IMG/VR virus record: IMGVR_UViG_3300028883_000508
Span: 1 to 62,645 of that record
Reading direction: 5' to 3' (one strand)
Source: a virus
Length of the DNA stretch: 62,645 nucleotides
Shown here: positions 1 to 62,645 of the stretch, piece by piece
Numbering within the stretch: the first letter of the stretch is position 1
Layout of the letters: every line of letters begins with the position of its first letter
Notes under the pieces: generated by a model
The model's database searches: none
Told to the model about the DNA's origin: nothing
Seen by the model: the letters and a program-made list of their open reading frames with translations, nothing else
Translations under genes and position numbers: made by a program

Positions 1-1257
1 AATGATATCTTTAATTTCATTTGCTTTTTTATCTGTAATAACTAAATCTTCAAAAAATGGATTTGATTTTTTAACATATAGATAAAGTTTTAATTTTCTA
101 ACAAGGTCATTTGTAAGAAAATTATTGATAAACATCCAATCATTATGAGTTCTCAAAACTTTGAACATTTTTTCCATACCTTTATTGGATTTATCATCAA
201 ATTTAATTTTATCTTCATGGTTTTCAATTTCTTTCCAAGAATCACCATGTTTACCTGTATTCCATCTTTTAACAATATCATTCCAAATTTCAAATCCAAC
301 TAAATATGGATTCATTGAATATGGATTTTTAGATTTTACAAGAGCATTTGAATAATTGCATTCAGAATGTTCAGTGGCATTTAAATATCCTTCTCTAAAA
401 AGTTGTCTTAGAATTTTTTGATGCCAGAATGTAGCAAATCCTTCATTCATGTATTTTGTCTTGATATTAGGCCAAATATATTGCCCCCATGATCTAATAA
501 TTTCAAGTATATCTTTTTGCCAATCAGATAATACTCTACTATGATCTATAATATATCTTAAAATATCTTCTGTTGGTTGAACAGGTGTTCTATTTTTTAA
601 AGTTATATATAATCTTTGATTCCATTGTTCTCTATCAATATCAGCTTTATAATCTTCTTCAAATAAATCACTAAATTGAGTATCTTTTTTATCATGTTTT
701 ACTTTTTTCATTCTTTCAAATATTCTTTTAAGTTTTTCATCTTCAGTTTCTTCTTTCAACCAAGGATTAGAATGAAGCATAAGAGCATGACCAGCATCAA
801 CAGTTCTTTCAACCAAATCAATCCCATATTTTCTTTCATATTCTTCAAATCTTTGGGATGCATTAGCTAATCTACTTGCTATATTTTCATCATTCTCAAC
901 ATGATATTTATTCATTCTGAAAAAAGCAACATGCCCTACAACATGAGCAATAATCAAGGCTTGTAAAGAAAGTGTATTATCTTTCATAAGATATGCTCTT
1001 GCAGGAACAGTATTTACTACTACTTCATAAGGCAAACCAACACCAGCTTTTTCATAAATGGTTCTCGTTCTTTCATAATCCCTTCCATATTTCCAATTTG
1101 AAATTTGTCCAGGCATTCCATATGCCATAATTTCAAACATTTTTTCAGAAGGAACAATGTCAAATTCTATATCACAAAAATCAAGACCTTTTTCTTTTGC
1201 AATTTCATAAATACGAGTTTCTATTTTCTTTAATCTTTTTAATTCATTGTTTCTCAT
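1..1257 (-). CDS. spoVR: SpoVR family protein (C-terminus beyond window)
   Basis: The reading frame starts at an ATG at 1257, one base after the stop of the DUF444 gene, and runs off the window edge, so about 419 residues are visible (E. coli SpoVR/YcgB is about 510). The translation is typical SpoVR: an N-terminal stretch containing FEIMAYGMPG, then IAHVVGHVAFF with conserved His residues, then ATFWHQKILRQLF. SpoVR is a conserved bacterial protein of unclear biochemistry, linked to spore cortex formation in Bacillus and co-occurring with PrkA and DUF444 in many bacteria. Here it is the last seen gene of the same trio, on a phage genome. The family call is firm; the role in the phage is unknown. 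Confidence 0.9.
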   Translation of the reverse strand, partial: MRNNELKRLKKIETRIYEIAKEKGLDFCDIEFDIVPSEKMFEIMAYGMPGQISNWKYGRDYERTRTIYEKAGVGLPYEVVVNTVPARAYLMKDNTLSLQALIIAHVVGHVAFFRMNKYHVENDENIASRLANASQRFEEYERKYGIDLVERTVDAGHALMLHSNPWLKEETEDEKLKRIFERMKKVKHDKKDTQFSDLFEEDYKADIDREQWNQRLYITLKNRTPVQPTEDILRYIIDHSRVLSDWQKDILEIIRSWGQYIWPNIKTKYMNEGFATFWHQKILRQLFREGYLNATEHSECNYSNALVKSKNPYSMNPYLVGFEIWNDIVKRWNTGKHGDSWKEIENHEDKIKFDDKSNKGMEKMFKVLRTHNDWMFINNFLTNDLVRKLKLYLYVKKSNPFFEDLVITDKKANEIKDII

Positions 1258-1258
1258 T

Positions 1259-2620
1259 TTATTTCCCTTCAGGTTTTATTCCTAGCATATGTTTAATACA
1301 AGGCCATATATGACTTTTATCTTTTATAACGGAAAGCAAAAATCTCAATTCTTCATTTATCCAATACTTTCCATCTTTACCTAAATCACTTTCCTGAAAA
1401 CTCCATTTTTTTCTAATTTCAGGAAGTAAAGTTGAATATCCATATTGATATGCTATTTGTTCATTTTCAAGATCAGTATCAGGTTTTACTTCAACATAAC
1501 TTAGCATATTAATTTTTTTAGCTAAACTATCTTCCATTGCTGAAATGGTTTCTTGTGGACCCCAATCTTCTCCATCAGAACAATAAATAGCATATATATT
1601 CCATTCATCTATAGGATATTCAGTATCAATCATATAATTCATTTTTTTGAATGCTGTAGCTGATACTGTTCCCCCTGTTTCTCCACCATAAAAAAAGGTT
1701 TCTTCATCTACTTCTAATGCTCTATCAGTATGTTGAATAAATCTAATTTCAACAGCTTCATATTGTTTTCTCAACCAAGATACCATCCAAAATAGAAGGG
1801 ATTTCATAAGATATTTTTTATCAGGAGTCATTGATCCTGAAACATCCATCAAAGCAAATATTACAGCTTTAGAACAAATCTCAATATCTTCTTCAATTTG
1901 TTTATATCTTAAATCATCATCATGAATAAGAAAGCCAATAGGTTCATTTCCATTTAATTCACCATCATTAATAATTCTAATTGCTTCTGTAATATCTCCT
2001 TTAGCTTGTTGTAATGCTTTAGCTGCTTTAACTTGAACTTCTTCAAAATCTTTATCATCTTTAAGGCATGTATTTGCAATTACTTCTTGAATAAAAAGAA
2101 CATGTCTTTTTATTGCTTCTTTCATAGTTCTTTTTTTATGTATTCTTGAATATACACCTTTTTTAGAAATGGATTCAAATTTCCATCCTTTAGGTATCTC
2201 AATGGAATTTTTTTTCTTTGGATCTAGCCAAGGCAAACCAAGATCTTCAAACATTACATCAAGTAGATAATCAATATCTACTTCAGTTTCCATATCACCA
2301 CCTTCACCATGCCCTTTTCCACCTGCTGAACCTTGTCCTGTTCCTGATTTTGGTCTTCTTCCGATAATATCACCTGTTTCACCATCACCTTGACCAATAC
2401 CACCCCCACCACCATCTGTATTTCCATGAATAAAACGATAGTCTTTAAGACCCTTTACAGGCACTCTAACTTTCTTTTTTCCATCAGTAGTAATAATTGA
2501 TTCATTGCCTATAACATTTCTTACATTTTTCTTTATAGCTTCTTCAATCTTTTTTTGATGCCTTGATGCATCTTTTTGTCCTTTTTTAATAGGCCAATCT
2601 GAATGATATACAATTGTCAT
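1259..2620 (-). CDS. DUF444 / YeaH-YhbH family protein
   Basis: A 453-residue protein of the YeaH/YhbH (DUF444) family. Residues about 68-110 are a Gly-rich, low-complexity linker typical of the family. Near residue 259 the MDVSGSM motif gives a MIDAS-like DxSxS, as in von Willebrand A folds, which usually binds a divalent metal and a partner protein. The bacterial homologue lies in an operon with the PrkA kinase and SpoVR, and the same order is kept here. Its start follows a 92-base spacer that can fold as a pseudoknot (see the RNA element at 2644-2690). Function in any organism is poorly defined, and a regulatory or stress-response role is inferred from bacteria only. Confidence 0.9.
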   Translation of the reverse strand: MTIVYHSDWPIKKGQKDASRHQKKIEEAIKKNVRNVIGNESIITTDGKKKVRVPVKGLKDYRFIHGNTDGGGGGIGQGDGETGDIIGRRPKSGTGQGSAGGKGHGEGGDMETEVDIDYLLDVMFEDLGLPWLDPKKKNSIEIPKGWKFESISKKGVYSRIHKKRTMKEAIKRHVLFIQEVIANTCLKDDKDFEEVQVKAAKALQQAKGDITEAIRIINDGELNGNEPIGFLIHDDDLRYKQIEEDIEICSKAVIFALMDVSGSMTPDKKYLMKSLLFWMVSWLRKQYEAVEIRFIQHTDRALEVDEETFFYGGETGGTVSATAFKKMNYMIDTEYPIDEWNIYAIYCSDGEDWGPQETISAMEDSLAKKINMLSYVEVKPDTDLENEQIAYQYGYSTLLPEIRKKWSFQESDLGKDGKYWINEELRFLLSVIKDKSHIWPCIKHMLGIKPEGK

Positions 2621-2643
2621 GTTTTATACCCTTTTATTTTGTG

Positions 2644-2690
2644 TCGATAGTTATTATTCATGGTCATAGAGCTATCGAAAGTGCCATGAA
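2644..2690 (-). ncRNA. Candidate H-type pseudoknot in the prkA-DUF444 spacer
   Basis: On the minus-strand transcript two 7-bp inverted repeats interleave. TTCATGG (2690-2684) pairs with CCATGAA (2663-2657), and TCGATAG (2678-2672) pairs with CTATCGA (2650-2644). Loops are 5, 8 and 6 nt. The A-B-A'-B' order is that of an H-type pseudoknot or of two mutually exclusive hairpins. No T-tract follows, so it is not an ordinary terminator. It sits 23 nt after the kinase stop and 24 nt before the DUF444 start, where it could tune translation of the second gene or mark an mRNA processing site. Seen in sequence; function inferred. Confidence 0.45.
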
Positions 2691-2712
2691 CACTATTATA
2701 TAATTTAATTTA

Positions 2713-4701
2713 TTAACTTTCCCTTCTAAGTACTTCTCCGACAAACCCCAACAAAGCATTTGCACAATGTTGACAATATCCCTTTTTCTGTAAAGTTCTA
2801 AGAGCTTTTGTACGTCTTGATTTAGTTTTTGCATTAGTGGATACAGTATTTGCAATTGATAGAGTAACTACATTTTTAAGATCATTCATCAATTTCTTTT
2901 CAATTGCATCTTTCAAAGGCTTATATGTATCCCATTTCCATTCTTTTCCTTCTTCCAAACAATCAGCTTTATATACAAACACTCCTTTACGGAATTCACG
3001 TTTGGATTCATTGGGAACAGGAATAAGTTCTTCTACTGCTCTCATGATTTTTTCATCTGGATTACGATATTCGCCAGTAATGCTATCTAAAATAGTTTCA
3101 TCTTTACAAAATGCTTTACAATTAGTATCATACCGAATAAAAAGTTCATCGGCTTGATCATCAAATGCATGGACAAATGCTTTACTTACTTCTTTTTTTG
3201 CAAATTCTTTATATTCTGCTACAACTGAATCTTCTTTAGCTGTTAGCAATTCCATATAAGATTGATTGTCTTTTTCTTGTCCACCAATATGATGCTGAAA
3301 ATTATCTCTTAATGCTCTAATCATATCAAGTGCAGTAATACACCCTTGATATTTATCATCTCCTGTTTCTACTGATTCTTTTTGACCAAGAGCAATATTA
3401 ATTGCATTAGTAATGAATCTTGGAGAAATACCATGCATACACTCTCCATTTTCTCTACCTTCTTCTCTAATGATTTTAACATCTTTATCTTTTCCTTTGG
3501 TAAATTCTTCAAGATATTCATCATTATAGAGTTTCATCTTTTTGATCAAAGCAATCTTTTTGGAAGGATACAACCTTGTCAAAATTGCAAATTGAGCAGC
3601 AACTTCTAGTGTGCCAGGACTGATATGGATATTAGAAAATTCAGATTCGGCAATAAGTTTTTTGTAAATCTCAATTTCATCCTTAATAGTATCATTCCAA
3701 GGAACTTTAATATGATACATACGATCATGTAATGCTTCATTTGCAGGATCATTTCTGAATTTATCAAATTCAGTTTGATTCGTATGAGAAAGAATCAATT
3801 CATCCAAAGACATTTGTGGAAATCCAGGTGCTTTAATAACACCTTCTTGGGCAAGAGTGATTAATACATGATGGAATTTAATATCTGCTTTTAGGATTTC
3901 AATATATTCCACAACCCCTCTATTAGCAACTTGCAATTCACCATCAAATTGATATGCCCTTGGATCACTTTCTCCATACATATGCAACTTGGACATATTT
4001 ACTTTACCAATCAATTCCGTAATATCTTGAGACTTAGGATCAGATGGAGTAAAAGTACCAATGCCTGTTCTTTTTTGTTCAGACAATTTAATCATTTCGA
4101 CAGGAAGATCATGCCATCTTACAAATCCTTCTTGATCTGTAAAATCTTGGTCAAGAATAAATTGGCAATAAGGACAAAGATTTCCTTCTATTTTTACCCC
4201 CAATTTTTGATTCCATTCTTCTCTAAATTGTTCAGGAATGGCATGAAGTGGATCTTCATGAATTGGACAACCTTTAATTGCATAGATAGGAGTTTGATCA
4301 GTTTCCAATCCCCTTTTAATCAAAGTAGAAATTGTTGATTTGCCTGAAGAAACTGGACCCATCAACATCATGATACGTTTACCTGTTTCAGTTCTCCTTG
4401 CAGAAGCTTTAAGAAACTTCATCATATCATGAATTGCTTCATAACAACCAAAGATTTTTCCATCAAAGAATTTATACCTAACAAGATCTTCATACCCTTT
4501 GGTTTTTCGATTTTCAGGAACAGCTTCAATTCCACTTCTCATAATCATATTATAGATTCTTGCAGGTGCAAGCATAGCAATTTCAGGATGCTCTTGAATA
4601 ATCTGCATATAATCAATAATACTTCCATCCCATCTTGACGGACCCACTTCTTCTTGTTGTTTTAGAGCAATTTCTCTAAAATCCTCATTCATTAGAACCA
4701 T
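2713..4701 (-). CDS. prkA: PrkA serine protein kinase (YeaG family)
   Basis: This 662-residue protein matches PrkA/YeaG, an AAA+-like ATPase with kinase activity (about 640 aa in bacteria). The Walker A is GPVSSGKST at about residues 115-123. A cysteine cluster with the pattern CPIHEDPLH followed by CPYCQ lies near residue 190, as in bacterial PrkA. The frame also opens at a GTG at 4716, but the ATG at 4701 is chosen because AAAGGAG lies just upstream. PrkA responds to nutrient stress and sporulation signals in bacteria. Here it leads the PrkA, DUF444, SpoVR order and ends with two stop codons in a row. Phages rarely carry a full-length copy, and a role in reprogramming host stress physiology is inference. 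Confidence 0.93.
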   Translation of the reverse strand: MVLMNEDFREIALKQQEEVGPSRWDGSIIDYMQIIQEHPEIAMLAPARIYNMIMRSGIEAVPENRKTKGYEDLVRYKFFDGKIFGCYEAIHDMMKFLKASARRTETGKRIMMLMGPVSSGKSTISTLIKRGLETDQTPIYAIKGCPIHEDPLHAIPEQFREEWNQKLGVKIEGNLCPYCQFILDQDFTDQEGFVRWHDLPVEMIKLSEQKRTGIGTFTPSDPKSQDITELIGKVNMSKLHMYGESDPRAYQFDGELQVANRGVVEYIEILKADIKFHHVLITLAQEGVIKAPGFPQMSLDELILSHTNQTEFDKFRNDPANEALHDRMYHIKVPWNDTIKDEIEIYKKLIAESEFSNIHISPGTLEVAAQFAILTRLYPSKKIALIKKMKLYNDEYLEEFTKGKDKDVKIIREEGRENGECMHGISPRFITNAINIALGQKESVETGDDKYQGCITALDMIRALRDNFQHHIGGQEKDNQSYMELLTAKEDSVVAEYKEFAKKEVSKAFVHAFDDQADELFIRYDTNCKAFCKDETILDSITGEYRNPDEKIMRAVEELIPVPNESKREFRKGVFVYKADCLEEGKEWKWDTYKPLKDAIEKKLMNDLKNVVTLSIANTVSTNAKTKSRRTKALRTLQKKGYCQHCANALLGFVGEVLRRES

Positions 4702-4712
4702 TTTTTCTCCTT

Positions 4713-5174
4713 TCACACATCTATTATTTGTTTTGGTTTTTTATCTTCTAACACTTTGAGTAAATCTTCTCTTGATGTTACAAGTACATTTGTTTGATTT
4801 GCTGGTCTTACTCCCCTTGCCTCTTTTATCTCAATTTCTTTAGCTTTTAATTGTACTAATGCCCTTCTAACTTCCATATAATCACCATAATTTTCATCCG
4901 ATATTATTTCTTTTGATGCTTGTGTCACAGAATTAATTATGGTACTTGCTACTTCTGCTAATCTTGCACTAAAATTTCCGTTATTCATTTCATGCTGAAT
5001 CTTTTCTAATAATTGATTAGCATTATATATGTTCTTTTTTAATGCATCAATGGCATTATCATAATCTATATTTGTTTCAAAGTCAACTATTTTTTCTTCA
5101 ATATCTCTATCTAAATTATCTGCATCAGAAAATATTTGATCTAAACCCCTTAAATCTAATTCATTTGTTGTCAT
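4713..5174 (-). CDS. Putative small terminase subunit (T4 gp16-like)
   Basis: A 153-residue, mostly helical acidic protein. The central helix pair (FSARLAEVASTIINSVTQAS, about residues 69-88) and the end (QTNVLVTSREDLLKVLED) resemble the layout of T4 gp16, the small terminase subunit that recognises DNA for packaging (164 aa). There gp16 has a similar central coiled coil and a short conserved tail motif. The likeness is by eye and weak. The large terminase is not in the window. The stop overlaps the region of the PrkA ribosome-binding site, so the two are probably co-transcribed, which is odd for a packaging gene. It could instead be an unrelated coiled-coil protein. Confidence 0.4.
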   Translation of the reverse strand: MTTNELDLRGLDQIFSDADNLDRDIEEKIVDFETNIDYDNAIDALKKNIYNANQLLEKIQHEMNNGNFSARLAEVASTIINSVTQASKEIISDENYGDYMEVRRALVQLKAKEIEIKEARGVRPANQTNVLVTSREDLLKVLEDKKPKQIIDV

Positions 5175-5259
5175 TATCGCTATATACCCCCCCTTTTTTT
5201 AAAAATACATATTCTATATATATTTAGCTCTTTTATCAGAAAAAAATTGAAAAGTCAAG

Positions 5260-5289
5260 TTAACAATTGATGTTTGAATGTGTTATAAT
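5260..5289 (+). promoter_or_regulatory. Promoter of the TTAACA / TATAAT class
   Basis: TTAACA (5260-5265), an 18-base spacer ending in TGTGT, and TATAAT (5284-5289) lie 30 bases before the dCMP deaminase gene. The same layout recurs before the wHTH, clamp-loader and SSB genes in this window, so it is probably a phage early or middle promoter read by host-type sigma factor. Confidence 0.65.
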
Positions 5290-5318
5290 AGTTAAAAATT
5301 TAAAGGAGACTGAAATTT

Positions 5319-5915
5319 ATGAAAAATATTGATCATTATAGTGTAAATATAGAAAATCCTGAATCATGGGATCAATGGTTCTATAATATGTGCAAAACTG
5401 TTGCTTCAAATTCAAAATGTCTTTCAAGAAAAATTGGTGCTGTTATTGCATTAGGACATACAATAATATCAACGGGATACAACGGACCACCTAGAGGTGT
5501 TCGAACTTGTGATAAAAGATGGTTAGTAGATTTTGATATGAGAAAAAAAGCAGGATTTAACCAAGAAGTTAATGAATTGTATTTATTATATGAAAAAAAA
5601 TTAAAAGGTATTTGTCCAAGATATATCCCTGAAATGGGATTTAAATCAGGGCAAGGATTAGAATGGTGTGTAGCTGGTCATGCTGAACGTAATGCAATTG
5701 TAAATGCAGCAAGACATGGATTACATCAACTCAAAGGAACAAAAATTTATATGACTTGTGGAATTCCATGCACCCCTTGTTTAATTGAAATTATCAATTC
5801 TGGTATTGATGAAATTATTTGTGTTAAAAAGGATTCTTTTTATGATCAATCGGCAGCATATTTATTAAAAGAAAGTAATATAAAAGTTAGACAATATGAT
5901 TTTTTAGAGGATTAA
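5319..5915 (+). CDS. Deoxycytidylate (dCMP) deaminase
   Basis: A 198-residue zinc deaminase that converts dCMP to dUMP, feeding thymidylate synthesis for phage DNA. The zinc site is complete: HAERN (His121, with catalytic Glu123) and CGIPCTPC (Cys151, Cys154). The N-terminal STGYNGPPRG is the conserved substrate loop of the family. The length equals T4 Cd (193 aa). It follows a good promoter and an AAAGGAG site, and it starts a plus-strand block that opposes the PrkA operon. The next gene begins five bases later, so they are co-transcribed. Confidence 0.93.
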   Translation: MKNIDHYSVNIENPESWDQWFYNMCKTVASNSKCLSRKIGAVIALGHTIISTGYNGPPRGVRTCDKRWLVDFDMRKKAGFNQEVNELYLLYEKKLKGICPRYIPEMGFKSGQGLEWCVAGHAERNAIVNAARHGLHQLKGTKIYMTCGIPCTPCLIEIINSGIDEIICVKKDSFYDQSAAYLLKESNIKVRQYDFLED

Positions 5916-5919
5916 TATT

Positions 5920-6294
5920 ATGGTAATTTGGATAACAGGCAGATCAAGTTCAGGTAAAACAGTATATTCTAAAAGATTAAAAAGATTATTTGAAGAATTT
6001 GGAAAAAAAGTCTTGCTTCTAGATGGAGATACTGTTAGAGAACAAATAGGAAATCAAAGTTATGAAGATGAAGATAGAGAAAAGCATATTATGGCTATAG
6101 CTGATTTTGCTGCTATTGCTGAAAGACAAGGATTTATTGTTATTATAGCTTTAGTGTCTCCTAAAAAAGAATGGAGAATGAAAGCAAGAAAGAAATTTGA
6201 AAAATCAATGTTAATTTATATGCCATGTGGTAAATTATGGGAAGGAACAGAATATGAAGAACCAGACCATGAAGAAATGATGGTGGAAGGATAA
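5920..6294 (+). CDS. cysC: Short adenylylsulfate (APS) kinase-like protein
   Basis: The protein begins at the P-loop (WITGRSSSGKT, residues 4-14) and keeps the APS-kinase signature LLLDGDTVREQIG, the downstream DREKH, and VSPKKEWRMKAR. APS kinase phosphorylates adenylylsulfate to PAPS, the sulfate donor of sulfotransferases. At 124 residues it is much shorter than usual (about 200). The RDxKGLY segment is missing, and the end GTEYEEPDHEEM corresponds to the C-terminal YExP motif, so there appears to be an internal deletion of the lid region. It may be a trimmed but active phage version or may act on another nucleotide. A sulfotransferase-like gene and a sulfoquinovose-synthase-like gene elsewhere in the window fit a sulfur role. 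Confidence 0.75.
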   Translation: MVIWITGRSSSGKTVYSKRLKRLFEEFGKKVLLLDGDTVREQIGNQSYEDEDREKHIMAIADFAAIAERQGFIVIIALVSPKKEWRMKARKKFEKSMLIYMPCGKLWEGTEYEEPDHEEMMVEG

Positions 6295-6297
6295 TAT

Positions 6298-6684
6298 ATG
6301 AGCAAAAAAGTTATTGATTTAGATAAAAATGAAAGAAATATAATAGAAGAACAATTAGAAAGTATTTCTACTTCTTTAGGTATGGATTCATATGAATCTT
6401 ATGGAAATGAAAGTAATAGTGTACTTAAAGATTTGATAGGAATGTGCTATAATTGTAAAAATCTATATTATTGTAAGACTGAATTTAGTAATGTATATGC
6501 TTATTGTAGCATATTTGAATTTAAATTAAGTGGACAAAATAGAATTACTGAATGTAATTTACATTCTCCAAAAAATGTATTGACTTTACAAGAAATGTAT
6601 TCTATGGCATATCTTATTGATCCAGCAGAAGAAAAAATAGAAGGATTTATTTCTAATAATCCTAAATTGAGGAATAAAAAATAA
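6298..6684 (+). CDS. Unknown protein with cysteine cluster
   Basis: Not recognised. In its 128 residues, a middle stretch has CYNCKNLYYCKTEF, then YCSIFEF, then TECNLHSP, spacing that could hold a metal ion or iron-sulfur cluster. The start is three bases after the APS kinase stop, so it belongs to the same operon. No membrane segment or signal peptide. Confidence 0.6.
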   Translation: MSKKVIDLDKNERNIIEEQLESISTSLGMDSYESYGNESNSVLKDLIGMCYNCKNLYYCKTEFSNVYAYCSIFEFKLSGQNRITECNLHSPKNVLTLQEMYSMAYLIDPAEEKIEGFISNNPKLRNKK

Positions 6685-6704
6685 ATAAAAAAAGGAAAAT
6701 AATA

Positions 6705-7013
6705 ATGGGAAAGGGAATTGAGGCATTAAAATTGATTCAAGAGAAAATGGGAAATACATCTTTATCTGTTGATGAAAACAGATATATAAAAGTATTTTTT
6801 GAACTAATGAAAAATATAGATAGTACTTTACATTATGAAGGTATAGAATATTCAATAGGTAATTTGGAAAGATATAGAAAGTTAACCAAATATATTTTTT
6901 GGTGTATACATGATAGTCTTTATTATAATATAAATCATGCTTTAAAATCTCTTGAAAAAAGCAAGTTAAAAATAGAAACAGAAACAAAATTATTGGAATG
7001 TATTGATGATTAA
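6705..7013 (+). CDS. Unknown small helical protein
   Basis: Not recognised. 102 residues, predicted mostly helical, beginning MGKGIEALKLIQEKMG, with a good ribosome-binding site (AAAGGAAAAT). It is the last gene of the plus-strand block and is followed by a perfect terminator hairpin. Confidence 0.55.
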   Translation: MGKGIEALKLIQEKMGNTSLSVDENRYIKVFFELMKNIDSTLHYEGIEYSIGNLERYRKLTKYIFWCIHDSLYYNINHALKSLEKSKLKIETETKLLECIDD

Positions 7014-7037
7014 AGAATAAGCAATGAAGCTATAAAA

Positions 7038-7065
7038 AAAGGGAAGTGCCTAAACACTTCCCTTT
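7038..7065. terminator. Bidirectional intrinsic terminator
   Basis: An 11-bp perfect stem (core GGGAAGTG / CACTTCCC) closes a 6-nt loop, with A-runs on the left and T-runs on the right. It separates the convergent deaminase block and the capsid operon and can stop transcription from both sides. Confidence 0.9.
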
Positions 7066-7085
7066 ATTTTTTAACTATTTACTAA

Positions 7086-8321
7086 TTACTGTGGCAGATT
7101 AGACAACTGAACTAGTTGATAATACTCTCTCGCACCGAATAAGTGGTTGTGAATTGCATATCTACTCATTAATCCCACTGTTGGATGGAATGAATTTTCA
7201 AATACTGCTCTACTTGCTAACAACTGAATGTAAGGCAAGTAAATAACACCCGTATCATATTCTGATGGTCCCTTATAACCAACAATTAATTGATCTCTAC
7301 TCTCAAAGGTATCTCTATAAACAACAAGTCTACCATCAAGTGAACCAATTCTACTGACACCAGTAGGTTGAGTGGTTACATCACCAGGAACAGGAGCAAT
7401 AGCAAAAGCCGCTAGAGTTTCTAGAATAGCAACAGCTCTTGGATTACCAACAATCCAATTACCTGAACCACGTCTAGTATTGATAGCAATGTCTTGGGTT
7501 CTTCTGATGATATGGTGATATAGTTCTCTATATCTTTCCATTTCCCATCTACCCTTAACACCTTGAGCACTTGCCAAGAAATCCCATGTAGTATCATAAC
7601 CACTAACACCCCTTACGGTAGCATCAATAGCTGCAATAAGTTCACGGTCAATTTCTTGGGTAATTTCATACGCAAGAATGTCCATCATTTCTTCCTCTAG
7701 ATTCAAACCATGCATAGCTTTCAAATCTTGAGCAATTTCTAATGACCATCTACTTCTCAATTTTCTAGTTTTAGCTTCTACTTGAGTTTTTTCAACTGTC
7801 AGGTTGACTTCTCTGATATGAGTACCAGCACCAATTCCAAGTCCGATATCATTACCTACACCACTACCTGATTTTGAGCCTAAAGCTTCACCAGCAGATG
7901 TAATATAAGATCCTGAATAACTTGAATCAATGTTATTGTATCCCAATTCAGTACTATTAGCAGTATAAGTTCCAGCAGATGTTCCTGCTCTAAATCTCAA
8001 GGCAAAAGCAAGTCCAACTGGCCCTGTCAATGGTTGAACACCAACTAACTGATGTGCTACCAATTCAGGGAAAGTTCTTCTGACCATAGGTACTGCAATT
8101 TTATGAAACATACCTGAAGTTGGATAAGTAGCACCATCAATACCTCTACCATCACCTGCTCCAAGAGAATCTGCTCCTTGACCCCAACCTGTAGTTTCCA
8201 TTAAGAAATTATGTTGGTTTTCAAGCATTATTGCAGTAGACTTTCTAACTCTGTCAGATTCGATCTCTCTACCTTCTTTGAGAACAGCATCCCACTTTTT
8301 AACTAAGTCTCTAATATTCAT
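7086..8321 (-). CDS. 23: Major capsid protein (T4 gp23-like)
   Basis: A 411-residue HK97-fold capsid protein of the T4 gp23 family, shorter than T4 gp23 (521 aa). The N-terminus is a helical pre-sequence (MNIRDLVKKWDAVLKEG) followed by FLME at residues 39-42, a match to the (I/L)xE prohead-protease site, and cleavage after Glu42 would release the mature start TTGWGQ. The body has the family pattern around PMVRRTFPELVAHQLVGVQP and the C-terminal YYQLVQLSNLP. It is the last gene of the head cluster, directly after the scaffold gene, with an AGGAGGG ribosome-binding site, as expected for a very highly expressed protein. Confidence 0.93.
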   Translation of the reverse strand: MNIRDLVKKWDAVLKEGREIESDRVRKSTAIMLENQHNFLMETTGWGQGADSLGAGDGRGIDGATYPTSGMFHKIAVPMVRRTFPELVAHQLVGVQPLTGPVGLAFALRFRAGTSAGTYTANSTELGYNNIDSSYSGSYITSAGEALGSKSGSGVGNDIGLGIGAGTHIREVNLTVEKTQVEAKTRKLRSRWSLEIAQDLKAMHGLNLEEEMMDILAYEITQEIDRELIAAIDATVRGVSGYDTTWDFLASAQGVKGRWEMERYRELYHHIIRRTQDIAINTRRGSGNWIVGNPRAVAILETLAAFAIAPVPGDVTTQPTGVSRIGSLDGRLVVYRDTFESRDQLIVGYKGPSEYDTGVIYLPYIQLLASRAVFENSFHPTVGLMSRYAIHNHLFGAREYYQLVQLSNLPQ

Positions 8322-8365
8322 AAGTCTTCCCTCCTGTTTTTTTTGTACTTCAAAACAGTTTTAAA

Positions 8366-9175
8366 TTACATTTTATTTTCTTTCAAAACTGTAAGATATC
8401 TGTTTAAATAAGCATCAAAAGGACCAGTATCTTCATCAAGATCTTCATCTTCTTCATTTAATACTTTTCCTTTACCATGTTTTTCAGATTCATCTTTTTT
8501 ATCATCTTTCTTTTTCTTTTTCTTTTTATCATTGTCTTCATCATCATCATCGTCTTCGTCTTCGTCTTCATCATCATTTTCTTTATAAGCCTCAACAATG
8601 AAGTCAAATTTTTTGTCGATTTCATTTCTGTCTTTAACACCTTCCAACATTTGCATAACATGAGTAGATTGTTCAGTAGTCAATCCATCACATTTCTTAT
8701 ACAAATAAAGTTCAGCAGCTAAATCTTGAGCATCACCAGTGACCTCAAGTTTATCAGAAATTGATTCATCCAATTTTGATCTTAGATTTTGAATTTCAGT
8801 TTTAGCTTCTTTCAATAAAGCTTTTACTTCTTCATCCAATAATCCTTCATCAACACCAAGTCTAACTTTGAATTGCTCAATCAGATCAGAGTAAAGTTCA
8901 CCCTTTCTTGCATACTCAAGAACTTTTTCAGGAATTTGCATTTGCTCATCAAGAATCTCATCCACAAAATTTGAAAATTTTGAGGTTATATCTTCTTTGT
9001 AGGCATCAAACTTTTCCTCATATTGTTCAATGAGCTTATCCTTCTCTGTTTGTAGTAATTCATCTACTGCTTCTTTGGCTTTCAATTCAATTAGAGTTTC
9101 CAATTTTTCTTTGATTGAATTTTGTTCCTTTTCTTCTAATTTTTGAACACCAAGCATTTCAAGAAGTTTATCCAT
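8366..9175 (-). CDS. 22: Prohead core scaffolding protein (T4 gp22-like)
   Basis: A 269-residue, highly charged, coiled-coil protein placed between the prohead protease cluster and the capsid gene, as in T4. Residues about 1-150 are long amphipathic helices. Residues about 200-250 are a run of Asp/Glu then Lys (DDDDDEDNDKKKKKKKDDKK). The C-terminus, PFDAYLNRYLTVLKENK, is a short helix as in gp22, which ties scaffold to capsid. It contains many (I/L)xE motifs, consistent with proteolysis to peptides during maturation. A TATAAATA late box lies 34 bases upstream. Confidence 0.85.
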   Translation of the reverse strand: MDKLLEMLGVQKLEEKEQNSIKEKLETLIELKAKEAVDELLQTEKDKLIEQYEEKFDAYKEDITSKFSNFVDEILDEQMQIPEKVLEYARKGELYSDLIEQFKVRLGVDEGLLDEEVKALLKEAKTEIQNLRSKLDESISDKLEVTGDAQDLAAELYLYKKCDGLTTEQSTHVMQMLEGVKDRNEIDKKFDFIVEAYKENDDEDEDEDDDDDEDNDKKKKKKKDDKKDESEKHGKGKVLNEEDEDLDEDTGPFDAYLNRYLTVLKENKM

Positions 9176-9208
9176 AAGCTTATCCTCCTATACTATTTTC
9201 TATACATA

Positions 9209-9216
9209 TATTTATA
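9209..9216 (-). promoter_or_regulatory. T4-type late promoter box TATAAATA
   Basis: TATAAATA on the minus strand, 34 bases before the scaffold gene start. The same octamer at the same distance precedes the nuclease gene at 31380, and it also occurs before the HU gene and the tail genes, which supports a late promoter class. Confidence 0.65.
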
Positions 9217-9241
9217 ATAAATAGTTGAAATGTATAAAAAA

Positions 9242-9276
9242 AGCCCAAAAGTGTGATATACACACACTTTTAGGCT
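9242..9276. terminator. Intrinsic terminator between the internal-protein genes and the scaffold gene
   Basis: A 14-position stem with one mismatch (AAAAGTGTG / CACACTTTT core, GCC/GGC base) and a 7-nt loop. It has a T-run on the plus side and an A-run on the minus side, so it can work in both directions. It isolates the scaffold-capsid unit, which restarts from its own late box. Confidence 0.85.
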
Positions 9277-9304
9277 CTATTTTTTTATATTATATTTTTA
9301 TATT

Positions 9305-9886
9305 TTAAGTTCTTGTCATAAATACTTTCTTCAAATTTCCTCTTGAAATTAATTCTTGACCTAAAAGTTCTCTGTATATATCATTCAATTGAGCAGTACC
9401 ATAATTTTTTACAAACATATTAGCCTCAGAACCTAATTTATGTTTCTTTTTTATTTTTTCTATATCTTTTTTCATTTGAGGTATTTGTATTTTCATTACA
9501 AAATCATGTACAGCAATTCTCAAATCTTTAAATACAATATCAGCTATAGCAGAATCATCTATAAAATCTTCTACACTACCTTCATCAAGATCTTTTGATT
9601 CTTTAAATACTTTTTGTGATTGAGTAGCAGATATATTTGGGTTTTTTCCTTTAGCAATTTTCTCAACATATTGTATAACTTCTTTAGGTGGGTTTTTTAT
9701 ATAATATTTTATTTTACGATTTTGATCAATATGAGCTATTTTTTCATAATCACCATGAACTTCTTTGGCACGATTCCATACAGATATACCATTACCCATA
9801 TGCCCAGAACCAAGATCAAATTTTTTCTTTCTTTCAAGAATAGAATTTTCATATGCTTCTAGAATTTTTTCATTTATTTCATCCAT
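9305..9886 (-). CDS. Unknown head-cluster protein with protease-site leader
   Basis: Function not recognised. In this 193-residue protein the N-terminus (MDEINEKILEAYENSILERK) carries two (I/L)xE sites, ILE at 8-10 and ILE at 16-18. It also shares the pattern ILxAYxxxI with the leaders of the genes at 10386 and 10791. It lies in the head operon between prohead protease and scaffold. By analogy with T4 internal proteins, it is probably packaged into the prohead and trimmed there (inference). The rest is charged and helical. Confidence 0.65.
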   Translation of the reverse strand: MDEINEKILEAYENSILERKKKFDLGSGHMGNGISVWNRAKEVHGDYEKIAHIDQNRKIKYYIKNPPKEVIQYVEKIAKGKNPNISATQSQKVFKESKDLDEGSVEDFIDDSAIADIVFKDLRIAVHDFVMKIQIPQMKKDIEKIKKKHKLGSEANMFVKNYGTAQLNDIYRELLGQELISRGNLKKVFMTRT

Positions 9887-9888
9887 TA

Positions 9889-10377
9889 TTATTCTCCAAA
9901 TAATCCTAAAAATGTATCAGCATCTTTTTTAGATAATTTTTTAGCAATTTTTATAGTCTCAGGTTTTAATTTCATATCTCCATACATATCTTTGCCAACT
10001 TCTTCCCAATAACCTAAAAATTTTTTAGTTCCTATACTTATAAAATAACGTAATGTACTTAAATCAGGTGGCATATGACCAATTTTCTTATGTGCTTTAG
10101 CTATATCAACTAATACATCTGCTTCTTTTTTTCTTCCATTTACAATAGCATCAAATACAGCATTTTCTGTATGATAATTCCAATCTTCTAAATCATCTAA
10201 AATTTGTCTAACATTTACATCTTCTTTTTTTGGTTTAAATCCAAATGTTTTAGAAAGATAATCAGAAAATGCTTTATGAGCATATTTCCCACCTTTACCA
10301 ACTATATTAGCTAATGTCTGCATTGATCTATCAAATTCAGTTTCATTTGCTTCTTTGATATATTTTCTTAATTTCAT
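9889..10377 (-). CDS. Unknown head-cluster protein with MKLxKYIKE leader
   Basis: 162 residues, no known domain. The leader MKLRKYIKE-ANETE looks like the T4 capsid-targeting sequence (MKTYQEFIxEA) and ends in IKE, a prohead-protease site at residues 7-9. The body is basic and helical, ending in KKDADTFLGLFGE. The gene starts eight bases downstream of its neighbour and ends two bases before the next start. Probably an internal virion protein (inference from leader and position). Confidence 0.6.
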   Translation of the reverse strand: MKLRKYIKEANETEFDRSMQTLANIVGKGGKYAHKAFSDYLSKTFGFKPKKEDVNVRQILDDLEDWNYHTENAVFDAIVNGRKKEADVLVDIAKAHKKIGHMPPDLSTLRYFISIGTKKFLGYWEEVGKDMYGDMKLKPETIKIAKKLSKKDADTFLGLFGE

Positions 10378-10385
10378 AATTTCTC

Positions 10386-10679
10386 CTATTTTTTAAATAT
10401 TGCTTTAGAAGTATTATAAATCCATTCAGCTTGAGCTTTAGAAAAACCTTTATTCTTTTCATATGATTTTCTTGTACCTATTGCTTGTTTATAAATATCA
10501 TTTTTCTCCTGGCCCTTTAAAGCACCTATAATAGCATCTAGTGTTTTTTTAGCATCTTCAGTAGCATCTTCAGATAACATATATTGTTCTCTAATAACTT
10601 TATCATATGCACTAAGAATTCTACTATTTTCATCTGTGGCATTAAAATCTCTATTTAATCTTTTTGGATATAATTTCAT
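10386..10679 (-). CDS. Unknown small head-cluster protein
   Basis: 97 residues. The leader MKLYPKRLNRD...RILSAYDKVIRE resembles the leaders of its neighbours and includes IRE and LSE protease-type sites near residues 29-36. The remaining 60 residues are a basic helical domain ending in TSKAIFKK. Likely a small packaged protein; function unknown. Confidence 0.55.
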   Translation of the reverse strand: MKLYPKRLNRDFNATDENSRILSAYDKVIREQYMLSEDATEDAKKTLDAIIGALKGQEKNDIYKQAIGTRKSYEKNKGFSKAQAEWIYNTSKAIFKK

Positions 10680-10691
10680 AATATTTACCTC

Positions 10692-10776
10692 TTATATTTT
10701 ATTTTTATTTAATTCGTAATGTGTCTTATCCATTTTATCTTTATTATCTTTTAAAACTTTTTTCATATAATGTCAT
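10692..10776 (-). pseudogene. Leftover leader fragment
   Basis: A ribosome-binding site (AGGAG) and an ATG at 10776 open the peptide MTLYEKSFKR and then stop. Its first residues copy the leader of the upstream gene (MTLYEKTIKR), and the DNA around both starts shares about 20 bases. A second overlapping frame (10692-10766, 24 residues) starts at an internal ATG without its own binding site. This looks like the stump of a duplicated leader gene, though a functional micro-ORF is possible. Confidence 0.35.
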
Positions 10777-10790
10777 TTTATTCTCCTATT

Positions 10791-11402
10791 TTATACAAGT
10801 TTTTTCAAATTTTTAGCATCTTCAAATTTAAGCATTAAATTAAGAACTCTAGCTGCTGCTTCTATTATTGATCTTTGTATTGGTCCTGCACTAGCTTGTT
10901 TTTTATGTATTACACCAAATTCATCTGATGGTCTATTTCTCCATTTTACAACATCATAACTACCATAGACAGTTATTGAATTTCCACCACCTTCACCATA
11001 CATGAATTCATCAGTAACTTTTTTAGATATTTCAGATTCTATTTTCTTAACAAGTTTATCTCTGAATTTCCAATCTAATTCAACAAAAACAAAAGTATTT
11101 CCACCCCTTAAAATATCTCCTGTTGCTTGATCTCTTTGATACCATTCATGTTTTTCAGCTACTTCTTTTATTTTATTTATATATGGTAATGCTTTGATGG
11201 TTTTTAAAGTGACTCTAATAGATCCATCATATCTTACCCCTACATCTCTATTTGTAAGTTTAAGTTTCTTTTTAAGAACTTCTCTAATTTCTTTTGTTTT
11301 TTCTGACCCTTCATTTACAAGAATTTGATTATAAGCTTCTTGAATTTTATCATTTTTATCAAGATTTGAAGATCTTTTGATTGTTTTTTCATATAATGTC
11401 AT
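10791..11402 (-). CDS. Unknown head-cluster protein with processed-leader features
   Basis: 203 residues. The leader MTLYEKTIKRSSNLDKNDKI is followed by QEAYNQIL, giving an IQE protease-type site at residues 20-22 and the shared AYxxIL pattern. The body is mixed alpha/beta (YDGSIRVTLKTIKALPYINK, FVFVELDWKFRDKLVKKIE) with no recognised family. It starts four bases before the gp21 stop region and is transcribed with the head genes. Probably an internal head protein; the activity is unknown. Confidence 0.6.
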   Translation of the reverse strand: MTLYEKTIKRSSNLDKNDKIQEAYNQILVNEGSEKTKEIREVLKKKLKLTNRDVGVRYDGSIRVTLKTIKALPYINKIKEVAEKHEWYQRDQATGDILRGGNTFVFVELDWKFRDKLVKKIESEISKKVTDEFMYGEGGGNSITVYGSYDVVKWRNRPSDEFGVIHKKQASAGPIQRSIIEAAARVLNLMLKFEDAKNLKKLV

Positions 11403-11406
11403 TATT

Positions 11407-12165
11407 TTATCCCTTTAATTTCTTTATTTGAGCATCAGTAAATTTAAATTTTGTTCTTAGTATTTTCTCTGCTTCTTTTGCACTTGGCCCACCCAACATT
11501 CCTTTTGCTGGATTTTTTACTGTATCCATACAAATTTTCTTTTGATGTTTATTAGCAACATCAACACCTTCAAACATTACATCAATAGTTTCCATCAAAT
11601 AATTAAAATATACTTCTTGTGCTTTTTTTATTTGTTCTTCTTTTATATTTTCATCCTTCATTCCTGGTAAAACAAAACTAGTTCCTTCATAAATACCATT
11701 TACCCATGAAGGATTATTAGAAGGATCAGTAACCAAATCCCATGTAATCAAATGAAAGTCTTCATTTACATAACCATCATCATTAACAGTACCTAATCCT
11801 CTTGAACTAATACCCATTTGTCCTTCTCTAACAAGAGTTTTAGCAATTTGGCCCATTGGAGTATCAAGAATCTTAGCTTTACCATAAAGATCATTTCCTC
11901 TCCATTCTAATTGAGTAGTTCTAAGAGCAATTTTATCAGGATTTACTTCAGGATTAGGTGGATGGCCTAATTCTCCCCATAAACATTTCTTTTCAACTTT
12001 TTGCTGAACTTTTGATACTTCTCTTTCTAGTAAATCTTTTTTATATACTCTTTTGTTATTATTTTTAAGTTCCGCTGAAGAAAAAATACCAACTGCATAC
12101 ATATCTTTAGTTTTTTTATCCTCATGCAACTCAAAATCATATGACATTTCTGTTATCAGTTTCAT
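11407..12165 (-). CDS. 21: Prohead core protease (T4 gp21-like)
   Basis: A 252-residue serine protease that matures the prohead by cutting after (I/L)xE. The two family motifs are present: GELGHP with the catalytic His68, and GISSRG with the Ser at 120/121. The N-terminus MKLITE itself ends in an ITE site, fitting autoprocessing, and the length is near that of T4 gp21 (212 aa). The position between gp67-like and scaffold genes matches T4 order. Its likely substrates are encoded in the same cluster (capsid, scaffold and the small leader-bearing proteins). Confidence 0.9.
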   Translation of the reverse strand: MKLITEMSYDFELHEDKKTKDMYAVGIFSSAELKNNNKRVYKKDLLEREVSKVQQKVEKKCLWGELGHPPNPEVNPDKIALRTTQLEWRGNDLYGKAKILDTPMGQIAKTLVREGQMGISSRGLGTVNDDGYVNEDFHLITWDLVTDPSNNPSWVNGIYEGTSFVLPGMKDENIKEEQIKKAQEVYFNYLMETIDVMFEGVDVANKHQKKICMDTVKNPAKGMLGGPSAKEAEKILRTKFKFTDAQIKKLKG

Positions 12166-12177
12166 GTTATATCTCCT

Positions 12178-12381
12178 TTATTCATCATCTCCTGTTTTAT
12201 CATCCAGATCTACATTAGCATCAGGAGCAGGATTAATATCTTGTGATAATCCTAATTTGTTTTTCAAAAAAACATCTCTTTTTCCAGCAATTTCTTGAGA
12301 AATAATTTCTTTTGCATCTACATATTGATCATTTTCAAAACTATCTAATGCTTTTCTAATCGCTTTTTTATTCATTTTCAC
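12178..12381 (-). CDS. Prohead core protein, gp67/gp68-like
   Basis: 67 residues with a helical N-terminal half (KALDSFENDQYVDAKEIISQ, then EIAGKRDVFLKNKLGL) and an acidic tail (DANVDLDDKTGDDE). T4 gp67 has the same build (80 aa, helix plus acidic tail) and the same place between portal and protease genes. The call rests on layout and position more than on residue identity. Confidence 0.6.
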   Translation of the reverse strand: MKMNKKAIRKALDSFENDQYVDAKEIISQEIAGKRDVFLKNKLGLSQDINPAPDANVDLDDKTGDDE

Positions 12382-12394
12382 ATTCTCCTTTTTT

Positions 12395-12637
12395 TTAATA
12401 TTTTTTTACTAAAAGTTTAGCATAATCATGTGCATCTCTTTCGTTAGGGAATATTTTTGTTATTTCAAGAAATTTATTAGCATCAATATCTTTTAATCTA
12501 ACACCATATCCATCCATATTTTCTTTTCCCCAAACAGCCACAACATGTGATTCTATGCCATACTCTTTATTTTGATAAATTTTAATAGGTTTTTTCTTTC
12601 CTTCATTTAAGTATTTATCTATTTTATTTAAATTCAT
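12395..12637 (-). CDS. Unknown small head-cluster protein with LNE leader
   Basis: 80 residues. The leader MNLNKIDKYLNE-GKKK ends in an LNE protease-type site, and the body is a compact alpha/beta domain (ESHVVAVWGKENMDGYGVRL, then FPNERDAHDYAKLLVKKY). Not recognised. It lies between portal and gp67-like genes, after a cluster of TATAAATA boxes. Candidate packaged protein. Confidence 0.55.
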   Translation of the reverse strand: MNLNKIDKYLNEGKKKPIKIYQNKEYGIESHVVAVWGKENMDGYGVRLKDIDANKFLEITKIFPNERDAHDYAKLLVKKY

Positions 12638-12652
12638 ATTTACCTCTCAATA

Positions 12653-12672
12653 TATTTATATTTATATTTATA
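12653..12672 (-). promoter_or_regulatory. Overlapping late promoter boxes (TATAAATA)
   Basis: The minus strand reads TATAAATATAAATATAAATA here, giving three overlapping matches to the late octamer, 16 bases before the gene at 12637 and just after the portal stop. Such redundancy could raise late transcription of the core and protease genes. Confidence 0.5.
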
Positions 12673-12677
12673 TTTAT

Positions 12678-14267
12678 TTACCAACTTGATCCACCACCAC
12701 CACCTTCTTCTTCAGCAAGTCCTAATTTAACATCTTTTTGTTTACCATCAACATTGGCTTGAATTTCTTCATCATCCCATTTTAAATATCTTTTCATTAA
12801 ATAATATTTAGACATTTCAGGTCTATCAGCAAGTTGTTGATAATTAGAAAATCTTGAATCATTGAACATTTGTTCCATCTGTTCTTTGTATTTAGATGGT
12901 GGATTCATAGTTATTAATATTTTTTTAGTTGTAAGATCATATTCTTTTTTCATTCCTTTAAACTCTAAATGTAAAAGGAACATATCAGTAAAATCTTTAC
13001 AAAGTTTTTTCTGTTGTCTCTCTAAAAATTTTGCCCATTTAATTTCATCTCTTGAAATTTCTGAAGTTTGTTGACCACCAAATAATGATTCTGCATCTCT
13101 CCCTTCTTGAGAAGCAGTAACTCTTGAACCTGGATATTTTAATGCTCTATAAAGTTTTTTCTGAAAATAATAAACATCATCAAGTTCACTGAACATATTG
13201 GTATTACCCCCAATAGTATCAATACTTGACCCTCTACCTTCAGCAGATTGTGGTAAATAAAAGTTTTCTAGAATGCCCATAACATCAGGTTCATGAGTTA
13301 AATTACCTGTTGTTGGATCATATGACTGTTTCTTAGTCATTTTGTTTTTTATCATTTCCACATATTTTAATGCCTTTTCTCTTGGCATATTACCTGTATC
13401 AATTCTAAATACATATCTTTCAGGAGCACGAACAACTCTCATAATAATAACTGATGTTTCCAATAATTTTAATTGATTAAATGGTACTTTTGCTTTTTCT
13501 AAATATCCTATAATTTCATATCTTGTTCTTCCATAGATACCATTATCAATAAATCCTATTTGATTAGGATCAAATAATATCAAATCTTTTTTATCTCTTT
13601 CTCTTGCTTCTTCAATTGATGCTGGTTTTTTTGTTTTGGGTTTTAAATATTGAATATATGAAATTATTTGCCCTGAAATTGGATCATAAAAGAAATCCAT
13701 TGTATCTGATGGGAGTCTTTTTATATTAATTATACCTTTTTTTGGTTTAGTTTTATCAATTACTCTTTCATAATATATTCTACCATCAACATAAAAAGTC
13801 CAAAGTAAATCCCAAACTTTAGTTTTCATATCAAGTTTTTCTCTGAAAAGTTCATTGAATTCTTTCTTTAAATTTTTTACTATATTTTCATTACTTTGTA
13901 GATTTTTATCTAATATATCTAAATGAAATACATCACCAATATCATCTTCTTGAGTTGATTCATTTACAGCATCTTCAATTACATCTGATATTTCAGGAGT
14001 AGTAGCCATTACTCTATATTCATTCATTCTTTGGACTTCATTTTCAAATACTCTATTTATATAAGTATTATAAAATAAATTAAATCCTTGAACTTGAATA
14101 TTAGTGTAACCTGGAATTTCAGCTAAAGTTTCCCATCCTTCCCCTTTTTGATTTATAATTTTTTTTATACTTCTATTATATTCACCCATTCCTTTAAAAG
14201 ATTTTATTTCTTCTTTTAATATAGGTTTTGGATTTTTACCCCATTTCATTCCTAAAAATTTGCCCAT
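12678..14267 (-). CDS. 20: Portal vertex protein (T4 gp20-like)
   Basis: A 529-residue portal of the T4 gp20 family (524 aa in T4). Family features run in order: NTYINRVFENEVQRMNEYR and ATTPEISDVIEDAVNES near the start, the KPKKGIINIKRLPSDTMDFF region, VVRAPERYVFRIDTGNMPR, and the SRDEIKWAKFLERQQKK helix near the stem. The C-terminus is Gly-rich (EEEGGGGGSSW). It forms the dodecamer at the packaging vertex, onto which terminase docks. It is the first structural gene of the head cluster, with an AAGGAG site upstream, and leads a chain of closely spaced genes. Confidence 0.92.
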   Translation of the reverse strand: MGKFLGMKWGKNPKPILKEEIKSFKGMGEYNRSIKKIINQKGEGWETLAEIPGYTNIQVQGFNLFYNTYINRVFENEVQRMNEYRVMATTPEISDVIEDAVNESTQEDDIGDVFHLDILDKNLQSNENIVKNLKKEFNELFREKLDMKTKVWDLLWTFYVDGRIYYERVIDKTKPKKGIINIKRLPSDTMDFFYDPISGQIISYIQYLKPKTKKPASIEEARERDKKDLILFDPNQIGFIDNGIYGRTRYEIIGYLEKAKVPFNQLKLLETSVIIMRVVRAPERYVFRIDTGNMPREKALKYVEMIKNKMTKKQSYDPTTGNLTHEPDVMGILENFYLPQSAEGRGSSIDTIGGNTNMFSELDDVYYFQKKLYRALKYPGSRVTASQEGRDAESLFGGQQTSEISRDEIKWAKFLERQQKKLCKDFTDMFLLHLEFKGMKKEYDLTTKKILITMNPPSKYKEQMEQMFNDSRFSNYQQLADRPEMSKYYLMKRYLKWDDEEIQANVDGKQKDVKLGLAEEEGGGGGSSW

Positions 14268-14280
14268 TATTTTTCACTCC

Positions 14281-14664
14281 TTAAAACAAAATTAAATTAA
14301 GATCATATTTTTTTAAAGGATCATCTACTGTACCAGCACCAGAAGCAGTAACAATACCCTTTTGTTTTTTAAATTTTCCCTTATTATCATCCCACATTAT
14401 AGTAAATCTCCATTCTTTTGCATCAGGCATTACTACTTCTTTATTATATTTTTTGTAATCAGAACTATCAATATGCCAATTAAGATTAAGTTCATCAAAA
14501 GTATTCCATATACATTGTGGACCTTGCCAATAACTATCCTTATATAATTTATTATAAGTACATTTTTTAGTAGATTTGTATATTAAAGTCTTTAATTTTG
14601 CTTTAGATAAACCATCTGCTCCTAATCCTGTACCCTTTTCAATTAAATATTTTTTTAACTTCAT
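14281..14664 (-). CDS. Unknown protein with MKLKKYLIE leader
   Basis: 127 residues, unrecognised. The first nine residues MKLKKYLIE match the capsid-targeting-like leaders downstream and end in an LIE protease-type site. The body has conserved-looking aromatic motifs (DSYWQGPQCIWNTFDELNLN, and AKEWRFTIMWDDNKGKF). It sits directly upstream of the portal gene. Candidate packaged protein. Confidence 0.55.
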   Translation of the reverse strand: MKLKKYLIEKGTGLGADGLSKAKLKTLIYKSTKKCTYNKLYKDSYWQGPQCIWNTFDELNLNWHIDSSDYKKYNKEVVMPDAKEWRFTIMWDDNKGKFKKQKGIVTASGAGTVDDPLKKYDLNLILF

Positions 14665-14736
14665 TTAAATAATCTCCTAAATATATTTAGTGTTCTGTTT
14701 ATATTTAGATTTTTTTATCTAAAAATTCTTTTTGTC

Positions 14737-14964
14737 TTAATAATTAATTTCAACATTTGGATTCATTTTAATAAAATCTATTATCTCATTTATATTATCA
14801 TGTACTATTCTTCTATTTATAAATAATTCATTGTCGTGGTAATCTTTAGCCAATTTAAATTTATTAGGAGTAGTAGGACATACATGAAACCATAATCCTT
14901 TGATATATGGCCTTAGAATGGGATCAAGATGGTATTTTTGCTCTATAAACTTTCCAATGTTCAA
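14737..14964 (-). CDS. Unknown small protein
   Basis: Not recognised. 75 residues (MNIGKFIEQKYHLDP...), no membrane segment. It ends about 70 bases before the head operon. Confidence 0.4.
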   Translation of the reverse strand: MNIGKFIEQKYHLDPILRPYIKGLWFHVCPTTPNKFKLAKDYHDNELFINRRIVHDNINEIIDFIKMNPNVEINY

Positions 14965-14988
14965 AAAAGAATTTTATTTTAAAAATAT

Positions 14989-15063
14989 TCATTGTATATA
15001 TGATCTATTATTCCAAGATTTTTTTGTTCTAACATCAGATCTTTCATAATCATCCCATTCCAT
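14989..15063 (-). pseudogene. Fragment related to the C-terminus of the protein at 19339
   Basis: A 24-residue frame (MEWDDYERSDVRTKKSWNNR...) whose core DDYxRSDVRTxKSWxNR is nearly the same as in the basic protein encoded at 19339-19683. The DNA matches over roughly 50 bases. It overlaps the stop of the next upstream gene. It is probably a duplicated gene remnant, or an exchange scar. Confidence 0.4.
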
Positions 15064-15367
15064 ATCCACAAATATTTTCTAATCCTTTTGGTTTATCAAT
15101 TTGTTTGTATCCACTGTTCCATTTATACCAATATATTTCACTAGTAAATCCATATATTCCTTCTTTATGTCCTTCTATAATACAATATGGATAATGTCCT
15201 TCTTCATACATATCTCCATAATTATCCTCAACTGCTTCTTTTGCATTTTCTAAATCAATAAAATATCCAATACATCTTTTTCCTAAACTCCATTCTTTAA
15301 TTCCTTTATTGAATTTATTATGATTAAATGGAGATATTCTTTTAATTGTAGTTATTGTGTATATCAT
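15050..15367 (-). CDS. Unknown protein, compact aromatic-rich domain
   Basis: 105 residues. It has a conserved-looking pattern of WSLGKRCIGYFIDLENAKEA, then NYGDMYEEGHYPYCIIE, then EIYWYKW, typical of small uncharacterised proteins shared by phages and bacteria. No catalytic motif is obvious. A family assignment needs a database search. Confidence 0.55.
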   Translation of the reverse strand: MIYTITTIKRISPFNHNKFNKGIKEWSLGKRCIGYFIDLENAKEAVEDNYGDMYEEGHYPYCIIEGHKEGIYGFTSEIYWYKWNSGYKQIDKPKGLENICGYGMG

Positions 15368-15382
15368 CTTTAAAATTCCTTT

Positions 15383-15674
15383 CTATTTTAGAAAATATTT
15401 TTTACTATATTGTATTATTTCTACTATTGAATGGGAAAATGGATCTATAAAATATTTTGAGGTAGGATAAAAATAGGTTATATCACTAAAAAATTGCATA
15501 TTATCATTTATATGGTTATAATGCAAAACATTGTAAGTTAAGTTGTCAAGTATGTCTATAAAACAATCAAAAGAATCAAGAGACAACTATTTCCTTACAT
15601 AAAAACCTAAACATATTTCCTGTTTTGATTTAATTTCTTGAACAGGAAAATCAGTAATCATAGGAATATAACAT
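15383..15674 (-). pseudogene. Broken small gene (frameshift plus amber)
   Basis: A binding site and ATG at 15674 start only MLYSYDY before a stop. One frame over, a coding-like stretch (ITDFPVQEIKSKQEICLGFY) runs from 15661 to a TAG at 15587-15589. Translation then continues in the same frame from a TTG at 15586 for 67 residues to 15383. Read together these look like one gene of about 95 residues hit by a frameshift and an amber stop. Alternatively the 67-residue part alone is expressed from TTG. No family recognised. Confidence 0.35.
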
Positions 15675-15714
15675 ATTCTCCTTTACATTTTTTTTTAATT
15701 AAGATTAATAGTAA

Positions 15715-16944
15715 CTAACTATGTGAAGGACATTCACCATTACAACCACAATCAGATGGGTCACAATTGCAATGACTGTCACATATACATGCAATTCTTG
15801 TTGCATTAATTTTTGTTTGTAAATCTGTTATATCAGTAGCATAAATTATACTACCAGATGGACTACCAGATTGAGCTAAAAAACTAGTTGTTACTAATGA
15901 TCCAAATCCACTATCATTTACTACTTCATTATTAGCTTCTTTTATATCATTAAAATGATTTCTTAATATAGTACCACCTGATACAACTCCACTTGTCCAT
16001 AAATATCCAGAAAAATCATTATTAGAACATGCAATATCTCCTGGTGTATGAGTATCACAATAATCAGGTTCACCTGAATTAAATCTTCTAATACCATTAA
16101 CTCTTTCATCATCAATTGCAATTTGAAGTTCTTCTAAATGACTTGCTCTTATATAATCAAGAGCTACAATAGAAGTAAAAGTATATTCATTTGAACATAC
16201 AGGAGCATTTCCAGTACAAATTTGATTACTTCCACAATCATTTGTACAAGAATCACCACTTGAGCTTGATCCTGATTCACAATTAAAAGCTACTTGCATT
16301 GATATATCACATACATCATCATTTTCATCATGAGGCCAAGATTTTGTTCCTGTTGGACCTGTAGATGGATAATAATATCCTGATGCTAACCACATTCTTC
16401 CTGTTTTACCAATATCAAAAAAACTAGTAACTCCCACTGGTGGATTTAGATATGTGGGATTAAAAACATTAAGACCATCATTAGCAACTAACATTGGTAT
16501 ACTAAATACAAGTGACCCTGAATTATTTATATCTATTGAAGGAGTATCAATACTATCATTTTCTGCTCTATCATCTGAAGCACCTGCTATTGCATCTATT
16601 ATATCATCAAGATCAACCCCTCTTAAACAAGTAATAAAACCACACCAATATTCACTATTAGTTTGAGTCCATGTATAACTAGATGGTTCTGTAGAATAAT
16701 TAACTATTTCTTTAGTATAAAGTAAAAGTTGTCTATCTGCTTCATCTCCATCTGATTTTCTTAGAACAAGATCCCATCCTGAAGGTGGATTTATTGTATT
16801 TCTATCAATACTACCAACTACAGCTACAAAAAGATCATTATTTTGTCCTGTTGGTTTATCTATCTCTATACTAGTACTTTGACTTACATCACCAAAAAAA
16901 TTTTTAGAATATCCTGTAGTTGTATCAATAATTGTAATTGCCAT
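15715..16944 (-). CDS. Cys-tailed virion-like protein, possible radical SAM substrate
   Basis: 409 residues. Residues 1-210 look like a beta-sandwich typical of phage decoration or tail proteins (IEIDKPTGQNNDLFVAVVGS, then PPSGWDLVLRK). Near residue 240 there is a small Cys group (CTNDCGSNQICTG), then a second domain (about 255-385). The last 24 residues hold seven cysteines (CICDSHCNCDPSDCGCNGEC). The stop of the next upstream gene, a radical SAM/SPASM enzyme, lies only four bases away, so both are made together. Radical SAM/SPASM enzymes often modify Cys-rich peptides. The idea that this tail is modified or metal-bound is inference. No signal peptide. Confidence 0.6.
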   Translation of the reverse strand: MAITIIDTTTGYSKNFFGDVSQSTSIEIDKPTGQNNDLFVAVVGSIDRNTINPPSGWDLVLRKSDGDEADRQLLLYTKEIVNYSTEPSSYTWTQTNSEYWCGFITCLRGVDLDDIIDAIAGASDDRAENDSIDTPSIDINNSGSLVFSIPMLVANDGLNVFNPTYLNPPVGVTSFFDIGKTGRMWLASGYYYPSTGPTGTKSWPHDENDDVCDISMQVAFNCESGSSSSGDSCTNDCGSNQICTGNAPVCSNEYTFTSIVALDYIRASHLEELQIAIDDERVNGIRRFNSGEPDYCDTHTPGDIACSNNDFSGYLWTSGVVSGGTILRNHFNDIKEANNEVVNDSGFGSLVTTSFLAQSGSPSGSIIYATDITDLQTKINATRIACICDSHCNCDPSDCGCNGECPSHS

Positions 16945-16948
16945 AATA

Positions 16949-19120
16949 TTATTTCCTTATTAATATAGACTCAATAGCAGCACCTACCTTACCTACCATT
17001 TGATAATATTCACATAATTCTTTTTGAACAGGATAATCATACCATCTATCTAAATGAGTCTTTTTTTTACTTTCTTCATATTTTCTTACATTACATCTCA
17101 AACATGAACCAGCTATACATTGTTGGCATTCTTCAGGTTCAATATGATTATTTTCATAAAGACTATTTGCTTTCTGTATACTATTTATAAAATTTTTATC
17201 AAAAATATTTGTGTATTTAAGATCATTAGAACATCTTGAATAAATTGCACCATGACAATTATATACTTCTCCATTAGTATCTATACATGCCATACTTTTT
17301 CCAGTAGCACAAAAAGCTTTATTACTTCTAAATATATTTGACAAAAAATATTTATGTTTTCTATAAAATTCTATTTCTTTTGTAGCTATTCCAATTAAAT
17401 ATTCTTCTATTATTTCTTTATTTTTTTCAAATTCTACATCATAATAGTCCATAGTTAAAGAATATTTTATTTTAGGACCATATATACTATGTAATTTTTC
17501 AAAATCTTCCCATGATTGAATTATAAAATTATAATTTTTCCAAGTTAAAGTAGATTTTAATCCATATTCAATACCATAACGATGTAATTCATTTATAGCA
17601 TTTTTTACAATATCAGAAGTAGATTTACCTTTTTTATCTTTTCTAAGTTTATCGTGAATTGGATTTCCATCATAAGATACTTGAACAGTTAGTTTTTTTA
17701 TATTAGAATCAATAAAAGGCTGTTCTTTTAATCTTCTATAGGTAGGCATCATTTCATTTGTAGTTGAACCATTAGTATATATAAAGAAAGCTATTCTTAT
17801 ATCTTTTCTGAATGTTTCCATTAAAGCTTTACATAATGGCATATTGAGAGTAGGTTCTCCCCCCCATAATATAAGTTTTATACCAGAATATTGTGATTTA
17901 AACCATTCAGATGCTAATAATTCTTTTATTCTTTTAGTAAGAATTTTTATATCTAAAAGATTTTCTTTAAGAATATGATTTTTCTCAAAACAATTATGAA
18001 CAGCAAATCCATTAGCTATATATGTTCCACTTTCTGTTTCTATATTATAAACTTTTTTAATTCCTAAATTTTCTATTTTTTTTATCTTTTCACTATTTAA
18101 AAGTTTATTATCATATATAACTTCAAATCCTTTTCTTTTAATAGATGGTTGTGTTATCTGTATAAATTTTATTCTATCAAAATATTTGCAAAATCTAATT
18201 GATTTACAAATATTATTTTCTTCTTTAAATTCTATGGATAATTTATTTAATCCATCTTTTATTTCATTAATAATATTTTCATCTGTATTATAAATTCTTA
18301 TAAAACCTTTTTGATGAGAACCTTCAGCATCAAATATACCTGATAAAAATCCACATAAGTATTCATATGTTTTATTTTTTCTAAAATTATTATTTATTAA
18401 AAAATTTAATTTTTCATATGTATCTCTTTTTCCAGAAAATATTGCTTCGGATATTATATTATGTTTTTTTGATATTTCAAAATCTCTTAATACATAATTA
18501 ATCTTAATATCATCTAAATATTTTTTAGTTCTTTCTATAGGTTCTTTATCTTTTAAAGCTAATCTAAAAAGAAATATATCATATTCTGGCCCATGATGAT
18601 TTTCTTTATAATTTTTTAAAGTTCCATCTCCTAATATAATACCTAATAAATATCCAATTTTATAATCATAGTTTATAGGACATGGTTTATTTTCATCATA
18701 CCATATACCCATTACTTTTTGGTTAATTTTATAATCACCAGCTTCTTTCATTCCATAATTATGATTACTTCTATTATTATATATTCGATGATTTTTTGTT
18801 ATATTAAGAAATTTATTATTTTCAAGAGTTATTCTTATTACTTCATCTTCTCTTTCAAATAAATTTAAAACTTTGGCAGGTTTTATTTTACGATGTTTAT
18901 ATTTTTCTTTATATTCATCAAAACCAAGTACTTCATCACCAATTTTTATATCTTTTATTTCTTTAATAGAAAAATCAGACATAAAAATTTTAGAATCATC
19001 TGTTAGGCAATAAGTACACCTAAAATTACATTTTTGAGTAGTAGTTATTTCTAATCCATATATTCCTTTCTGTATTTCACAATCTTTTTTCGATTCTTTT
19101 CTCAAATCTGTTAATTTCAT
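16949..19120 (-). CDS. Radical SAM/SPASM enzyme containing an intein
   Basis: The 723-residue precursor consists of an N-extein (1-37), an intein (38-376) and a C-extein (377-723). After splicing the enzyme is about 384 residues. The joined motif reads CNFRCTY-C, the CxxxCxxC that binds the catalytic [4Fe-4S] cluster, so the intein sits exactly before the third ligand Cys377. Further radical SAM motifs are ILWGGEPTLN and IYTNGST. The C-terminus is a SPASM-type domain (ACIDTNGEVYNCHG, ECQQCIAGSCLRC) with auxiliary cluster cysteines. Relatives mature peptides or sulfatases. The adjacent Cys-tailed protein is a candidate target. The overlap with the upstream gene is 44 bases. Confidence 0.88.
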   Translation of the reverse strand: MKLTDLRKESKKDCEIQKGIYGLEITTTQKCNFRCTYCLTDDSKIFMSDFSIKEIKDIKIGDEVLGFDEYKEKYKHRKIKPAKVLNLFEREDEVIRITLENNKFLNITKNHRIYNNRSNHNYGMKEAGDYKINQKVMGIWYDENKPCPINYDYKIGYLLGIILGDGTLKNYKENHHGPEYDIFLFRLALKDKEPIERTKKYLDDIKINYVLRDFEISKKHNIISEAIFSGKRDTYEKLNFLINNNFRKNKTYEYLCGFLSGIFDAEGSHQKGFIRIYNTDENIINEIKDGLNKLSIEFKEENNICKSIRFCKYFDRIKFIQITQPSIKRKGFEVIYDNKLLNSEKIKKIENLGIKKVYNIETESGTYIANGFAVHNCFEKNHILKENLLDIKILTKRIKELLASEWFKSQYSGIKLILWGGEPTLNMPLCKALMETFRKDIRIAFFIYTNGSTTNEMMPTYRRLKEQPFIDSNIKKLTVQVSYDGNPIHDKLRKDKKGKSTSDIVKNAINELHRYGIEYGLKSTLTWKNYNFIIQSWEDFEKLHSIYGPKIKYSLTMDYYDVEFEKNKEIIEEYLIGIATKEIEFYRKHKYFLSNIFRSNKAFCATGKSMACIDTNGEVYNCHGAIYSRCSNDLKYTNIFDKNFINSIQKANSLYENNHIEPEECQQCIAGSCLRCNVRKYEESKKKTHLDRWYDYPVQKELCEYYQMVGKVGAAIESILIRK
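17993..19009 (-). mobile_element. Intein with LAGLIDADG endonuclease, in the radical SAM gene
   Basis: Residues 38-376 of the host protein. It begins CLTDDSKIF, has a TKNH block-B-type motif near residue 108, and ends in ETESGTYIANGFAVHN with Cys as the +1 residue. Two LAGLIDADG-like helices are present (IGYLLGIILGDG at about 155-166 and YLCGFLSGIFDAEG at about 254-267). It looks full length, so both splicing and homing could be active. Confidence 0.9.
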
Positions 19121-19274
19121 CTTCCACCTTTTTATCTATAGCAATAATTTGATTTTTATATTCTTGTGCTTTATCTAACAGTAATTTAGCAAAATCAGAA
19201 TCAATATGTTTAACAAATTTTGCACATTCAACTAGTGCTATAGAAGCATTATATAATAATCTATTTCTGTTCAT
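19077..19274 (-). CDS. Unknown small coiled-coil protein
   Basis: 65 residues starting MNRNRLLYNASIALVE. The frame extends upstream into tRNA-Gly, but the ATG at 19274 has an AAAGGA site just before it. The end is charged and helical (DEINRFEKRIEKRL). It overlaps the start of the radical SAM gene by 44 bases, suggesting translational coupling. Function unknown. Confidence 0.55.
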   Translation of the reverse strand: MNRNRLLYNASIALVECAKFVKHIDSDFAKLLLDKAQEYKNQIIAIDKKVEDEINRFEKRIEKRL

Positions 19275-19285
19275 ATGTTTTCCTT

Positions 19286-19359
19286 TGGAGCGAATGGAGA
19301 GATTTGAACTCTCATTAACAGATTGGAAGTCTGTCAGTCTACCATTGACGTACACCCGC
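19286..19359 (-). tRNA. tRNA-Gly (anticodon TCC)
   Basis: A 74-base cloverleaf with acceptor GCGGGTG/CATTCGC, anticodon stem ACAGA/TCTGT around loop CTTCCAA, T-arm GAGAG-TTCAAAT-CTCTC, and an encoded CCA end. The anticodon TCC reads GGA, a codon favoured in this AT-rich genome. Its 5' end overlaps the last codons of the gene at 19339. Confidence 0.93.
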
Positions 19360-19683
19360 ATTTTTCATCCATTGTTTTTCTATTTTTCTATTTTTCCAAG
19401 ATTTTCTTGTTCTAACATCAGATCTTCCATAATCATCATATGCATTAGGAAGATTTGGTGATTTTCTTTTCCCTCTTACATATCCTTCATATGCAAAGGA
19501 AAGTTTTCTTTCTTGAGTAGATTTTGGTTTTTTACACCAACAATAGAAATATCTTCTGTATTTACTATTAGCACTTACAACAAAAGGTACAGGATCAATT
19601 CTAAATCTGTAAGTATGTTTAGGATATCCTATTCCTGGTTTTGCCCATCTTCTACATGCAGGTAATTTTTCACCATATTTCAT
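19339..19683 (-). CDS. Unknown small basic protein
   Basis: 114 residues, rich in Lys/Arg and aromatics (RRYFYCWCKKPKSTQERKLS, then YVRGKRKSPNLPNAYDDYGR, then SDVRTRKSWKNRK). Not recognised. The C-terminal segment recurs as a fragment at 14989. The stop lies 21 bases inside the tRNA-Gly gene, so either the last residues are dispensable or transcript processing competes with translation. It could bind nucleic acid, judging by charge only. Confidence 0.55.
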   Translation of the reverse strand: MKYGEKLPACRRWAKPGIGYPKHTYRFRIDPVPFVVSANSKYRRYFYCWCKKPKSTQERKLSFAYEGYVRGKRKSPNLPNAYDDYGRSDVRTRKSWKNRKIEKQWMKNAGVRQW

Positions 19684-19710
19684 TTTTTTATCTCCTAAAT
19701 TAAAGTTAAA

Positions 19711-19947
19711 TTAGAAAATATCAAAAATATAATTACTCATTTTTTTCTCCTTCTCTTTTTTTTCATGTATTCTTGCTAAAGATTCCATTGCCCATTTTTC
19801 CATTTCAGGAGTTATATCCTTTTGTTCAGTAACAATCAATCCAATAGCTGTTAAAGCAGCAAAATCAGATAGTTCATCAAATCTCCAAGCTGTTACTGCT
19901 TCTTCTATTTGCTTCATTTTTTCTTTTATTTTCATTTTCATTTCCAT
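19711..19947 (-). CDS. Unknown small helical protein
   Basis: 78 residues (MEMKMKIKEKMKQIEEAVTA, then WRFDELSDFAALTAIGLIVT). The open frame reaches back into tRNA-His, but ATG 19947 is the first start outside it. A promoter-like TTGACA (19971-19976), 17-base spacer and TATACT (19948-19953) lie directly upstream, so if that promoter is used, initiation may be at an internal Met such as residue 11. Function unknown. Confidence 0.5.
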   Translation of the reverse strand: MEMKMKIKEKMKQIEEAVTAWRFDELSDFAALTAIGLIVTEQKDITPEMEKWAMESLARIHEKKEKEKKMSNYIFDIF

Positions 19948-19976
19948 AGTATATTTTTTAAATAAACTATTGTCAA
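19948..19976 (-). promoter_or_regulatory. Sigma70-like promoter
   Basis: TTGACA, a 17-base spacer, TATACT, placed between tRNA-His and the 78-residue protein gene. It would restart transcription after the tRNA pair. Confidence 0.45.
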
Positions 19977-19985
19977 GATAAATTT

Positions 19986-20062
19986 TGGGGTGGATGTGGA
20001 GAATCGAACTCCAATCATACAAGAGCCACAATCTTGCTCTTTACCATTTAAGATACATCCAC
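19986..20062 (-). tRNA. tRNA-His (anticodon GTG)
   Basis: A cloverleaf with acceptor GTGGATG/CATCCAC, anticodon loop TTGTGGC and a CCA end. A G at 20063 can serve as the extra G-1 facing C73, the identity element of histidine tRNAs. Confidence 0.92.
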
Positions 20063-20075
20063 CATATTTACCATT

Positions 20076-20151
20076 TGGGGCCGATGAAAGGACTTGAACC
20101 CTCAACATTCTCCTTACAAAAGAGCTACTCTGCCAATTGAGTTACATCGGC
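20076..20151 (-). tRNA. tRNA-Thr (anticodon TGT)
   Basis: A 76-base cloverleaf with acceptor GCCGATG/CATCGGC, anticodon loop TTTGTAA, T-arm with TTCAAGT and an encoded CCA. It lies 13 bases upstream of tRNA-His and 1 base after the stop of the epimerase-family gene. Confidence 0.92.
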
Positions 20152-20152
20152 A

Positions 20153-21331
20153 CTAACATACATCTTTAAAAATGATACTAGGTATCACAACATCACTATA
20201 CATGTCAAGTTTATTTTTAAATGGTTTAATTACATCAAGACAATATTTAATTTCCTCTTTTATTGTTCTTGTAGGTACATATCCTTTGCTTGTAAGATTT
20301 TTAGTGATAAAATTATAATAATGATCCCCTGTAAATTCTGTTCTTGGTCCTTCAATCCATTGAGCAGTTGCATCAATTCCTATTTCCTTGCTTACATTAA
20401 TTACCATTGTAGCTATATCATTCATTGAATGCCATTCACTTAATTGATTCCATGTTTGAACTTCACCAGATTTAGCAGGATTATTAAGAGCAATCATTAA
20501 TGCTTGTATGCAATCATTTAGGCTTAAAAAGCTTCTCTGATGCTTTCCTTCACCATAAACTGTCAAAGGAATACCTAATATAGCCTGTACGATAAATCTA
20601 TTTAAGACTGTTCCACCAGCTTCATCAAAATCAAATCTAGAAAAAATATTATATTTATTAATTTCTGTTGTATATGAACCAAAAACAACACCTTGCATTA
20701 TATCAGTACATTTAAGTTTCCATGCTCTAGTAAGATAATCAATCAAATATGTTGATGCTACTTTACTTGTATGATATATACTTCCTGGCTTTCTTGGAAA
20801 TATAACTCTATTACTTTTCCTTCCTTTATGTTCAAAAGAAAAAAATCCTTCTTCAATATCAACATTTCCATAATGATCATATTCACCAGCAGTACCAATA
20901 GTAATATAATGACAATCAGGACAATGTTTTTTAATTGACCACAAAATATTATTAGTTCCTATAATATTATTATTCAATACTTTTTGTGCTTTTTCCTTTG
21001 ATATCATACTATATGGACCTGAAGGATTATGAGCAAGATTAAAAATTGCTTCTGGTTTATAATCTCTAACACATTGATCAAAATATGTATCTTGACCAGC
21101 AACATCAACATCTTCAAAATAAAATGGAACATCAGTCCTATAAAAATCTCTAAATCTTTTTATTTTTTCATTCATATCAAGAATAGGAATTGCAGATATT
21201 GACACCATATCTTCTTTAATCCATTTTCTTCTCCAAAAATTATCAAAACCAAAAACATCATATCCTTCACTCAATAATCTTTGAGTTAAAGCATTACCAA
21301 TATAACCATCACAACCAATAACAAATATCAT
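20153..21331 (-). CDS. UDP-sulfoquinovose synthase-like SDR enzyme
   Basis: A 392-residue extended short-chain dehydrogenase whose sequence follows SQD1/UDP-sulfoquinovose synthase along its length. Matches include GCDGYIGNALTQRLLSEGYD (NAD site), a long insert with SISAIPILDMNEKIKRFRDF, SGPYSMISKEKA, GTAGEYDHYGNVDIEEG and YHTSKV. Thr147, Tyr186 and Lys190 are the expected catalytic set. The C-terminal half has GTVLNRFIVQAILGIPLTVY and QRSFLSLNDCIQ. SQD1 joins sulfite to UDP-glucose to make the head group of sulfolipids. In the phage it could feed a glycosyltransferase. A related UDP-sugar epimerase activity is the main alternative. Confidence 0.82.
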   Translation of the reverse strand: MIFVIGCDGYIGNALTQRLLSEGYDVFGFDNFWRRKWIKEDMVSISAIPILDMNEKIKRFRDFYRTDVPFYFEDVDVAGQDTYFDQCVRDYKPEAIFNLAHNPSGPYSMISKEKAQKVLNNNIIGTNNILWSIKKHCPDCHYITIGTAGEYDHYGNVDIEEGFFSFEHKGRKSNRVIFPRKPGSIYHTSKVASTYLIDYLTRAWKLKCTDIMQGVVFGSYTTEINKYNIFSRFDFDEAGGTVLNRFIVQAILGIPLTVYGEGKHQRSFLSLNDCIQALMIALNNPAKSGEVQTWNQLSEWHSMNDIATMVINVSKEIGIDATAQWIEGPRTEFTGDHYYNFITKNLTSKGYVPTRTIKEEIKYCLDVIKPFKNKLDMYSDVVIPSIIFKDVC

Positions 21332-21341
21332 ATCATCCCCC

Positions 21342-21566
21342 TTACATCATCTCTTTTTTTGTTTTAGCATTCCATTTATCATTAAATTGATTTAAAAAAT
21401 CCCCATCAACTAACATTAAATTTCCATTACTTGATTTGAATATAACATACCCATCATTATCTATTTTTTTATTTTCTATTCTATCTTCTATTTCAGATTT
21501 TATTTCTTGTAATTGTTTTTCTAAAGATTCCATTCTTGCTAAAATTGTTTTATTATTTGTTAACAT
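21342..21566 (-). CDS. Unknown small coiled-coil protein
   Basis: 74 residues. The first half is a coiled coil (ILARMESLEKQLQEIKSEIE) and the second a small beta region (DGYVIFKSSNGNLMLVDGDF). It begins two bases after the FmdB-like gene. Function unknown. Confidence 0.5.
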   Translation of the reverse strand: MLTNNKTILARMESLEKQLQEIKSEIEDRIENKKIDNDGYVIFKSSNGNLMLVDGDFLNQFNDKWNAKTKKEMM

Positions 21567-21568
21567 AT

Positions 21569-21829
21569 CTATTCTCCTTTTTCTGGTAGTCTTACATTTT
21601 CTCCCCTTGATTTTGCTTCATTATAAAGTCTATAATACTGACTAGTATTTCCCGACCAATCACATATATCTGATTTAGGATCATATTTTAGATCAAATCT
21701 TGTTCCTTTTTTTGGAAATACTCTTTTAGCATCTTGCCCACATTTGGGGCATTTTACTTTTTTTACATTATGTTTTTCCAAACTATCAAATTCATTACCA
21801 CATGGGCATGAAAAGTCATAAATTGGCAT
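21569..21829 (-). CDS. FmdB-like zinc ribbon protein (copy 1)
   Basis: 86 residues. The start MPIYDFSCPCGNEFDSLEKH followed by VKCPKCGQDAKRVFP is the FmdB/CxxC zinc ribbon pattern (CPCG and CPKC). FmdB-type ribbons are small putative nucleic-acid or regulator proteins. It forms a tandem pair with the next gene, and its start overlaps that gene's stop. Confidence 0.75.
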   Translation of the reverse strand: MPIYDFSCPCGNEFDSLEKHNVKKVKCPKCGQDAKRVFPKKGTRFDLKYDPKSDICDWSGNTSQYYRLYNEAKSRGENVRLPEKGE

Positions 21830-22014
21830 TACTCCCCCTTAGAATATCCATTTTTTTCTGAATACCCATTCATTATAAAATTACTTGATGATATAATTTT
21901 TATAGCATTTCCTTTACATTTCCAACAAGTTATTTTCTTTATATTACTATTTATCGGATATCTTCTTGATTCTACATTACCACAATTTTTACATTTAAAT
22001 TCATAAATTGGCAT
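21829..22014 (-). CDS. FmdB-like zinc ribbon protein (copy 2)
   Basis: 61 residues with MPIYEFKCKNCGNVESRRYP and then ITCWKCKGNAIKI, the same two-CxxC ribbon as its neighbour. The tandem copies probably arose by duplication; they differ outside the ribbon. Targets are unknown. Confidence 0.7.
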   Translation of the reverse strand: MPIYEFKCKNCGNVESRRYPINSNIKKITCWKCKGNAIKIISSSNFIMNGYSEKNGYSKGE

Positions 22015-22597
22015 TTATTTTACTCCTTAATCTAATATCATTTAATTCTAAATCAGGCATTTTAGGACAACTATACATCATATCTTCAAATATTCTATTA
22101 TTAAATTTATTTTTTATTTTAAAAAGCTTTACATAACAATGTTCTAAAACAATATCAATATCTAAAGAAATAAATATATTTTCAAAAATATTTTGATATT
22201 CTTTATTTATGATATAATCTAAAATAATAAAATCATAATCTTCTTCTGGCTTTATAGTTATAGTTCCTAAAGGTTTATATATCATATTATCTTTAGTTTT
22301 GTTAATATTATTTTCAAGTAATTTTTTAGAAGAAGATATGTTTTTTAAAGTATATAATGTCAAATATGGATGATATGGAATAAAATTAACATCATATCTA
22401 ATTAACCAACTTTTTATATAATCAAATGTTCTTTTAAATATTTTTTTATTTATTTCAAATTCAAAATAAAATTCTTTTTCGTTTCTTTTTGATCCATCAG
22501 AATTTTCTCTTAATACTTTTTTCATGAAATTTTCTTCTGTAGGACCAATACTTGTTTGAATAATCTTTTTTTCACCCACATATTCTCTAAATTTCAT
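22001..22597 (-). CDS. Unknown protein
   Basis: Not recognised. 198 residues beginning MKFREYVGEKKIIQTSIGPT, a mixed alpha/beta body with many aromatic residues, and LTLYTLKN and EHCYVKLFKI strands that vaguely recall 2H phosphoesterase strands but lack the paired HxT motifs. It overlaps the zinc ribbon start by 14 bases. Confidence 0.55.
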   Translation of the reverse strand: MKFREYVGEKKIIQTSIGPTEENFMKKVLRENSDGSKRNEKEFYFEFEINKKIFKRTFDYIKSWLIRYDVNFIPYHPYLTLYTLKNISSSKKLLENNINKTKDNMIYKPLGTITIKPEEDYDFIILDYIINKEYQNIFENIFISLDIDIVLEHCYVKLFKIKNKFNNRIFEDMMYSCPKMPDLELNDIRLRSKINANL

Positions 22598-22638
22598 TAT
22601 ACTATCCTTTTTTATTAGTTAATTCTATATAAACATAT

Positions 22639-23466
22639 TTAACTTTCATTAATAAACCTTTTTATCCCATTTATAATAATATCAGGACTTGTATCTTTAT
22701 TTGAAGGTATTACATAGCAATTTTTATTTCCAAAATTATATATACCATCTTCTCTATATTGACCTGGATTTTCCCCCCAACTAAAAACATTTTTTTGTTG
22801 AAGATTACTAATACTTGTCCAATAAGATAATGGAGTTATTATTGCTTTTGCATTTGATATATAATTGATGATATATTTAAATCCTGATTCATAATAATCA
22901 ATTTTATTTAATATTATATTATCCTTTGAAAACCATGTATCAGTATTTCCAACTACAACTATATCACAAAACGATTTTAACCAATTATAAATATAAGCAA
23001 GTTTTTCTAATTTTTCTTGTTTAGCAGGTATAAATATAATCTTATTTCTATATTCTTCTAAATTTTCATCAATAATATTTATTTCTTCAAATATTTTATT
23101 ATAAATGCTATATGGAATAGATGTTTTGGAATAAGAAAGATGATGTATTTCAATATCTTTTCTATTACAATTTTCTCTTTTTAATATTTCTTCTTTAAAT
23201 GCTTTTAAAATAATTCCGAAATCTTTTTTATTAATTTTTTTATGAATATATCCTTTTTGATTTTTTTCATCTCTTGAAAATTGTTGATATACTGGTATTA
23301 TATTTTCTTTAGGTATAAAATCATATAAAAAAAGTCTGTTAATATGTGTACTTAAATAAATCTTATCCCATTCAACAGCTTTAGATAACCATCTTGCATA
23401 TGGTCTAAATGTTAATATTTCTTCTTTAAATGATCCTATATATGGCCCAATCGCTAATATCTTCAT
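22639..23466 (-). CDS. Putative GT-B-like glycosyltransferase
   Basis: 275 residues. The N-terminal MKILAIGPYIGSFKEEIL begins a Rossmann-like domain with FRPYARWLSK and YLSTHINRLFLYDFIP. A later half has strand-helix units (SFCDIVVVGNTDTW, ISNAKAIITPLSYWTSISNL) like the donor-binding lobe of GT-B enzymes. No clear catalytic motif, so the call is tentative. It directly follows the gene at 23467. Confidence 0.4.
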   Translation of the reverse strand: MKILAIGPYIGSFKEEILTFRPYARWLSKAVEWDKIYLSTHINRLFLYDFIPKENIIPVYQQFSRDEKNQKGYIHKKINKKDFGIILKAFKEEILKRENCNRKDIEIHHLSYSKTSIPYSIYNKIFEEINIIDENLEEYRNKIIFIPAKQEKLEKLAYIYNWLKSFCDIVVVGNTDTWFSKDNIILNKIDYYESGFKYIINYISNAKAIITPLSYWTSISNLQQKNVFSWGENPGQYREDGIYNFGNKNCYVIPSNKDTSPDIIINGIKRFINES

Positions 23467-23943
23467 TTATACCTGTTCATTATTACCAATAATGATTACA
23501 TTTCCCTTCCATTTATCTAGAATTTCCATTTTTTCATCATATATTTTTTTATTTACTGCAATAACTTCAGTATTTCTAAGTAGATCTTCAAATATACCTT
23601 CCATTAGAAAAAAATTTCTTTCTTCTTTACTAAGATTCAATAAATTAAAGAGAATTTTATTATTTTTTCTAAAGAAACTAATTATATTAGCATCTTTTTT
23701 ATTCATAACATAATACTTCTTTTCAGTCCTTCTCAAGATAGAATTATATTCTCTTATATTATCTTCAATAACGAATCTATTTGTTTTTGGAAATAATTGT
23801 AATACTTGATTTACTAATTCATAAGTTGGCATTGCAAAATCAAGTTTAATTAAATGTACTCTATGTATTTTTTGATATGTATTAGAACTGTAGTTTTCCT
23901 CATTTACTTTAATATAATCTGTTCCTATTGCTGTTATTCTCAT
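23467..23943 (-). CDS. Unknown protein
   Basis: 158 residues, starting MRITAIGTDYIKVNEENY. It seems alpha/beta, with a C-terminal WKGNVIIIGNNEQV strand. It is packed between the glycosyltransferase-like gene and primase, with one to three bases on each side. Function unknown. Confidence 0.5.
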   Translation of the reverse strand: MRITAIGTDYIKVNEENYSSNTYQKIHRVHLIKLDFAMPTYELVNQVLQLFPKTNRFVIEDNIREYNSILRRTEKKYYVMNKKDANIISFFRKNNKILFNLLNLSKEERNFFLMEGIFEDLLRNTEVIAVNKKIYDEKMEILDKWKGNVIIIGNNEQV

Positions 23944-23946
23944 CTG

Positions 23947-24960
23947 TTACCCCCTTAACATTTTTAATATAGATAGTTTAGTATAGGCTGTTGAATAGCT
24001 TACAGAATTTTGGGTAATCAACTCATAAACATTAATCCCTTGTTCTTTTCTTACTACATAACTATTTATATCTTCTTTGTCTCTAAAATCAGAGGTATAG
24101 ATAAAATATTTTACTTTTTTAGCATAATCATTTTTCTTCATGAATTTAGCTAAAGCTTTATATGCTTCAGAATCATTATCCAAAGCTATTATCACATTTT
24201 TATTTGTAAAATTTAATAATTCTTTTATTAAATCATTTGATATTTCTTTTCCTAAACATGAAGTTCCTTGGTGATCTTCTACCATAAAAGCATCAATCAA
24301 TCCTTCATGTATTATAATGTTTTTATTTTTATCGAATTTATATTTGTTGAGTATACATAGTTCTTTTGGAGCCACAGGATTATCATATTTAGGTTCAATA
24401 CTAGTACCTGGAATTCTTCTTGCTTGAAAATATATTATGTTTTTATTTTCATTGAATATTGGAATTATAATCCTATTTCTATATTTTCCAGAATAGCATA
24501 TATATATTTCATAAGATTTTGGAATTCTTCTTGATTTATAGAATTTTTTTAATGCATTTACATATCTATTATCATCTTTTAAAGTATAACATTTCTCTTT
24601 TATAAAATTAAAATTATCTTCTTCTATTTCTTTTTTAATAGGAACAGGTCTTTTCTTATATGTTCCCATTTGTTTTTTTATTGATTTTTTATTATATTTA
24701 AATATTTCTTTTTTTGCATCATCATATGATAGACCTTTTACTATAGAATAAATTTCAATAAAATTTCCATGTCTACCACAATTCCAACAATGCCACCCAG
24801 GAACACCATTATTCCAATCCATATTGAATCTTTTTTTGTAGGGATTTTTTTCGCTATCTCCACATAAAATACATCTTGCTAAAAAATGAGTTCCATTATT
24901 AGTTACTTTGGTTTGTTCAAAGTTTTGTAACATAAATTGTTGAATAAATTCTAAATCCAC
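23947..24960 (-). CDS. DNA primase (CHC2 zinc finger, TOPRIM)
   Basis: A 337-residue primase close in size to T4 gp61 (342 aa). The zinc ribbon is CILCGDSEKNPYKKR followed by WHCWNCGRHGNFIE (residues about 35-70). The TOPRIM domain has NIIIHEGLIDAFMVED with the catalytic Glu and IALDNDSEAYKAL with the Asp pair. It makes RNA primers for the lagging strand. Translation begins at GTG, overlapping the TAG of the preceding small zinc protein (TAGTG). The replicative helicase is not in this window. Confidence 0.88.
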   Translation of the reverse strand: MDLEFIQQFMLQNFEQTKVTNNGTHFLARCILCGDSEKNPYKKRFNMDWNNGVPGWHCWNCGRHGNFIEIYSIVKGLSYDDAKKEIFKYNKKSIKKQMGTYKKRPVPIKKEIEEDNFNFIKEKCYTLKDDNRYVNALKKFYKSRRIPKSYEIYICYSGKYRNRIIIPIFNENKNIIYFQARRIPGTSIEPKYDNPVAPKELCILNKYKFDKNKNIIIHEGLIDAFMVEDHQGTSCLGKEISNDLIKELLNFTNKNVIIALDNDSEAYKALAKFMKKNDYAKKVKYFIYTSDFRDKEDINSYVVRKEQGINVYELITQNSVSYSTAYTKLSILKMLRG

Positions 24961-25118
24961 TATGCTTCCTCATAAGAAGGACAAGAAAAATCAAATGGTG
25001 TGTATAAAATACTTTTGCCATTATCTTTTTCTTTCCATACTCCTAATTTACAATATATTTCTCCATTCTTTTTTTTACAATTAAAACAAGACGTACATAA
25101 CCTAATTTCTACGTTCAT
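24960..25118 (-). CDS. Small Cys-rich protein upstream of primase
   Basis: 52 residues (MNVEIRLCTSCFNCKKKNGE, then IYCKLGVWK), with cysteines CxxCxxC...C...C able to bind metal. The stop TAG overlaps the primase GTG start, and its start overlaps the preceding gene's stop region. The same TAGTG junction occurs at 41410. Not recognised, but the coupling suggests a real gene. Confidence 0.6.
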   Translation of the reverse strand: MNVEIRLCTSCFNCKKKNGEIYCKLGVWKEKDNGKSILYTPFDFSCPSYEEA

Positions 25119-25449
25119 ATTCTTCACTAAATTTTCTCCTTATATCTGGTGGAAATAACTTAAAAAAACTTCTATAATCTGAATCACTACATATATTAAA
25201 CATATCTGCCATTATACACATTATTTCAATTGTAGAAATATTATTTCCATGTTGTCTTTTTAATTTATTATATATTTTTTTTACTGATTTTTTTAAAGAT
25301 AAGTGTATTGATTGTCTTGATATGTTTAATATATTTCCTATATCATCTCCTGACATATGTTTTCCATTTTCAAAAGCTACACATTCTATTTTATCTTTAT
25401 TTTTTTCAAAAAATAAAGTATAATCTTTATTAGATACAATTTTTTTCAT
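25102..25449 (-). CDS. Sigma-region-4-like HTH protein
   Basis: 115 residues from the ATG at 25449, which has AAAGGA upstream. The centre, GDDIGNILNISRQSIHLSLK, followed by KSVKKIYNKLKRQ, has the spacing of sigma70 region 4 (IGxILxxSRQxxxxxxxxxxxKL), the part that reads the -35 box. There is no region 2, so it is not a full sigma factor. It may be an anti- or co-sigma or late transcription adaptor. The TATAAATA promoters in the window need such a factor (inference). Confidence 0.55.
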   Translation of the reverse strand: MKKIVSNKDYTLFFEKNKDKIECVAFENGKHMSGDDIGNILNISRQSIHLSLKKSVKKIYNKLKRQHGNNISTIEIMCIMADMFNICSDSDYRSFFKLFPPDIRRKFSEEYERRN

Positions 25450-25459
25450 ATTTATTCCT

Positions 25460-28294
25460 TTATATATCACATGATCCTGTACTGCAAGTTCTTTCTTCTT
25501 GATCTTGTATTATATTACCTTCCTTTATATATTTTTTTATTTCTTTTTTAGTTAATGGATTTAATATCTGTCCTTCTCTTGAACCATCAACATAAACAGT
25601 ACATCCTTTTAAATCTCTAATATACTCAAGTAGTAAATTACTTAATTGTTCTGATTTAAATTCTTTTGGGCAATTAATAGTTTTTGATACAGCACCATCA
25701 ACATATCTTTGAACTGCTACTTGTGTTTCAAAATGATCTTCAGGTTTTAAATTAAAACTATCAACATACCAATCTGGTGTTTTTTCATTATTTTCTATTA
25801 TTTTTTTATAGATGGGATGAATATATGCTCTATCACTTATCTCATCATGCCTTAGATATGCTTTACAGAATAATGGTTCAATGCTACTTGTTACTTCTGG
25901 TAGTAATGATATAGTTCCAGTAGGTGCTATGGCAAGCAATGTAACATTTCTAATTCCATATTTTTTAATATCCATTCTTGTTTTTGCTGGTAATGATTTA
26001 ATGAAGTGTGCTTTTGAATACTCTCTACTATCAAATTTTGGGAAAGGTTCTTTTTCTTCTGCAAGTTTAATGGAAGACTCATAAGCAAAATTTCTTATAT
26101 TCTCCATTAAAGTATTAGTGACTCTTATTGCTTCTTGTGATCCATATTTAACCCCCTTTGAAAATAAATACTCAGCAAGGCCCATAACACCTAATCCAAT
26201 TCTTCTGCCATCAAATGCTTTACGTTTTACATCTTCAATAACATATCTATTTACTTGAATAATATTATCTAAAAATCTAACAGCATTATGAACTGTTTTT
26301 TCCATTAATTGCCAATTAGTATTAGTTTTTCCTGTAATAAAATTTGGTAATACTAAACTACCAAGACAGCAAACCCCATGAGCACCTAATGGAACTTCTC
26401 CACAAGGGTTGGTACTATTATGAACAACAATACCATTAGCTATTAAAGAATGTGTAACATTAGTTTCAACATCATATACTTCTTGTTCTCCTAAAGACTT
26501 AATAGATTTAACTTTAAACATTCCATAATATTTTTCATTCCATATACTTCCAAATTCATAATCATTTAAAATATTACTTTTTTCTGAATGTTTACTACCA
26601 ATTAATTTTTTAAAAGCCATACATGATAATTTTCTACTAATATTAACAGTATATGCAGTAAAAAGTTTTTCATTTAATTTTGATATCCTTGATCCAATAG
26701 ATGATGGAATACCAAATTCATTTAACATTATTTGTATTCTTTCTGCTATATTTTTCTTTGATGTTACAAGAGTTATTTTTTTACCTTTTCCTGTATTTCC
26801 ATTACCAACTCTTTGTATACTACCATCTGAATCATATAAACCAGAAATAAAACCACGTTTAAAACTTGGAGATTCTTGTAGAACATCATCTGATATAAAT
26901 TTACTGCTTCTTCTTGTTCCTCTCATATATCCATATTCATTTACATCACAATAATAACCCCATCTTTTAAAATACTCAACCACATCTTTAGATGAAGTTG
27001 TTAATTCAAAAGATTTACTTCCATTAGAACTTCTATGCCAATTTGTATGTCTACCTGAAAGAATTAAATTATTAATTTTTGTTTCAACAAAATTCATCAT
27101 ATCTTCTTCATTTTCATTAAAACAAAAACCATATTGTGTTGTATTATTATTTTTACAAATCCATCCATCTCCAACTAATAAACCAAGTAAATAACCATTA
27201 TCAAATTCTTTTTCATTTTCTAAATTATTGACAAAATGTTGAGAAATAGAATTTTGAACATACATATAATCTTCTTTGACTTTTAAATTTTTTACTTCTT
27301 TCCATCCATCTTTTGTCCATACTTTATGATTATCTGTAAGTTTTATTTTTTGATTATTTTGAAGTTTAATTTCAAATATTTCTTTTACACCTGATTTAAA
27401 ACCAATTCCATCTTCAATAAATGTTCCTTGAGAACCAATAACTCTTAAATCAGATATTGTTTTTACTTTCTTATCTACCAAATCTTTGATAGGAATAAGC
27501 CCTTTGGTAGTTGAAATAAGAGTATCACCAGTAAAACAAAGGATAGGATCAAAATAATAGCTGTTATTTGATCTAAGATTATCCCAATTAATTAATCCTG
27601 GTTCTGCACATTTAACCATATTAGTTAAAATTAAATCCCATATTTCTCTTGCTTTAAGTGTAATCCATTGTTTATTTCCCCATTTTAAATTCCAATCACT
27701 ATCTGCTTCCACAGCTTCAAGAAAATCTTCTATTACTCCAACTGAAATATTGAAGCAATTAAGTTCTCCATCTACTAATTTTGCATTTATGAATTTAATG
27801 ATATCTGGATGGGTTACAAGCATCATAGCTAATGCAGCAGCACGTCTAGCTCCACCAGTTTTAATACAATTAGCACCTGCATTTGCCCATTTTAGAAATG
27901 AAATTGGTCCTGAAGATTCTCCACCTTTTTGAATAATAGGTGCATTTTCTGGTCTTAAAAAGGATGCATTGCATCCAACTCCCCCACCTTCCGACCAAAG
28001 AACTCCACAATTTTTTTGAAAATCACCAATTTGATCCATTGAATCTTCTAATGGTTCAACATAACAATTAAATAATGATCCTCTTGGTCTTCCTATATTT
28101 CTTAAAATTCTTCCACCTGGAAGAAATAACATATTGTATACATCTGAAGCAAAAATATCAGTCCATTCTTTAAAATTTGGTTCTATTTGTGCTCCACCTA
28201 TACCAACTCTTTCTGATAATTCTTGCCATGTTTCATTTTCATACATAGCATATCTACTTTTTAAAATAATATTCGAATTTTTACTTAAAACCAT
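25460..28294 (-). CDS. nrdJ: Class II (B12-dependent) ribonucleotide reductase with intein
   Basis: The 944-residue precursor splits into an N-extein (1-252), an intein (253-626) and a C-extein (627-944), giving a 570-residue enzyme after splicing. RNR motifs include GGRILRNIGRPRGSLFNCYV, KTGGARRAAALAMM, STNPCGEVPLG right after the intein (active-site Cys), LLAIAPTGTISLLPEVTSSI and the C-terminal redox pair CSTGSC. These match the short NrdJ type, which uses adenosylcobalamin and needs no small subunit, so the phage depends on host B12. It makes deoxynucleotides together with dCMP deaminase and dNMP kinase encoded here. Confidence 0.9.
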   Translation of the reverse strand: MVLSKNSNIILKSRYAMYENETWQELSERVGIGGAQIEPNFKEWTDIFASDVYNMLFLPGGRILRNIGRPRGSLFNCYVEPLEDSMDQIGDFQKNCGVLWSEGGGVGCNASFLRPENAPIIQKGGESSGPISFLKWANAGANCIKTGGARRAAALAMMLVTHPDIIKFINAKLVDGELNCFNISVGVIEDFLEAVEADSDWNLKWGNKQWITLKAREIWDLILTNMVKCAEPGLINWDNLRSNNSYYFDPILCFTGDTLISTTKGLIPIKDLVDKKVKTISDLRVIGSQGTFIEDGIGFKSGVKEIFEIKLQNNQKIKLTDNHKVWTKDGWKEVKNLKVKEDYMYVQNSISQHFVNNLENEKEFDNGYLLGLLVGDGWICKNNNTTQYGFCFNENEEDMMNFVETKINNLILSGRHTNWHRSSNGSKSFELTTSSKDVVEYFKRWGYYCDVNEYGYMRGTRRSSKFISDDVLQESPSFKRGFISGLYDSDGSIQRVGNGNTGKGKKITLVTSKKNIAERIQIMLNEFGIPSSIGSRISKLNEKLFTAYTVNISRKLSCMAFKKLIGSKHSEKSNILNDYEFGSIWNEKYYGMFKVKSIKSLGEQEVYDVETNVTHSLIANGIVVHNSTNPCGEVPLGAHGVCCLGSLVLPNFITGKTNTNWQLMEKTVHNAVRFLDNIIQVNRYVIEDVKRKAFDGRRIGLGVMGLAEYLFSKGVKYGSQEAIRVTNTLMENIRNFAYESSIKLAEEKEPFPKFDSREYSKAHFIKSLPAKTRMDIKKYGIRNVTLLAIAPTGTISLLPEVTSSIEPLFCKAYLRHDEISDRAYIHPIYKKIIENNEKTPDWYVDSFNLKPEDHFETQVAVQRYVDGAVSKTINCPKEFKSEQLSNLLLEYIRDLKGCTVYVDGSREGQILNPLTKKEIKKYIKEGNIIQDQEERTCSTGSCDI
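26417..27538 (-). mobile_element. Intein with LAGLIDADG endonuclease, in the nrdJ gene
   Basis: Residues 253-626. It starts CFTGDTLIST, has a TDNH block-B motif at about 320, and ends VYDVETNVTHSLIANGIVVH with terminal Asn and Ser as +1. The endonuclease helices are YLLGLLVGDG and FKRGFISGLYDSDG. Insertion is two residues before the NPCGE loop, a classic RNR intein hot spot. Confidence 0.92.
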
Positions 28295-28886
28295 TACTCC
28301 TTTCCTCCATGTAGTTTATTTCATATTTTCTTTTATCTACATGAAAATGCTTGTATATTCCCATAACACTACATTCATTAAAATGTGCAATTCGTTCACC
28401 ACAAGAATAACAATAAATAATTTTTGTTTTTATAGTTGCATAAGAATTATCTGTTCCTATTTCTCCTGTATATAATACTCTATGATAATCTTCTTTAAAT
28501 AAAATATCAAATACATCTCCACATCTATTACATTTTACAGTGGTATATCTATATTCTGATGGATTACAAAACATTTCCCATATTTTATGAAATGATGTTG
28601 GCATTTTTTCACTTGATCTTCTTAATATTTCTCCAAGCATTGACCGTAAATAATTTAAATCACAACCATAACTTATATTTTCATATATTCTAATTATTAC
28701 TTCATAGAATTCTTTAAAATTAGGAAAATATATTCTATTAGGGTTTTTTATTTCTTCTTTAATTTCTTTTTCTTTTTCTTTTTCTTTTTCTTCTTTAATT
28801 GATGCTTGAATTGATTTTTGAATGTTTATCCAATCTCCATTTATATCAGATTCAATATCATCAAGAATATTATTCTGATTTTTCAT
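28281..28886 (-). CDS. Unknown protein with zinc ribbon
   Basis: 201 residues from ATG 28886 (MKNQNNILDDIESD). A Glu/Lys run (KEEKEKEKEKEIKEEIK) is followed by a helical domain and a split ribbon, CNRCGDVF and CYSCGERI, near residues 120-165. It overlaps the RNR start by 14 bases and the zinc ribbon gene before it by 17 bases, so all three are coupled. Function unknown; a thiol-redox or nucleic-acid role is possible. Confidence 0.55.
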   Translation of the reverse strand: MKNQNNILDDIESDINGDWINIQKSIQASIKEEKEKEKEKEIKEEIKNPNRIYFPNFKEFYEVIIRIYENISYGCDLNYLRSMLGEILRRSSEKMPTSFHKIWEMFCNPSEYRYTTVKCNRCGDVFDILFKEDYHRVLYTGEIGTDNSYATIKTKIIYCYSCGERIAHFNECSVMGIYKHFHVDKRKYEINYMEERSNGFK

Positions 28887-29136
28887 CTGACCCCCATCCA
28901 CAATTAGGACAAAAAATCCATCCTTCTTCCATTGCTGAATCACAATTTGGGCAAAAAATACCTATTTTTTCTCTTACCCATTTTTCTAAACTCATTTGAA
29001 TTAATTTAGCTGTATATCCAATAGGATCTTTAAAACCATATTCTTCTTTCATAAAATCAGATTTAATATATTTTATTTCTTCTATATTAACATCAAATCC
29101 AATTACTACTTCTATTGTTGTTTTTTGTTCAGACAT
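28870..29136 (-). CDS. Small protein with C-terminal double-CxxC zinc ribbon
   Basis: 88 residues. An alpha/beta N-terminus (TTIEVVIGFDVNIEEIKYIK) is followed by a ribbon FCPNCDSAMEEGWIFCPNCG. Its start overlaps the RNase H stop by one base. Function unknown. Confidence 0.6.
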   Translation of the reverse strand: MSEQKTTIEVVIGFDVNIEEIKYIKSDFMKEEYGFKDPIGYTAKLIQMSLEKWVREKIGIFCPNCDSAMEEGWIFCPNCGWGSDEKSE

Positions 29137-30086
29137 TAGTATAATACCTGTAATTTATTTTCTATTTTATGGATATTATCTTTAAATGCATTCATATTAT
29201 ATTTTTCAAACCAAAGATATACATTATCTATTGGTGGAAGATTATAACTATTATTATAGCATTTTAAAATTCTATCTTCAATAGTATTTGGTATTTTATC
29301 AAAATCCATAAGAAGTCTGTTTCTCTTTAAATTTTTATGTAAATTAACTTCTCCATATAATTTGTTACTATACCCACCTTCAATAAATCCCTTAATATTA
29401 TTTTTAATTTTTTCAAATGATTTTTCTCCGAATCCTGGTCTTTTTTTATTTTTAGTTTCTTCTGTAAGACCCCAATCATCAGGAGTTATGATATTTGGTA
29501 TATCATCTTTTTTTTGCCCACAAAATACCAATTTTAATAGAAAATCCTTTATGTCTTCAAAATCATCTGGACAATAAAGGACTTGTGAAATAGGGTCATA
29601 AACCCTTAGATTTTTTTTCTTAGCAAAACATTGAAAATAATCTTCATCTCTTGCAATAATCACACATGGATTTTTAAAATGTTTTACTAATACTCCAATT
29701 ACATCATCAGCTTCAGCAGATTTTATTTTTATAATTTTAAAAGGCATATGATGTTTAAATTCATTAGCTAATTTATTCATCATAGAATAAAGTTCTTTCC
29801 AATTATATCTTGAATCTTTCTTTTTAATTTTTCTTGATTCTTTGTATCTACTATATGCTGCTTTTCTCCAACTATTTGAATCATCAATAGCAAGAATTAC
29901 TTCTGTAACATTTTTGAATTTCCATAAAGTTGTATAAATGGAATTAAAAACATTATACATCCAAAGACCCCATTGTATATTATTAGGATCTTCAATTATT
30001 TCTTTAACACCAAAAAAACTTCTAATTACTAAATTATTAAAATCAAACAACAATGTAACATCTTTACCAATATCAACAGATTCCAT
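29136..30086 (-). CDS. rnh: RNase H / 5'-3' exonuclease (T4 Rnh-like, FEN family)
   Basis: 316 residues (T4 Rnh is 305). The FEN-family acidic sites are visible: LLFDFNNLVIRSFFG near the start, ILAIDDSNSWRKAAYSRYKE, the helical-arch region KSAEADDVIGVLVKH, and ARDEDYFQC. A C-terminal helix-hairpin region (RPGFGEKSFEKIKNNIKGF) binds DNA. It removes RNA primers from Okazaki fragments, matching the primase, clamp and SSB of this phage. Confidence 0.88.
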   Translation of the reverse strand: MESVDIGKDVTLLFDFNNLVIRSFFGVKEIIEDPNNIQWGLWMYNVFNSIYTTLWKFKNVTEVILAIDDSNSWRKAAYSRYKESRKIKKKDSRYNWKELYSMMNKLANEFKHHMPFKIIKIKSAEADDVIGVLVKHFKNPCVIIARDEDYFQCFAKKKNLRVYDPISQVLYCPDDFEDIKDFLLKLVFCGQKKDDIPNIITPDDWGLTEETKNKKRPGFGEKSFEKIKNNIKGFIEGGYSNKLYGEVNLHKNLKRNRLLMDFDKIPNTIEDRILKCYNNSYNLPPIDNVYLWFEKYNMNAFKDNIHKIENKLQVLY

Positions 30087-30102
30087 TATATCTCCTTACA
30101 TT

Positions 30103-30417
30103 TTATTTTATTTTTCTCATATATTTATCCTTTTCATGTTGAATCCAAAATGATTGTTTATATCTACTTCCTTGCATAAACTTTTGAGCATTTGTACCTG
30201 ATTTAAATCTAATTCTTTGTCTTCCATGAGTCATATTTTGATAAAATTCATCATGTCCAACTTTGAATACAGGTAAATTATCTCTTTTGTTTATTGCATC
30301 AGCAAACACTCCCTTTACAGGAGTTTCAATTTTTTCTGGTTGTTCTACAGCTTGATCTTTATCCTTTGCTATTTGTGCTTCGGGACTATCTTGAAAATTC
30401 CCTGCTAACTCTCCCAT
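30103..30417 (-). CDS. Unknown basic protein
   Basis: 104 residues. An acidic, probably disordered N-terminus (ELAGNFQDSPEAQIAKDKDQ) is followed by a basic half ending SRYKQSFWIQHEKDKYMRKIK. Not recognised. It lies just upstream of rnh. Confidence 0.5.
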   Translation of the reverse strand: MGELAGNFQDSPEAQIAKDKDQAVEQPEKIETPVKGVFADAINKRDNLPVFKVGHDEFYQNMTHGRQRIRFKSGTNAQKFMQGSRYKQSFWIQHEKDKYMRKIK

Positions 30418-30461
30418 ATTATTTCTCCTTATACCTCTTTATCTGATTGAGGTTTCTTTAT

Positions 30462-30845
30462 TTAAAATTCATTTTGAATTTCCTTTAGTAATTTTTCATC
30501 ATCTAATGTCAATTCTTCTTTTTTCATTATTTTCTTTATTATTTTCTTTACAATTCCTTCTTTTTTCTTTTCTTTCTCTATTTTTTCACTAGGACCAATT
30601 CTTATTTGCTGTATTGCTTTATCAGAACCATCAAAAACACCTTTTATTCGTTTATATCTTAATCTCATTTCACTATCAGAGTCAAGATAGTATTTCATAA
30701 GTGGGGTTCTTATTTTACTTCTATGATCTTCTATGAATTCTTTTAAATTTTTACTTCCAACTTGTTCAGGATTCATGAATTGATCAAATAACCATATTAT
30801 AGCTATATCAGCAAATTCATCTGTTGTCAAATTTAAAGTAGCCAT
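30462..30845 (-). CDS. Unknown helical protein with Lys-rich tail
   Basis: 127 residues. A helical N-terminus (TTDEFADIAIIWLFDQFM) is followed by a strongly charged segment (KEKKKEGIVKKIIKKIMKKE). Not recognised. It ends one base after the start of the nuclease-like gene is passed, so it is co-transcribed with it. Confidence 0.5.
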   Translation of the reverse strand: MATLNLTTDEFADIAIIWLFDQFMNPEQVGSKNLKEFIEDHRSKIRTPLMKYYLDSDSEMRLRYKRIKGVFDGSDKAIQQIRIGPSEKIEKEKKKEGIVKKIIKKIMKKEELTLDDEKLLKEIQNEF

Positions 30846-30846
30846 T

Positions 30847-31380
30847 TTATATTACCATCCCTATTTCCCTTATATCATCTGGTTTCACTATATCAAAAAA
30901 ATCCTCTAAATCGTAAAGGAAACAGCTTCTAAGAGCATTTTCTTTGTTCCATGATATACTGATATGATTTAAATTTTTAAGTTTGATATTCAGCCTCTCT
31001 TGTGTATATTTATCTATTCCTACTATTCTTTTCCTGCCTTTTTTTCTATAAATTAACATTGGATGCTTTTTTGCTTTATTAGCATCATTACATGATTGTT
31101 TCCAAAATTCTTCAATGCCAAATTTAGTTGTTGTAAAATGTTGCCAAAAAGATGTACTTGGATATCCATTTTTACATTCAACACTAAAAATATCTATAAA
31201 AAATTTAGAATCAGGATGTAAATATGTTATATCTCCTGTCATATGATAATTTTCAATATGAACAGTAGCTAATCCACCACTAGCATCTTGTCTCCAAAAC
31301 ATATATGGTTTTGTTTTACCTGTCAACCATTTTGTTAAAAATTTAGAAATATTTCTTTCAAAATCCCCACCTTTTGCCAT
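30847..31380 (-). CDS. PD-(D/E)XK nuclease-like protein
   Basis: 177 residues. Elements of a PD-(D/E)XK fold appear in order: GGDFERNISKFLTKWL (helix with Glu), FWRQDASGG, GDITYLHP (Asp), then FSVECKNG (ExK). This suggests a metal-dependent DNA endonuclease, perhaps for Holliday junctions or DNA repair and packaging. A TATAAATA late box lies 33 bases upstream, so it is expected late, when junction resolution and packaging occur. Exact family not assigned. Confidence 0.6.
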   Translation of the reverse strand: MAKGGDFERNISKFLTKWLTGKTKPYMFWRQDASGGLATVHIENYHMTGDITYLHPDSKFFIDIFSVECKNGYPSTSFWQHFTTTKFGIEEFWKQSCNDANKAKKHPMLIYRKKGRKRIVGIDKYTQERLNIKLKNLNHISISWNKENALRSCFLYDLEDFFDIVKPDDIREIGMVI

Positions 31381-31412
31381 AAATTTACTCCTAAAAACAC
31401 AAATGCTAATAG

Positions 31413-31420
31413 TATTTATA
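31413..31420 (-). promoter_or_regulatory. T4-type late promoter box TATAAATA
   Basis: TATAAATA on the minus strand, 33 bases upstream of the nuclease gene start. The spacing is the same as for the scaffold gene. Confidence 0.6.
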
Positions 31421-31434
31421 TATTTTAGGAAAAA

Positions 31435-31469
31435 AAAATAGGAAGATTGATTACCAATCTTCCTATTTT
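31435..31469. terminator. Strong bidirectional terminator after the Ubl operon
   Basis: A 15-bp perfect stem (core GGAAGATTG / CAATCTTCC) with a 5-nt loop, flanked by an A-run that becomes a U-tract on minus-strand RNA. It closes the ubiquitin-like operon. A second perfect 8-bp hairpin (GGTTATAT / ATATAACC, 31470-31491) follows directly. Confidence 0.9.
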
Positions 31470-31539
31470 GGTTATATCTACCAATATAACCTAAAAACTA
31501 ATAAAATCTTTTTTAATTGAGAAAAATAGCGTCCTATTT

Positions 31540-31775
31540 TTCTTCTTCTAATTTAATATTCTTCTAATTTAATATTCTTCTAATTTAATTTAATTTAATT
31601 TAATTTAACTTTAGCATGGGAAGAAGGATTATATTATTTAATTCATAATGCTTCGACGGATGCCATATTTTAATCATTTTTAATATTCTTTATTTAAAGT
31701 ATTTTAGTATTTTAGTATTCTATTTTAGTATTCTATTTTAGTATTCTATTTTAGTATTCTATTTTAGTATCGAAC
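31540..31775. repeat. Noncoding region with three families of AT-rich tandem repeats
   Basis: The 433-base gap 31381-31813 has no gene. After the hairpins it holds about three copies of CTTCTAATTTAATATT (31543 on), a run of TTTAA pentamers (about 31570-31608), and about five copies of the 13-mer TATTCTATTTTAG (about 31700-31770). A single GC-containing stretch lies between. It may be an easily melted region, a recombination or replication site, or simply slippage in spacer DNA. Confidence 0.6.
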
Positions 31776-31813
31776 AATCAATTTAACCACCCCCCTTTAA
31801 TAATTTATATTTT

Positions 31814-33136
31814 CTACTTTTTTTCAATTTGATTATAAGGATAAGCATCTCCATTATTTGAAAAATGATATCTCTTTCCATGAGTAGTAGTTACAGATAC
31901 AGGATTAGTAGTTTTACTAAGATATTCAATAGGCTTATCGTCTACCTTTCCATCTATAATTTGTTGTGTATTATCACTCATAGTTTTTAGAAAAAATTCA
32001 TTTTTCAATTGTTTTTCTTCATCAGTCGGTTTTTCTTTTTTTGGTTTTACTTTTGCTTTAACTGTAATAAGACCACCACAAGGAGTTTTTACTCTTGCTA
32101 TACCAACTATATTAAACCCCCCTGTTTTCCTATTTCTACCTGCCAAAAGACTTAAATTATGATTGCTATTGATAAATGCATTATCATGTCCACTAAAAGA
32201 TGGATTATTTTCATCTCCTGCTCCCATTTCATGATGGGAATGAATTACACCAATAATAGATAGTTTATTAAATTCCTCATTATTAACTTTATCAACAAGA
32301 ACACTAGATGTTCTTTGATCAGGAAGATAAAGATCATTTACATGATATACATCATCTTTTACTTCACCAATAAGATAAGCAAGCCACTCTCTTGCACCTG
32401 CCCATTTCATGTACATCATTGCTTTTGTTTTTGCTTGTTTATTCATAAAAACTTCAACAAATTTTTTGACTTTACTGCAAGCAGTAACACGATCAATTTC
32501 TACTTCCCAAAATGTTTCTTGTTTTTTAAATTGATCCCACATTAAAGGTTGTTTTGTTTTTTTAACTTTACCAAAACCAAAACCAGGAAATTTTTGTGGA
32601 ATATTCGATTCATTATTTTTATCTAAATCAAAATCATTTTCAGTTAATTCTTCTATCGGATTTTCATTTCTAATTTTTTCTTGTTTTTCAAACCATACAG
32701 TATCACTATTTTCATCAAGTACTTTTCCAGTTATCATATAGTGATACTCGTTTAGTATATTTCTTACTTGATTCAATTCCAATCCAAATGCAATTGCAAT
32801 ATCTTGGATAGACCACCCACTTTCATTTGCCATACTTATAATTTGTATTTCAATTTTATCAGGTGTAACAGATTTATCATTTTTCATATGATTTACCATT
32901 CCTTTCATTCTTTCTTTTGTTTTTTGTAATTTATTATTTAATTTTCTTTTACGTTTCATTTTATTTTTATGTTCTTTTCGAACTCTTTGAACATGTCTTT
33001 CAGAAACTTGAAGTTCATTAACAATAATACTAGTAGGTGTGTTTACATCTTTTTCAAGATACTCAATAATAGATTGTTTTTTATTAACATAACCTTTCAA
33101 TTTTAAATCCTTTCTCAATTGTTTAATATACCCCAT
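31814..33136 (-). CDS. HTH-JAB (JAMM) metalloprotease, putative deubiquitinase of the Ubl cassette
   Basis: 440 residues. Two helix-turn-helix-like segments lie near residues 32-55 (IIVNELQVSERHVQRVRKEH) and 107-131 (WSIQDIAIAFGLELNQVRNI), then a linker, then a JAB/MPN+ domain. The zinc motif is complete: Glu250 (AREWLAYLIGE), His299 and His301 (GVIHSHH), Ser315 and Asp318 (SGHD). JAB enzymes in Ubl cassettes cut Ubl precursors or conjugates. The ATG at 33136 lacks a binding site and lies in a promoter palindrome. A TTG at 33100 preceded by AAAGGA is an attractive alternative start, twelve residues shorter. It is the last gene of the cassette, followed by a strong terminator. Confidence 0.85.
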   Translation of the reverse strand: MGYIKQLRKDLKLKGYVNKKQSIIEYLEKDVNTPTSIIVNELQVSERHVQRVRKEHKNKMKRKRKLNNKLQKTKERMKGMVNHMKNDKSVTPDKIEIQIISMANESGWSIQDIAIAFGLELNQVRNILNEYHYMITGKVLDENSDTVWFEKQEKIRNENPIEELTENDFDLDKNNESNIPQKFPGFGFGKVKKTKQPLMWDQFKKQETFWEVEIDRVTACSKVKKFVEVFMNKQAKTKAMMYMKWAGAREWLAYLIGEVKDDVYHVNDLYLPDQRTSSVLVDKVNNEEFNKLSIIGVIHSHHEMGAGDENNPSFSGHDNAFINSNHNLSLLAGRNRKTGGFNIVGIARVKTPCGGLITVKAKVKPKKEKPTDEEKQLKNEFFLKTMSDNTQQIIDGKVDDKPIEYLSKTTNPVSVTTTHGKRYHFSNNGDAYPYNQIEKK

Positions 33137-33163
33137 GATATCACATCATGGGGTATATGTCAA
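33126..33163 (-). promoter_or_regulatory. Promoter overlapped by a 14-bp palindrome at the JAB start
   Basis: On the minus strand TTGACA (33163-33158), a 17-base spacer and TATCAT (33140-33135) form a near-consensus promoter. A 14-bp perfect inverted repeat (33126-33139 / 33145-33158, core ATACCCCATGAT) covers the spacer, the -10 box and the annotated ATG. It looks like an operator, perhaps for the HTH part of the JAB protein itself. As RNA it would hide the ATG. Confidence 0.6.
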
Positions 33164-33171
33164 TTCTTTTT

Positions 33172-33759
33172 TTACCTATCAAATCGAAATAAATGTTTAA
33201 CTGAAGAAATACATTCAGCATTAGGATATTTCATGATTTTTGCAACCGCAAGAGCAGCAACTATAACAGCAGGAACAACCCATGATGGAACTACTGTATA
33301 TCCATTGGTAGATTCCCCCCATTCAGAAACAGTATTATGAATCCCAAATCCTTCTCCATCATACCCTGCCTTAAAATATTTTGATCCCATTTTTTTAGCA
33401 ATGGCTTGATTTTCAATTTGTGATTTTCCATCATCCGTACAATCAACAACCCAATCAAATCCACTTGTAATATCAGAGAATTTAAATGGATAAGAATAGA
33501 CAGTAGCTTCATCTCTTAAAGATATAATAGCCATTTTTGTAATATCTGCTTTGTTTTTTCCAAGATATTTATATGGAATATCAAGACGATTGAGATTATG
33601 TTCTTCTAGAATGTCAGGATCAAATAATTCAAGATGATCTACCCCACTCATTGCAAGAAATTTAGCTACCCAATATCCAATACCACCACAACCAACAACA
33701 GCAACTTTTTTAGGATGATTTAATTTAAGCTTTTCTTGCCTATTATACAAATCAGACAT
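33172..33759 (-). CDS. E1/ThiF-like Ubl-activating enzyme
   Basis: 195 residues from ATG 33759, chosen for its GAAAGGA site. It is a minimal ThiF/MoeB/E1 adenylation domain: VVGCGGIGYWVAKFLA (nucleotide loop, residues 22-28), LFDPDILEEHNLNR (Asp47, Asp49 and Arg58, the ATP and Mg contacts), a KNKADITK lysine region and VVDCTDD (Asp106). It lacks the separate catalytic-Cys and ubiquitin-fold domains of eukaryotic E1. Cys107 or the C-terminal ECISS cysteine may act, or the Ubl may be passed directly to the E2 Cys. It would adenylate the Ubl C-terminal Gly. Its start overlaps no gene but lies 18 bases from the E2-like stop. Confidence 0.88.
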   Translation of the reverse strand: MSDLYNRQEKLKLNHPKKVAVVGCGGIGYWVAKFLAMSGVDHLELFDPDILEEHNLNRLDIPYKYLGKNKADITKMAIISLRDEATVYSYPFKFSDITSGFDWVVDCTDDGKSQIENQAIAKKMGSKYFKAGYDGEGFGIHNTVSEWGESTNGYTVVPSWVVPAVIVAALAVAKIMKYPNAECISSVKHLFRFDR

Positions 33760-33776
33760 TTTAAAAATCCTTTCAA

Positions 33777-34673
33777 TTAAATTGTTTGCCAAACATCTTC
33801 AAGTTCTTCATTATCTTCAAGTTCTACAGTAGATGGTTCTACTTCATCAACTTTTTTAACATTTCTGATTAATGTTTCTATCCTTGGTAAACCAGCAGGA
33901 TTTCTTATTGCAAGACTATTATTATTAATTGTTTCTAAAACAGCTTCAGCATCTTTAGCACACAACAAGATATCATCTGGATGATTCCATTTTTTATCAT
34001 ATTTCCAATTACCCCAACAATCACCATGCCCCATTTGATGATAATGCTGAAATGATGGTAATTGTAATCCTCTTGTTGTTGGTTTTTTTGTTGAAACAGA
34101 AGTTATTTTACTTCCTTTTGTTTTTATTAAAATAATCATATCTTTTTTCATTCTTGATACAAGTCTAGAAGGAATTGGTTTTCTAACTTTATCACCTACA
34201 TTTGTATCATTATATACAATAAACCTTGGATTATATACACCTCTATAAATCCAAGTCAATTCATCATTTTCTTTTCCTTTAACAATAGAAAGTCCTTTAA
34301 GTAAATGAGCTTCTGTTATATCAGGCATCATAGCTGCTTTACTATACTTTTTTTTCATTTGAGCTTCTTTTCTATCAAGCTCTTGTTGTTTTTGTTGATG
34401 TAATATCAATAATTGATTGATTTTAGAATTGATTTTATCTCTAATTCTTTGCTGTTGAGTATTTAACTTTTCTTTGAACTCTTTACGCAACTTTTCTTCA
34501 ACATTTTCATCACTGACAATTTCTAAATCAGTAAATTTAAATGTTTTTCCACCGAAAGTTAAAGAAAGACCTTCTGCTTTAAGATCATCAACTGAAATTG
34601 ATTCAAGTTCAGCTAACATTTCTTCATGTCTTGACTTTACTTCAGTATCAAAAGTTGAGAATACATCAGACAT
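33777..34673 (-). CDS. E2-like (UBC-fold) conjugating protein with N-terminal coiled coil
   Basis: 298 residues from ATG 34673, which has GGAG upstream (the frame also opens at TTG 34688). Residues about 60-115 form a charged coiled coil. The C-terminal part has the sequence shape of prokaryotic E2 proteins: strands with FIVYNDTNV and MIILIKTKG, then PSFQHYHQMGHGDCWGNW with a His cluster and the candidate catalytic Cys219, then a helix NHPDDILLCAKDAEAVLETI and NN. Position between Ubl and E1 genes supports the call strongly. The fold is read by eye, and a structure prediction should settle it. Confidence 0.68.
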   Translation of the reverse strand: MSDVFSTFDTEVKSRHEEMLAELESISVDDLKAEGLSLTFGGKTFKFTDLEIVSDENVEEKLRKEFKEKLNTQQQRIRDKINSKINQLLILHQQKQQELDRKEAQMKKKYSKAAMMPDITEAHLLKGLSIVKGKENDELTWIYRGVYNPRFIVYNDTNVGDKVRKPIPSRLVSRMKKDMIILIKTKGSKITSVSTKKPTTRGLQLPSFQHYHQMGHGDCWGNWKYDKKWNHPDDILLCAKDAEAVLETINNNSLAIRNPAGLPRIETLIRNVKKVDEVEPSTVELEDNEELEDVWQTI

Positions 34674-34720
34674 TATATATAACTCCAATCAAAAGTATTT
34701 TTTTTTATTATAGATAGTTT

Positions 34721-34744
34721 AATGGGGAGATAATTCTCCCCATT
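34721..34744. promoter_or_regulatory. Hairpin between Ubl and E2-like genes
   Basis: A perfect 10-bp stem (AATGGGGAGA / TCTCCCCATT) with a TAAT loop and no following T-tract. It could be an mRNA stabiliser that lets the Ubl be made in excess over the conjugating enzymes, or a weak attenuator. Confidence 0.5.
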
Positions 34745-34766
34745 CCAAACTAACTAACTTTAATTA

Positions 34767-35045
34767 CTATCCTGCTTCATCAAATGGCCTAATTTCAACA
34801 GACATTTGATCGGTTACTTCAGCAGGTGCCGAACTTGGTCGAACTTCAGTACCATTCAACCACACCTTGAATTTACCGAAACCTGCTTGCAATGCAACAG
34901 ATTGAACGGATTGAAGGAAAGGTGCTCCAACTTCAAGGTTCTGATAAGAACCATTAACAAGAATACTTGCTCCATCGGGCCTATCAGTGGTAGGAACATC
35001 ATCCATATCATCATTACCCATGTCACCGTCAAAAAAATCATTCAT
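34767..35045 (-). CDS. Ubiquitin-like (beta-grasp) protein
   Basis: 92 residues. An acidic flexible head (about 1-25, rich in Asp) is followed by a compact beta-grasp-like unit: SILVNGSYQNLEV (two strands), FLQSVQSVALQAG (helix), FKVWLNGTEV (strand) and MSVEIRPFDEAG (last strand) ending in a C-terminal Gly. That Gly end and the following E2-, E1- and JAB-like genes identify it as the modifier of a conjugation cassette. The terminal Gly is exposed without processing. It has the best promoters of the operon and its own AAGGAG site, fitting high expression. Similarity to ThiS/MoaD-type sulfur carriers cannot be excluded. Confidence 0.75.
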   Translation of the reverse strand: MNDFFDGDMGNDDMDDVPTTDRPDGASILVNGSYQNLEVGAPFLQSVQSVALQAGFGKFKVWLNGTEVRPSSAPAEVTDQMSVEIRPFDEAG

Positions 35046-35101
35046 CTTAATTTCTCCTTTTTTAGTTAATTTGGTTCGAAAACCATTTTTATTTTAACAA
35101 T

Positions 35102-35131
35102 CTTATATCACACTTTACACAAGATTGTCAA
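35102..35131 (-). promoter_or_regulatory. Proximal promoter of the Ubl operon
   Basis: TTGACA (35131-35126), 18-base spacer, TATAAG (35107-35102). The -35 box is preceded by AAAAAAGTTG, the same sequence as at the distal promoter. Confidence 0.6.
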
Positions 35132-35162
35132 CAACTTTTTTAATCTCAATTTCTAAAAAACA

Positions 35163-35191
35163 ATCATATTCTAAATATAATTGTTTGTCAA
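35163..35191 (-). promoter_or_regulatory. Distal promoter of the Ubl operon
   Basis: TTGACA (35191-35186), 17-base spacer, TATGAT (35168-35163), close to ideal for sigma70. A 17-base element (AAAAAAGTTGTTGACAA) is repeated at both promoters. Confidence 0.65.
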
Positions 35192-35200
35192 CAACTTTTT

Positions 35201-35419
35201 TTATAAATTTTTAATTGCCCATTCTAAAGCTTCATCCAAACTATATGGATTATTAAAATTATAACCATTATGAAATTTAACTTTTATACCATCTTTATAC
35301 ATTATAAATCCATTATGATTGTTAAAATAATATTGATTCCTTACTTTATAAACAACACCTTCAACCTTTTTTTGTTTGGATTTGGCTTTATTTTTTCCTG
35401 TAAGTCCAATTGTATTCAT
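35201..35419 (-). CDS. Unknown small basic protein
   Basis: 72 residues. A basic start (GKNKAKSKQKKVEGVVYKVR) is followed by an aromatic, Asn-rich beta region and a helical end (SLDEALEWAIKNL). Not recognised. It lies between the clamp gene and the Ubl promoters. Confidence 0.5.
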   Translation of the reverse strand: MNTIGLTGKNKAKSKQKKVEGVVYKVRNQYYFNNHNGFIMYKDGIKVKFHNGYNFNNPYSLDEALEWAIKNL

Positions 35420-35499
35420 CTAACATCTCCTTAATTCAAAGTCAATGTTTTTTATTGCAATCGGTATGCCAAAAATCACTATTAATAATTTCAATAACT

Positions 35500-35537
35500 T
35501 ATAAATATATTTATATTTTTACTGACAATTTTTGTCA
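35500..35537. promoter_or_regulatory. Back-to-back TATAAATA boxes and a TGACAA palindrome
   Basis: TATAAATA occurs on the plus strand (35500-35507) and again on the minus strand (35508-35515), followed by the 15-base TGACAATTTTTGTCA (35523-35537). The latter recurs, as its reverse complement, at 39370-39384. The minus box could drive the small gene at 35419. Confidence 0.45.
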
Positions 35538-35550
35538 AAAAACTAACAAT

Positions 35551-36288
35551 TTACAAATTTTCCCTAGAAATCAATGAATATTTTTCTTCATTATTCTCTG
35601 AAAATGCATAAATACAACCTAATCCTTGATCTTCTTGATATGCTATTTTTAAGGTAAAGTTTTTATCAATATCCATTTCAATACAATGAAAAAAATTAAC
35701 CATATCATTATAAACATATGCTAATGATATATTTTCCATTTCAATATCATCCAGTTCAAAATTAACATCGTTTGAATATCTATTGGTCTTATCAGATGTT
35801 TCAATATACATTTTATTATTATGTACTCCGAAATATACTTTACCAAATCTTGATCCAATTTTCTTTATTTTTTCAAATTTATCTATAAATTCTTGATCAA
35901 TTTTCATTTCAAAAAACCAATCTACATTTTGTACATCATTACTTCCAAGTCTTTTTACAGCAGCAGATGAACAAAATCCAACTTTAATATTTTGTTCTCC
36001 ATCTCTAAATTTCATAAACATATCTGTTAATGAAAGTTCTACTTCTTCATTATCAAATAATGCAATAAATGGAATTAAATTATTACTTGGATCACCAAAA
36101 TTAAAAACTAGTTCTTCATTAGTATCCAATACATTATTTTCTACATTCAAAATTGAAATAGAAGTATTGTTTCCATTCAATGAATTACATTGAATTCTAT
36201 CACTAAATCTTAACTGCAATGTTTCTATACCAAGATTCAGAGTAGCTTTTGTTACCACATCTTTAAAATTTTTGATATTTATTCTCAT
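35551..36288 (-). CDS. 45: DNA polymerase sliding clamp (T4 gp45-like)
   Basis: A 245-residue clamp (T4 gp45 is 228). The fold is suggested by repeated strand-helix units and the typical ETLQLRFSDRIQCNSLNG start, with FEMKIDQEFIDKFEKIKKIG at the domain junction. Context is decisive: the two clamp-loader genes lie directly upstream and overlap it by 26 bases. In T4 the same clamp also activates late transcription at TATAAATA promoters, which this phage seems to use. Confidence 0.82.
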   Translation of the reverse strand: MRINIKNFKDVVTKATLNLGIETLQLRFSDRIQCNSLNGNNTSISILNVENNVLDTNEELVFNFGDPSNNLIPFIALFDNEEVELSLTDMFMKFRDGEQNIKVGFCSSAAVKRLGSNDVQNVDWFFEMKIDQEFIDKFEKIKKIGSRFGKVYFGVHNNKMYIETSDKTNRYSNDVNFELDDIEMENISLAYVYNDMVNFFHCIEMDIDKNFTLKIAYQEDQGLGCIYAFSENNEEKYSLISRENL

Positions 36289-36658
36289 ATTTCCCCCTTA
36301 CATTTTTATTAATAATATATGTTAAAATCATCTTACATTCTCTTGTTGATAATGTAGGATTAAATTCTTTTAATTTTTCAATTCTTTTTTTCATCTTATC
36401 ATCTTCTTTTCGTTTCTTTATAAAATTTAGATATCTTTTACCTACTGGAATAGAACTCATATAATAATCATATACAATTTCATCAGGAAGTAAAAATAAA
36501 TATTTATTAATATCATCTACTTTTGAAATTAATTCTTTATTCATACTCAAGAATAAAGAAAGAATATATGATCCTGCTATTTTCTTATCATAAGAAACTG
36601 TTTTTCTTTTACTTTGTATTTGATTCAAGAATGTGAAAAGATTTACTTTATCTGCCAT
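36263..36658 (-). CDS. 62: Clamp loader small subunit (T4 gp62-like)
   Basis: A 131-residue helical protein (T4 gp62 is 187) between the gp44-like and clamp genes, overlapping both. The NLFTFLNQIQSKRKTVSYDK start followed by YDYYMSSIPVGKRYLNFIKK fits small clamp-loader subunits of T4-like phages. The call is mostly from position and size. Confidence 0.7.
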   Translation of the reverse strand: MADKVNLFTFLNQIQSKRKTVSYDKKIAGSYILSLFLSMNKELISKVDDINKYLFLLPDEIVYDYYMSSIPVGKRYLNFIKKRKEDDKMKKRIEKLKEFNPTLSTRECKMILTYIINKNVRGKYENKYQKF

Positions 36659-37560
36659 TATATAACCTTATTATAAATAAAATCAACTATCATTCTCATA
36701 AAATTGATTTCTTTTATTGCTATTGTTGCATCTCTATAAAGATGTTCTCCTATTCCAAGTATTGCCCCCCCAGGTTCTTTGAATTCTCCTACATTATCAT
36801 ATATATATTCATAAAGTTCTGGATAAGGAATATAATTTGATCTAAGTTCTTCTCTAATAGATTCAATATCTTTTTTCAGAATCAATTTAAATATTTTTTC
36901 AAATAAAACTTCTGAAGCATATATTTTTGATCCTGTAAGTTCACCATTAATAACATTTTCTTGTAAAACATTAATACATTTTCTAATATCAGGATATGTT
37001 TTTTTAATTATTTCAAGAACAGTTTTTCCTTCAAATTTAATTTTTTCTTGTCTAAGAATATTGAGACAAAATTTACCAATATCTTTTTTAGGTGGATTAT
37101 CAAATTTAATAACTTGGCATCTACTTTTTATTTCTGGTATCACATAATTTTCATAATTACAAATCAAAATAAATCTACAAATTCTATATGTATCTTCCAT
37201 TAATTGTCTTAAAAGTTTTTGTGCTCCTTGAGGACCACTTGTTAAAGAATCACATTCATTCAATACAACTACTTTCATATCTTTCATACACATTGCAGTA
37301 GCAAATGGTCTAATTTTATTTCTAAAAACATCAATACCATTTTCATCAGAAGCATTAATCCACATATAATCAATATTATCTTTCTCAATAAGAAGATTAG
37401 TAAAACATCCTTTACCTATTCCTGGTGTTCCATATAAAAGTAAATTAGGTAATTCTTCCATAGATTTATTCAATTTACCTTTAATTTCTTCATTAAGTAT
37501 TATATCATTGAAATTTTTTGGTTGATATTTATATACCCACAAATTTTTTCTTAAATCCAT
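36658..37560 (-). CDS. 44: Clamp loader ATPase subunit (T4 gp44-like)
   Basis: A 300-residue AAA+ protein (T4 gp44 is 319). It has WVYKYQPKNFNDIIL at the start, a P-loop YGTPGIGKG (44-51), Walker B VVVLNECDSL (98-106), sensor-1 ILICNYENY and the clamp-loader signature IKSRC (144-148). Two catalytic positions are unusual: Gly51 in place of the Walker A Thr/Ser, and Asn101 in place of the first Walker B acid (NECD instead of DECD or DExD). It loads the clamp on primed DNA. The genes follow its own TTAACA/TATAGT promoter. Confidence 0.88.
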   Translation of the reverse strand: MDLRKNLWVYKYQPKNFNDIILNEEIKGKLNKSMEELPNLLLYGTPGIGKGCFTNLLIEKDNIDYMWINASDENGIDVFRNKIRPFATAMCMKDMKVVVLNECDSLTSGPQGAQKLLRQLMEDTYRICRFILICNYENYVIPEIKSRCQVIKFDNPPKKDIGKFCLNILRQEKIKFEGKTVLEIIKKTYPDIRKCINVLQENVINGELTGSKIYASEVLFEKIFKLILKKDIESIREELRSNYIPYPELYEYIYDNVGEFKEPGGAILGIGEHLYRDATIAIKEINFMRMIVDFIYNKVI

Positions 37561-37585
37561 CTTATCTCCTTTTTCATTTTTTATT

Positions 37586-37615
37586 ACTATAACACATCTT
37601 GAATGAAATTGTTAA
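37586..37615 (-). promoter_or_regulatory. Promoter of the clamp-loader operon (TTAACA / TATAGT)
   Basis: TTAACA (37615-37610), 18-base spacer ending ATGTGT, TATAGT (37591-37586). It shares ATGTGTTATAGT with the SSB promoter at 46915. Confidence 0.7.
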
Positions 37616-37636
37616 ATAAAAAATTTTTAAAAAAAA

Positions 37637-37666
37637 TTAACAATTAATACTTCTTTATGTTATAGT
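37637..37666 (+). promoter_or_regulatory. Divergent promoter of the wHTH gene (TTAACA / TATAGT)
   Basis: TTAACA (37637-37642), 18-base spacer, TATAGT (37661-37666), facing away from the clamp-loader promoter about 45 bases off. The two share the intergenic region, so one regulator could control both. Confidence 0.7.
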
Positions 37667-37699
37667 AATAAAAAATAATAATATAATGGAGAATTAATT

Positions 37700-38140
37700 A
37701 TGGATAACGATGAATTGAAAGAAAAATTCATAAGGTTTTTAAGAGAACAATCAAAGAAAAATGAAAATAAAGATGGTACAAATAAATTTTTTAAAAGAGC
37801 ATTTTGGTTTAGTAGATGCCTTAGAGTTTTAAATGTAAATAAATTAGGTCAAGATCTTATTGGTTATATACAAGAAGAAACATGGGGTCAATATAGTAGT
37901 AAATGGGTCAATATAGGAAATTATTATGAAATAGATAAAAAATGTTTTTATTCTACAAAATCAAATAATGGAAATAAAACAAAAAGAGCTATTGAAAATT
38001 TAAAATCATTAGGATTGATAGAATTTAAAAATAGTAATGGATTAAAAGAAGATATATGTATTGCTATAGATTTTAATACAGATAATTGGATTTTAAATGA
38101 AAAACAAAGAAAAATTATTGATATAATTACAAATAAATAA
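37700..38140 (+). CDS. Winged-helix-like DNA-binding protein
   Basis: 146 residues, basic. The middle and C-terminal part (FYSTKSNNGNKTKRAIENLK, then SLGLIEFKNSNGLKEDIC) looks like a winged-helix recognition helix and wing, as in plasmid or phage replication and DnaD/Rep-type proteins. Directly downstream lie three 21-bp direct repeats and stacked palindromes, a typical arrangement for an initiator or autoregulator and its sites. Family not named; function inferred. Confidence 0.5.
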   Translation: MDNDELKEKFIRFLREQSKKNENKDGTNKFFKRAFWFSRCLRVLNVNKLGQDLIGYIQEETWGQYSSKWVNIGNYYEIDKKCFYSTKSNNGNKTKRAIENLKSLGLIEFKNSNGLKEDICIAIDFNTDNWILNEKQRKIIDIITNK

Positions 38141-38178
38141 TGAAATATATTTCATATATATACTTTATATATATTTAT

Positions 38179-38256
38179 CAGTATATACAAAACATATACT
38201 GACAAAATGTCCGTATATACTGACAAAATGTCCGTATATACTGACAAAATGTCCGT
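38179..38256 (+). repeat. Iteron-like array: 3 direct repeats of 21 bp plus inverted repeat
   Basis: Three perfect 21-bp repeats (38194-38214, 38215-38235, 38236-38256; core ATATACTGACAAAATGTCC) follow each other, with a partial fourth ATATAC. Just before, CAGTATAT (38179-38186) and ATATACTG (38194-38201) form an inverted repeat. Each unit holds GTATATAC and a GAC-N5-GTC dyad, so it is a likely protein-binding array, possibly an origin or operator. Confidence 0.8.
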
Positions 38257-38341
38257 ATATACGCACTTAACTTAGAGGAATTATTATGAATTTTTACACC
38301 ATAGAGTTTAGAGAGTTAAGAGAGAGTATATTAAAGTTTAA

Positions 38342-38384
38342 ATCTAGTTCTAGAACTAGATATAATTTACTAGCGTAAATTATA
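38342..38384. repeat. Two adjoining palindromes downstream of the iterons
   Basis: ATCTAGTTCTAGAACTAGAT (38342-38361) is a perfect 20-base palindrome. It adjoins a 9-bp inverted repeat TATAATTTA / TAAATTATA with a 6-base loop (38361-38384). With the terminator next door there are three structures in a row. They may be protein sites or a folded RNA. The gap 38141-38477 otherwise contains no gene. Confidence 0.7.
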
Positions 38385-38431
38385 AAGGGATTTTCGAACT
38401 AAAGTTCTCAATCCCTTGAAAAAGTTTTTTT
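38385..38431 (+). terminator. Intrinsic terminator before dNMP kinase
   Basis: An outer stem AAGGGATT / AATCCCTT and an inner GAAC / GTTC hairpin are followed by a run of seven T (38425-38431). Confidence 0.65.
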
Positions 38432-38477
38432 AGAAGTAAATTTTAGAAGTAAAATAAATTATATTGGAGAATAAATT

Positions 38478-39122
38478 ATGTTAATTGGAATTGTAGGATT
38501 TATAGGAAGTGGTAAAGGAACAGTAGGAGATTATTTGGAAAGTTCTTGGCAATTTAAAAAAGATTCTTTTGCTAATCCACTAAAAGATGCTTTATCAATA
38601 ATTTTTGGATGGGATAGAGAACTTTTAGAAGGACAAACAAAAGAGAGTAGAGAATGGAGAGAAAAAATAGATTATGGATGGTCTAAAATTATTGGTAAAG
38701 AAATATCTCCAAGAATAGCAATGCAATTATTTGGTACAGAATGTATAAGAAATGTATTTCATCCTAATGTATGGTCTGCATCTTTAATAAAAAGATATGA
38801 GACTTTTTATCATGATGTAGTAGTAACAGATTGTAGATTCAAAAATGAAATTAAATCCATTAAAGATGCAGGTGGTTATATTATTAAAGTTAAAAGAGGG
38901 GATAATCCAGAATGGTATGAAAGATATAAAAAACATATAAATAATCCTCTAAAAATAAAAGAGCTAAGAGATAACGGAATTATTCCACATGTATCTGAAA
39001 CTGATTGGATTGGATCAAAATTTGATATCATAATAGAAAATAATAATTCACTAATGGATTTATATGCAAATATTGACATTAATATGCATATATTATATAA
39101 TATGAAAAATAGGAAAATATAA
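38478..39122 (+). CDS. 1: Deoxynucleoside monophosphate kinase (T4 gp1-like)
   Basis: 214 residues (T4 gp1 is 241). The P-loop is GFIGSGKGTVGDYL (residues 7-20), followed by FANPLKDALSIIFGWDRELL with the nucleotide-binding pattern, SPRIAMQLFGTECIRN, and VVVTDCRFKNEI. The enzyme phosphorylates dNMPs (classically dTMP, dGMP, 5-hydroxymethyl-dCMP) toward triphosphates, and it completes the nucleotide set with RNR and dCMP deaminase. Confidence 0.88.
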   Translation: MLIGIVGFIGSGKGTVGDYLESSWQFKKDSFANPLKDALSIIFGWDRELLEGQTKESREWREKIDYGWSKIIGKEISPRIAMQLFGTECIRNVFHPNVWSASLIKRYETFYHDVVVTDCRFKNEIKSIKDAGGYIIKVKRGDNPEWYERYKKHINNPLKIKELRDNGIIPHVSETDWIGSKFDIIIENNNSLMDLYANIDINMHILYNMKNRKI

Positions 39123-39125
39123 ATC

Positions 39126-39350
39126 ATGAAAAATAGAGACAGAACACAAATAGAGGAAAAAAATATGATTTCAAATATATTTGAAATTATAGAAAATCCA
39201 AGAAAACCAAATGGGGATATTGGAGATTTAAAATGTGATTTTTGTGAATGTCAAACAAGTGCATATGTTAAATTAACTACAGGATCAAAAATTTGTAAAG
39301 GTTGTTTATATGATACAATAAATGAAATCAATAAAGTCATTCTTAAATGA
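39126..39350 (+). CDS. Small zinc-finger protein
   Basis: 74 residues with CDFCECQTSAYVKL and KICKGCLYDTINE, two CxxC knuckles. The start is four bases after the dNMP kinase stop. A second Met at residue 14 is possible. Function unknown. Confidence 0.6.
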   Translation: MKNRDRTQIEEKNMISNIFEIIENPRKPNGDIGDLKCDFCECQTSAYVKLTTGSKICKGCLYDTINEINKVILK

Positions 39351-39369
39351 ATTTTAGTAATCAAATCTA

Positions 39370-39404
39370 TGACAAAAATTGTCAAAGTTTGTCAATAATT
39401 GTCA
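39370..39404. promoter_or_regulatory. Operator-like array of TTGTCA boxes
   Basis: TGACAA (39370-39375) faces TTGTCA (39379-39384) as a palindrome. TTGTCA then repeats at 39389 and 39399, exactly 10 bp apart, so all lie on one face of the helix. The 15-base palindrome recurs near the clamp gene (35523). It probably binds a dimeric regulator. The 176-base gap around it has no gene. Confidence 0.6.
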
Positions 39405-39526
39405 CTTTTTTGTATAGACAATTATACCCAAAAAATTAAGTTACTGAAATCATTACATAAAAAAAATATTTATTCTGGCATGGGATGTGCTTATATATAT
39501 AGTGAACCTAAACGAAAGGATATAAA

Positions 39527-39730
39527 ATGAAAATCACTATTGATACCAAGTATACGAAAACTTACAAGACTGAAAAAAATTTGGATAAAGCAGTTGAAAA
39601 AATGAATCTTCCAGATGATGTTCGATGGATTTTAGTTAAAGCTGATAATGATAAATATACTGCGGTCTTTGTAAATTCAGGTATCTATATGAGCATGATT
39701 GCTCATAATGGTTTTAAGGTTCTTGGCTAA
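39527..39730 (+). CDS. Unknown small protein
   Basis: 67 residues (MKITIDTKYTKTYKTEKNLD...), with a compact alpha/beta look. Not recognised. An AAAGGAT site precedes it, and codon use is slightly less AT-biased than in neighbours, hinting at high expression. Confidence 0.5.
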   Translation: MKITIDTKYTKTYKTEKNLDKAVEKMNLPDDVRWILVKADNDKYTAVFVNSGIYMSMIAHNGFKVLG

Positions 39731-39750
39731 AATCAAATAAAGGATTTAAA

Positions 39751-40113
39751 ATGATTCATATTTCTAATACTGATCTTAGTGATCTTCATAAAGATGCTTT
39801 TGGTTTTCGTCCTAGAGGAATTTACCAAGAATGGTGGGATGAAAAAGAATTAGAAAATGAATATAATTTTCTTAATTCTATTTGTGAACAGAATATGAAA
39901 GATGAAGCTGTACTTGAAGCTTCATCTTTGGTTAATTTTGAGAATCTTATCAAAAAAACTATTGAATATGGTGCTGATGATCGTGAAACTGCAATAAAAT
40001 GGTTAGTTGATAGCGAAAATTTGGAATTCAATGAATATGATCTTCAATATTTCTTTTGGAAATATGGTTTGTCATATGAAATTCAAAATAAATGGGCAAA
40101 AGAATTGACATAA
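39751..40113 (+). CDS. Unknown protein with GFRPRG motif
   Basis: 120 residues. The N-terminus ISNTDLSDLHKDAFGFRPRG matches a pattern common in small uncharacterised phage and proteobacterial proteins (LHKDxxGFRPRG). The rest is helical and acidic. No activity known. Confidence 0.55.
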   Translation: MIHISNTDLSDLHKDAFGFRPRGIYQEWWDEKELENEYNFLNSICEQNMKDEAVLEASSLVNFENLIKKTIEYGADDRETAIKWLVDSENLEFNEYDLQYFFWKYGLSYEIQNKWAKELT

Positions 40114-40129
40114 AGAAAGGAATATTATT

Positions 40130-40333
40130 ATGTTGATGGGATTTAAATGTGAAGTTAAAAAAGGACAAGCAATGGATGTTGTTGCTGTAACTTATGATCC
40201 TTTCAAATGGTTTCCAGAACTTAAACAGGCATTTAAAAATTTCAATATAAATGAAATCACGATTGAACTTGATCCTTGTGATTCTCCTGTAGGTGTTGTA
40301 AAAACTATATTTAAAATAAAAAAGGTTAAATAA
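40130..40333 (+). CDS. Unknown small protein
   Basis: 67 residues, alpha/beta (FKCEVKKGQAMDVVAVTYDP and TIELDPCDSPVGVV). Not recognised. It is part of the same operon as its neighbours. Confidence 0.5.
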   Translation: MLMGFKCEVKKGQAMDVVAVTYDPFKWFPELKQAFKNFNINEITIELDPCDSPVGVVKTIFKIKKVK

Positions 40334-40349
40334 TAGAGAGGAATATAAA

Positions 40350-41078
40350 ATGACTATATCTACTGGTAAACTTCCTCATGGTATAAAAGAAAAAAATAAT
40401 ACTATGGGTTTGAATTTTATTCTTTTTTTGTTTATTATTAATATTTTCATTTTTATTTTCATTTTTAGATTTGATATTGGTAAATTTGTTTATGATAATT
40501 ATAAAATTGAAAATCTTTGGATGGAAAAAATAACATCTAAAGATTATATCGAAGATGATATAAAAAATGATTTTTTGCATGTTGATATTGATGTTATTTT
40601 ATTAGATGGATGTTATATTAAAGTTGATTATGATATATATACCATTATTGATGATAAATATAAAAATAATCATACAATTAATAATACAATTAACATAGTT
40701 AGAAAATATTTTTCAAGTTTTAATACTATGGAAGTTGTTAATAATATTGAAAAACATAAAAAATTATTAACTGAAAAATTTAAAACAAATCCTTTTATTG
40801 AAGATATTATTGTTAATAAAATTATATTACCAGCAAAAATTAAACAATTTCTTGATGAAATTAGATTTAATGAACTTAGACTTGAATATAAAAGAAATAA
40901 ACATTATATGGAGATGGAAATTCTTAAAATGCAAAAAGAAAAACAATTATATGAATCAGAAATATTGAAAAAAAAGGAAGATTTACATTATATGGAGATG
41001 GAAATTCTTAAAATGCAAAAAGAAAAACAATTATATGAATCAGAAATATTGAAAAAAAAGGAAGATTCAAAAAAATAA
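40350..41078 (+). CDS. Membrane-anchored SPFH/band-7-like protein with duplicated coiled coil
   Basis: 242 residues. One N-terminal membrane helix (about 16-35, FILFLFIINIFIFIFIF) is followed by a domain resembling SPFH/prohibitin proteins: VDIDVILLDGCYIKVDYDIY, then IVRKYFSSFNTMEVVNNIEK, then LPAKIKQFLDEIRFNELRLE. The C-terminal coiled coil contains an exact 28-residue tandem repeat. SPFH proteins form membrane rings and scaffolds. A phage copy could remodel or protect the host membrane (inference). The family call is by pattern only. Confidence 0.45.
   Translation: MTISTGKLPHGIKEKNNTMGLNFILFLFIINIFIFIFIFRFDIGKFVYDNYKIENLWMEKITSKDYIEDDIKNDFLHVDIDVILLDGCYIKVDYDIYTIIDDKYKNNHTINNTINIVRKYFSSFNTMEVVNNIEKHKKLLTEKFKTNPFIEDIIVNKIILPAKIKQFLDEIRFNELRLEYKRNKHYMEMEILKMQKEKQLYESEILKKKEDLHYMEMEILKMQKEKQLYESEILKKKEDSKK
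40902..41069 (+). repeat. Perfect 84-bp tandem duplication inside the SPFH-like gene
   Basis: Two identical copies of 84 bp (starting 40902 and 40986), 28 codons each, so the frame is kept. Identity at the DNA level points to a very recent duplication. Confidence 0.9.
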
Positions 41079-41146
41079 TTATTGACAATAAATTATTTTT
41101 TTGATAAAAAAGGAAATATTAAATATTAAATTGAAAGGATAATATC

Positions 41147-41410
41147 ATGGAAGAAGAATATGGTAAAGCAGAATTTTTACCGAAACGTGAAGTTAAAAGG
41201 GAACAATGTATTAAGGCATGTATTGGTTGTAATAAAATGTATTCTGGTCATAATATTGGTGATGTGTGTATTGCATATGTAGATCCGAAAAAAGCTCATA
41301 GACTTGGTGTATGTGCTTTGAAATCAAATAAAGTTGAACTTGTTGAAGGTAAAAAGAAGACCAACCCCTTGAAAGCAAGTAAACGATCTAGAAGGAGAGG
41401 CATTAGATAG
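41147..41410 (+). CDS. Small Cys-containing basic protein
   Basis: 87 residues. QCIKACIGCNKMYSGHNIGD and then VCIAYVDPKKAHRLGVCAL place five or more Cys in a metal-site-like order, and the end is strongly basic (KASKRSRRRGIR). Unknown function. Its TAG overlaps the GTG of the next gene. Confidence 0.55.
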   Translation: MEEEYGKAEFLPKREVKREQCIKACIGCNKMYSGHNIGDVCIAYVDPKKAHRLGVCALKSNKVELVEGKKKTNPLKASKRSRRRGIR

Positions 41411-41565
41411 TGGATGAGAAAAAAGAAGGATGGTATATCATAGATGATGAAAGATGTTATTTACAAAAATTAAGCAATAAATGGTTTGTATGGAGTCCTA
41501 ATGGATGGAGAAGATATAAAAATGAAAAATTAATTAAAATAGAGAAAGTAGAAGAAATGGGCTAA
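41410..41565 (+). CDS. Small aromatic-rich protein (GTG start)
   Basis: 51 residues (VDEKKEGWYIIDDERCYLQK, then KWFVWSPNGWRRYKNEK). The start GTG overlaps the preceding TAG, the same TAGTG coupling as at the primase gene. The dense aromatic pattern suggests a small folded beta domain. Not recognised. Confidence 0.5.
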   Translation: MDEKKEGWYIIDDERCYLQKLSNKWFVWSPNGWRRYKNEKLIKIEKVEEMG

Positions 41566-41569
41566 AAAA

Positions 41570-41577
41570 TATAAATA
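41570..41577 (+). promoter_or_regulatory. Late promoter box TATAAATA before the HU gene
   Basis: TATAAATA, 37 bases before the HU-like gene start, similar to the spacing at other late boxes. Confidence 0.55.
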
Positions 41578-41613
41578 CCTTTTACAGTTAAAAAAATGTA
41601 GGGGGTATTTATA

Positions 41614-41886
41614 ATGAATAAATCAGATTTAGTAAAGTATGTATCCGATAAAACTTTAATAACGATAAAGGATGCTGGTATTATTGTTGATGTATTTTTA
41701 AATGGAATTAAACAGGGATTGGAAAAAGGTGATAGGATTAAAATAAAGGATTTTGGTTCATTTTTTTTGCAATCAAGAGAATCAAGAATGGCTTTAAATC
41801 CTAGAACTCAAGAAAATATTGAAGTTCCTGCTAAAAATTTCATTAAATTTAAATCATCAAAAATATTGCATAAAATGGTGAATTGA
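41614..41886 (+). CDS. HU/IHF-family DNA-bending protein
   Basis: 90 residues, the usual HU length. MNKSDLVKYVSDKTLITIKD is the N-terminal helix pair, GDRIKIKDFGSFFLQSRESR the beta saddle, and NPRTQENIEVPAKNFIKFK the Pro-containing arm and strand. It probably condenses phage DNA or assists recombination and packaging. A late box and a strong AGGGGG site suggest high late expression, so it could be packaged. Confidence 0.92.
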   Translation: MNKSDLVKYVSDKTLITIKDAGIIVDVFLNGIKQGLEKGDRIKIKDFGSFFLQSRESRMALNPRTQENIEVPAKNFIKFKSSKILHKMVN

Positions 41887-42150
41887 ATGTCTTTTGATTT
41901 AATTGATATAAAGGCAAAAATAGATATAGATGATTTGATTGATACTGTAACTTTTGAATTGGATGAAGAAAAATCGTTTAAAATGATAACTGAAATTGAT
42001 AGTTCAATGATGAATTGGGAGTTTACAATTAAAGTTTATAATCATTTTAAAAAACTTTATGAAGAATTTAAAGATCAAGAAGTAGAAGAAGATGCTGTAG
42101 AAGAAGATGTTTTTGAAGTAACTGAAGATGGATTAACATTAGAAGAATAA
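41887..42150 (+). CDS. Unknown acidic protein
   Basis: 87 residues, very acidic at the end (VEEDAVEEDVFEVTEDGLTL). It starts immediately after the HU stop. It might counter-balance or chaperone the basic HU protein, but nothing shows this directly. Confidence 0.5.
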   Translation: MSFDLIDIKAKIDIDDLIDTVTFELDEEKSFKMITEIDSSMMNWEFTIKVYNHFKKLYEEFKDQEVEEDAVEEDVFEVTEDGLTLEE

Positions 42151-42155
42151 ATTAT

Positions 42156-42234
42156 CGGGTAGTAGTCTAGTCTGGTCTAAGATGGGGGTTTTGGATACCT
42201 CAGATCGCAAGTTCAAATCTTGCCTACCCGACCA
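42156..42234 (+). tRNA. tRNA-Pro (anticodon TGG)
   Basis: A 79-base cloverleaf with acceptor CGGGTAG/CTACCCG, anticodon loop TTTGGAT, T-arm GCAAG-TTCAAAT-CTTGC and an encoded ACCA end. It is the only tRNA on the plus strand here. Confidence 0.93.
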
Positions 42235-42258
42235 TATATTTTTATGAAAGGAATAAAT

Positions 42259-42990
42259 ATGGAATTAATTGAATTTGATCATGATAAATATGATTTAAAA
42301 ATGTTATTAGATGCTAAATATCCATTTTTGGAAAAGATGAGGGATAGAGCACCAGGAACTTATAAACATTGTCAAAATGTATCAAGTCTTTGTGAAGCAG
42401 TAGCATTGGAATTGGATATTGATTCAACTTTAATGAGAGTATTGGGCATGTATCATGATGCAGGAAAAATATCTTTTCCTGAATGTTTTTATGAAAATCA
42501 AAATGGTTCAGGTAATATGCATGATAATTTAGATCCAATGATTTCATTTCATTTACTTACAAAACATGTTGCTGATGGAGCATTAATACTTGTTCAATTA
42601 GAAGATTTTCCTTCAGAATTAATCACACCTATAACTCAACATCATGGAAATACTATTTTAAAATCATTATCTAATAAATCTGAAGTAGCTGAAGAAATGT
42701 TTAGATATAAAAATACTTCTCCACCTACTACATTAGAAGCTGCTATTCTTATGATTTGTGATTCTGTTGATGCTACTATAAGAAGCAAGGAAAACACAGA
42801 AACAATTGGAATTGAAGATATTAGAAATATAATTAGAAATACTATTGAACGACTTGAATCTGATGATCAATTAGATGAAGTAAAAGTTGGTGATTTAAAA
42901 AGAATTAAGAAAGCACTTCAAAGAGATTTGGAATCCAAATATCATAAAAGAGATTCTAAAGCTTATGAAGATGATGAAGAAAAAATTTAA
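42259..42990 (+). CDS. Soluble PgpH-type HD phosphohydrolase (c-di-AMP phosphodiesterase-like)
   Basis: 243 residues from ATG 42259 (the frame extends into the tRNA). It follows the catalytic HD domain of PgpH/7TMR-HD proteins closely: APGTYKHCQNVSSL, MYHDAGKI, CFYENQNGSGNMHDNLDPMI, KHVADGA, ITQHHGN, FRYKNTSPPTTLEAAILM, CDSVDATIRS. The metal and substrate ligands His37, His66-Asp67, His103, His128-His129 and Asp168 are all kept. PgpH cuts c-di-AMP to pApA. The bacterial protein is membrane-bound with a sensor, but here only the catalytic part remains. Other cyclic nucleotides are possible substrates. Confidence 0.8.
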   Translation: MELIEFDHDKYDLKMLLDAKYPFLEKMRDRAPGTYKHCQNVSSLCEAVALELDIDSTLMRVLGMYHDAGKISFPECFYENQNGSGNMHDNLDPMISFHLLTKHVADGALILVQLEDFPSELITPITQHHGNTILKSLSNKSEVAEEMFRYKNTSPPTTLEAAILMICDSVDATIRSKENTETIGIEDIRNIIRNTIERLESDDQLDEVKVGDLKRIKKALQRDLESKYHKRDSKAYEDDEEKI

Positions 42991-43007
42991 AAAAATAAAA
43001 AAAATAT

Positions 43008-43037
43008 TTAACATTTATGTTTATAATATGTTATATA
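43008..43037 (+). promoter_or_regulatory. Promoter of the TTAACA class
   Basis: TTAACA (43008-43013), 18-base spacer ending ATATGT, TATATA (43032-43037), before the zinc-finger and glycosyltransferase genes. Confidence 0.55.
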
Positions 43038-43069
43038 TGAAAAGAATTCATTAAAGGGGGATAAAAAAT

Positions 43070-43357
43070 ATGCCAAGATGTGTAAAATGCAAGGGAATGT
43101 TTCCACCTAATTATGTGGAAGTTATTCCAGATTCAAATCCAAATTTAGAAGGAGAATATCCAAAACATTGTTTTTTTTGTAAAAATAATGTAGATGAGGT
43201 AGAAAGAGAAACGGAACATAATTCAGGAAAATATATAAAATATACTAAAAAACAATGTTTAGAAGATTATAGAATATTTTTAGCAAAATTAAAAGATAGT
43301 AAAAATGTTAAAGATATCATGAATAAAACTAATTCTTCGGGGATCATTCTCAATTGA
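43070..43357 (+). CDS. Small zinc-finger protein
   Basis: 95 residues. CVKCKGMFPPNYVEVIPDSN and then HCFFCKNNVDEV give a two-CxxC ribbon, followed by a helical tail. Its stop overlaps the TTG start of the glycosyltransferase (TTGA). Function unknown. Confidence 0.6.
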   Translation: MPRCVKCKGMFPPNYVEVIPDSNPNLEGEYPKHCFFCKNNVDEVERETEHNSGKYIKYTKKQCLEDYRIFLAKLKDSKNVKDIMNKTNSSGIILN

Positions 43358-44451
43358 AAAAATTAAAGCCTGTCAAAAAACCTGCTAAACTTGGTTTTCT
43401 TAGCTATATTGGTGATACTCAAGGTTGTGGTACAATTCGTGTAATCTACCCATATTTTTTATTAAATCATGTTAGAAAAAAAAATTTAATGTGTCATTCT
43501 ACTTATTTACAAAATTATGTTTCTGATATAGATTGGTATAATCCTTTTACTTTTGTTCAATTTCAAAGAAGTGCAAATGAAGCTCATCTAAAGTTAATTC
43601 AGCATTTTAAAAATACAGTACAAAAGAAATTTCCTATTCCTGTAATATATGAAATAGATGATATGTTATTTAATATACCTAAATGGAACTATGCATCTTT
43701 ATATTACAATCAATCAGAAGATATTGTTAAAAAAATAATGGGTGCTTGTGATGGTATGATTACTTCTACTTCAAAGCTGAAAGAAGTATATTCACAATAT
43801 TGTAAAAGAATATCTGTTATTCCTAATCATTTGCCTAAATTTATTTGGGGTGAAATATATCCTGCTCATGAATATTATAATAGAAAAAATAAAGTTAAAA
43901 TATTATGGGGTGGTAGTCAAAATCATTTTGCAATGGAAAAAATAGTTGGTAAGGAAAATAAAGGTGGTGATTTTGGGAAAGATCTTATGTATTTTATCAG
44001 AAAAACAGTAGATAAATATGAATGGCATTTTATGGGTGCAATTCCTGAAGAATTGAACGATATAAAAAAGAAAGTTAATTTTCATCCTTGGCATAGTATA
44101 TTTGAATATCCTTCAGCATTGAAATCAATTGAGCCTGATATATGTCTTGCACCTTTACAAGATGTTGAATTTAATCATTGTAAAAGTAATATAAAATCTT
44201 TGGAATATGCTGCTTGTGGTGCTGTTGGTGTTTATTCTGATGTTACTCCTTACAAATTTCAATCTTTAAGATCTAAAACTGATGAAGAAATGATTGCTCA
44301 TATTGAAAAGCTTGCAGAAGATGTAACTTATAGAGAAAAGATTTATAAGAAAGATTATCAAAGAGTTAAATCTCAATTATGGTGGGAAGAAAATAATAAT
44401 ATCAATAAGTATATAAATACATATCTTTCTATGTTTGGACAGTGTTTATGA
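43354..44451 (+). CDS. GT4-like glycosyltransferase
   Basis: 365 residues, a GT-B enzyme. The N-lobe has GCGTIRVIYPYFLLNHV and IPVIYEIDDMLFNIP. The C-lobe has VKILWGGSQNHFAM, HFMGAIPEELNDI and the donor region DICLAPLQDVEFNHCKSNIK, then SLEYAACGAVGVYSD, with the Glu of the EX7E-type motif. It likely transfers a sugar from a nucleotide donor. Start is TTG, overlapping the zinc-finger gene's stop, and it heads into a short operon with T4 gene-59-like neighbours. Confidence 0.8.
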   Translation: MKKLKPVKKPAKLGFLSYIGDTQGCGTIRVIYPYFLLNHVRKKNLMCHSTYLQNYVSDIDWYNPFTFVQFQRSANEAHLKLIQHFKNTVQKKFPIPVIYEIDDMLFNIPKWNYASLYYNQSEDIVKKIMGACDGMITSTSKLKEVYSQYCKRISVIPNHLPKFIWGEIYPAHEYYNRKNKVKILWGGSQNHFAMEKIVGKENKGGDFGKDLMYFIRKTVDKYEWHFMGAIPEELNDIKKKVNFHPWHSIFEYPSALKSIEPDICLAPLQDVEFNHCKSNIKSLEYAACGAVGVYSDVTPYKFQSLRSKTDEEMIAHIEKLAEDVTYREKIYKKDYQRVKSQLWWEENNNINKYINTYLSMFGQCL

Positions 44452-44660
44452 TGAAAGAAAAAATATGGATATCATGTGATAATTGTAAATTACAATGGAT
44501 ATGTAGAGTAAAACATGGGTTTGAAGAACCATTACTTTTTACAAGACATGTTACTGATGATTATCCACAATTAGCTAAAGAATTTTATGAATTATTGGCT
44601 AAAAATTGTAATAATCGTTCTTTATATTTAGAAGAAATCGAAAGTGAGGAAGATGATTAA
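44448..44660 (+). CDS. Unknown small protein
   Basis: 70 residues. The start is at the doubled ATG (44448/44451) overlapping the glycosyltransferase TGA. It has SCDNCKLQWICRVKHGF (three Cys) and an acidic end. T4 keeps its small late co-activator gene 33 next to gene 59, so this position is suggestive, but no sequence likeness was seen. Confidence 0.45.
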   Translation: MMKEKIWISCDNCKLQWICRVKHGFEEPLLFTRHVTDDYPQLAKEFYELLAKNCNNRSLYLEEIESEEDD

Positions 44661-45271
44661 TGTCTGTAACTCCTGAACATATTGAAGAAATTTATTTTCA
44701 ATTTAGGAAAGCTCAAGCGGATTTTAATAATCGTGGATATAGAATGCCGAAAGATTTTGAACTTCATTTTAATACAAAATTTAAGGAACAAAATAAGAAA
44801 GCATTAATAAAAATAACTGGATGGTTTTTAACTAAATGGCAAAATATTAATCCATATGATTATTTTATATGTGGGTTTGAACTTTATAAAAGTTTTACTT
44901 ATATGAAATTTTTTGATGAAAAGATATTATTACTTTATAAAACAAGAGATAAAAATAAAAAAAGAAATGTAAAGATAACAAAAAAAAAGTTAATTGAATC
45001 TGCTTGTTTTGTTAAAAAGTGGATGAATGAAAATAATGGTACTTTATATGATTATATAAATAGTAGAGAGGGGTATCAAAGAATAGCAATAGATCATTAT
45101 TTGAAAGATAAAATTGATGCATCTTTTTTGGTATTTTTGATTAAAAAAGGAATGATATTAACTGATAATGAAAGAAGTGTTATTCCTTATGTTCAAGCAA
45201 ATTTTAGAAAGATTACATTTGCATTAAACGATATGAAAGATTTTTTGAAAAAATTAGAGAGGAAATTATGA
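44660..45271 (+). CDS. Possible helicase loader (T4 gp59-like), tentative
   Basis: 203 residues, basic and helical. FKEQNKKALIKITGWFLTKW, then NINPYDYFICGFELYKSFTY, then a C-terminal FLVFLIKKGMILTDNERSVI. The helical layout and place between a small gene and SSB recall T4 gp59 (217 aa), which loads the replicative helicase and is encoded beside gene 32. Residue identity is low, so this is a guess to be tested by a profile search. Confidence 0.3.
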   Translation: MSVTPEHIEEIYFQFRKAQADFNNRGYRMPKDFELHFNTKFKEQNKKALIKITGWFLTKWQNINPYDYFICGFELYKSFTYMKFFDEKILLLYKTRDKNKKRNVKITKKKLIESACFVKKWMNENNGTLYDYINSREGYQRIAIDHYLKDKIDASFLVFLIKKGMILTDNERSVIPYVQANFRKITFALNDMKDFLKKLERKL

Positions 45272-45444
45272 CAACACAACTTAAAGGAGATATGATTAGA
45301 GATATACCTAAAGGAGATATGCTAAAAAATAGACTTCCAGAAGGTGAAATGTTAGTTTCTGAAGGACCAACAGGAAATGCCTTATGGAAAAAGAAAAAGA
45401 AATTAAATGAAAATGATAATGAAAACAATCAGTTAAATGAATAA
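45268..45444 (+). CDS. Small repeat-containing protein
   Basis: 58 residues. It contains short near-repeats (LKGDMIRDIPKGDMLKNRLP, EGEM) and a Lys/Asn-rich tail. The ATG overlaps the previous stop (ATGA). Unknown; the repeats resemble short exposed virion loops. Confidence 0.45.
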   Translation: MTTQLKGDMIRDIPKGDMLKNRLPEGEMLVSEGPTGNALWKKKKKLNENDNENNQLNE

Positions 45445-45555
45445 TTTTAAATCCCATCAAAATCCTAAATTGTGTAATTTTTTACATATAAATTGTGTAA
45501 AATGGTAGAAAACTTCCTACATCACTGAAAATATTAGAAAAAATCAAAATAAGTA

Positions 45556-45584
45556 TTGACAATATATTTTTGTTATTATATAGT
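45556..45584 (+). promoter_or_regulatory. Sigma70-like promoter
   Basis: TTGACA (45556-45561), 17-base spacer, TATAGT (45579-45584), ahead of the membrane micro-protein and the exported repeat protein. Confidence 0.6.
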
Positions 45585-45619
45585 TATCCCATAATGAATG
45601 ATTAATGAAGGGGGTGATT

Positions 45620-45703
45620 ATGGTTAAGTATGTTTGTTATTTAATGATTTTTTTGAATTTTATCATCATTGGTTTTATTCATATTAATCAAATATTGGGC
45701 TAA
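45620..45703 (+). CDS. 27-residue membrane micro-protein
   Basis: The peptide is almost wholly one membrane helix (YLMIFLNFIIIGFIHINQIL), with a strong GAAGGGGG binding site seven bases upstream and a good promoter. The 316-base stretch 45445-45760 otherwise has no gene. It could be a micro-holin or regulator; unproven. Confidence 0.4.
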   Translation: MVKYVCYLMIFLNFIIIGFIHINQILG

Positions 45704-45707
45704 AAAA

Positions 45708-45741
45708 ACAAAAACAAAAACAAAAACAAAAACAAAAACAA
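45708..45741 (+). repeat. (ACAAAA) hexamer repeat in the leader of the exported-protein gene
   Basis: About six units of ACAAAA, an unstructured C/A-rich leader directly before the AAAGGAAAAG binding site. It may act as a translation enhancer. Confidence 0.7.
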
Positions 45742-45760
45742 ATTTGAAAGGAAAAGAATT

Positions 45761-46834
45761 ATGAAACAGAATTTTTTTATCGTGTGTTTGATTTTGGCAA
45801 TGGTAGCTTTTGCTGGTAATTCAGCAATGGCAGGTGGTATTAATATTCATAATAATACTCATCATAATACAACTAACTTTGATTATTCAACAGATAATCA
45901 AGGTGGTCAAGGTGGTCAAGGTGGTCAAGGGGGTAATGCTGTTATTGAAAAAGGTGCAGTAAAGAATTGTAATACCAATTTGAATGCAAACAAGAATACC
46001 AATTTGAATGCAAACAAGAATACCAATTTGAATACAAACAAGAATACCAATTTGAATACCAATTTGAATACAAACAAGAATACCAATTTGAATACCAATT
46101 TGAATACAAACAAACAGGGTCAACTTCAGGGTCAACTTCAGGGTCAACTTCAGGGTCAACTTCAGAAAGCAGAAGCAAATAACAATGGCAATAATAATGG
46201 AAATATGAATGGAAATATGAATGGTAATAATTCCAATAATGCCAAGTTGACTGTTAATCAGAATTTTGAGGATAAACGAGATCATATTACTGGTCCTGCA
46301 ATTCTCAAATCTGATTCTAAACTTACTGATGGAAAGAAGTTTGTTGCTAAAACTGTTGGTTCAATTTGGGAAAGGGTAAATGGTATTTCAGAGAAACAAG
46401 CTAAAAAGATTCTCAAAGGTGCCAGTGATAGTGATATTGAAACAAAAGTTACTGTTCTCTATGAAATGAATTATCGTTCCAATTATATTACCAAGGGGGT
46501 TAGTGGTGATTATATGGGAACAATTATTGTATTTCCTGATGGAAATGATGTTTCAGTAGGGGGAATGGAAGCAAAAGCTATTTTGAAAGCAATTGATTTG
46601 GGTGCTACACATATGGATAGGATTCACATGAGTACAGGTAAAGTTGCTCATGGAGATTCTTGGAATATTGGTATAGGTGGTGGGGCATCTATCATGGAAG
46701 ATGGTGGGGATCTTGCTATTGCTCCTAACGGTGGATTGGGCATTGGTGAAGCATCTGCATTGAATGAATTTTTACCTGAAATGGTATTTGAAGTCTATAA
46801 TGATCCAAGTTTCATTAAACCATTGAAGAAGTAA
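45761..46834 (+). CDS. Exported Asn/Gln-rich repeat protein
   Basis: 357 residues. It has a clear Sec signal peptide (MKQNFFIVCLILAMVAFAGN, then SAMA|GG, cut after about residue 24). Next come GGQ repeats (about 48-58), many TNLNTNK units (about 70-118), QGQL repeats (about 119-136) and NNGNMNG repeats. A folded C-terminal domain (about 175-357) has TKVTVLYEMNYRSNYITKGV and GGASIMEDGGDLAIAPNGGL. Such low-complexity N/Q tracts often aggregate or form fibres. Phages rarely export such proteins, and a cell-envelope or biofilm role is inference. Its codon usage is less AT-biased than that of neighbours. Confidence 0.7.
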   Translation: MKQNFFIVCLILAMVAFAGNSAMAGGINIHNNTHHNTTNFDYSTDNQGGQGGQGGQGGNAVIEKGAVKNCNTNLNANKNTNLNANKNTNLNTNKNTNLNTNLNTNKNTNLNTNLNTNKQGQLQGQLQGQLQGQLQKAEANNNGNNNGNMNGNMNGNNSNNAKLTVNQNFEDKRDHITGPAILKSDSKLTDGKKFVAKTVGSIWERVNGISEKQAKKILKGASDSDIETKVTVLYEMNYRSNYITKGVSGDYMGTIIVFPDGNDVSVGGMEAKAILKAIDLGATHMDRIHMSTGKVAHGDSWNIGIGGGASIMEDGGDLAIAPNGGLGIGEASALNEFLPEMVFEVYNDPSFIKPLKK

Positions 46835-46862
46835 AATATATTTTCATAATAATCTCCTGAAA

Positions 46863-46893
46863 ATGGTGGGGTTTATCCCCATCATTTTTTTTG
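46863..46893 (+). terminator. Intrinsic terminator after the exported-protein gene
   Basis: A 9-bp stem with one G-T pair (ATGGTGGGG / CCCCATCAT), a 5-base loop, then eight T. Confidence 0.85.
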
Positions 46894-46914
46894 TTTTTTT
46901 TTTTAAAAAAATAT

Positions 46915-46944
46915 TTAACATTTTAATTCAATATGTGTTATAGT
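46915..46944 (+). promoter_or_regulatory. Promoter of the SSB gene (TTAACA / TATAGT)
   Basis: TTAACA (46915-46920), 18-base spacer ending ATGTGT, TATAGT (46939-46944). It is nearly the same as the clamp-loader promoter, tying replication genes to one promoter class. Confidence 0.7.
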
Positions 46945-46998
46945 ATAAAAAAATAAAAAACTTGTATTGTTTATTACATACAGGGAAGGAGAAGTATA

Positions 46999-48006
46999 AT
47001 GAGTAAATGGATTAAAAAGGAATTATTTGAAAGTTTTGTAAAAGAAAAGATTAAAGAAAAAGATACAACTCAAGGTGGATTTAGAAGATCGGATTTACTT
47101 TGGGAAACTCCTGAAAAGGGTACTATTGAACAAGCAAAAGTCTATGAAGGTAGATTTGTTCCAGATCCTACAGGAGAGTTTTATAAGAGGTACTACTATC
47201 ATTTTTGGCAATCAGGGGATAATTGGATTTTTGTTTTATGTCCAAAAACTCATGATTTTAAAGAATATTGTCCATTCTGTTCTTCAACAGCTAAACTTTA
47301 TAATGGTTCATCTCAAGACAAGAAACAAGCATATAATCTTAAACGAAAAGAAAGATATGTTGGTAATTGGTATATTGTGAAAGATCAAAGAGATGATGAT
47401 AGAGATTCAGAAAAGAAAGTTGTTGGTAAAGTAAAACTTTATGAATTTCCATCTGTTGTAGAAAAAAAATTGAAGAAAGAAATTACAGATAGAGATCAAG
47501 GATATGGTCCTCAAGTTTTTGATCCATCAGAAAATGGCAGAAACTTTATTCTTAATGTTCTTTCTACAAAGAAACAAGAAGATGGTAGACAATGGCCTGA
47601 TTATTCAAATTCTGATTTTTCAAGAAGACAATCTTCTTTGGGTACTGAAGAAGAAATTGATGCTTTTATGAAAACATGTGTTAATCTTAATGATTATATT
47701 AAGTCAATGGAAACGGATAAGGATAAACAGGTAGAAATTCTTAAAAATGAATTTCTTTGGGAACTTGTTGAAGCAGAATGTCTTGAAAGGGGATATTTAG
47801 ATGTAGAAACATCTACATCTGCATCTAATCAAGAAGAAAAGAAAGAAGAAAAGAAAGAAGAAAAGAAAGAAGAAGATTCTTTTGATTCTGGAAAAGTTGA
47901 AAAGAAAGAAGAAAAGAAAGAAGAAAAGAAAGAGGAATCAAAACCCGAAAAATCAGAAGATGATTATGATGATGATGATTTGCTTGCAGAATTAGATAAT
48001 TTATAA
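46999..48006 (+). CDS. 32: Single-stranded DNA-binding protein (T4 gp32-like)
   Basis: 335 residues (T4 gp32 is 301). A basic N-terminus for cooperativity is followed by an OB-fold core with YYYHFWQSGDNWIFVLCPKT and a zinc site HDFKEYCPFC. The core also has NLKRKERYVGNWYIVKDQRD. The C-terminus is a long Glu/Lys then Asp-rich tail ending DDDDLLAELDNL, which in gp32 recruits replication partners. The EEKK repeats lengthen the linker. It has its own promoter and terminator-bounded start. Confidence 0.9.
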   Translation: MSKWIKKELFESFVKEKIKEKDTTQGGFRRSDLLWETPEKGTIEQAKVYEGRFVPDPTGEFYKRYYYHFWQSGDNWIFVLCPKTHDFKEYCPFCSSTAKLYNGSSQDKKQAYNLKRKERYVGNWYIVKDQRDDDRDSEKKVVGKVKLYEFPSVVEKKLKKEITDRDQGYGPQVFDPSENGRNFILNVLSTKKQEDGRQWPDYSNSDFSRRQSSLGTEEEIDAFMKTCVNLNDYIKSMETDKDKQVEILKNEFLWELVEAECLERGYLDVETSTSASNQEEKKEEKKEEKKEEDSFDSGKVEKKEEKKEEKKEESKPEKSEDDYDDDDLLAELDNL

Positions 48007-48021
48007 AGGAGATAGTTTGCT

Positions 48022-48303
48022 ATGGAAAAATCTGAATGTAGTGGAGAGATAAATGAATTAACCTTAATAGATGAAAAAAATATTGCATGGCAAACAATAA
48101 GATGGAAGAATAGAAGGAGAATGGCATGGTGTTCTGTATGGGCATTGTTATCTATAATCCTTCTATTCTTTTTTGCTCCTATTTCTGATACAAGATTGTC
48201 TATTATTGTTGAACCTATATCATTGATGGCATTTGTTTTTGGTGGTGTTATTGCATCATATATGGGTTTTACTGCAATGGAAAAATGGAAAATGGGTAAA
48301 TAA
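48022..48303 (+). CDS. Small membrane protein with two helices
   Basis: 93 residues. A basic cytoplasmic stretch (WKNRRRM) is followed by two membrane helices (about 37-52 WALLSIILLFFFAP and 62-84 ISLMAFVFGGVIASYMGFTA) and a short tail. The topology is holin-like, but similar proteins of unknown role are common in phages. It follows the SSB gene. Confidence 0.5.
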   Translation: MEKSECSGEINELTLIDEKNIAWQTIRWKNRRRMAWCSVWALLSIILLFFFAPISDTRLSIIVEPISLMAFVFGGVIASYMGFTAMEKWKMGK

Positions 48304-48316
48304 AAAGGATATAAAT

Positions 48317-48607
48317 ATGCCATATACAAAACAAAAAGATAGAACAATGCATGAAGTTATTGATGAACTTGTTGAACATCATATAAAAGTAAAAGGTGAT
48401 TTGAATTATACAATTTGTGAACTTGTTGGTCAATTATGTCTTAGAGATGGTGGATTAAGTTATACATCTACAAGTAATTGGATTGATGGTGTTCATGGGG
48501 CTGAAAGAGAACTTACTAGAAGATTACTTGGTCCTTATGAAGATTTGAAAGCTAAACAAAATGGTGATGTTGAGAGTTTTATTGAATTATTGAGAACAAT
48601 GAAATAG
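48317..48607 (+). CDS. Small phage protein of the MPYxKQxDR...GDLNY family
   Basis: 96 residues from ATG 48317. The pattern MPYTKQKDRTM, KGDLNYTI, ERELTRRLLGPYEDLKAKQN and GDV belongs to a widespread uncharacterised phage/bacterial family (I believe DUF6899; check). Function unknown. Confidence 0.6.
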   Translation: MPYTKQKDRTMHEVIDELVEHHIKVKGDLNYTICELVGQLCLRDGGLSYTSTSNWIDGVHGAERELTRRLLGPYEDLKAKQNGDVESFIELLRTMK

Positions 48608-48616
48608 GAGTGTTTA

Positions 48617-51409
48617 ATGAAATTAAGTAATATGTTGAAGAAGGAATCTCAAGTTATTTCTAATGATGATAAAGTAGGAAATAGAAAGGATTGTACTGAT
48701 TTATTGATATCAGCAAGATTTGGTGAAGATCATTTACATCATATTTTACCTGCACAACCTGTAGTAGATCAAATTGTAGATGATTTATTGGCTTATACTT
48801 CAGAAAAATTCAATAAAAACATTGGAAAATCATCTGATAAAAAAGAAGAAACAAATAAAGCACCAGAAGAAGTTATATTTCATAATAGACAAGCTTTTGG
48901 TGATATTCTAACTATGACTTGTGCTATAAGGGATTTTAAAGCTAAATTTCCAAAAACAAGAGTTGGTGTTCATACAACAGCTATGCATATTTGGGATAAC
49001 AATCCTCATATAGATCATTCATTCAGAATGGGATCATTATCATCTAATAAAGCTACAGTAAAAATTGGTCCTGGTTTTTTGACTAATAAATCAGGTTTAT
49101 GGGATTACCATATGGCAAATGCTTTTCGTATGGATATTCAAAATAAAATGAATCTTAAATTTACTCAAGGACCAATTAAACCTGATATTTGGTTTACTCA
49201 AGAGGAATATGATAGAAAACCTTTGATTGATGGTCCTTATTGGATTTTTATTTATGGTGGTGAACCTGGATGGCCTAGTAAACAATATCATAGATGGCAA
49301 GAGGTAATTGATATTTTAAAAGATGATATTCAGTTTGTTCAATTGGGTGTAAAGGGGCATCCATATCCAAGACTTAAAAATGTCATAGATTTTGTTGGTC
49401 GAACTGAAGATAGAAATACAGGTATAAGGGATCTATTTAATATTTTTCTTCATTCTCAAGGTTCTATGGGGCTTGTATCTATGCATATGCATCTTTCAGC
49501 GGCATTTAATAATCCTTGTGTTGTTTTAGCTGGTGGAAGGGAACCTGCTTCTTTTACTCAATATTATGGGCATCAATATGTACAAACTAATGGTGTATTG
49601 CCTTGTGTTGAAACAAAGGCATGTTGGGCTTGTAAACTTGAAGGATGTAAAAATTTAGTTGATCCAACTAATCCACCAACTGAAGGTCATAATACTTTAA
49701 AAATTCCTAAATGTGTTGATATTATTGATCCTGAAGAAATAGCTGAAGGTGTTAGAAAATATTATAAGGGTGGTAGACTTGAGTATGGAAAGAAAATTCC
49801 TAATAAATTTTTTAAAAATATAGTAAGAGAAAAGAAAATATTTAGTGTTCCTAAGACTGATAAAGTAGATAATTCTATTTTAAAGAATTATGGGTTTGAA
49901 TGGGGTGGGGGTAGTGTTACTAATAGAGATTGGTTATTTATGTGTGATGTTTTTAAAACATATAATGTCAAATCTGTTCTTGAATTTGGAGCAGGTTTAT
50001 CTACATTACTTATAGGAAATAAAATAGATACTGTTGTAACATTTGAAACACAAAAAGAATGGATAAAAAAGATAAGTGAATTAGCAACAGGAAGCAATAA
50101 TCATATTTTTCATTGGGATGGAAGAAATATTGATATAAATACTGATGATTTTAAAGATATACAATTTGATTTAGCTTTTGTGGATGGTCCTGCTGGTGGA
50201 CAAAATAGAGAATTTTCTACTAAATATGCATCTGAATTGTCTAATCTTGTTATTGTTCATGATGCTGGTAGGGAATGGGAAAGAAAATGGCAAGAAAAAT
50301 ATCTATCGAAAGATTTTAATATGGTTTCAAAAGGTGGGCATCGTTGTCATTTTTGGGTAAAAAAAGAAATATGTAATAAACAAAAGAAAAAACATGATGC
50401 AGAAGTAAAAGCAAAAATTGAAAATGATGATAGAAAATCTTTTAGAATGATTACAACATGTAGAGGATTTGGTGGTTCTGAAAGATCATCTCTTTTTATT
50501 ATGAATGATATGCTTAGTAGGGGATATAGAGTTGAACTTATTTCTACTGGTAATATTTCAGGTGAATATAAAAAGAATATTCCAAGTGATGTTATTGTAA
50601 GACCGTGGAATGATATGAAAGAACCTGTTGATATTGTTACTTTTTATGCTTCTGATACAATTTGGAATTATAATAAACCTCAATATCTTGATATAATGGA
50701 TAAATTGAATTGTAAGAGAAAAGTATTTATTTTAAACTATCAATTGGGTGGGGCAGGTAAAGTAGAATGGACAAAAAATTGGGATTTATATATGTTCCTT
50801 AATTCTACTAAAGAAAGTGAATTAAGAAAAGTATATCCTGATTTTAAATCAAAAATTCTTCCACCACCTACTGATTTAGATTCATTTTTCAAAATAAATG
50901 TTGATTATAATACTCCAATTAAACTTATAAGACATAATTCTCAAAAAGATGCTAAACATCCTGAATATACTAATGAATTGATTATACAGATTTTGGATGA
51001 AATAAGTGATAATATTCAGTTTTATTATATGCCAGCAAGAAGCACAACATTTAATCATCCTAATGTTCATAAGTTTAGAGTAAATCAAATTCCTGTACCT
51101 GAATTTTTATCTAATGGTAATTTATTTTGGTATCATTTACCACCTGGATATCAAGACCAAGGACCAAGAGTTATTATAGAAGCTATGGCTTGTGGATTGC
51201 CTTGTATTGGTGATAATTCTTATGGTGCTAAAGACAGGATTACTCCTGAAACTGGATGGTTATGTGATGATGTGAGTGATTATATTGAAGTAATAAAGGA
51301 AATAAATAATAATCCATCTGTTTTGAAACAGAAAGGTGAAGCTGCAAGAGAAAGAGCTAAAGCTGAATTTGTTCCTACAAGATGGGCAGATTGCATCATA
51401 GGGGAATAA
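48617..51409 (+). CDS. Trifunctional fusion: GT9-like, methyltransferase, GT4
   Basis: 930 residues. Domain 1 (about 90-390) is a GT9/heptosyltransferase-like GT-B unit (NRQAFGDILTMTCAIRDFKA, then SQGSMGLVSMHMHLSAAF). Domain 2 (about 425-590) is a SAM-dependent methyltransferase-like fold (VLEFGAGLSTLLIGNKIDTV, then LAFVDGPAGGQNREFST). Domain 3 (about 610-930) is a GT4 enzyme (TTCRGFGGSERSSLFIMNDM, then GPRVIIEAMACGLPCIGDNS with the EX7E motif). Having all three in one chain suggests stepwise sugar addition and methylation on one glycan. It opens the glycan island. Substrates unknown. Confidence 0.82.
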   Translation: MKLSNMLKKESQVISNDDKVGNRKDCTDLLISARFGEDHLHHILPAQPVVDQIVDDLLAYTSEKFNKNIGKSSDKKEETNKAPEEVIFHNRQAFGDILTMTCAIRDFKAKFPKTRVGVHTTAMHIWDNNPHIDHSFRMGSLSSNKATVKIGPGFLTNKSGLWDYHMANAFRMDIQNKMNLKFTQGPIKPDIWFTQEEYDRKPLIDGPYWIFIYGGEPGWPSKQYHRWQEVIDILKDDIQFVQLGVKGHPYPRLKNVIDFVGRTEDRNTGIRDLFNIFLHSQGSMGLVSMHMHLSAAFNNPCVVLAGGREPASFTQYYGHQYVQTNGVLPCVETKACWACKLEGCKNLVDPTNPPTEGHNTLKIPKCVDIIDPEEIAEGVRKYYKGGRLEYGKKIPNKFFKNIVREKKIFSVPKTDKVDNSILKNYGFEWGGGSVTNRDWLFMCDVFKTYNVKSVLEFGAGLSTLLIGNKIDTVVTFETQKEWIKKISELATGSNNHIFHWDGRNIDINTDDFKDIQFDLAFVDGPAGGQNREFSTKYASELSNLVIVHDAGREWERKWQEKYLSKDFNMVSKGGHRCHFWVKKEICNKQKKKHDAEVKAKIENDDRKSFRMITTCRGFGGSERSSLFIMNDMLSRGYRVELISTGNISGEYKKNIPSDVIVRPWNDMKEPVDIVTFYASDTIWNYNKPQYLDIMDKLNCKRKVFILNYQLGGAGKVEWTKNWDLYMFLNSTKESELRKVYPDFKSKILPPPTDLDSFFKINVDYNTPIKLIRHNSQKDAKHPEYTNELIIQILDEISDNIQFYYMPARSTTFNHPNVHKFRVNQIPVPEFLSNGNLFWYHLPPGYQDQGPRVIIEAMACGLPCIGDNSYGAKDRITPETGWLCDDVSDYIEVIKEINNNPSVLKQKGEAARERAKAEFVPTRWADCIIGE

Positions 51410-51411
51410 TT

Positions 51412-52011
51412 ATGGAAAATATTAGAAGTTCATATAAAGACAATGATTATGGTAATGTTTTTAGAGCATTAATTTTAGCTCAAAAACCAAATTTAGTTGT
51501 GGAATGTGGAGTTCTTGATGGATATTCAACATTTAATATAGGTCAAGCAATAAAATTTAATAGAGAAAAAAGAAATATAATTTGTTCTTTTTTTGCATAT
51601 GATCTTTGGGAAGATTATGAATATAAACATGGTGATTATTCTGAAGTAGAAAATATGTTAAATGAACAAGGATTGGATGATTATGTTTTTTTAACTGAAG
51701 GGGATGCTTTTTTTGTTTATAATGTATTTGAAGATAAATCAATTGATTTTCTTCATATGGATATTTCTAATAATGGGGATACTATTATTAAAACATTAGA
51801 ATTATGGGGGGATAAAATATCAGATAATGGTATAATTGCTTTTGAAGGTGGGTCTGAAGATCGTGATAATGTTGAATGGATGATTAAATATGGATTTCCA
51901 TCAATAAGGGAAGTATTAATTAATAATCCTATAGTATATGAAAATTGGGATGTTCAGATACTTGATTCATTTCCTTCAATGTCTTTATTGTTTCCTAAAA
52001 AGAGAAAATAA
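51412..52011 (+). CDS. SAM-dependent methyltransferase-like protein
   Basis: 199 residues from ATG 51412. It has LVVECGVLDGYSTFNIGQAI (SAM loop), AYDLWED and IDFLHMDISNNGDTIIKTLE, as in sugar or small-molecule methyltransferases of the MTase-24 kind. It begins two bases after the fused glycosyltransferase. Confidence 0.65.
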   Translation: MENIRSSYKDNDYGNVFRALILAQKPNLVVECGVLDGYSTFNIGQAIKFNREKRNIICSFFAYDLWEDYEYKHGDYSEVENMLNEQGLDDYVFLTEGDAFFVYNVFEDKSIDFLHMDISNNGDTIIKTLELWGDKISDNGIIAFEGGSEDRDNVEWMIKYGFPSIREVLINNPIVYENWDVQILDSFPSMSLLFPKKRK

Positions 52012-52205
52012 TGAATTACGATGATATTTTAGGAATATATGAGATATGTGAAAGATGTGGTGAAGAAGTGGGAGAAAAATATAGACAAAATACATTTTAT
52101 CCAAATGAAAATGATAATTGGGTTGTGTTATGTAAATTATGTAGAAAAGAAAATGATGAATATTGGGCTGAAATGTGGAGAGAATATTATAGTGGATGTT
52201 TATGA
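52011..52205 (+). CDS. Small zinc ribbon protein
   Basis: 64 residues. CERCGEEVG and CKLCRKEND form a two-CxxC ribbon, then an acidic aromatic tail. The ATG overlaps the previous stop (TAATG). Unknown function. Confidence 0.55.
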   Translation: MNYDDILGIYEICERCGEEVGEKYRQNTFYPNENDNWVVLCKLCRKENDEYWAEMWREYYSGCL

Positions 52206-52218
52206 GAGGTAAAAAATA

Positions 52219-52863
52219 ATGAGTATAACAGCTATTAATGAATATCATAAGCTTTATGAGAGTAATAGAATATGGGAAAAGAATTCATTTTTTGGTATAC
52301 CTATGTGGAAATTACCAATGGATGCTTTTGTTATTCAAGAGTTGATAATTAAAACAAGACCAGAATATATTATTGAAACTGGAACAGGGCATGGTGGGTC
52401 TGCTTTATTTTATGCTTCTATTTGTGAATTATTAGGAGAAGGTAAAGTAATTACAATTGATATAAAAAATTATCATAAGTCAATTGAACAAATACAAAAA
52501 TATAAATGGTCTGATAGAATTAAATTTATAAATGGTGGTAGTACTAATCAGTTAATTGTTGAAGAAGTATATAAAAATGTAGAGAATTCTAAAAAATGCA
52601 TGGTTATTTTGGATTCTTGGCATACTAAACAACATGTATATGATGAAATGAATTTATATTCCCATTTTGTTCCTGTTGGTGGATATATGATTGTAGAAGA
52701 CTCTCATGCTGCTGGTAATCCTGTTCCTTGGGAATGGGATGATGAAGGACCAATGGGAGCAATAAATTTATGGCTTGAAGAAAATAATGAATGGGTTGTG
52801 GATTATGAATGTGAGAAACATCTTTTAACCTTCAACCCTTCTGGTTACTTGCGTAGGATATAA
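52219..52863 (+). CDS. CmcI-like (cephalosporin hydroxylase family) methyltransferase
   Basis: 214 residues. FFGIPMWKLPMDAFVIQELI, then YIIETGTGHGGSALFYASIC (SAM loop), ITIDIKNYHKS, MVILDSWHTKQHVYDEMNLY and MIVEDSHAAGNPVPWEW are CmcI-family features. Despite the name, members are SAM-dependent methyltransferases often found with glycan genes. Probably O-methylates a sugar here. Confidence 0.8.
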   Translation: MSITAINEYHKLYESNRIWEKNSFFGIPMWKLPMDAFVIQELIIKTRPEYIIETGTGHGGSALFYASICELLGEGKVITIDIKNYHKSIEQIQKYKWSDRIKFINGGSTNQLIVEEVYKNVENSKKCMVILDSWHTKQHVYDEMNLYSHFVPVGGYMIVEDSHAAGNPVPWEWDDEGPMGAINLWLEENNEWVVDYECEKHLLTFNPSGYLRRI

Positions 52864-52882
52864 TATAAAAAAGGAGAGTAAT

Positions 52883-53368
52883 ATGTTTAATGGTAATAGA
52901 AAACTTTGTTATTTAGTAGGTCAAATTTCTCCAAAATATAAAATTACATATGATTGGAGAAAATATGTAATAGATGAAATGAAAGAATATAATGATCAAA
53001 TTGGTTTTATTGATCCATGTGCAAATGCTTTTAACAAAAAATTGGTTCAAAATAAAGAATATGCTGTTACTTTAAAAACAAGAAGTACTGGAATTGATAT
53101 TTTACCACATAAGGATTATACTTTTGTTTTAGAATCAGATATAGCATTAGTTAATATGACTCAATATGATCCAAATAAACCTTTGCTTGGATCATTTTTT
53201 GAGCTTGCTTGGTATTTTGCTAATCCTGAAAAGACAGTAATTGGATTTGCTGATGATTTGGATAGTTATTTATGTCAACATCCTTTTGTTCAGGAAGCAG
53301 TAAATGTTTGGTGTGGTAGTGTTGAGGAAGCAGTATTTATGATGCAGAAATATTTTATAAATGCATAG
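52883..53368 (+). CDS. Nucleoside 2-deoxyribosyltransferase-like protein
   Basis: 161 residues. LCYLVGQISPKYKITYDWRK, then GFIDPCANAF, SDIALVNM and LLGSFFELAWYFANPEKTVI follow the 2-deoxyribosyltransferase pattern. The catalytic Glu falls in GSFFELAW. The enzyme swaps bases on deoxynucleosides. In phages it may aid salvage or modify nucleotides, or it may act as a nucleotide N-hydrolase. Confidence 0.72.
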   Translation: MFNGNRKLCYLVGQISPKYKITYDWRKYVIDEMKEYNDQIGFIDPCANAFNKKLVQNKEYAVTLKTRSTGIDILPHKDYTFVLESDIALVNMTQYDPNKPLLGSFFELAWYFANPEKTVIGFADDLDSYLCQHPFVQEAVNVWCGSVEEAVFMMQKYFINA

Positions 53369-53377
53369 GGGAAAACA

Positions 53378-54481
53378 ATGAAACAAATTCCAATGTTTAA
53401 AGTGGCAATGGAACCAGAAGTAAATCATGATTTATTGAGTGTTATTCATTCAGGATGGATTGGGCAATGTTCTAAAGTTAATGAATTTGAAGAAGAACTT
53501 TCTAAAGTATTTGATAATGATAAGATTCTTACTTTATCTGCTGGTACACATGGATTATCTCTTGCTCTTAGACTTATTGGTGTTGGTCCTGGGGATGAAG
53601 TTATATCTTCTCCATTAACATGTACGGCAACTAATATGCCTATTCTACAACAAGGTGCAGATATAGTTTGGGCAGATGTGAAAGAAGATTTAAATATTAA
53701 TCCTAAATCAATTGAAGAAAATATTACAGAAAAAACAAAAGCTATTATAGTAGTTCATTGGGGGGGATATCCTTGTGATATGAAAGAAATATCTGAAATA
53801 TCAAAAAAATATAATATTCCTGTAATAGAAGATGCTGCTCATGCATATGGAAGTACTTATGAATTACATTTAATAGGAGATTGTTATTATTCTGATTATA
53901 CAATATTTAGTTTTCAAGCTATCAAACATCTTACTTGTGTTGATGGTGGTGCTTTATGTTGTAGAAATTTGGATGATTATAAACGTGGGAAACTTTTAAG
54001 ATGGTATGGAATTGATAGAGAATCACCTAGAACTGATTTTCGGTGTGAGTCTGATATTTTAGAATGGGGGTATAAGTTTCATATGAATGATGTATGTGCT
54101 ACTATTGGTTTAAATAATATGGAACTTGCAAAAGAAAATATATATGTAGCTTCTAATAATGCTAGATGGTATGAAACAGAATTAATTCCATTTAGCGGAA
54201 TTGAGATACCACAAATTTCAGATGATAGAGAATCTTCATATTGGCTTTTTACTATGTTAGTAGAAAATAGATCTGATTTTACTCATATGATGGGCAGTAA
54301 AGGAATTTCTGTATCAAGAGTGCATGAAAGAAATGATAAACATACTTGTTTTTATAAATATAAAAAAGAACTTCCTGGTCTTGAATCTATAATTGATAGA
54401 ATGATATGTATACCTGTTGGATGGTGGGTGACAAAAGAAGATCGTGAATATATTTTGGATTCTATTAAAGGGGGATGGTAA
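53378..54481 (+). CDS. DegT/DnrJ/EryC1/StrS-family PLP aminotransferase
   Basis: 367 residues, full length. SGWIGQCSKVNEFEEELSKV, TLSAGTHGLSLALRL, PLTCTATNMPILQQGA, VIEDAAHAYG (Asp152 to the PLP ring N) and SFQAIKHLTCVDGGAL with Lys183 as the Schiff-base residue. Such enzymes aminate keto-sugars of nucleotide donors. It suggests amino-sugar synthesis for the glycans made by neighbouring transferases. Confidence 0.9.
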   Translation: MKQIPMFKVAMEPEVNHDLLSVIHSGWIGQCSKVNEFEEELSKVFDNDKILTLSAGTHGLSLALRLIGVGPGDEVISSPLTCTATNMPILQQGADIVWADVKEDLNINPKSIEENITEKTKAIIVVHWGGYPCDMKEISEISKKYNIPVIEDAAHAYGSTYELHLIGDCYYSDYTIFSFQAIKHLTCVDGGALCCRNLDDYKRGKLLRWYGIDRESPRTDFRCESDILEWGYKFHMNDVCATIGLNNMELAKENIYVASNNARWYETELIPFSGIEIPQISDDRESSYWLFTMLVENRSDFTHMMGSKGISVSRVHERNDKHTCFYKYKKELPGLESIIDRMICIPVGWWVTKEDREYILDSIKGGW

Positions 54482-54482
54482 A

Positions 54483-54959
54483 ATGTATGGAGATTTATTA
54501 GATTCTTTAGAAAAAGATATAGATGGTTTAGATATAAATAAGTATAATATATTCTATAGAATTATGGATGATATTATAAATTTAAATAATATAAATAGAT
54601 GTAATAATTCTTCTTTATGTATTTTACCATTAGAAGAATATTTAAAAGAATATTGTACTATAAAATTCAATATTGGAAGACAAATAGGTAAGACAGAATA
54701 TATAAAAAGAAAAGCAAAAGAAAATGATGTTATCATAATTTTAAATAATGCTATGAGAAATTATTTTAGAAATGTTAATTCTGATTTGTTTACAATAAAT
54801 CAATTTTTGAATGAAAAATTTGATAAAAGATATGATTCAATATGGTTTGATAATTTTTCTTTTTGTAGTAGATATATTAGTAAAAGAGAATATATAGAAG
54901 AAGTGTTATATATTAAATTTGCAAAAGATAGAAAACAAACTTTTATTTTATTAGGGTAA
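54483..54959 (+). CDS. Short P-loop ATPase-like protein
   Basis: 158 residues from ATG 54483, one base after the aminotransferase stop. FNIGRQIGKTEYIKRKA is a Walker A (GRQIGKT) of the type seen in terminases and helicases, NDVIIILNNAMRNYF follows, and YDSIWFDNFSF resembles a Walker B. It is too short for a motor; perhaps a regulatory or nucleotide-binding protein. Confidence 0.5.
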   Translation: MYGDLLDSLEKDIDGLDINKYNIFYRIMDDIINLNNINRCNNSSLCILPLEEYLKEYCTIKFNIGRQIGKTEYIKRKAKENDVIIILNNAMRNYFRNVNSDLFTINQFLNEKFDKRYDSIWFDNFSFCSRYISKREYIEEVLYIKFAKDRKQTFILLG

Positions 54960-54978
54960 TGTTAAGGGATATTTTATT

Positions 54979-55635
54979 TTGGTAATTATAACAGGATTGG
55001 GTAGATGTGGTACTTCAATTTTAATGAAGTATTTAAAGGAAGTTGGTTTTAATATAGGTAAAAATGTAAATTGGCATGATGAAGTAAGGGCAGGATATGA
55101 ACTTTCTACATTTTATACGATTGTTGATGATCTTTATCATAGATACTGTAAGTTTGGTGAACCAATAAATTTAGAAGATGAATGTTTGGGTACTTATTGG
55201 AAGGGAAAGTCTTATAAAGAGGCTTTTAGCTTGATTGATAATGATGATAGACAAGGAAAGGTTGATGTTGTTAAAGATCCAAGAATAACTTGGCATCCTG
55301 ATATTATTGAAGCAATATGGGGTATAAGAAAAGATATTAAATTAATTATATGTCATAGAGATATAGAATCAATTTATAAATCAAGAAAATCTTTACCTAT
55401 ACAATATGATGATCCTAAACCAAGAAAATCTTTGATGGAATATCAAGTAGATTTTGCAGAGTTTTATACAAGAGTTTTAAAATTGGGAATACCATATGAA
55501 TTAATGTTTTTTCCAGATTTTTTAAAAGATTTTGAATATTTATTTTTTTCTTTGGCAAAAGTAGAATTAATCCATGTATATAATAAAGGGTATGAGGTAT
55601 GGGAAAAATTAATTGATGAGGATTTATTAAAATAA
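54979..55635 (+). CDS. Sulfotransferase-like protein
   Basis: 218 residues, TTG start. The 5'-phosphosulfate loop is IITGLGRCGTSILMKYL, followed by VDVVKDPRITWHPDI. The 3'-phosphate region is ICHRDIESIYKSRKS, with the Arg and Ser contacts for PAP. Sulfotransferases move sulfate from PAPS to sugars or proteins. PAPS could come from the phage APS-kinase-like enzyme. A target among the phage glycans is an inference. Confidence 0.75.
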   Translation: MVIITGLGRCGTSILMKYLKEVGFNIGKNVNWHDEVRAGYELSTFYTIVDDLYHRYCKFGEPINLEDECLGTYWKGKSYKEAFSLIDNDDRQGKVDVVKDPRITWHPDIIEAIWGIRKDIKLIICHRDIESIYKSRKSLPIQYDDPKPRKSLMEYQVDFAEFYTRVLKLGIPYELMFFPDFLKDFEYLFFSLAKVELIHVYNKGYEVWEKLIDEDLLK

Positions 55636-56264
55636 TGGAACATGAAGGATTAAAGAATTTATATAAACAAGTAGTAAGTGGAAGTTTTAATTGGGATAGA
55701 TGGGGTCTTTTAAGTGTTTTATCAGATTATGTTTTATATTATACTCAAGGAGATATATTAGAAATTGGTTGTGGAGAATCTTCTATTCATTTATCTAAAT
55801 TAGCAGAGAAGTATAATAGAAAATGTTATCATGTAGAATTTTCTAAGAGTGGTGTAGAGAATATGAAAAATACTAAAGGGTATTTTGGTAAAAATTCTCA
55901 AGTGTTTAATATGAAATCTAATGATTTTTTTGATTCTATAAAAATAGCTGGTATTGGAGAACCAAAATTAGCCTTGGCTTTTATTGATGGGGATCATCTT
56001 TATAATCAAGTAAGAAAAGATTTTGTGAATGTTCTTCATTGTATTTGTGAAAATGGATATATATTTTTACATGATACACTTCCACCAACAAAAGATTGGA
56101 TATCAGAAAATAAATGTGGAACAGTATATAAATTAAGACAAGAATTAGAGGAAAGAAAAGATTTAGAAATATTTACTTTTAATAAATCTGCATTTGATGT
56201 TGGTCTTACAATGATTAAAAATAAGAAGCATAGAAAATGGGAAAATAATGGTATCAAAAAGTGA
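55635..56264 (+). CDS. SAM-dependent methyltransferase-like protein
   Basis: 209 residues. ILEIGCGESSIHLSKLAEKY is the SAM loop, and ALAFIDGDHLYNQVRKDFVN with YIFLHDTLPPTKDW is the MTase-24-type end. It overlaps both neighbours (TAATG upstream, 17 bases downstream). Confidence 0.7.
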   Translation: MEHEGLKNLYKQVVSGSFNWDRWGLLSVLSDYVLYYTQGDILEIGCGESSIHLSKLAEKYNRKCYHVEFSKSGVENMKNTKGYFGKNSQVFNMKSNDFFDSIKIAGIGEPKLALAFIDGDHLYNQVRKDFVNVLHCICENGYIFLHDTLPPTKDWISENKCGTVYKLRQELEERKDLEIFTFNKSAFDVGLTMIKNKKHRKWENNGIKK

Positions 56265-57318
56265 TAAATATATTAAAAATAATCCATTATCAAAAACAGA
56301 TACAGCTATTATAGTTACATCTTATGTTGGTCATTTAATCTTTTTAAAAAATACATTACAAAAATATAAAGAAACAGGTAAATATGTCATATGTTCTTAT
56401 GATAGACATAATGATATTGTTCCAAATGATATAATGAATATACCTGATGCATGGGTATTTAAACATGAAACATTTGGTGCTGAAAAAAGAAATGGGTGGT
56501 TATGGGATATAGTATATGCTGCTGGAATAATAAACATATTTCCTAATATAAAATATATTTTTACAGTAAATGGTGATTGTATTTGGGAAACTCCACAAAA
56601 TATTGATGATATAATAAAGTTATTAGGTGATAATGATATAATGAGTGCTTCTTCTGGTGGTGGAATGATTCATACTTGTAATGTTATTTGGAAAAGAGGA
56701 TGTTTTTTACTTTTTATTGATAATTTAAGAAAAAAACTTAATAATAATATACCTGAATCATATTCTCCTGAAGTTCTTTTAAGAGATTATGCAAAAGAAA
56801 TGGGAATTAAAAATAAAGTAGTTTCTAAACAACCTTTATATCCTAAAAATCATTTTTATGAGGGTAAAGTAGATCATTATAGTGCATATAATCAAGATTC
56901 TACATGGAAAGAGATTTTAGGATATAGAAATCTTGGTGCTGAACATAAAGCTTCTTGTCTTGAACATTTAGAACCTGTTGAAAAAAAATATATTGATTTG
57001 AGAAATAATGGTCAATTTTTTAGTAAACATGAAGGAAGTAGTTTATATCAATATTATAATACAGGGGATAGAAGATGGTTATATATGTATTATGATCAAG
57101 GAGAAGATTCTTTTTTTAATAGAAGATATTTTCCATTGGAATATTATGGAAATAAAGTACTACATGATGATTCTATGAGAGAAATATTTGGACCATATAG
57201 TGAACGTGGAAAATGGTTTGATAGATGGAAATATAATAGCTATATAATAAAAGATAAAGAATATGAGAATAGATGGAAGAAATTTATAAAAGAAAAGGGG
57301 TATGATATTTATGAATAA
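56248..57318 (+). CDS. GT-A-like glycosyltransferase, paralogue of 58286
   Basis: 356 residues. TAIIVTSYVGHLIFLKNTLQ starts a GT-A-like domain, with FTVNGDCIWETP as a DxD-type metal site. STWKEILGYRNLGAEHKASC and a C-terminal aromatic repeat region (YQYYNTGDRRWLYMYYDQGE) follow. NGDCxxExP and WxxILGxR are shared with the protein at 58286. Likely a sugar transferase acting with the island's other enzymes; donor unknown. Confidence 0.55.
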   Translation: MVSKSDKYIKNNPLSKTDTAIIVTSYVGHLIFLKNTLQKYKETGKYVICSYDRHNDIVPNDIMNIPDAWVFKHETFGAEKRNGWLWDIVYAAGIINIFPNIKYIFTVNGDCIWETPQNIDDIIKLLGDNDIMSASSGGGMIHTCNVIWKRGCFLLFIDNLRKKLNNNIPESYSPEVLLRDYAKEMGIKNKVVSKQPLYPKNHFYEGKVDHYSAYNQDSTWKEILGYRNLGAEHKASCLEHLEPVEKKYIDLRNNGQFFSKHEGSSLYQYYNTGDRRWLYMYYDQGEDSFFNRRYFPLEYYGNKVLHDDSMREIFGPYSERGKWFDRWKYNSYIIKDKEYENRWKKFIKEKGYDIYE

Positions 57319-57493
57319 TATAGAAATTAAAGATTTAGGAATAAAAGCAGGAATGACGAGTAATCAAATAAACAAATTAAAAAATAAAAAAAGGAATAAT
57401 TTACTTAAAAAAGATATACCCAAAAAAGATATACCTAAAGTTAAAACAGAAAAACTACCTTCTGCCCGTATTTTAAATTTGAAAAAAGATTAA
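57311..57493 (+). CDS. Small basic protein, or N-terminus of the papain-like protease
   Basis: 60 residues from ATG 57311 (IEIKDLGIKAGMTSNQINKL, then KDIPKKDIPKVKTEKLPSAR). It ends in TAA, but the same frame stays open after the stop and leads into the protease (YDERDFKLSSIAYGLPTKKD). In many bacterial and viral C1-type proteases such a stretch precedes the catalytic domain. So it may be the front part of one gene split by a stop. Confidence 0.5.
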   Translation: MNNIEIKDLGIKAGMTSNQINKLKNKKRNNLLKKDIPKKDIPKVKTEKLPSARILNLKKD

Positions 57494-57565
57494 TATGATG
57501 AAAGAGATTTTAAATTATCTTCAATTGCATATGGTTTACCTACAAAAAAAGATTATACATCTCAA

Positions 57566-58267
57566 ATGAGTTCTGTTAAGGATCAGAAATCATTAGGTAG
57601 TTGTGTTGGTTTTGCTGTAACAGCAATGAAAGAATGGCAGGAACAACAAGAGCATTTGAGAGAAGTTAAAAAAGGTAAAAAATATAAAAGAGAAGAAGAT
57701 CATTATGATTTATCAGAAGCATGGGTTTATTGGAAGTGTAAAGAAATTGATCCTTGGCCCAATCAAGAAGGAACGAGCATTAGATGTGCCATGCAAGTTC
57801 TTAATAAAATTGGTATTCCTTGTGAGAATGCATATTCATATAGTGATAAATACAAAGGTGAACCTAAATCATGGGCAAAACTTATTGCTAAATGGGGATT
57901 AATTAAATCATATTATAGATGTTCTGATTTAAATGCTCTTAAAACTGCTTTAGCAAATAATGGACCAGTTGTTATTGGTATAGCTTGTTTTAGAGAAATT
58001 TTTTATGTAGGTGATAATGGTAATGTTCCATATCCTAAAAATCCTAATGAGTTATTAGGGGGTCATGCTATTTGTGCTGTTGGATATGATGATAATACAC
58101 AAAAAATAAAATTTAAAAATAGTTGGGGAACTAAATGGGGTCAAAATGGATATGGATATATTTCATATAGTTATATTAGAGATTTTATGTGGGATTCTTG
58201 GGTGGCAAGGGATTTGAGAGTAGATACTAAAATTCTTAGAGAAAGAGCAAAAGATGAATTAATATAA
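57566..58267 (+). CDS. Papain-like (C1A) cysteine protease
   Basis: 233 residues from ATG 57566. SSVKDQKSLGSCVGFAVTAM holds the oxyanion Gln and catalytic Cys13. LLGGHAICAVGYDD gives His167, and FKNSWGTKWGQNGYGYISYS gives Asn185. All catalytic residues are intact. The same frame continues upstream to a TAA at 57491-57493, and the ATG overlaps the TGA of a 24-codon frame starting at 57495, which might couple translation. Role could be virion protein processing or degradation of host surface protein. No signal peptide is seen from this start. Confidence 0.82.
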   Translation: MSSVKDQKSLGSCVGFAVTAMKEWQEQQEHLREVKKGKKYKREEDHYDLSEAWVYWKCKEIDPWPNQEGTSIRCAMQVLNKIGIPCENAYSYSDKYKGEPKSWAKLIAKWGLIKSYYRCSDLNALKTALANNGPVVIGIACFREIFYVGDNGNVPYPKNPNELLGGHAICAVGYDDNTQKIKFKNSWGTKWGQNGYGYISYSYIRDFMWDSWVARDLRVDTKILRERAKDELI

Positions 58268-58285
58268 ATTGTGGGGGGAAAAATT

Positions 58286-59224
58286 ATGACTGTAACTAGA
58301 TCTTTTGTTAAGAGTTTACCAAAAGGTTCAAAGAAAGATCATTATGCTTATATTCTTAATGATATGATGAAGAATGATAAATGGGCAATGAAAGCATTTA
58401 AAAAAGTTGGTGTTTTGTTAACTTCTCATCCAGGCAATAGACCATTTTTAAAAGCATCATTAGAAAGTCATAAGAAATTAGGATTTTGGACAACATTAGT
58501 ATATGATAATTATTTTGATCCGAATAATCAGCAAATATCATATGAACAATGTATGCCAAAAAGAGATGTTTATGATATGGTAGATACTTTTTTAATACCT
58601 CATCATCAAACATGGGGTGGTGTTCTTTATCCTTATTTTTGGCTACTTTATTTTGGAGTTCATACTATGGGGTCATTTGAGTATATATTTTGTTCTAATG
58701 GTGATTGTATTCTTGAAAAACCTGAAGGATTTCCTAAAATTATGGAAATGTTAGGTGATGGGGATATAATGGGATGTGGATATGAAAATAATAATGGCAG
58801 AGAATTATTTAATACTACTTCTTTTATAGCTAAGACTTCAGCTATTCAAAAAATAATGATTCATTTTAGGGATCATTTAATTGGTATTGATAAATATGAA
58901 AAATATGCAGAAAGATTAGGTAATACTGAAGGTAGATTTGCTATTGCAATAAAAGAATTAGGTTTGAAAATTAAGAAAGTACCAAAAAATCCTGTTAATA
59001 CTCAGGTAAATAAACCAGGAGGGACTTGGTATGATATATTAGGATTTAGACATATTCATGGTGAATGGAATAATGCATATAGAAGAAAACAGATTCCACC
59101 CCATCCAAAATATATTGATGATAGATATATTACAGCTAAAGTTAATTTATGTAAAGAATACTATAAAGAAAAAGATGAAAAAAAGAAAAATAAAATACTT
59201 CAAAAATGGTGGGGAACAAGATAA
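58286..59224 (+). CDS. GT-A-like glycosyltransferase, paralogue of 56248
   Basis: 312 residues from ATG 58286 (GGGGGG upstream). HPGNRPFLKASLESHKKLGF, YIFCSNGDCILEKPEGFPKI (DxD-type site), FNTTSFIAKTSAIQKIMIHF and GGTWYDILGFRHIHGEWNNA match its neighbour at 56248 in order and spacing. They are diverged duplicates, possibly adding successive sugars. Confidence 0.6.
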   Translation: MTVTRSFVKSLPKGSKKDHYAYILNDMMKNDKWAMKAFKKVGVLLTSHPGNRPFLKASLESHKKLGFWTTLVYDNYFDPNNQQISYEQCMPKRDVYDMVDTFLIPHHQTWGGVLYPYFWLLYFGVHTMGSFEYIFCSNGDCILEKPEGFPKIMEMLGDGDIMGCGYENNNGRELFNTTSFIAKTSAIQKIMIHFRDHLIGIDKYEKYAERLGNTEGRFAIAIKELGLKIKKVPKNPVNTQVNKPGGTWYDILGFRHIHGEWNNAYRRKQIPPHPKYIDDRYITAKVNLCKEYYKEKDEKKKNKILQKWWGTR

Positions 59225-59238
59225 AATTGTTATTTATT

Positions 59239-59246
59239 TATAAATA
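59239..59246 (+). promoter_or_regulatory. Late promoter box TATAAATA before the tail genes
   Basis: TATAAATA, 28 bases ahead of the first virion-type gene. It marks the switch from glycan island to structural genes. Confidence 0.65.
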
Positions 59247-59266
59247 CTAATTAGAGGTTTTATATT

Positions 59267-59503
59267 ATGATAGTTTTTTCAGGAAGCAGGTTAAAAGCAA
59301 CAGACGTAGATGGTAATACTCAATCTATTGGTGTTGTTGGTCAAGAACAAGATGAACTTAAAGTTGCTGATGATATTAATAGAGAACTTCTTTATACTAT
59401 TATAAAAGAATTAAAAATTCTTAATTATCATATGTCTATAATGACAGATAATATTATAACTGAAAGAGATATAGATTCAGAAATGAGTAAAATTTTTAGG
59501 TAA
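59267..59503 (+). CDS. Small virion-associated protein (probable)
   Basis: 78 residues. A beta start (LKATDVDGNTQSIGVVGQEQ) is followed by a helix with NRELLYTIIKELKILNYHMS, as in small proteins found before tail-fibre or virion genes in many large phages. Function unknown. Confidence 0.55.
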   Translation: MIVFSGSRLKATDVDGNTQSIGVVGQEQDELKVADDINRELLYTIIKELKILNYHMSIMTDNIITERDIDSEMSKIFR

Positions 59504-59515
59504 TGGAGATATAAA

Positions 59516-60076
59516 ATGATAAAAGATGGAACAGGAAAAGGCTATTTAGCAAAAGTTGATAGTAAAAATCGTTTAAGATGTTATGTAGTTATTGAAGATG
59601 AAGCTTCATATATAAACAGAATAGAAAAAGAATCATATTCAGTTACTTTTAGTGGGGCTATTAGTGCTTCATCTGCTGATAATTTTGTTTTTTATATTAA
59701 AAATACTCATGATTCTAAAGATATGGTTATTAAAAGAATCAAACATCGTTGTAGTGGTGATAATGGTACTGTTAGTTTTTGGTTAAATGTTTCAGGGACT
59801 CCTGGTGGAAGTTTGACTACTATTACTCCTTCAAATAGAAATGCTATTTCTAATAATGCTGCTAATTGTACTGTTTATAAGAGTTCTAATATAACAGGTT
59901 TGAGTGGTGGTAGGCAAGTAGGTAGTGTATTTGGTAAAGATGGAGAAGAATTTGAAATGGTTGATCCTTGTTCTGGATTTATTATTCCACCTAACGGGGT
60001 TTTTGCTTTGAAAGTAAATAATACTACTGCTTCTCATTATGGTGGTGTTTCAATTTATTTTAGAGATGTAGAATAA
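59516..60076 (+). CDS. Virion/tail protein, paralogue 1
   Basis: 186 residues of beta-rich sequence. The first 20 residues (IKDGTGKGYLAKVDSKNRLR) share a short module (DGxGKGYxAxVxxxNxL) with the two following genes. The rest (AISASSADNFVFYIKNTHDS, then GVFALKVNNTTASHYGGVSI) suggests a jelly-roll decoration or tail-tip protein. Confidence 0.6.
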   Translation: MIKDGTGKGYLAKVDSKNRLRCYVVIEDEASYINRIEKESYSVTFSGAISASSADNFVFYIKNTHDSKDMVIKRIKHRCSGDNGTVSFWLNVSGTPGGSLTTITPSNRNAISNNAANCTVYKSSNITGLSGGRQVGSVFGKDGEEFEMVDPCSGFIIPPNGVFALKVNNTTASHYGGVSIYFRDVE

Positions 60077-60091
60077 AAAGGAGATATAAAA

Positions 60092-60649
60092 ATGGGGTTA
60101 TTAATAGAAGATGGTAAGGGAAGGGGATATACAGCAGAAGTAAATCGTAATAATCAATTAAAAATTTCATCGGCGGCATATACTATTGAGCATTATATTA
60201 ATCATCAAAAGGGTAGAGCATTTACAATGTCTGTTGAAGTATCTGCTTCTGCTGATGATGCATGTGTTATTTATATTAAAAATACATCTTCTATATATGA
60301 TTTAGTAATAGAAGGGATATGGATATATGTGTCTGGTGCATGTGAAGTATATGCAAAATTAAATGATGATGGTACACCTACAAGTACAACTAATATATCT
60401 CCTGTCAATTTAAATACTTCTTCTGGTGTTTCTTCTGAAGGAGATTTTTATAGAGGAAATAATATTGGTGGTTTATCTGGTGGGGATGAAATAGTTAGAT
60501 TAAAGTTTACTGCTGAAACACAAACAACATATTTTAATTATGATCAAGATGTTATTCTTGGTAATAATGGAGTACATACTATTTATGTTGAACCAAATGG
60601 TACTAATATAATAGTATCCTTACCTTTTAATTATCATAGGACAGATTAA
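60092..60649 (+). CDS. Virion/tail protein, paralogue 2
   Basis: 185 residues. LLIEDGKGRGYTAEVNRNNQ is the shared N-terminal module. The body has VEVSASADDACVIYIKNTSS and FYRGNNIGGLSGGDEIVRLK, matching paralogue 1 in order. Likely the same beta-sandwich fold. Confidence 0.6.
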   Translation: MGLLIEDGKGRGYTAEVNRNNQLKISSAAYTIEHYINHQKGRAFTMSVEVSASADDACVIYIKNTSSIYDLVIEGIWIYVSGACEVYAKLNDDGTPTSTTNISPVNLNTSSGVSSEGDFYRGNNIGGLSGGDEIVRLKFTAETQTTYFNYDQDVILGNNGVHTIYVEPNGTNIIVSLPFNYHRTD

Positions 60650-60655
60650 TAGATT

Positions 60656-61786
60656 ATGTCAATGGATATAAAAATAATAAATGGAAGGGGTAATAAATCT
60701 AAAGCATCTGTTTCTGATGATGGATTTTTAAGAGTTGATACTAAACCATATTATGAATATAAAAATGCTGTAAGGTATTTTGTGAATAATACATATGGTA
60801 GAAATATGAATATTAATGCTTCTCCATCGGCAAGTACAAATGAAGATATTCATAATGGTGAAGATGATACTTATTGGACAGCATCCGTTATCGAAGGTGG
60901 TACTTTGGATTTTGATTTTTCAAGTACAGATCAAAGCTATAATGGAACCCAATCTTTTCGATGGAATGCTGAAGATGGAGATATTGCTCAATTTTTACAT
61001 CCAGGTGGTGTTGATTTAGATTTAAGTAGTTTTATAGAGTTGAGTGGGTATGTATATTTTAATGATTGGGATCAAACTGGTGTGAAAGAAGTATTATTTT
61101 ATGGATATGATACTGGTACTGATTCTATAATAGGTAATACAGTAAATTTGGCAGATTATATTAATACATTAGATTTAAACCAATGGCAACCTTTTATTAT
61201 TCCACTTTCTGATATGGGTCTTTCAGGTGAAACAATTAATGCTATAAGAACAGAAATTGTTGAATCTGGCCCAGGTGGACCACCAAGGGGATATCTTGAT
61301 GATTTTGAATTAATAGGATTAAAAGAAGGGTTAATAAGTCCAGTAGATTATATATTATCTCCTAGAAAAGGAGAATATTTATCAGTTGAAACATTAAATT
61401 TTATATTTGTTAATTCTTATGATTCAAGTTTATTAAATGGAACTATGAATAATTTGTCATATGATAATATTATTGGATATAAACCTATAAATGGCATTCT
61501 TTATAGAAGATTTTCTGAAGAAGTTTTAGAATTTAATATAATATTGAGAAGTTTATTTGATTTTCTTTCAATTCCAGACCTTTATATAACAGATTCCATG
61601 TGTGATGGAACAGATACACTTTTAAAAATGACATATTCATTTATTGAATCAGGAATTTTGAAAGATTCAAAAAAAGATTATATTTCTTTAAGATTGGCAG
61701 ACGATTTTAGTAATTTTAAACAATTTAGGGTATCTGCTGGATGTAAATCAAGATCAGAAAAATATATACAGGATAGGATAGAATAA
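60656..61786 (+). CDS. Virion/tail protein with carbohydrate-binding-like domain
   Basis: 376 residues. It starts with a variant of the shared module (DIKIINGRGNKSKASVSDDG). Residues about 80-220 look like a carbohydrate-binding or jelly-roll fold (YNGTQSFRWNAEDGDIAQFL, then LSGYVYFNDWDQTGVKEVLF). The C-terminal part (about 230-376) is a separate mixed domain. It may bind host glycans as a tail or baseplate attachment protein. Confidence 0.55.
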   Translation: MSMDIKIINGRGNKSKASVSDDGFLRVDTKPYYEYKNAVRYFVNNTYGRNMNINASPSASTNEDIHNGEDDTYWTASVIEGGTLDFDFSSTDQSYNGTQSFRWNAEDGDIAQFLHPGGVDLDLSSFIELSGYVYFNDWDQTGVKEVLFYGYDTGTDSIIGNTVNLADYINTLDLNQWQPFIIPLSDMGLSGETINAIRTEIVESGPGGPPRGYLDDFELIGLKEGLISPVDYILSPRKGEYLSVETLNFIFVNSYDSSLLNGTMNNLSYDNIIGYKPINGILYRRFSEEVLEFNIILRSLFDFLSIPDLYITDSMCDGTDTLLKMTYSFIESGILKDSKKDYISLRLADDFSNFKQFRVSAGCKSRSEKYIQDRIE

Positions 61787-61799
61787 AAGAAAATTTATT

Positions 61800-62645
61800 A
61801 TGGTTAGTGTAAATAAAGGAGAAAATATAGAATTATCCCTTCAGCTTATAAAAAGTGATGGTATAAGTGTAGAAGAAGAAGCAACTATTTCATATAGAAT
61901 ATTTGATTTTTCTGCTACAGTTGAATTGGTTTCATCTCAAACTGCTTCTTATAATTCTGTTACTCAATCATATGTTGATACATTAATTCCAAGTTCATCA
62001 TGGATAAATCAAGAAGTTGGACATTATTTAATAATTTGGTCTGTTGCTGATACTACTGATGATTTCAATTCTGTTTATACTGAACAATTGAATATAGATA
62101 TAGATGAAGCTAATATTACTGAAATAAATACTAATATTCTTTCAGCTTCAGCAAATATAATAAGTGATATTGATGTTCTTTCTGGATTGATTTCTACTAT
62201 TAATGATGATCTTAAAAGATTACTTGGATTGACACATGAGAATATTTTTATTGATAATCCAACATATGATAGTGATTGTAATTTGGTTTCAGCTAGAGTG
62301 AGAATTTATTCTAATGCTGCTTCGGTAGGTACTGGAAGTAATGTTATTGGAATATATCAAATAAATTCACCATCTTCTGCTCCTGGTAAGTTTATTACTT
62401 GGGAACAGATAAGAATTTCAAGCAGTTCAAGTAGTTCTTCAAGTTCTGAAAGTTCATCTTCAATTAGTAGTTCAAGCTCTGAATCAAGTTCTTCTTCTTC
62501 AAGCTCTGAATCAAGTTCTTCTTCTTCAAGCTCTGAATCAAGTTCTTCTTCTTCAAGCTCTAAAAGTTCAAGTTCTTCTTCAAGCTCTAAAAGTTCAAGT
62601 TCTTCTTCAAGCTCTAAAAGTTCTAGTAGCAGTTCAAAATCAAGT
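61800..62645 (+). CDS. Baseplate/tail-type protein with Ser-rich repeat tail (cut by window edge)
   Basis: At least 282 residues. The N-terminal beta domain (KGENIELSLQLIKSDGISVE, then YLIIWSVADTTDDFNSVYTE) resembles upper-baseplate-type proteins. A coiled-coil-like stretch (ILSASANIISDIDVLSGLIS) follows, then from about residue 205 an almost pure Ser tail with scattered Glu/Lys. The tail is encoded by six 27-bp repeats and continues beyond the window. The sequence had no stop at the edge. Confidence 0.6.
   Translation, partial: MVSVNKGENIELSLQLIKSDGISVEEEATISYRIFDFSATVELVSSQTASYNSVTQSYVDTLIPSSSWINQEVGHYLIIWSVADTTDDFNSVYTEQLNIDIDEANITEINTNILSASANIISDIDVLSGLISTINDDLKRLLGLTHENIFIDNPTYDSDCNLVSARVRIYSNAASVGTGSNVIGIYQINSPSSAPGKFITWEQIRISSSSSSSSSSESSSSISSSSSESSSSSSSSESSSSSSSSESSSSSSSSKSSSSSSSSKSSSSSSSSKSSSSSSKSS
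62473..62634 (+). repeat. Six tandem 27-bp repeats encoding Ser-rich tail
   Basis: CAAGCTCT recurs at 62473, 62500, 62527, 62554, 62581 and 62608, exactly 27 bp apart. The first three units read SESSSSSSS-like and later ones SKSSSSSSS-like, so the array expands by slippage while keeping frame. Confidence 0.9.

Follow-up and report, generated by a model that had tools for sequence, protein, structure and literature searches.

A cassette of Ubl, E2-like, ThiF/E1 and JAB genes located beside the sliding-clamp genes of uncultured T4-like phages

Introduction

Bacterial ubiquitin-like protein (Ubl) systems with a tested role, namely Bil and CBASS Cap2, defend the host against phages. The Bil system (BilABCD) resembles the locus analysed here in encoding Ubl, E2, E1 and JAB as four genes, with two Ubl domains in BilA, a C-E-H-H motif in BilB and a two-part E1 containing a Cys domain in BilD (PMC11354881). 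CBASS Cap2/Cap3 and Bub systems likewise combine E1, E2 and JAB activities and tolerate a Gly or Ala terminus (PMC10097602), Cap2 being a fused E2-E1 protein that tags with cGAS. The PRTRC set, which we equate with row 6d in Iyer, Burroughs and Aravind 2006 (PMC1779556), is borne by a mobile element and has separate genes for Ubl (C), an E2 of family D (B), JAB (A) and ThiF. Among phages, the lambda tail proteins I and K provide a Ubl and a JAB, encoded among the tail genes with neither E1 nor E2 (PMC1779556). In the open literature searched, no description of a phage-borne E1-E2-Ubl cassette near the clamp was found, an absence that is no proof of novelty, and the crAss001 set discussed below was not described as a Ubl cassette.

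Results

Cassette layout and genomic neighbourhood

The window, i.e. the whole 62,645-nucleotide stretch of the IMG/VR virus record analysed here, carries the Ubl, E2-like, ThiF/E1 and JAB genes, in that order, at positions 31814-35045 of the minus strand, directly following a T4-type clamp loader and clamp (gp44-gp62-gp45). An earlier sequence-only reading had proposed a phage-owned cassette of four minus-strand genes with a single transcriptional direction; coordinates and strand were as claimed, and the cassette proved to be conserved across relatives. The features are as follows:

36658..37560 (-), gp44-type clamp-loader ATPase, conserved neighbour (PHROG 168, E=7e-64)
36263..36658 (-), gp62-type clamp-loader small subunit, conserved neighbour (position and profile conserved across relatives)
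35551..36288 (-), gp45-type sliding clamp, upstream conserved neighbour (PHROG 223 DNA polymerase processivity factor, E=2.7e-5)
35201..35419 (-), 72-aa ORF between clamp and cassette (itself the sole match in a search of relatives)
35102..35198 (-), two tandem promoter-like elements sharing AAAGTTGTTGACAA (sequence match)
34767..35045 (-), Ubl, 92 aa (AlphaFold, Foldseek, alignment of 37 sequences)
33777..34673 (-), E2-like protein, 298 aa (motif in 37/37, AlphaFold core)
33172..33759 (-), minimal ThiF/E1 adenylation domain, 195 aa (Pfam PF00899, E=3.7e-22)
31814..33136 (-), JAB/JAMM metalloprotease, 440 aa, with N-terminal HTH extension (Prok-JAB, HTH_23)
31435..31469 (-), intrinsic terminator-like hairpin behind the cassette (16 pairs, loop of 3, T-tract)
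30847..31380 (-), downstream PDDEXK endonuclease (PF24608, E=6e-24; PHROG 244, RusA-like resolvase)

The gp62 identity is deduced from T4 gene order, and the length of ThiF is counted from the ATG that agrees with relatives. A longer, TTG-started version of the E2-like ORF begins at 34688. Judged by sequence comparison, the 72-aa ORF is no part of the cassette system, and the PDDEXK endonuclease is conserved downstream of JAB in only some relatives.

The upstream promoter-like element consists of TTGACA (35191-35186) and TATGAT (35168-35163), and the second of TTGACA (35131-35126) and TATAAG (35107-35102). Upstream of the cassette, AAAGTTGTTGACAA occurs in two exact copies at a distance of 60 bp, with no further exact copy in the window, and the first promoter-like site upstream of the Ubl gene scores 11/12. 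Promoter-like sites in the AT-rich region as a whole show no excess over chance (42 found, 50 expected). The terminator that had been described as a 15-bp hairpin was recovered with a 16-pair stem, approximately 345 bp behind JAB. An Rfam search near the cassette returned no RNA family.

The Ubl and E2-like proteins

Structure prediction, which the sequence-only reading had proposed for both proteins, gave different outcomes for the two. The AlphaFold model of the 92-aa protein (mean pLDDT 82) has a beta-beta-alpha-beta-beta-beta core preceded by an acidic, low-confidence N-terminus, and its best Foldseek matches in the PDB are ThiS, the top match, SUMO, ubiquitin and MoaD, mostly with probabilities of 0.95-1.0. 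The modelled structure thus supports the predicted ubiquitin-like beta-grasp fold. The protein, which the earlier reading had described as ending in Gly, terminates in ...RPFDEAG, a D-x-A-G end with a single Gly. Among the 37 sequences aligned, the terminal residue of the Ubl is Gly in 32, Ala in four and Ser in one, and in 18 it is followed by tails of 1-7 residues; Cap2 systems use a Gly or Ala terminus (PMC10097602).

The 298-aa protein consists of an N-terminal hairpin, a long coiled coil (residues 56-112), a core and a helix after the motif F-x-[H/Q]-Y-H-x(2-8)-C-W-G, which is present in all 37 sequences and contains the single invariant Cys, Cys219 of the window protein. Its model is confident over most of the core (pLDDT 91-96), yet a search of the PDB, with E2 types of solved structure as reference, returned no UBC match. 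Pfam E2 families match none of the 37 members. The top match in a structure search against viral models, A0A1B0WLX5 (420 aa), had a probability of 0.92 and a TM-score of only 0.24. The E2-like protein of Flavobacterium phage Fpv1 is also 420 aa long, a likeness that was not counted as evidence. Because the confident model matches no UBC structure, the label "E2-like" rests on motif and context: the proposed motif holds throughout the family, and the proposed fold was not recovered by structure search. None of the public models searched (Pfam, NCBIfam and PHROGs) recognises either the Ubl or the E2-like family.

The ThiF/E1 and JAB proteins

The minimal ThiF/E1 was identified as expected: in addition to the PF00899 match, the GxGGxG, D-x-D, NxNR, K and DCTD elements are conserved in up to 37 of 37 sequences, so that all ATP-binding residues are retained. 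Comparison with the canonical E1 proteins UBA1, Cap2 and BilD showed that the 195-aa protein has no separate catalytic-cysteine domain, its sole near-invariant Cys being located in the DCTD adenylation motif.

The window JAB matches Prok-JAB with E=0.0014, below the curated cut-off, while six of seven relatives are matched by the same model (best 1.9e-7), and the JAB profile weakly matches Rpn11. In agreement with the full zinc motif reported earlier, the JAMM pattern is complete, with H-S-H..S-x2-D in all 37 proteins; the window spacing, H-S-H-x7(+6)-S-x2-D, includes a 6-residue insert. The upstream glutamate was detected by an EWL/EWF pattern in 36 of 37, the exception (L043) being missed by the pattern. 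The HTH-JAB fusion had been taken as a feature of the system; the HTH is confined to close relatives and absent from most others, and is a local addition.

Conservation and inheritance

The order gp44-gp62-gp45-Ubl-E2-E1-JAB was found in 35 of 35 informative loci, which are mostly distinct. This constant position, together with the replication genes found near several comparable cassettes of other phages and of plasmids, is the strongest signal of the analysis; both had escaped the earlier reading. Relatives down to approximately 24% identity keep the E2 motif, the Ubl end, the ATP-binding residues and the zinc ligands; since these motifs persist at such divergence, the cassette is more than a chance assemblage. 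Where estimable, dN/dS was about 0.05-0.45, which points the same way, and about 0.07-0.45 for the cassette genes. With a mean identity of 51%, E1 is as conserved as gp44 (48%). Cassette-gene distances were correlated with those of gp44/gp45 (Mantel r 0.56-0.69; permuted maxima 0.17-0.35), and in the gp44 tree carriers form clusters within which absences are nested. These comparisons indicate that the cassette is inherited together with the gp44/sliding-clamp genes in a large, uncultured group of T4-like phages. Scattered absences within the same gp44 clade show that it is dispensable; one locus (L132) has Ubl and E2 with no E1 or JAB within its 14 kb.

Among 50,697 phage isolate records, no relative of the window cassette was found by DNA or by E2, and the E1 search gave distant ThiF matches only. 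The single weak match in the isolate collection, MT836827, was rejected, with no JAB neighbour in the 5.3 kb read. A single-sequence E2 search of viral contigs gave no match; the E2 relatives there were recovered by an alignment-based search instead.

Comparison with described and analogous systems

The layout differs from that of Bil, as had been anticipated: the window encodes a single 92-aa Ubl, an HYH..CWG motif and a one-domain 195-aa E1 lacking the Cys domain. Unlike in Cap2, E1 and E2-like proteins are separate genes; no CD-NTase or other nucleotidyltransferase gene was found in the operon, and PADLOC matches cover the ThiF part of the E1-E2 models only.

PRTRC shares with the window its separate genes, an E2 protein B with N-x(n)-C-x-G, and JAB and E1 proteins that are profile-related to the window families. 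It differs in gene order (C-F-B-A-ThiF), in its additional ParB, E and F proteins, none of which is encoded between or directly flanking the window cassette genes, and in its Ubl, which mostly ends in T/A-K-G and does not align with that of the window (hhalign of PRTRC-C not significant). Membership in PRTRC was rejected, the window ThiF scoring 16.9 bits against NCBIfam TIGR03736 (cut-off 144.75) with the other three proteins unmatched. A significant match to PRTRC-B was likewise rejected: hhalign with three and with twelve sequences was not significant, and the best alignment covers the C-x-G motif only.

Analogous sets were found in phages L045, L051-L056, crAss001, DAC15 and Fpv1 and in PRTRC plasmids. 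The L045 set adjoins primase/helicase, exonuclease and polymerase genes, the L051 set helicase and primase genes, and the cr111_1 and crAss001 sets lie between primase and UDG/exonuclease; of the nine PRTRC plasmid regions read, three have ssb or dnaN close by. The gene corresponding to the E2-like one encodes FHT..CTG, HPH..C[KL]G, HSH..C-x-G or N..C-x-G motifs, and several profile comparisons across cassettes align Cys with Cys, each individually weak. Genes gp79-gp76 of crAss001 and related Bacteroides and Flavobacterium phage genes likewise encode a Ubl-like protein, which in crAss001 is gp79, a [YF]MHSH..C-x-G protein, which in crAss001 is gp78, a JAB and a ThiF, and are phage-owned and located in a replication module; the order, however, is Ubl-E2-JAB-E1, the Ubl bears a large C-terminal extension, and profile comparison of crAss001-type Ubl and E2 with the window families gave no significant match. 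The only annotations of these phage genes are hypothetical protein, metalloprotease and thiamine biosynthesis protein.

Discussion

The cassette probably performs conjugation chemistry, i.e. joins the Ubl to a substrate; given such chemistry, a replication-linked target is about an even call, and a phage conjugation/deconjugation system working with the DNA-replication (clamp) module is our tentative reading of the whole. In such a system, JAB would trim the short tails observed after D-x-A-G on about half of the Ubls, and ThiF, whose complete ATP-binding residues suggest adenylation, would activate the Gly (or Ala) terminus. Lacking a catalytic-cysteine domain, the E1 would hand the Ubl straight to the invariant Cys in the E2-like protein, which would join it to a substrate amine with its coiled coil binding targets or partners; the cassette encodes no E3, and JAB would reverse the tag. 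From the fixed genetic linkage with clamp genes, substrates might be phage replication or late-transcription proteins, or host proteins displaced by that apparatus; alternatively, the linkage may reflect timing of expression instead of the target. The clamp itself as target found no support in a comparison of the lysines of gp45, gp44 and gp62 between carriers and non-carriers, none of these lysines being clearly carrier-specific; the best candidate, gp45 position 194, is lysine in 31 of 36 carriers and three of eight non-carriers, and the window has Asn there.

Reversible tagging of replication or host-takeover proteins is favoured over counter-defence and sulfur transfer. Interference with a host Ubl defence (Bil, CBASS Cap2/Cap3 or Bub), with JAB stripping host tags while phage Ubl and E2 compete, or inactivation of a host defence protein by tagging, would suit a phage-borne cassette whose E1 and JAB fall into the superfamilies of the Bil/Cap proteins and whose several separate absences fit an accessory role. 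We consider it unlikely: the cassette keeps a fixed place in a core replication operon over large divergence and lies in no variable accessory region, a complete set with its own Ubl exceeds the needs of deconjugation, and analogous sets adjoin replication genes in unrelated phages and plasmids. No positive evidence was found for the anti-defence or virion-modifying roles suggested earlier.

A little less probable still is that the 298-aa protein is another cysteine enzyme or a Ubl-binding scaffold and no E2, so that adenylated or thioesterified Ubl feeds another reaction. The confident model lacking a UBC match and the failure of Pfam E2 families point that way; the invariant [H/Q]YH-x(n)-C-W-G, the analogous His/Asn..C-x-G-type motifs of other cassettes and their weak Cys-on-Cys alignments point against it.

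We give rather low odds to a sulfur-carrier role, in which a ThiS/MoaD-like thiocarboxylate donor, freed at its C-terminus by JAB and activated by ThiF, would serve the E2-like protein as sulfur-transfer enzyme for a modified nucleotide or metabolite. ThiS is the top match of the Ubl, the E1 is a minimal ThiF/MoeB-type protein lacking a Cys domain, and ThiS-JAB-ThiF sulfur clusters are known (PMC1779556). Against this, no rhodanese, cysteine desulfurase or sulfur-assimilation gene was seen among the scanned window proteins (a subset of ORFs of a record that is probably a fragment). The E2-like motif is not known to play a role in sulfur relays, and an E2-type protein is predicted in the related PRTRC sets (PMC1779556). 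Use of a processed Ubl in head or tail building, as proposed for lambda I (Ubl) and K (JAB) and as Ubl-JAB pairs in lambdoid tail modules might suggest (PMC1779556), is highly improbable here, where structural genes are not adjacent, clamp genes adjoin in every clamp-linked locus, and E1 and E2-like genes absent from the lambda set are present.

More broadly, it is conceivable, if doubtful, that unrelated DNA phage groups and PRTRC plasmids keep Ubl conjugation to regulate their own DNA replication, which would be a prokaryotic counterpart of PCNA ubiquitination and SUMOylation, the groups being the clamp-linked T4-like, crAss-like and Flavobacterium phages, the L045 and L051-L054 phages and the PRTRC plasmids. 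The question of the phage Ubl target is directly testable, because crAss001, DAC15 and Flavobacterium phages with analogous genes are cultured. The shared inheritance of cassette and sliding-clamp genes suggests that some phages may, like our own cells, tag proteins of the machinery that replicates DNA. If so, a near-core phage cassette fixed beside the sliding clamp would represent a virus applying the chemistry of these host defences to its own replication, and would be relevant to the question of why Ubl tagging and DNA replication meet in eukaryotes.

Genomic context and transcription signals

The window record (62,645 bases, 27% G+C, IMG/VR virus) is likely part of a larger genome. Its source, judging by PHROG matches to a gp23-type head protein, a gp20-type portal, a gp44-type clamp loader and a gp32-type SSB, is a T4-like phage, the T4 gene names used here being a reading of these matches. 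The cassette follows the clamp genes.

Gene order at the cassette locus of the window
36658-37560, minus strand: gp44, clamp loader, first in order
36263-36658, minus strand: gp62, after gp44
35551-36288, minus strand: gp45, clamp, after gp62
between gp45 and Ubl, minus strand: 72-aa ORF, unique to the window contig
after the 72-aa ORF, minus strand: Ubl, E2-like, ThiF and JAB genes, in this order

Pfam gave a clear match for ThiF and a weak one for JAB, and neither Ubl nor the E2-like protein had a credible match in Pfam, PHROGs, NCBIfam or PADLOC. Two exact copies of AAAGTTGTTGACAA, spaced 60 bp, lie upstream of Ubl, and a strong hairpin terminator follows JAB. Promoter-like matches overall are no more numerous than expected in this AT-rich DNA. 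Elsewhere in the window, a LAGLIDADG-containing intein splits a radical SAM protein (16949-19120, minus strand), a ribonucleotide reductase large subunit (25460-28294, minus strand) contains internal LAGLIDADG/homing-endonuclease matches, probably an intein, and a plus-strand cluster (48617-58267) encodes a glycosyltransferase, an aminotransferase, several methyltransferases, a sulfotransferase-like protein and a papain-like protease.

Conservation and inheritance of the cassette

Single-protein and alignment searches found relatives of the cassette in nearly 50 IMG/VR contigs, near-identical ones among them and the longest of 235 kb, and in contigs of two MAGs labelled Thermoplasmata and Izimaplasma, which we read as phage DNA binned with these genomes. 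gp45 and the four cassette genes, in the window's order, occur in 35 of the 38 chosen loci, the exceptions being L075, which is at a contig end, L010, which has just E1 and JAB behind an insertion element and whose record yielded no E2, and L045, whose cassette is complete but has no clamp gene nearby. In L010 (4375-7839), recombinase, TnpB-like and HNH-like genes are inserted directly upstream of E1-JAB. Locus L022 (8240-9982) has a tandemly duplicated E2-like gene with the HYH..CWG motif intact in both copies, and L132 (5317-6621) has intact Ubl and E2-like genes followed by an unrelated gene, without E1 or JAB in the 14-kb locus. The proposed phage-owned four-gene cassette is real and conserved, a variant of prokaryotic Ubl-E2-E1-JAB sets.

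Mean identity was highest for E1 (51%), followed by gp44 (48%), Ubl (41%), gp45 (37%), E2 (36%) and JAB (33%). Distances of the cassette genes correlated with those of gp44/gp45 (Mantel r 0.56-0.69, against a maximum of 0.35 in 500 permutations) and dN/dS was <0.5 in every estimable case, together pointing to common inheritance with gp44/gp45 under purifying selection. No cassette was found in the available downstream sequence of nine gp44-clade members (about 1.5-3 kb only for L110 and L136); these are scattered among carriers in the gp44 tree, which would require several losses or gains.

Features of the cassette proteins

The AlphaFold model of Ubl has a beta-grasp core and a low-confidence C-terminal tail. 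Its best Foldseek matches in the PDB were ThiS, SUMO, ubiquitin and MoaD (probability mostly 0.95-1.0, E-values 3.5e-3 and weaker, weak E-values being expected for a small domain), in agreement with the beta-grasp assignment made from sequence. Ubl proteins of 37 non-redundant cassette sets share the ending [YF]-[DE]-x-[A/P]-G, where four have Ala and one has Ser in place of Gly; the protein stops exactly there in 19 and has 1-7 extra residues in 18, a tail past the conserved Gly that suggests processing. Cap2 uses a Gly or Ala terminus (PMC10097602).

ThiF keeps its nucleotide-binding residues, as claimed for the E1, without a separate catalytic cysteine, and the JAB zinc motif, H-S-H..S-x2-D, is likewise retained in all 37 sets. 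Across these 37 sets the E2-like protein has a single invariant Cys, within F-x-[H/Q]-Y-H-x(2-8)-C-W-G. Its model reached pLDDT 91-96 for most of residues 120-270, and structure searches of the PDB and viral models returned no UBC-fold relative. The sequence-only reading had named such an outcome as refuting; we take it to leave the fold unconfirmed. A non-E2 role of this 298-aa protein is a rival reading; we favour an E2 role, as argued by motif and gene context.

Analogous cassettes and their neighbourhoods

L051-L054 form a second phage lineage with the order Ubl-E2-E1-JAB (e.g. L051, 8957-11478) and an LDQA[G/K/S] motif in Ubl. A third lineage (L055, 8032-11573; L056, 8022-11426) encodes a Ubl-like protein with AGF/AGI at its end, a protein of 206-207 aa, an E2-like protein rich in Cys, E1 and JAB. 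Similar sets occur in crAss-like phages, among which crAss001 and DAC15 are isolates, and in cultured Flavobacterium phages, their genes being annotated only as hypothetical, metalloprotease or thiamine biosynthesis; the crAss-type ThiF matches 77 phage records.

Ubl-like/E2-like/JAB/ThiF sets in phages
cr111_1 (L165): 279-4154
Fpv1 (L166): 131-5163
crAss001 (L167): 834-5244
DAC15 (L168): 1067-5244

Profile alignment (P=2e-7) indicates that the Ubls of the window's lineage and L051-L054 are homologous. Proteins in the E2 position carry FHT..CTG-type (L051-L054), HPH..C[KL]G (L055, L056), HSH..C-x-G (crAss-like) or N..C-x-G (PRTRC-B) motifs. Pairwise profile alignments placed Cys on Cys between the window's lineage and L051-L054 (P=1.3e-3), and between PRTRC-B and both L051-L054 (P=0.01) and L055-L056 (P=0.011); that of the window's lineage with PRTRC-B was not significant.

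In hand-picked regions, where association with replication genes is a matter of plain counts, the window's lineage has its cassette downstream of clamp loader and clamp, L045 next to primase/helicase, exonuclease and DNA polymerase genes, L051 upstream of helicase and primase genes, and crAss001 within the replication module, with primase on one side and UDG, resolvase and exonuclease on the other. No replication gene was recognised in the L055 region. Among nine PRTRC plasmid modules read, ssb was nearby in two and dnaN in one, Anabaena cylindrica pANACY.02 (L101, 3851-8549), where the sliding clamp gene follows a PRTRC-like E2/JAB/ThiF set.

Proposed function

Assignment to Bil or CBASS was rejected, in keeping with the layout noted earlier as unlike Bil, and assignment to PRTRC was rejected by the tests made. 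The cassette was recognised neither by the family models nor in the open literature that were searched. Counter-defence, sulfur transfer and virion assembly are rival functions, and a comparison of gp45, gp44 and gp62 lysines gave no support for clamp or loader proteins as targets. We favour a reversible Ubl conjugation system that would serve the phage replication module, its chemistry read from conserved residues and its target from linkage only.
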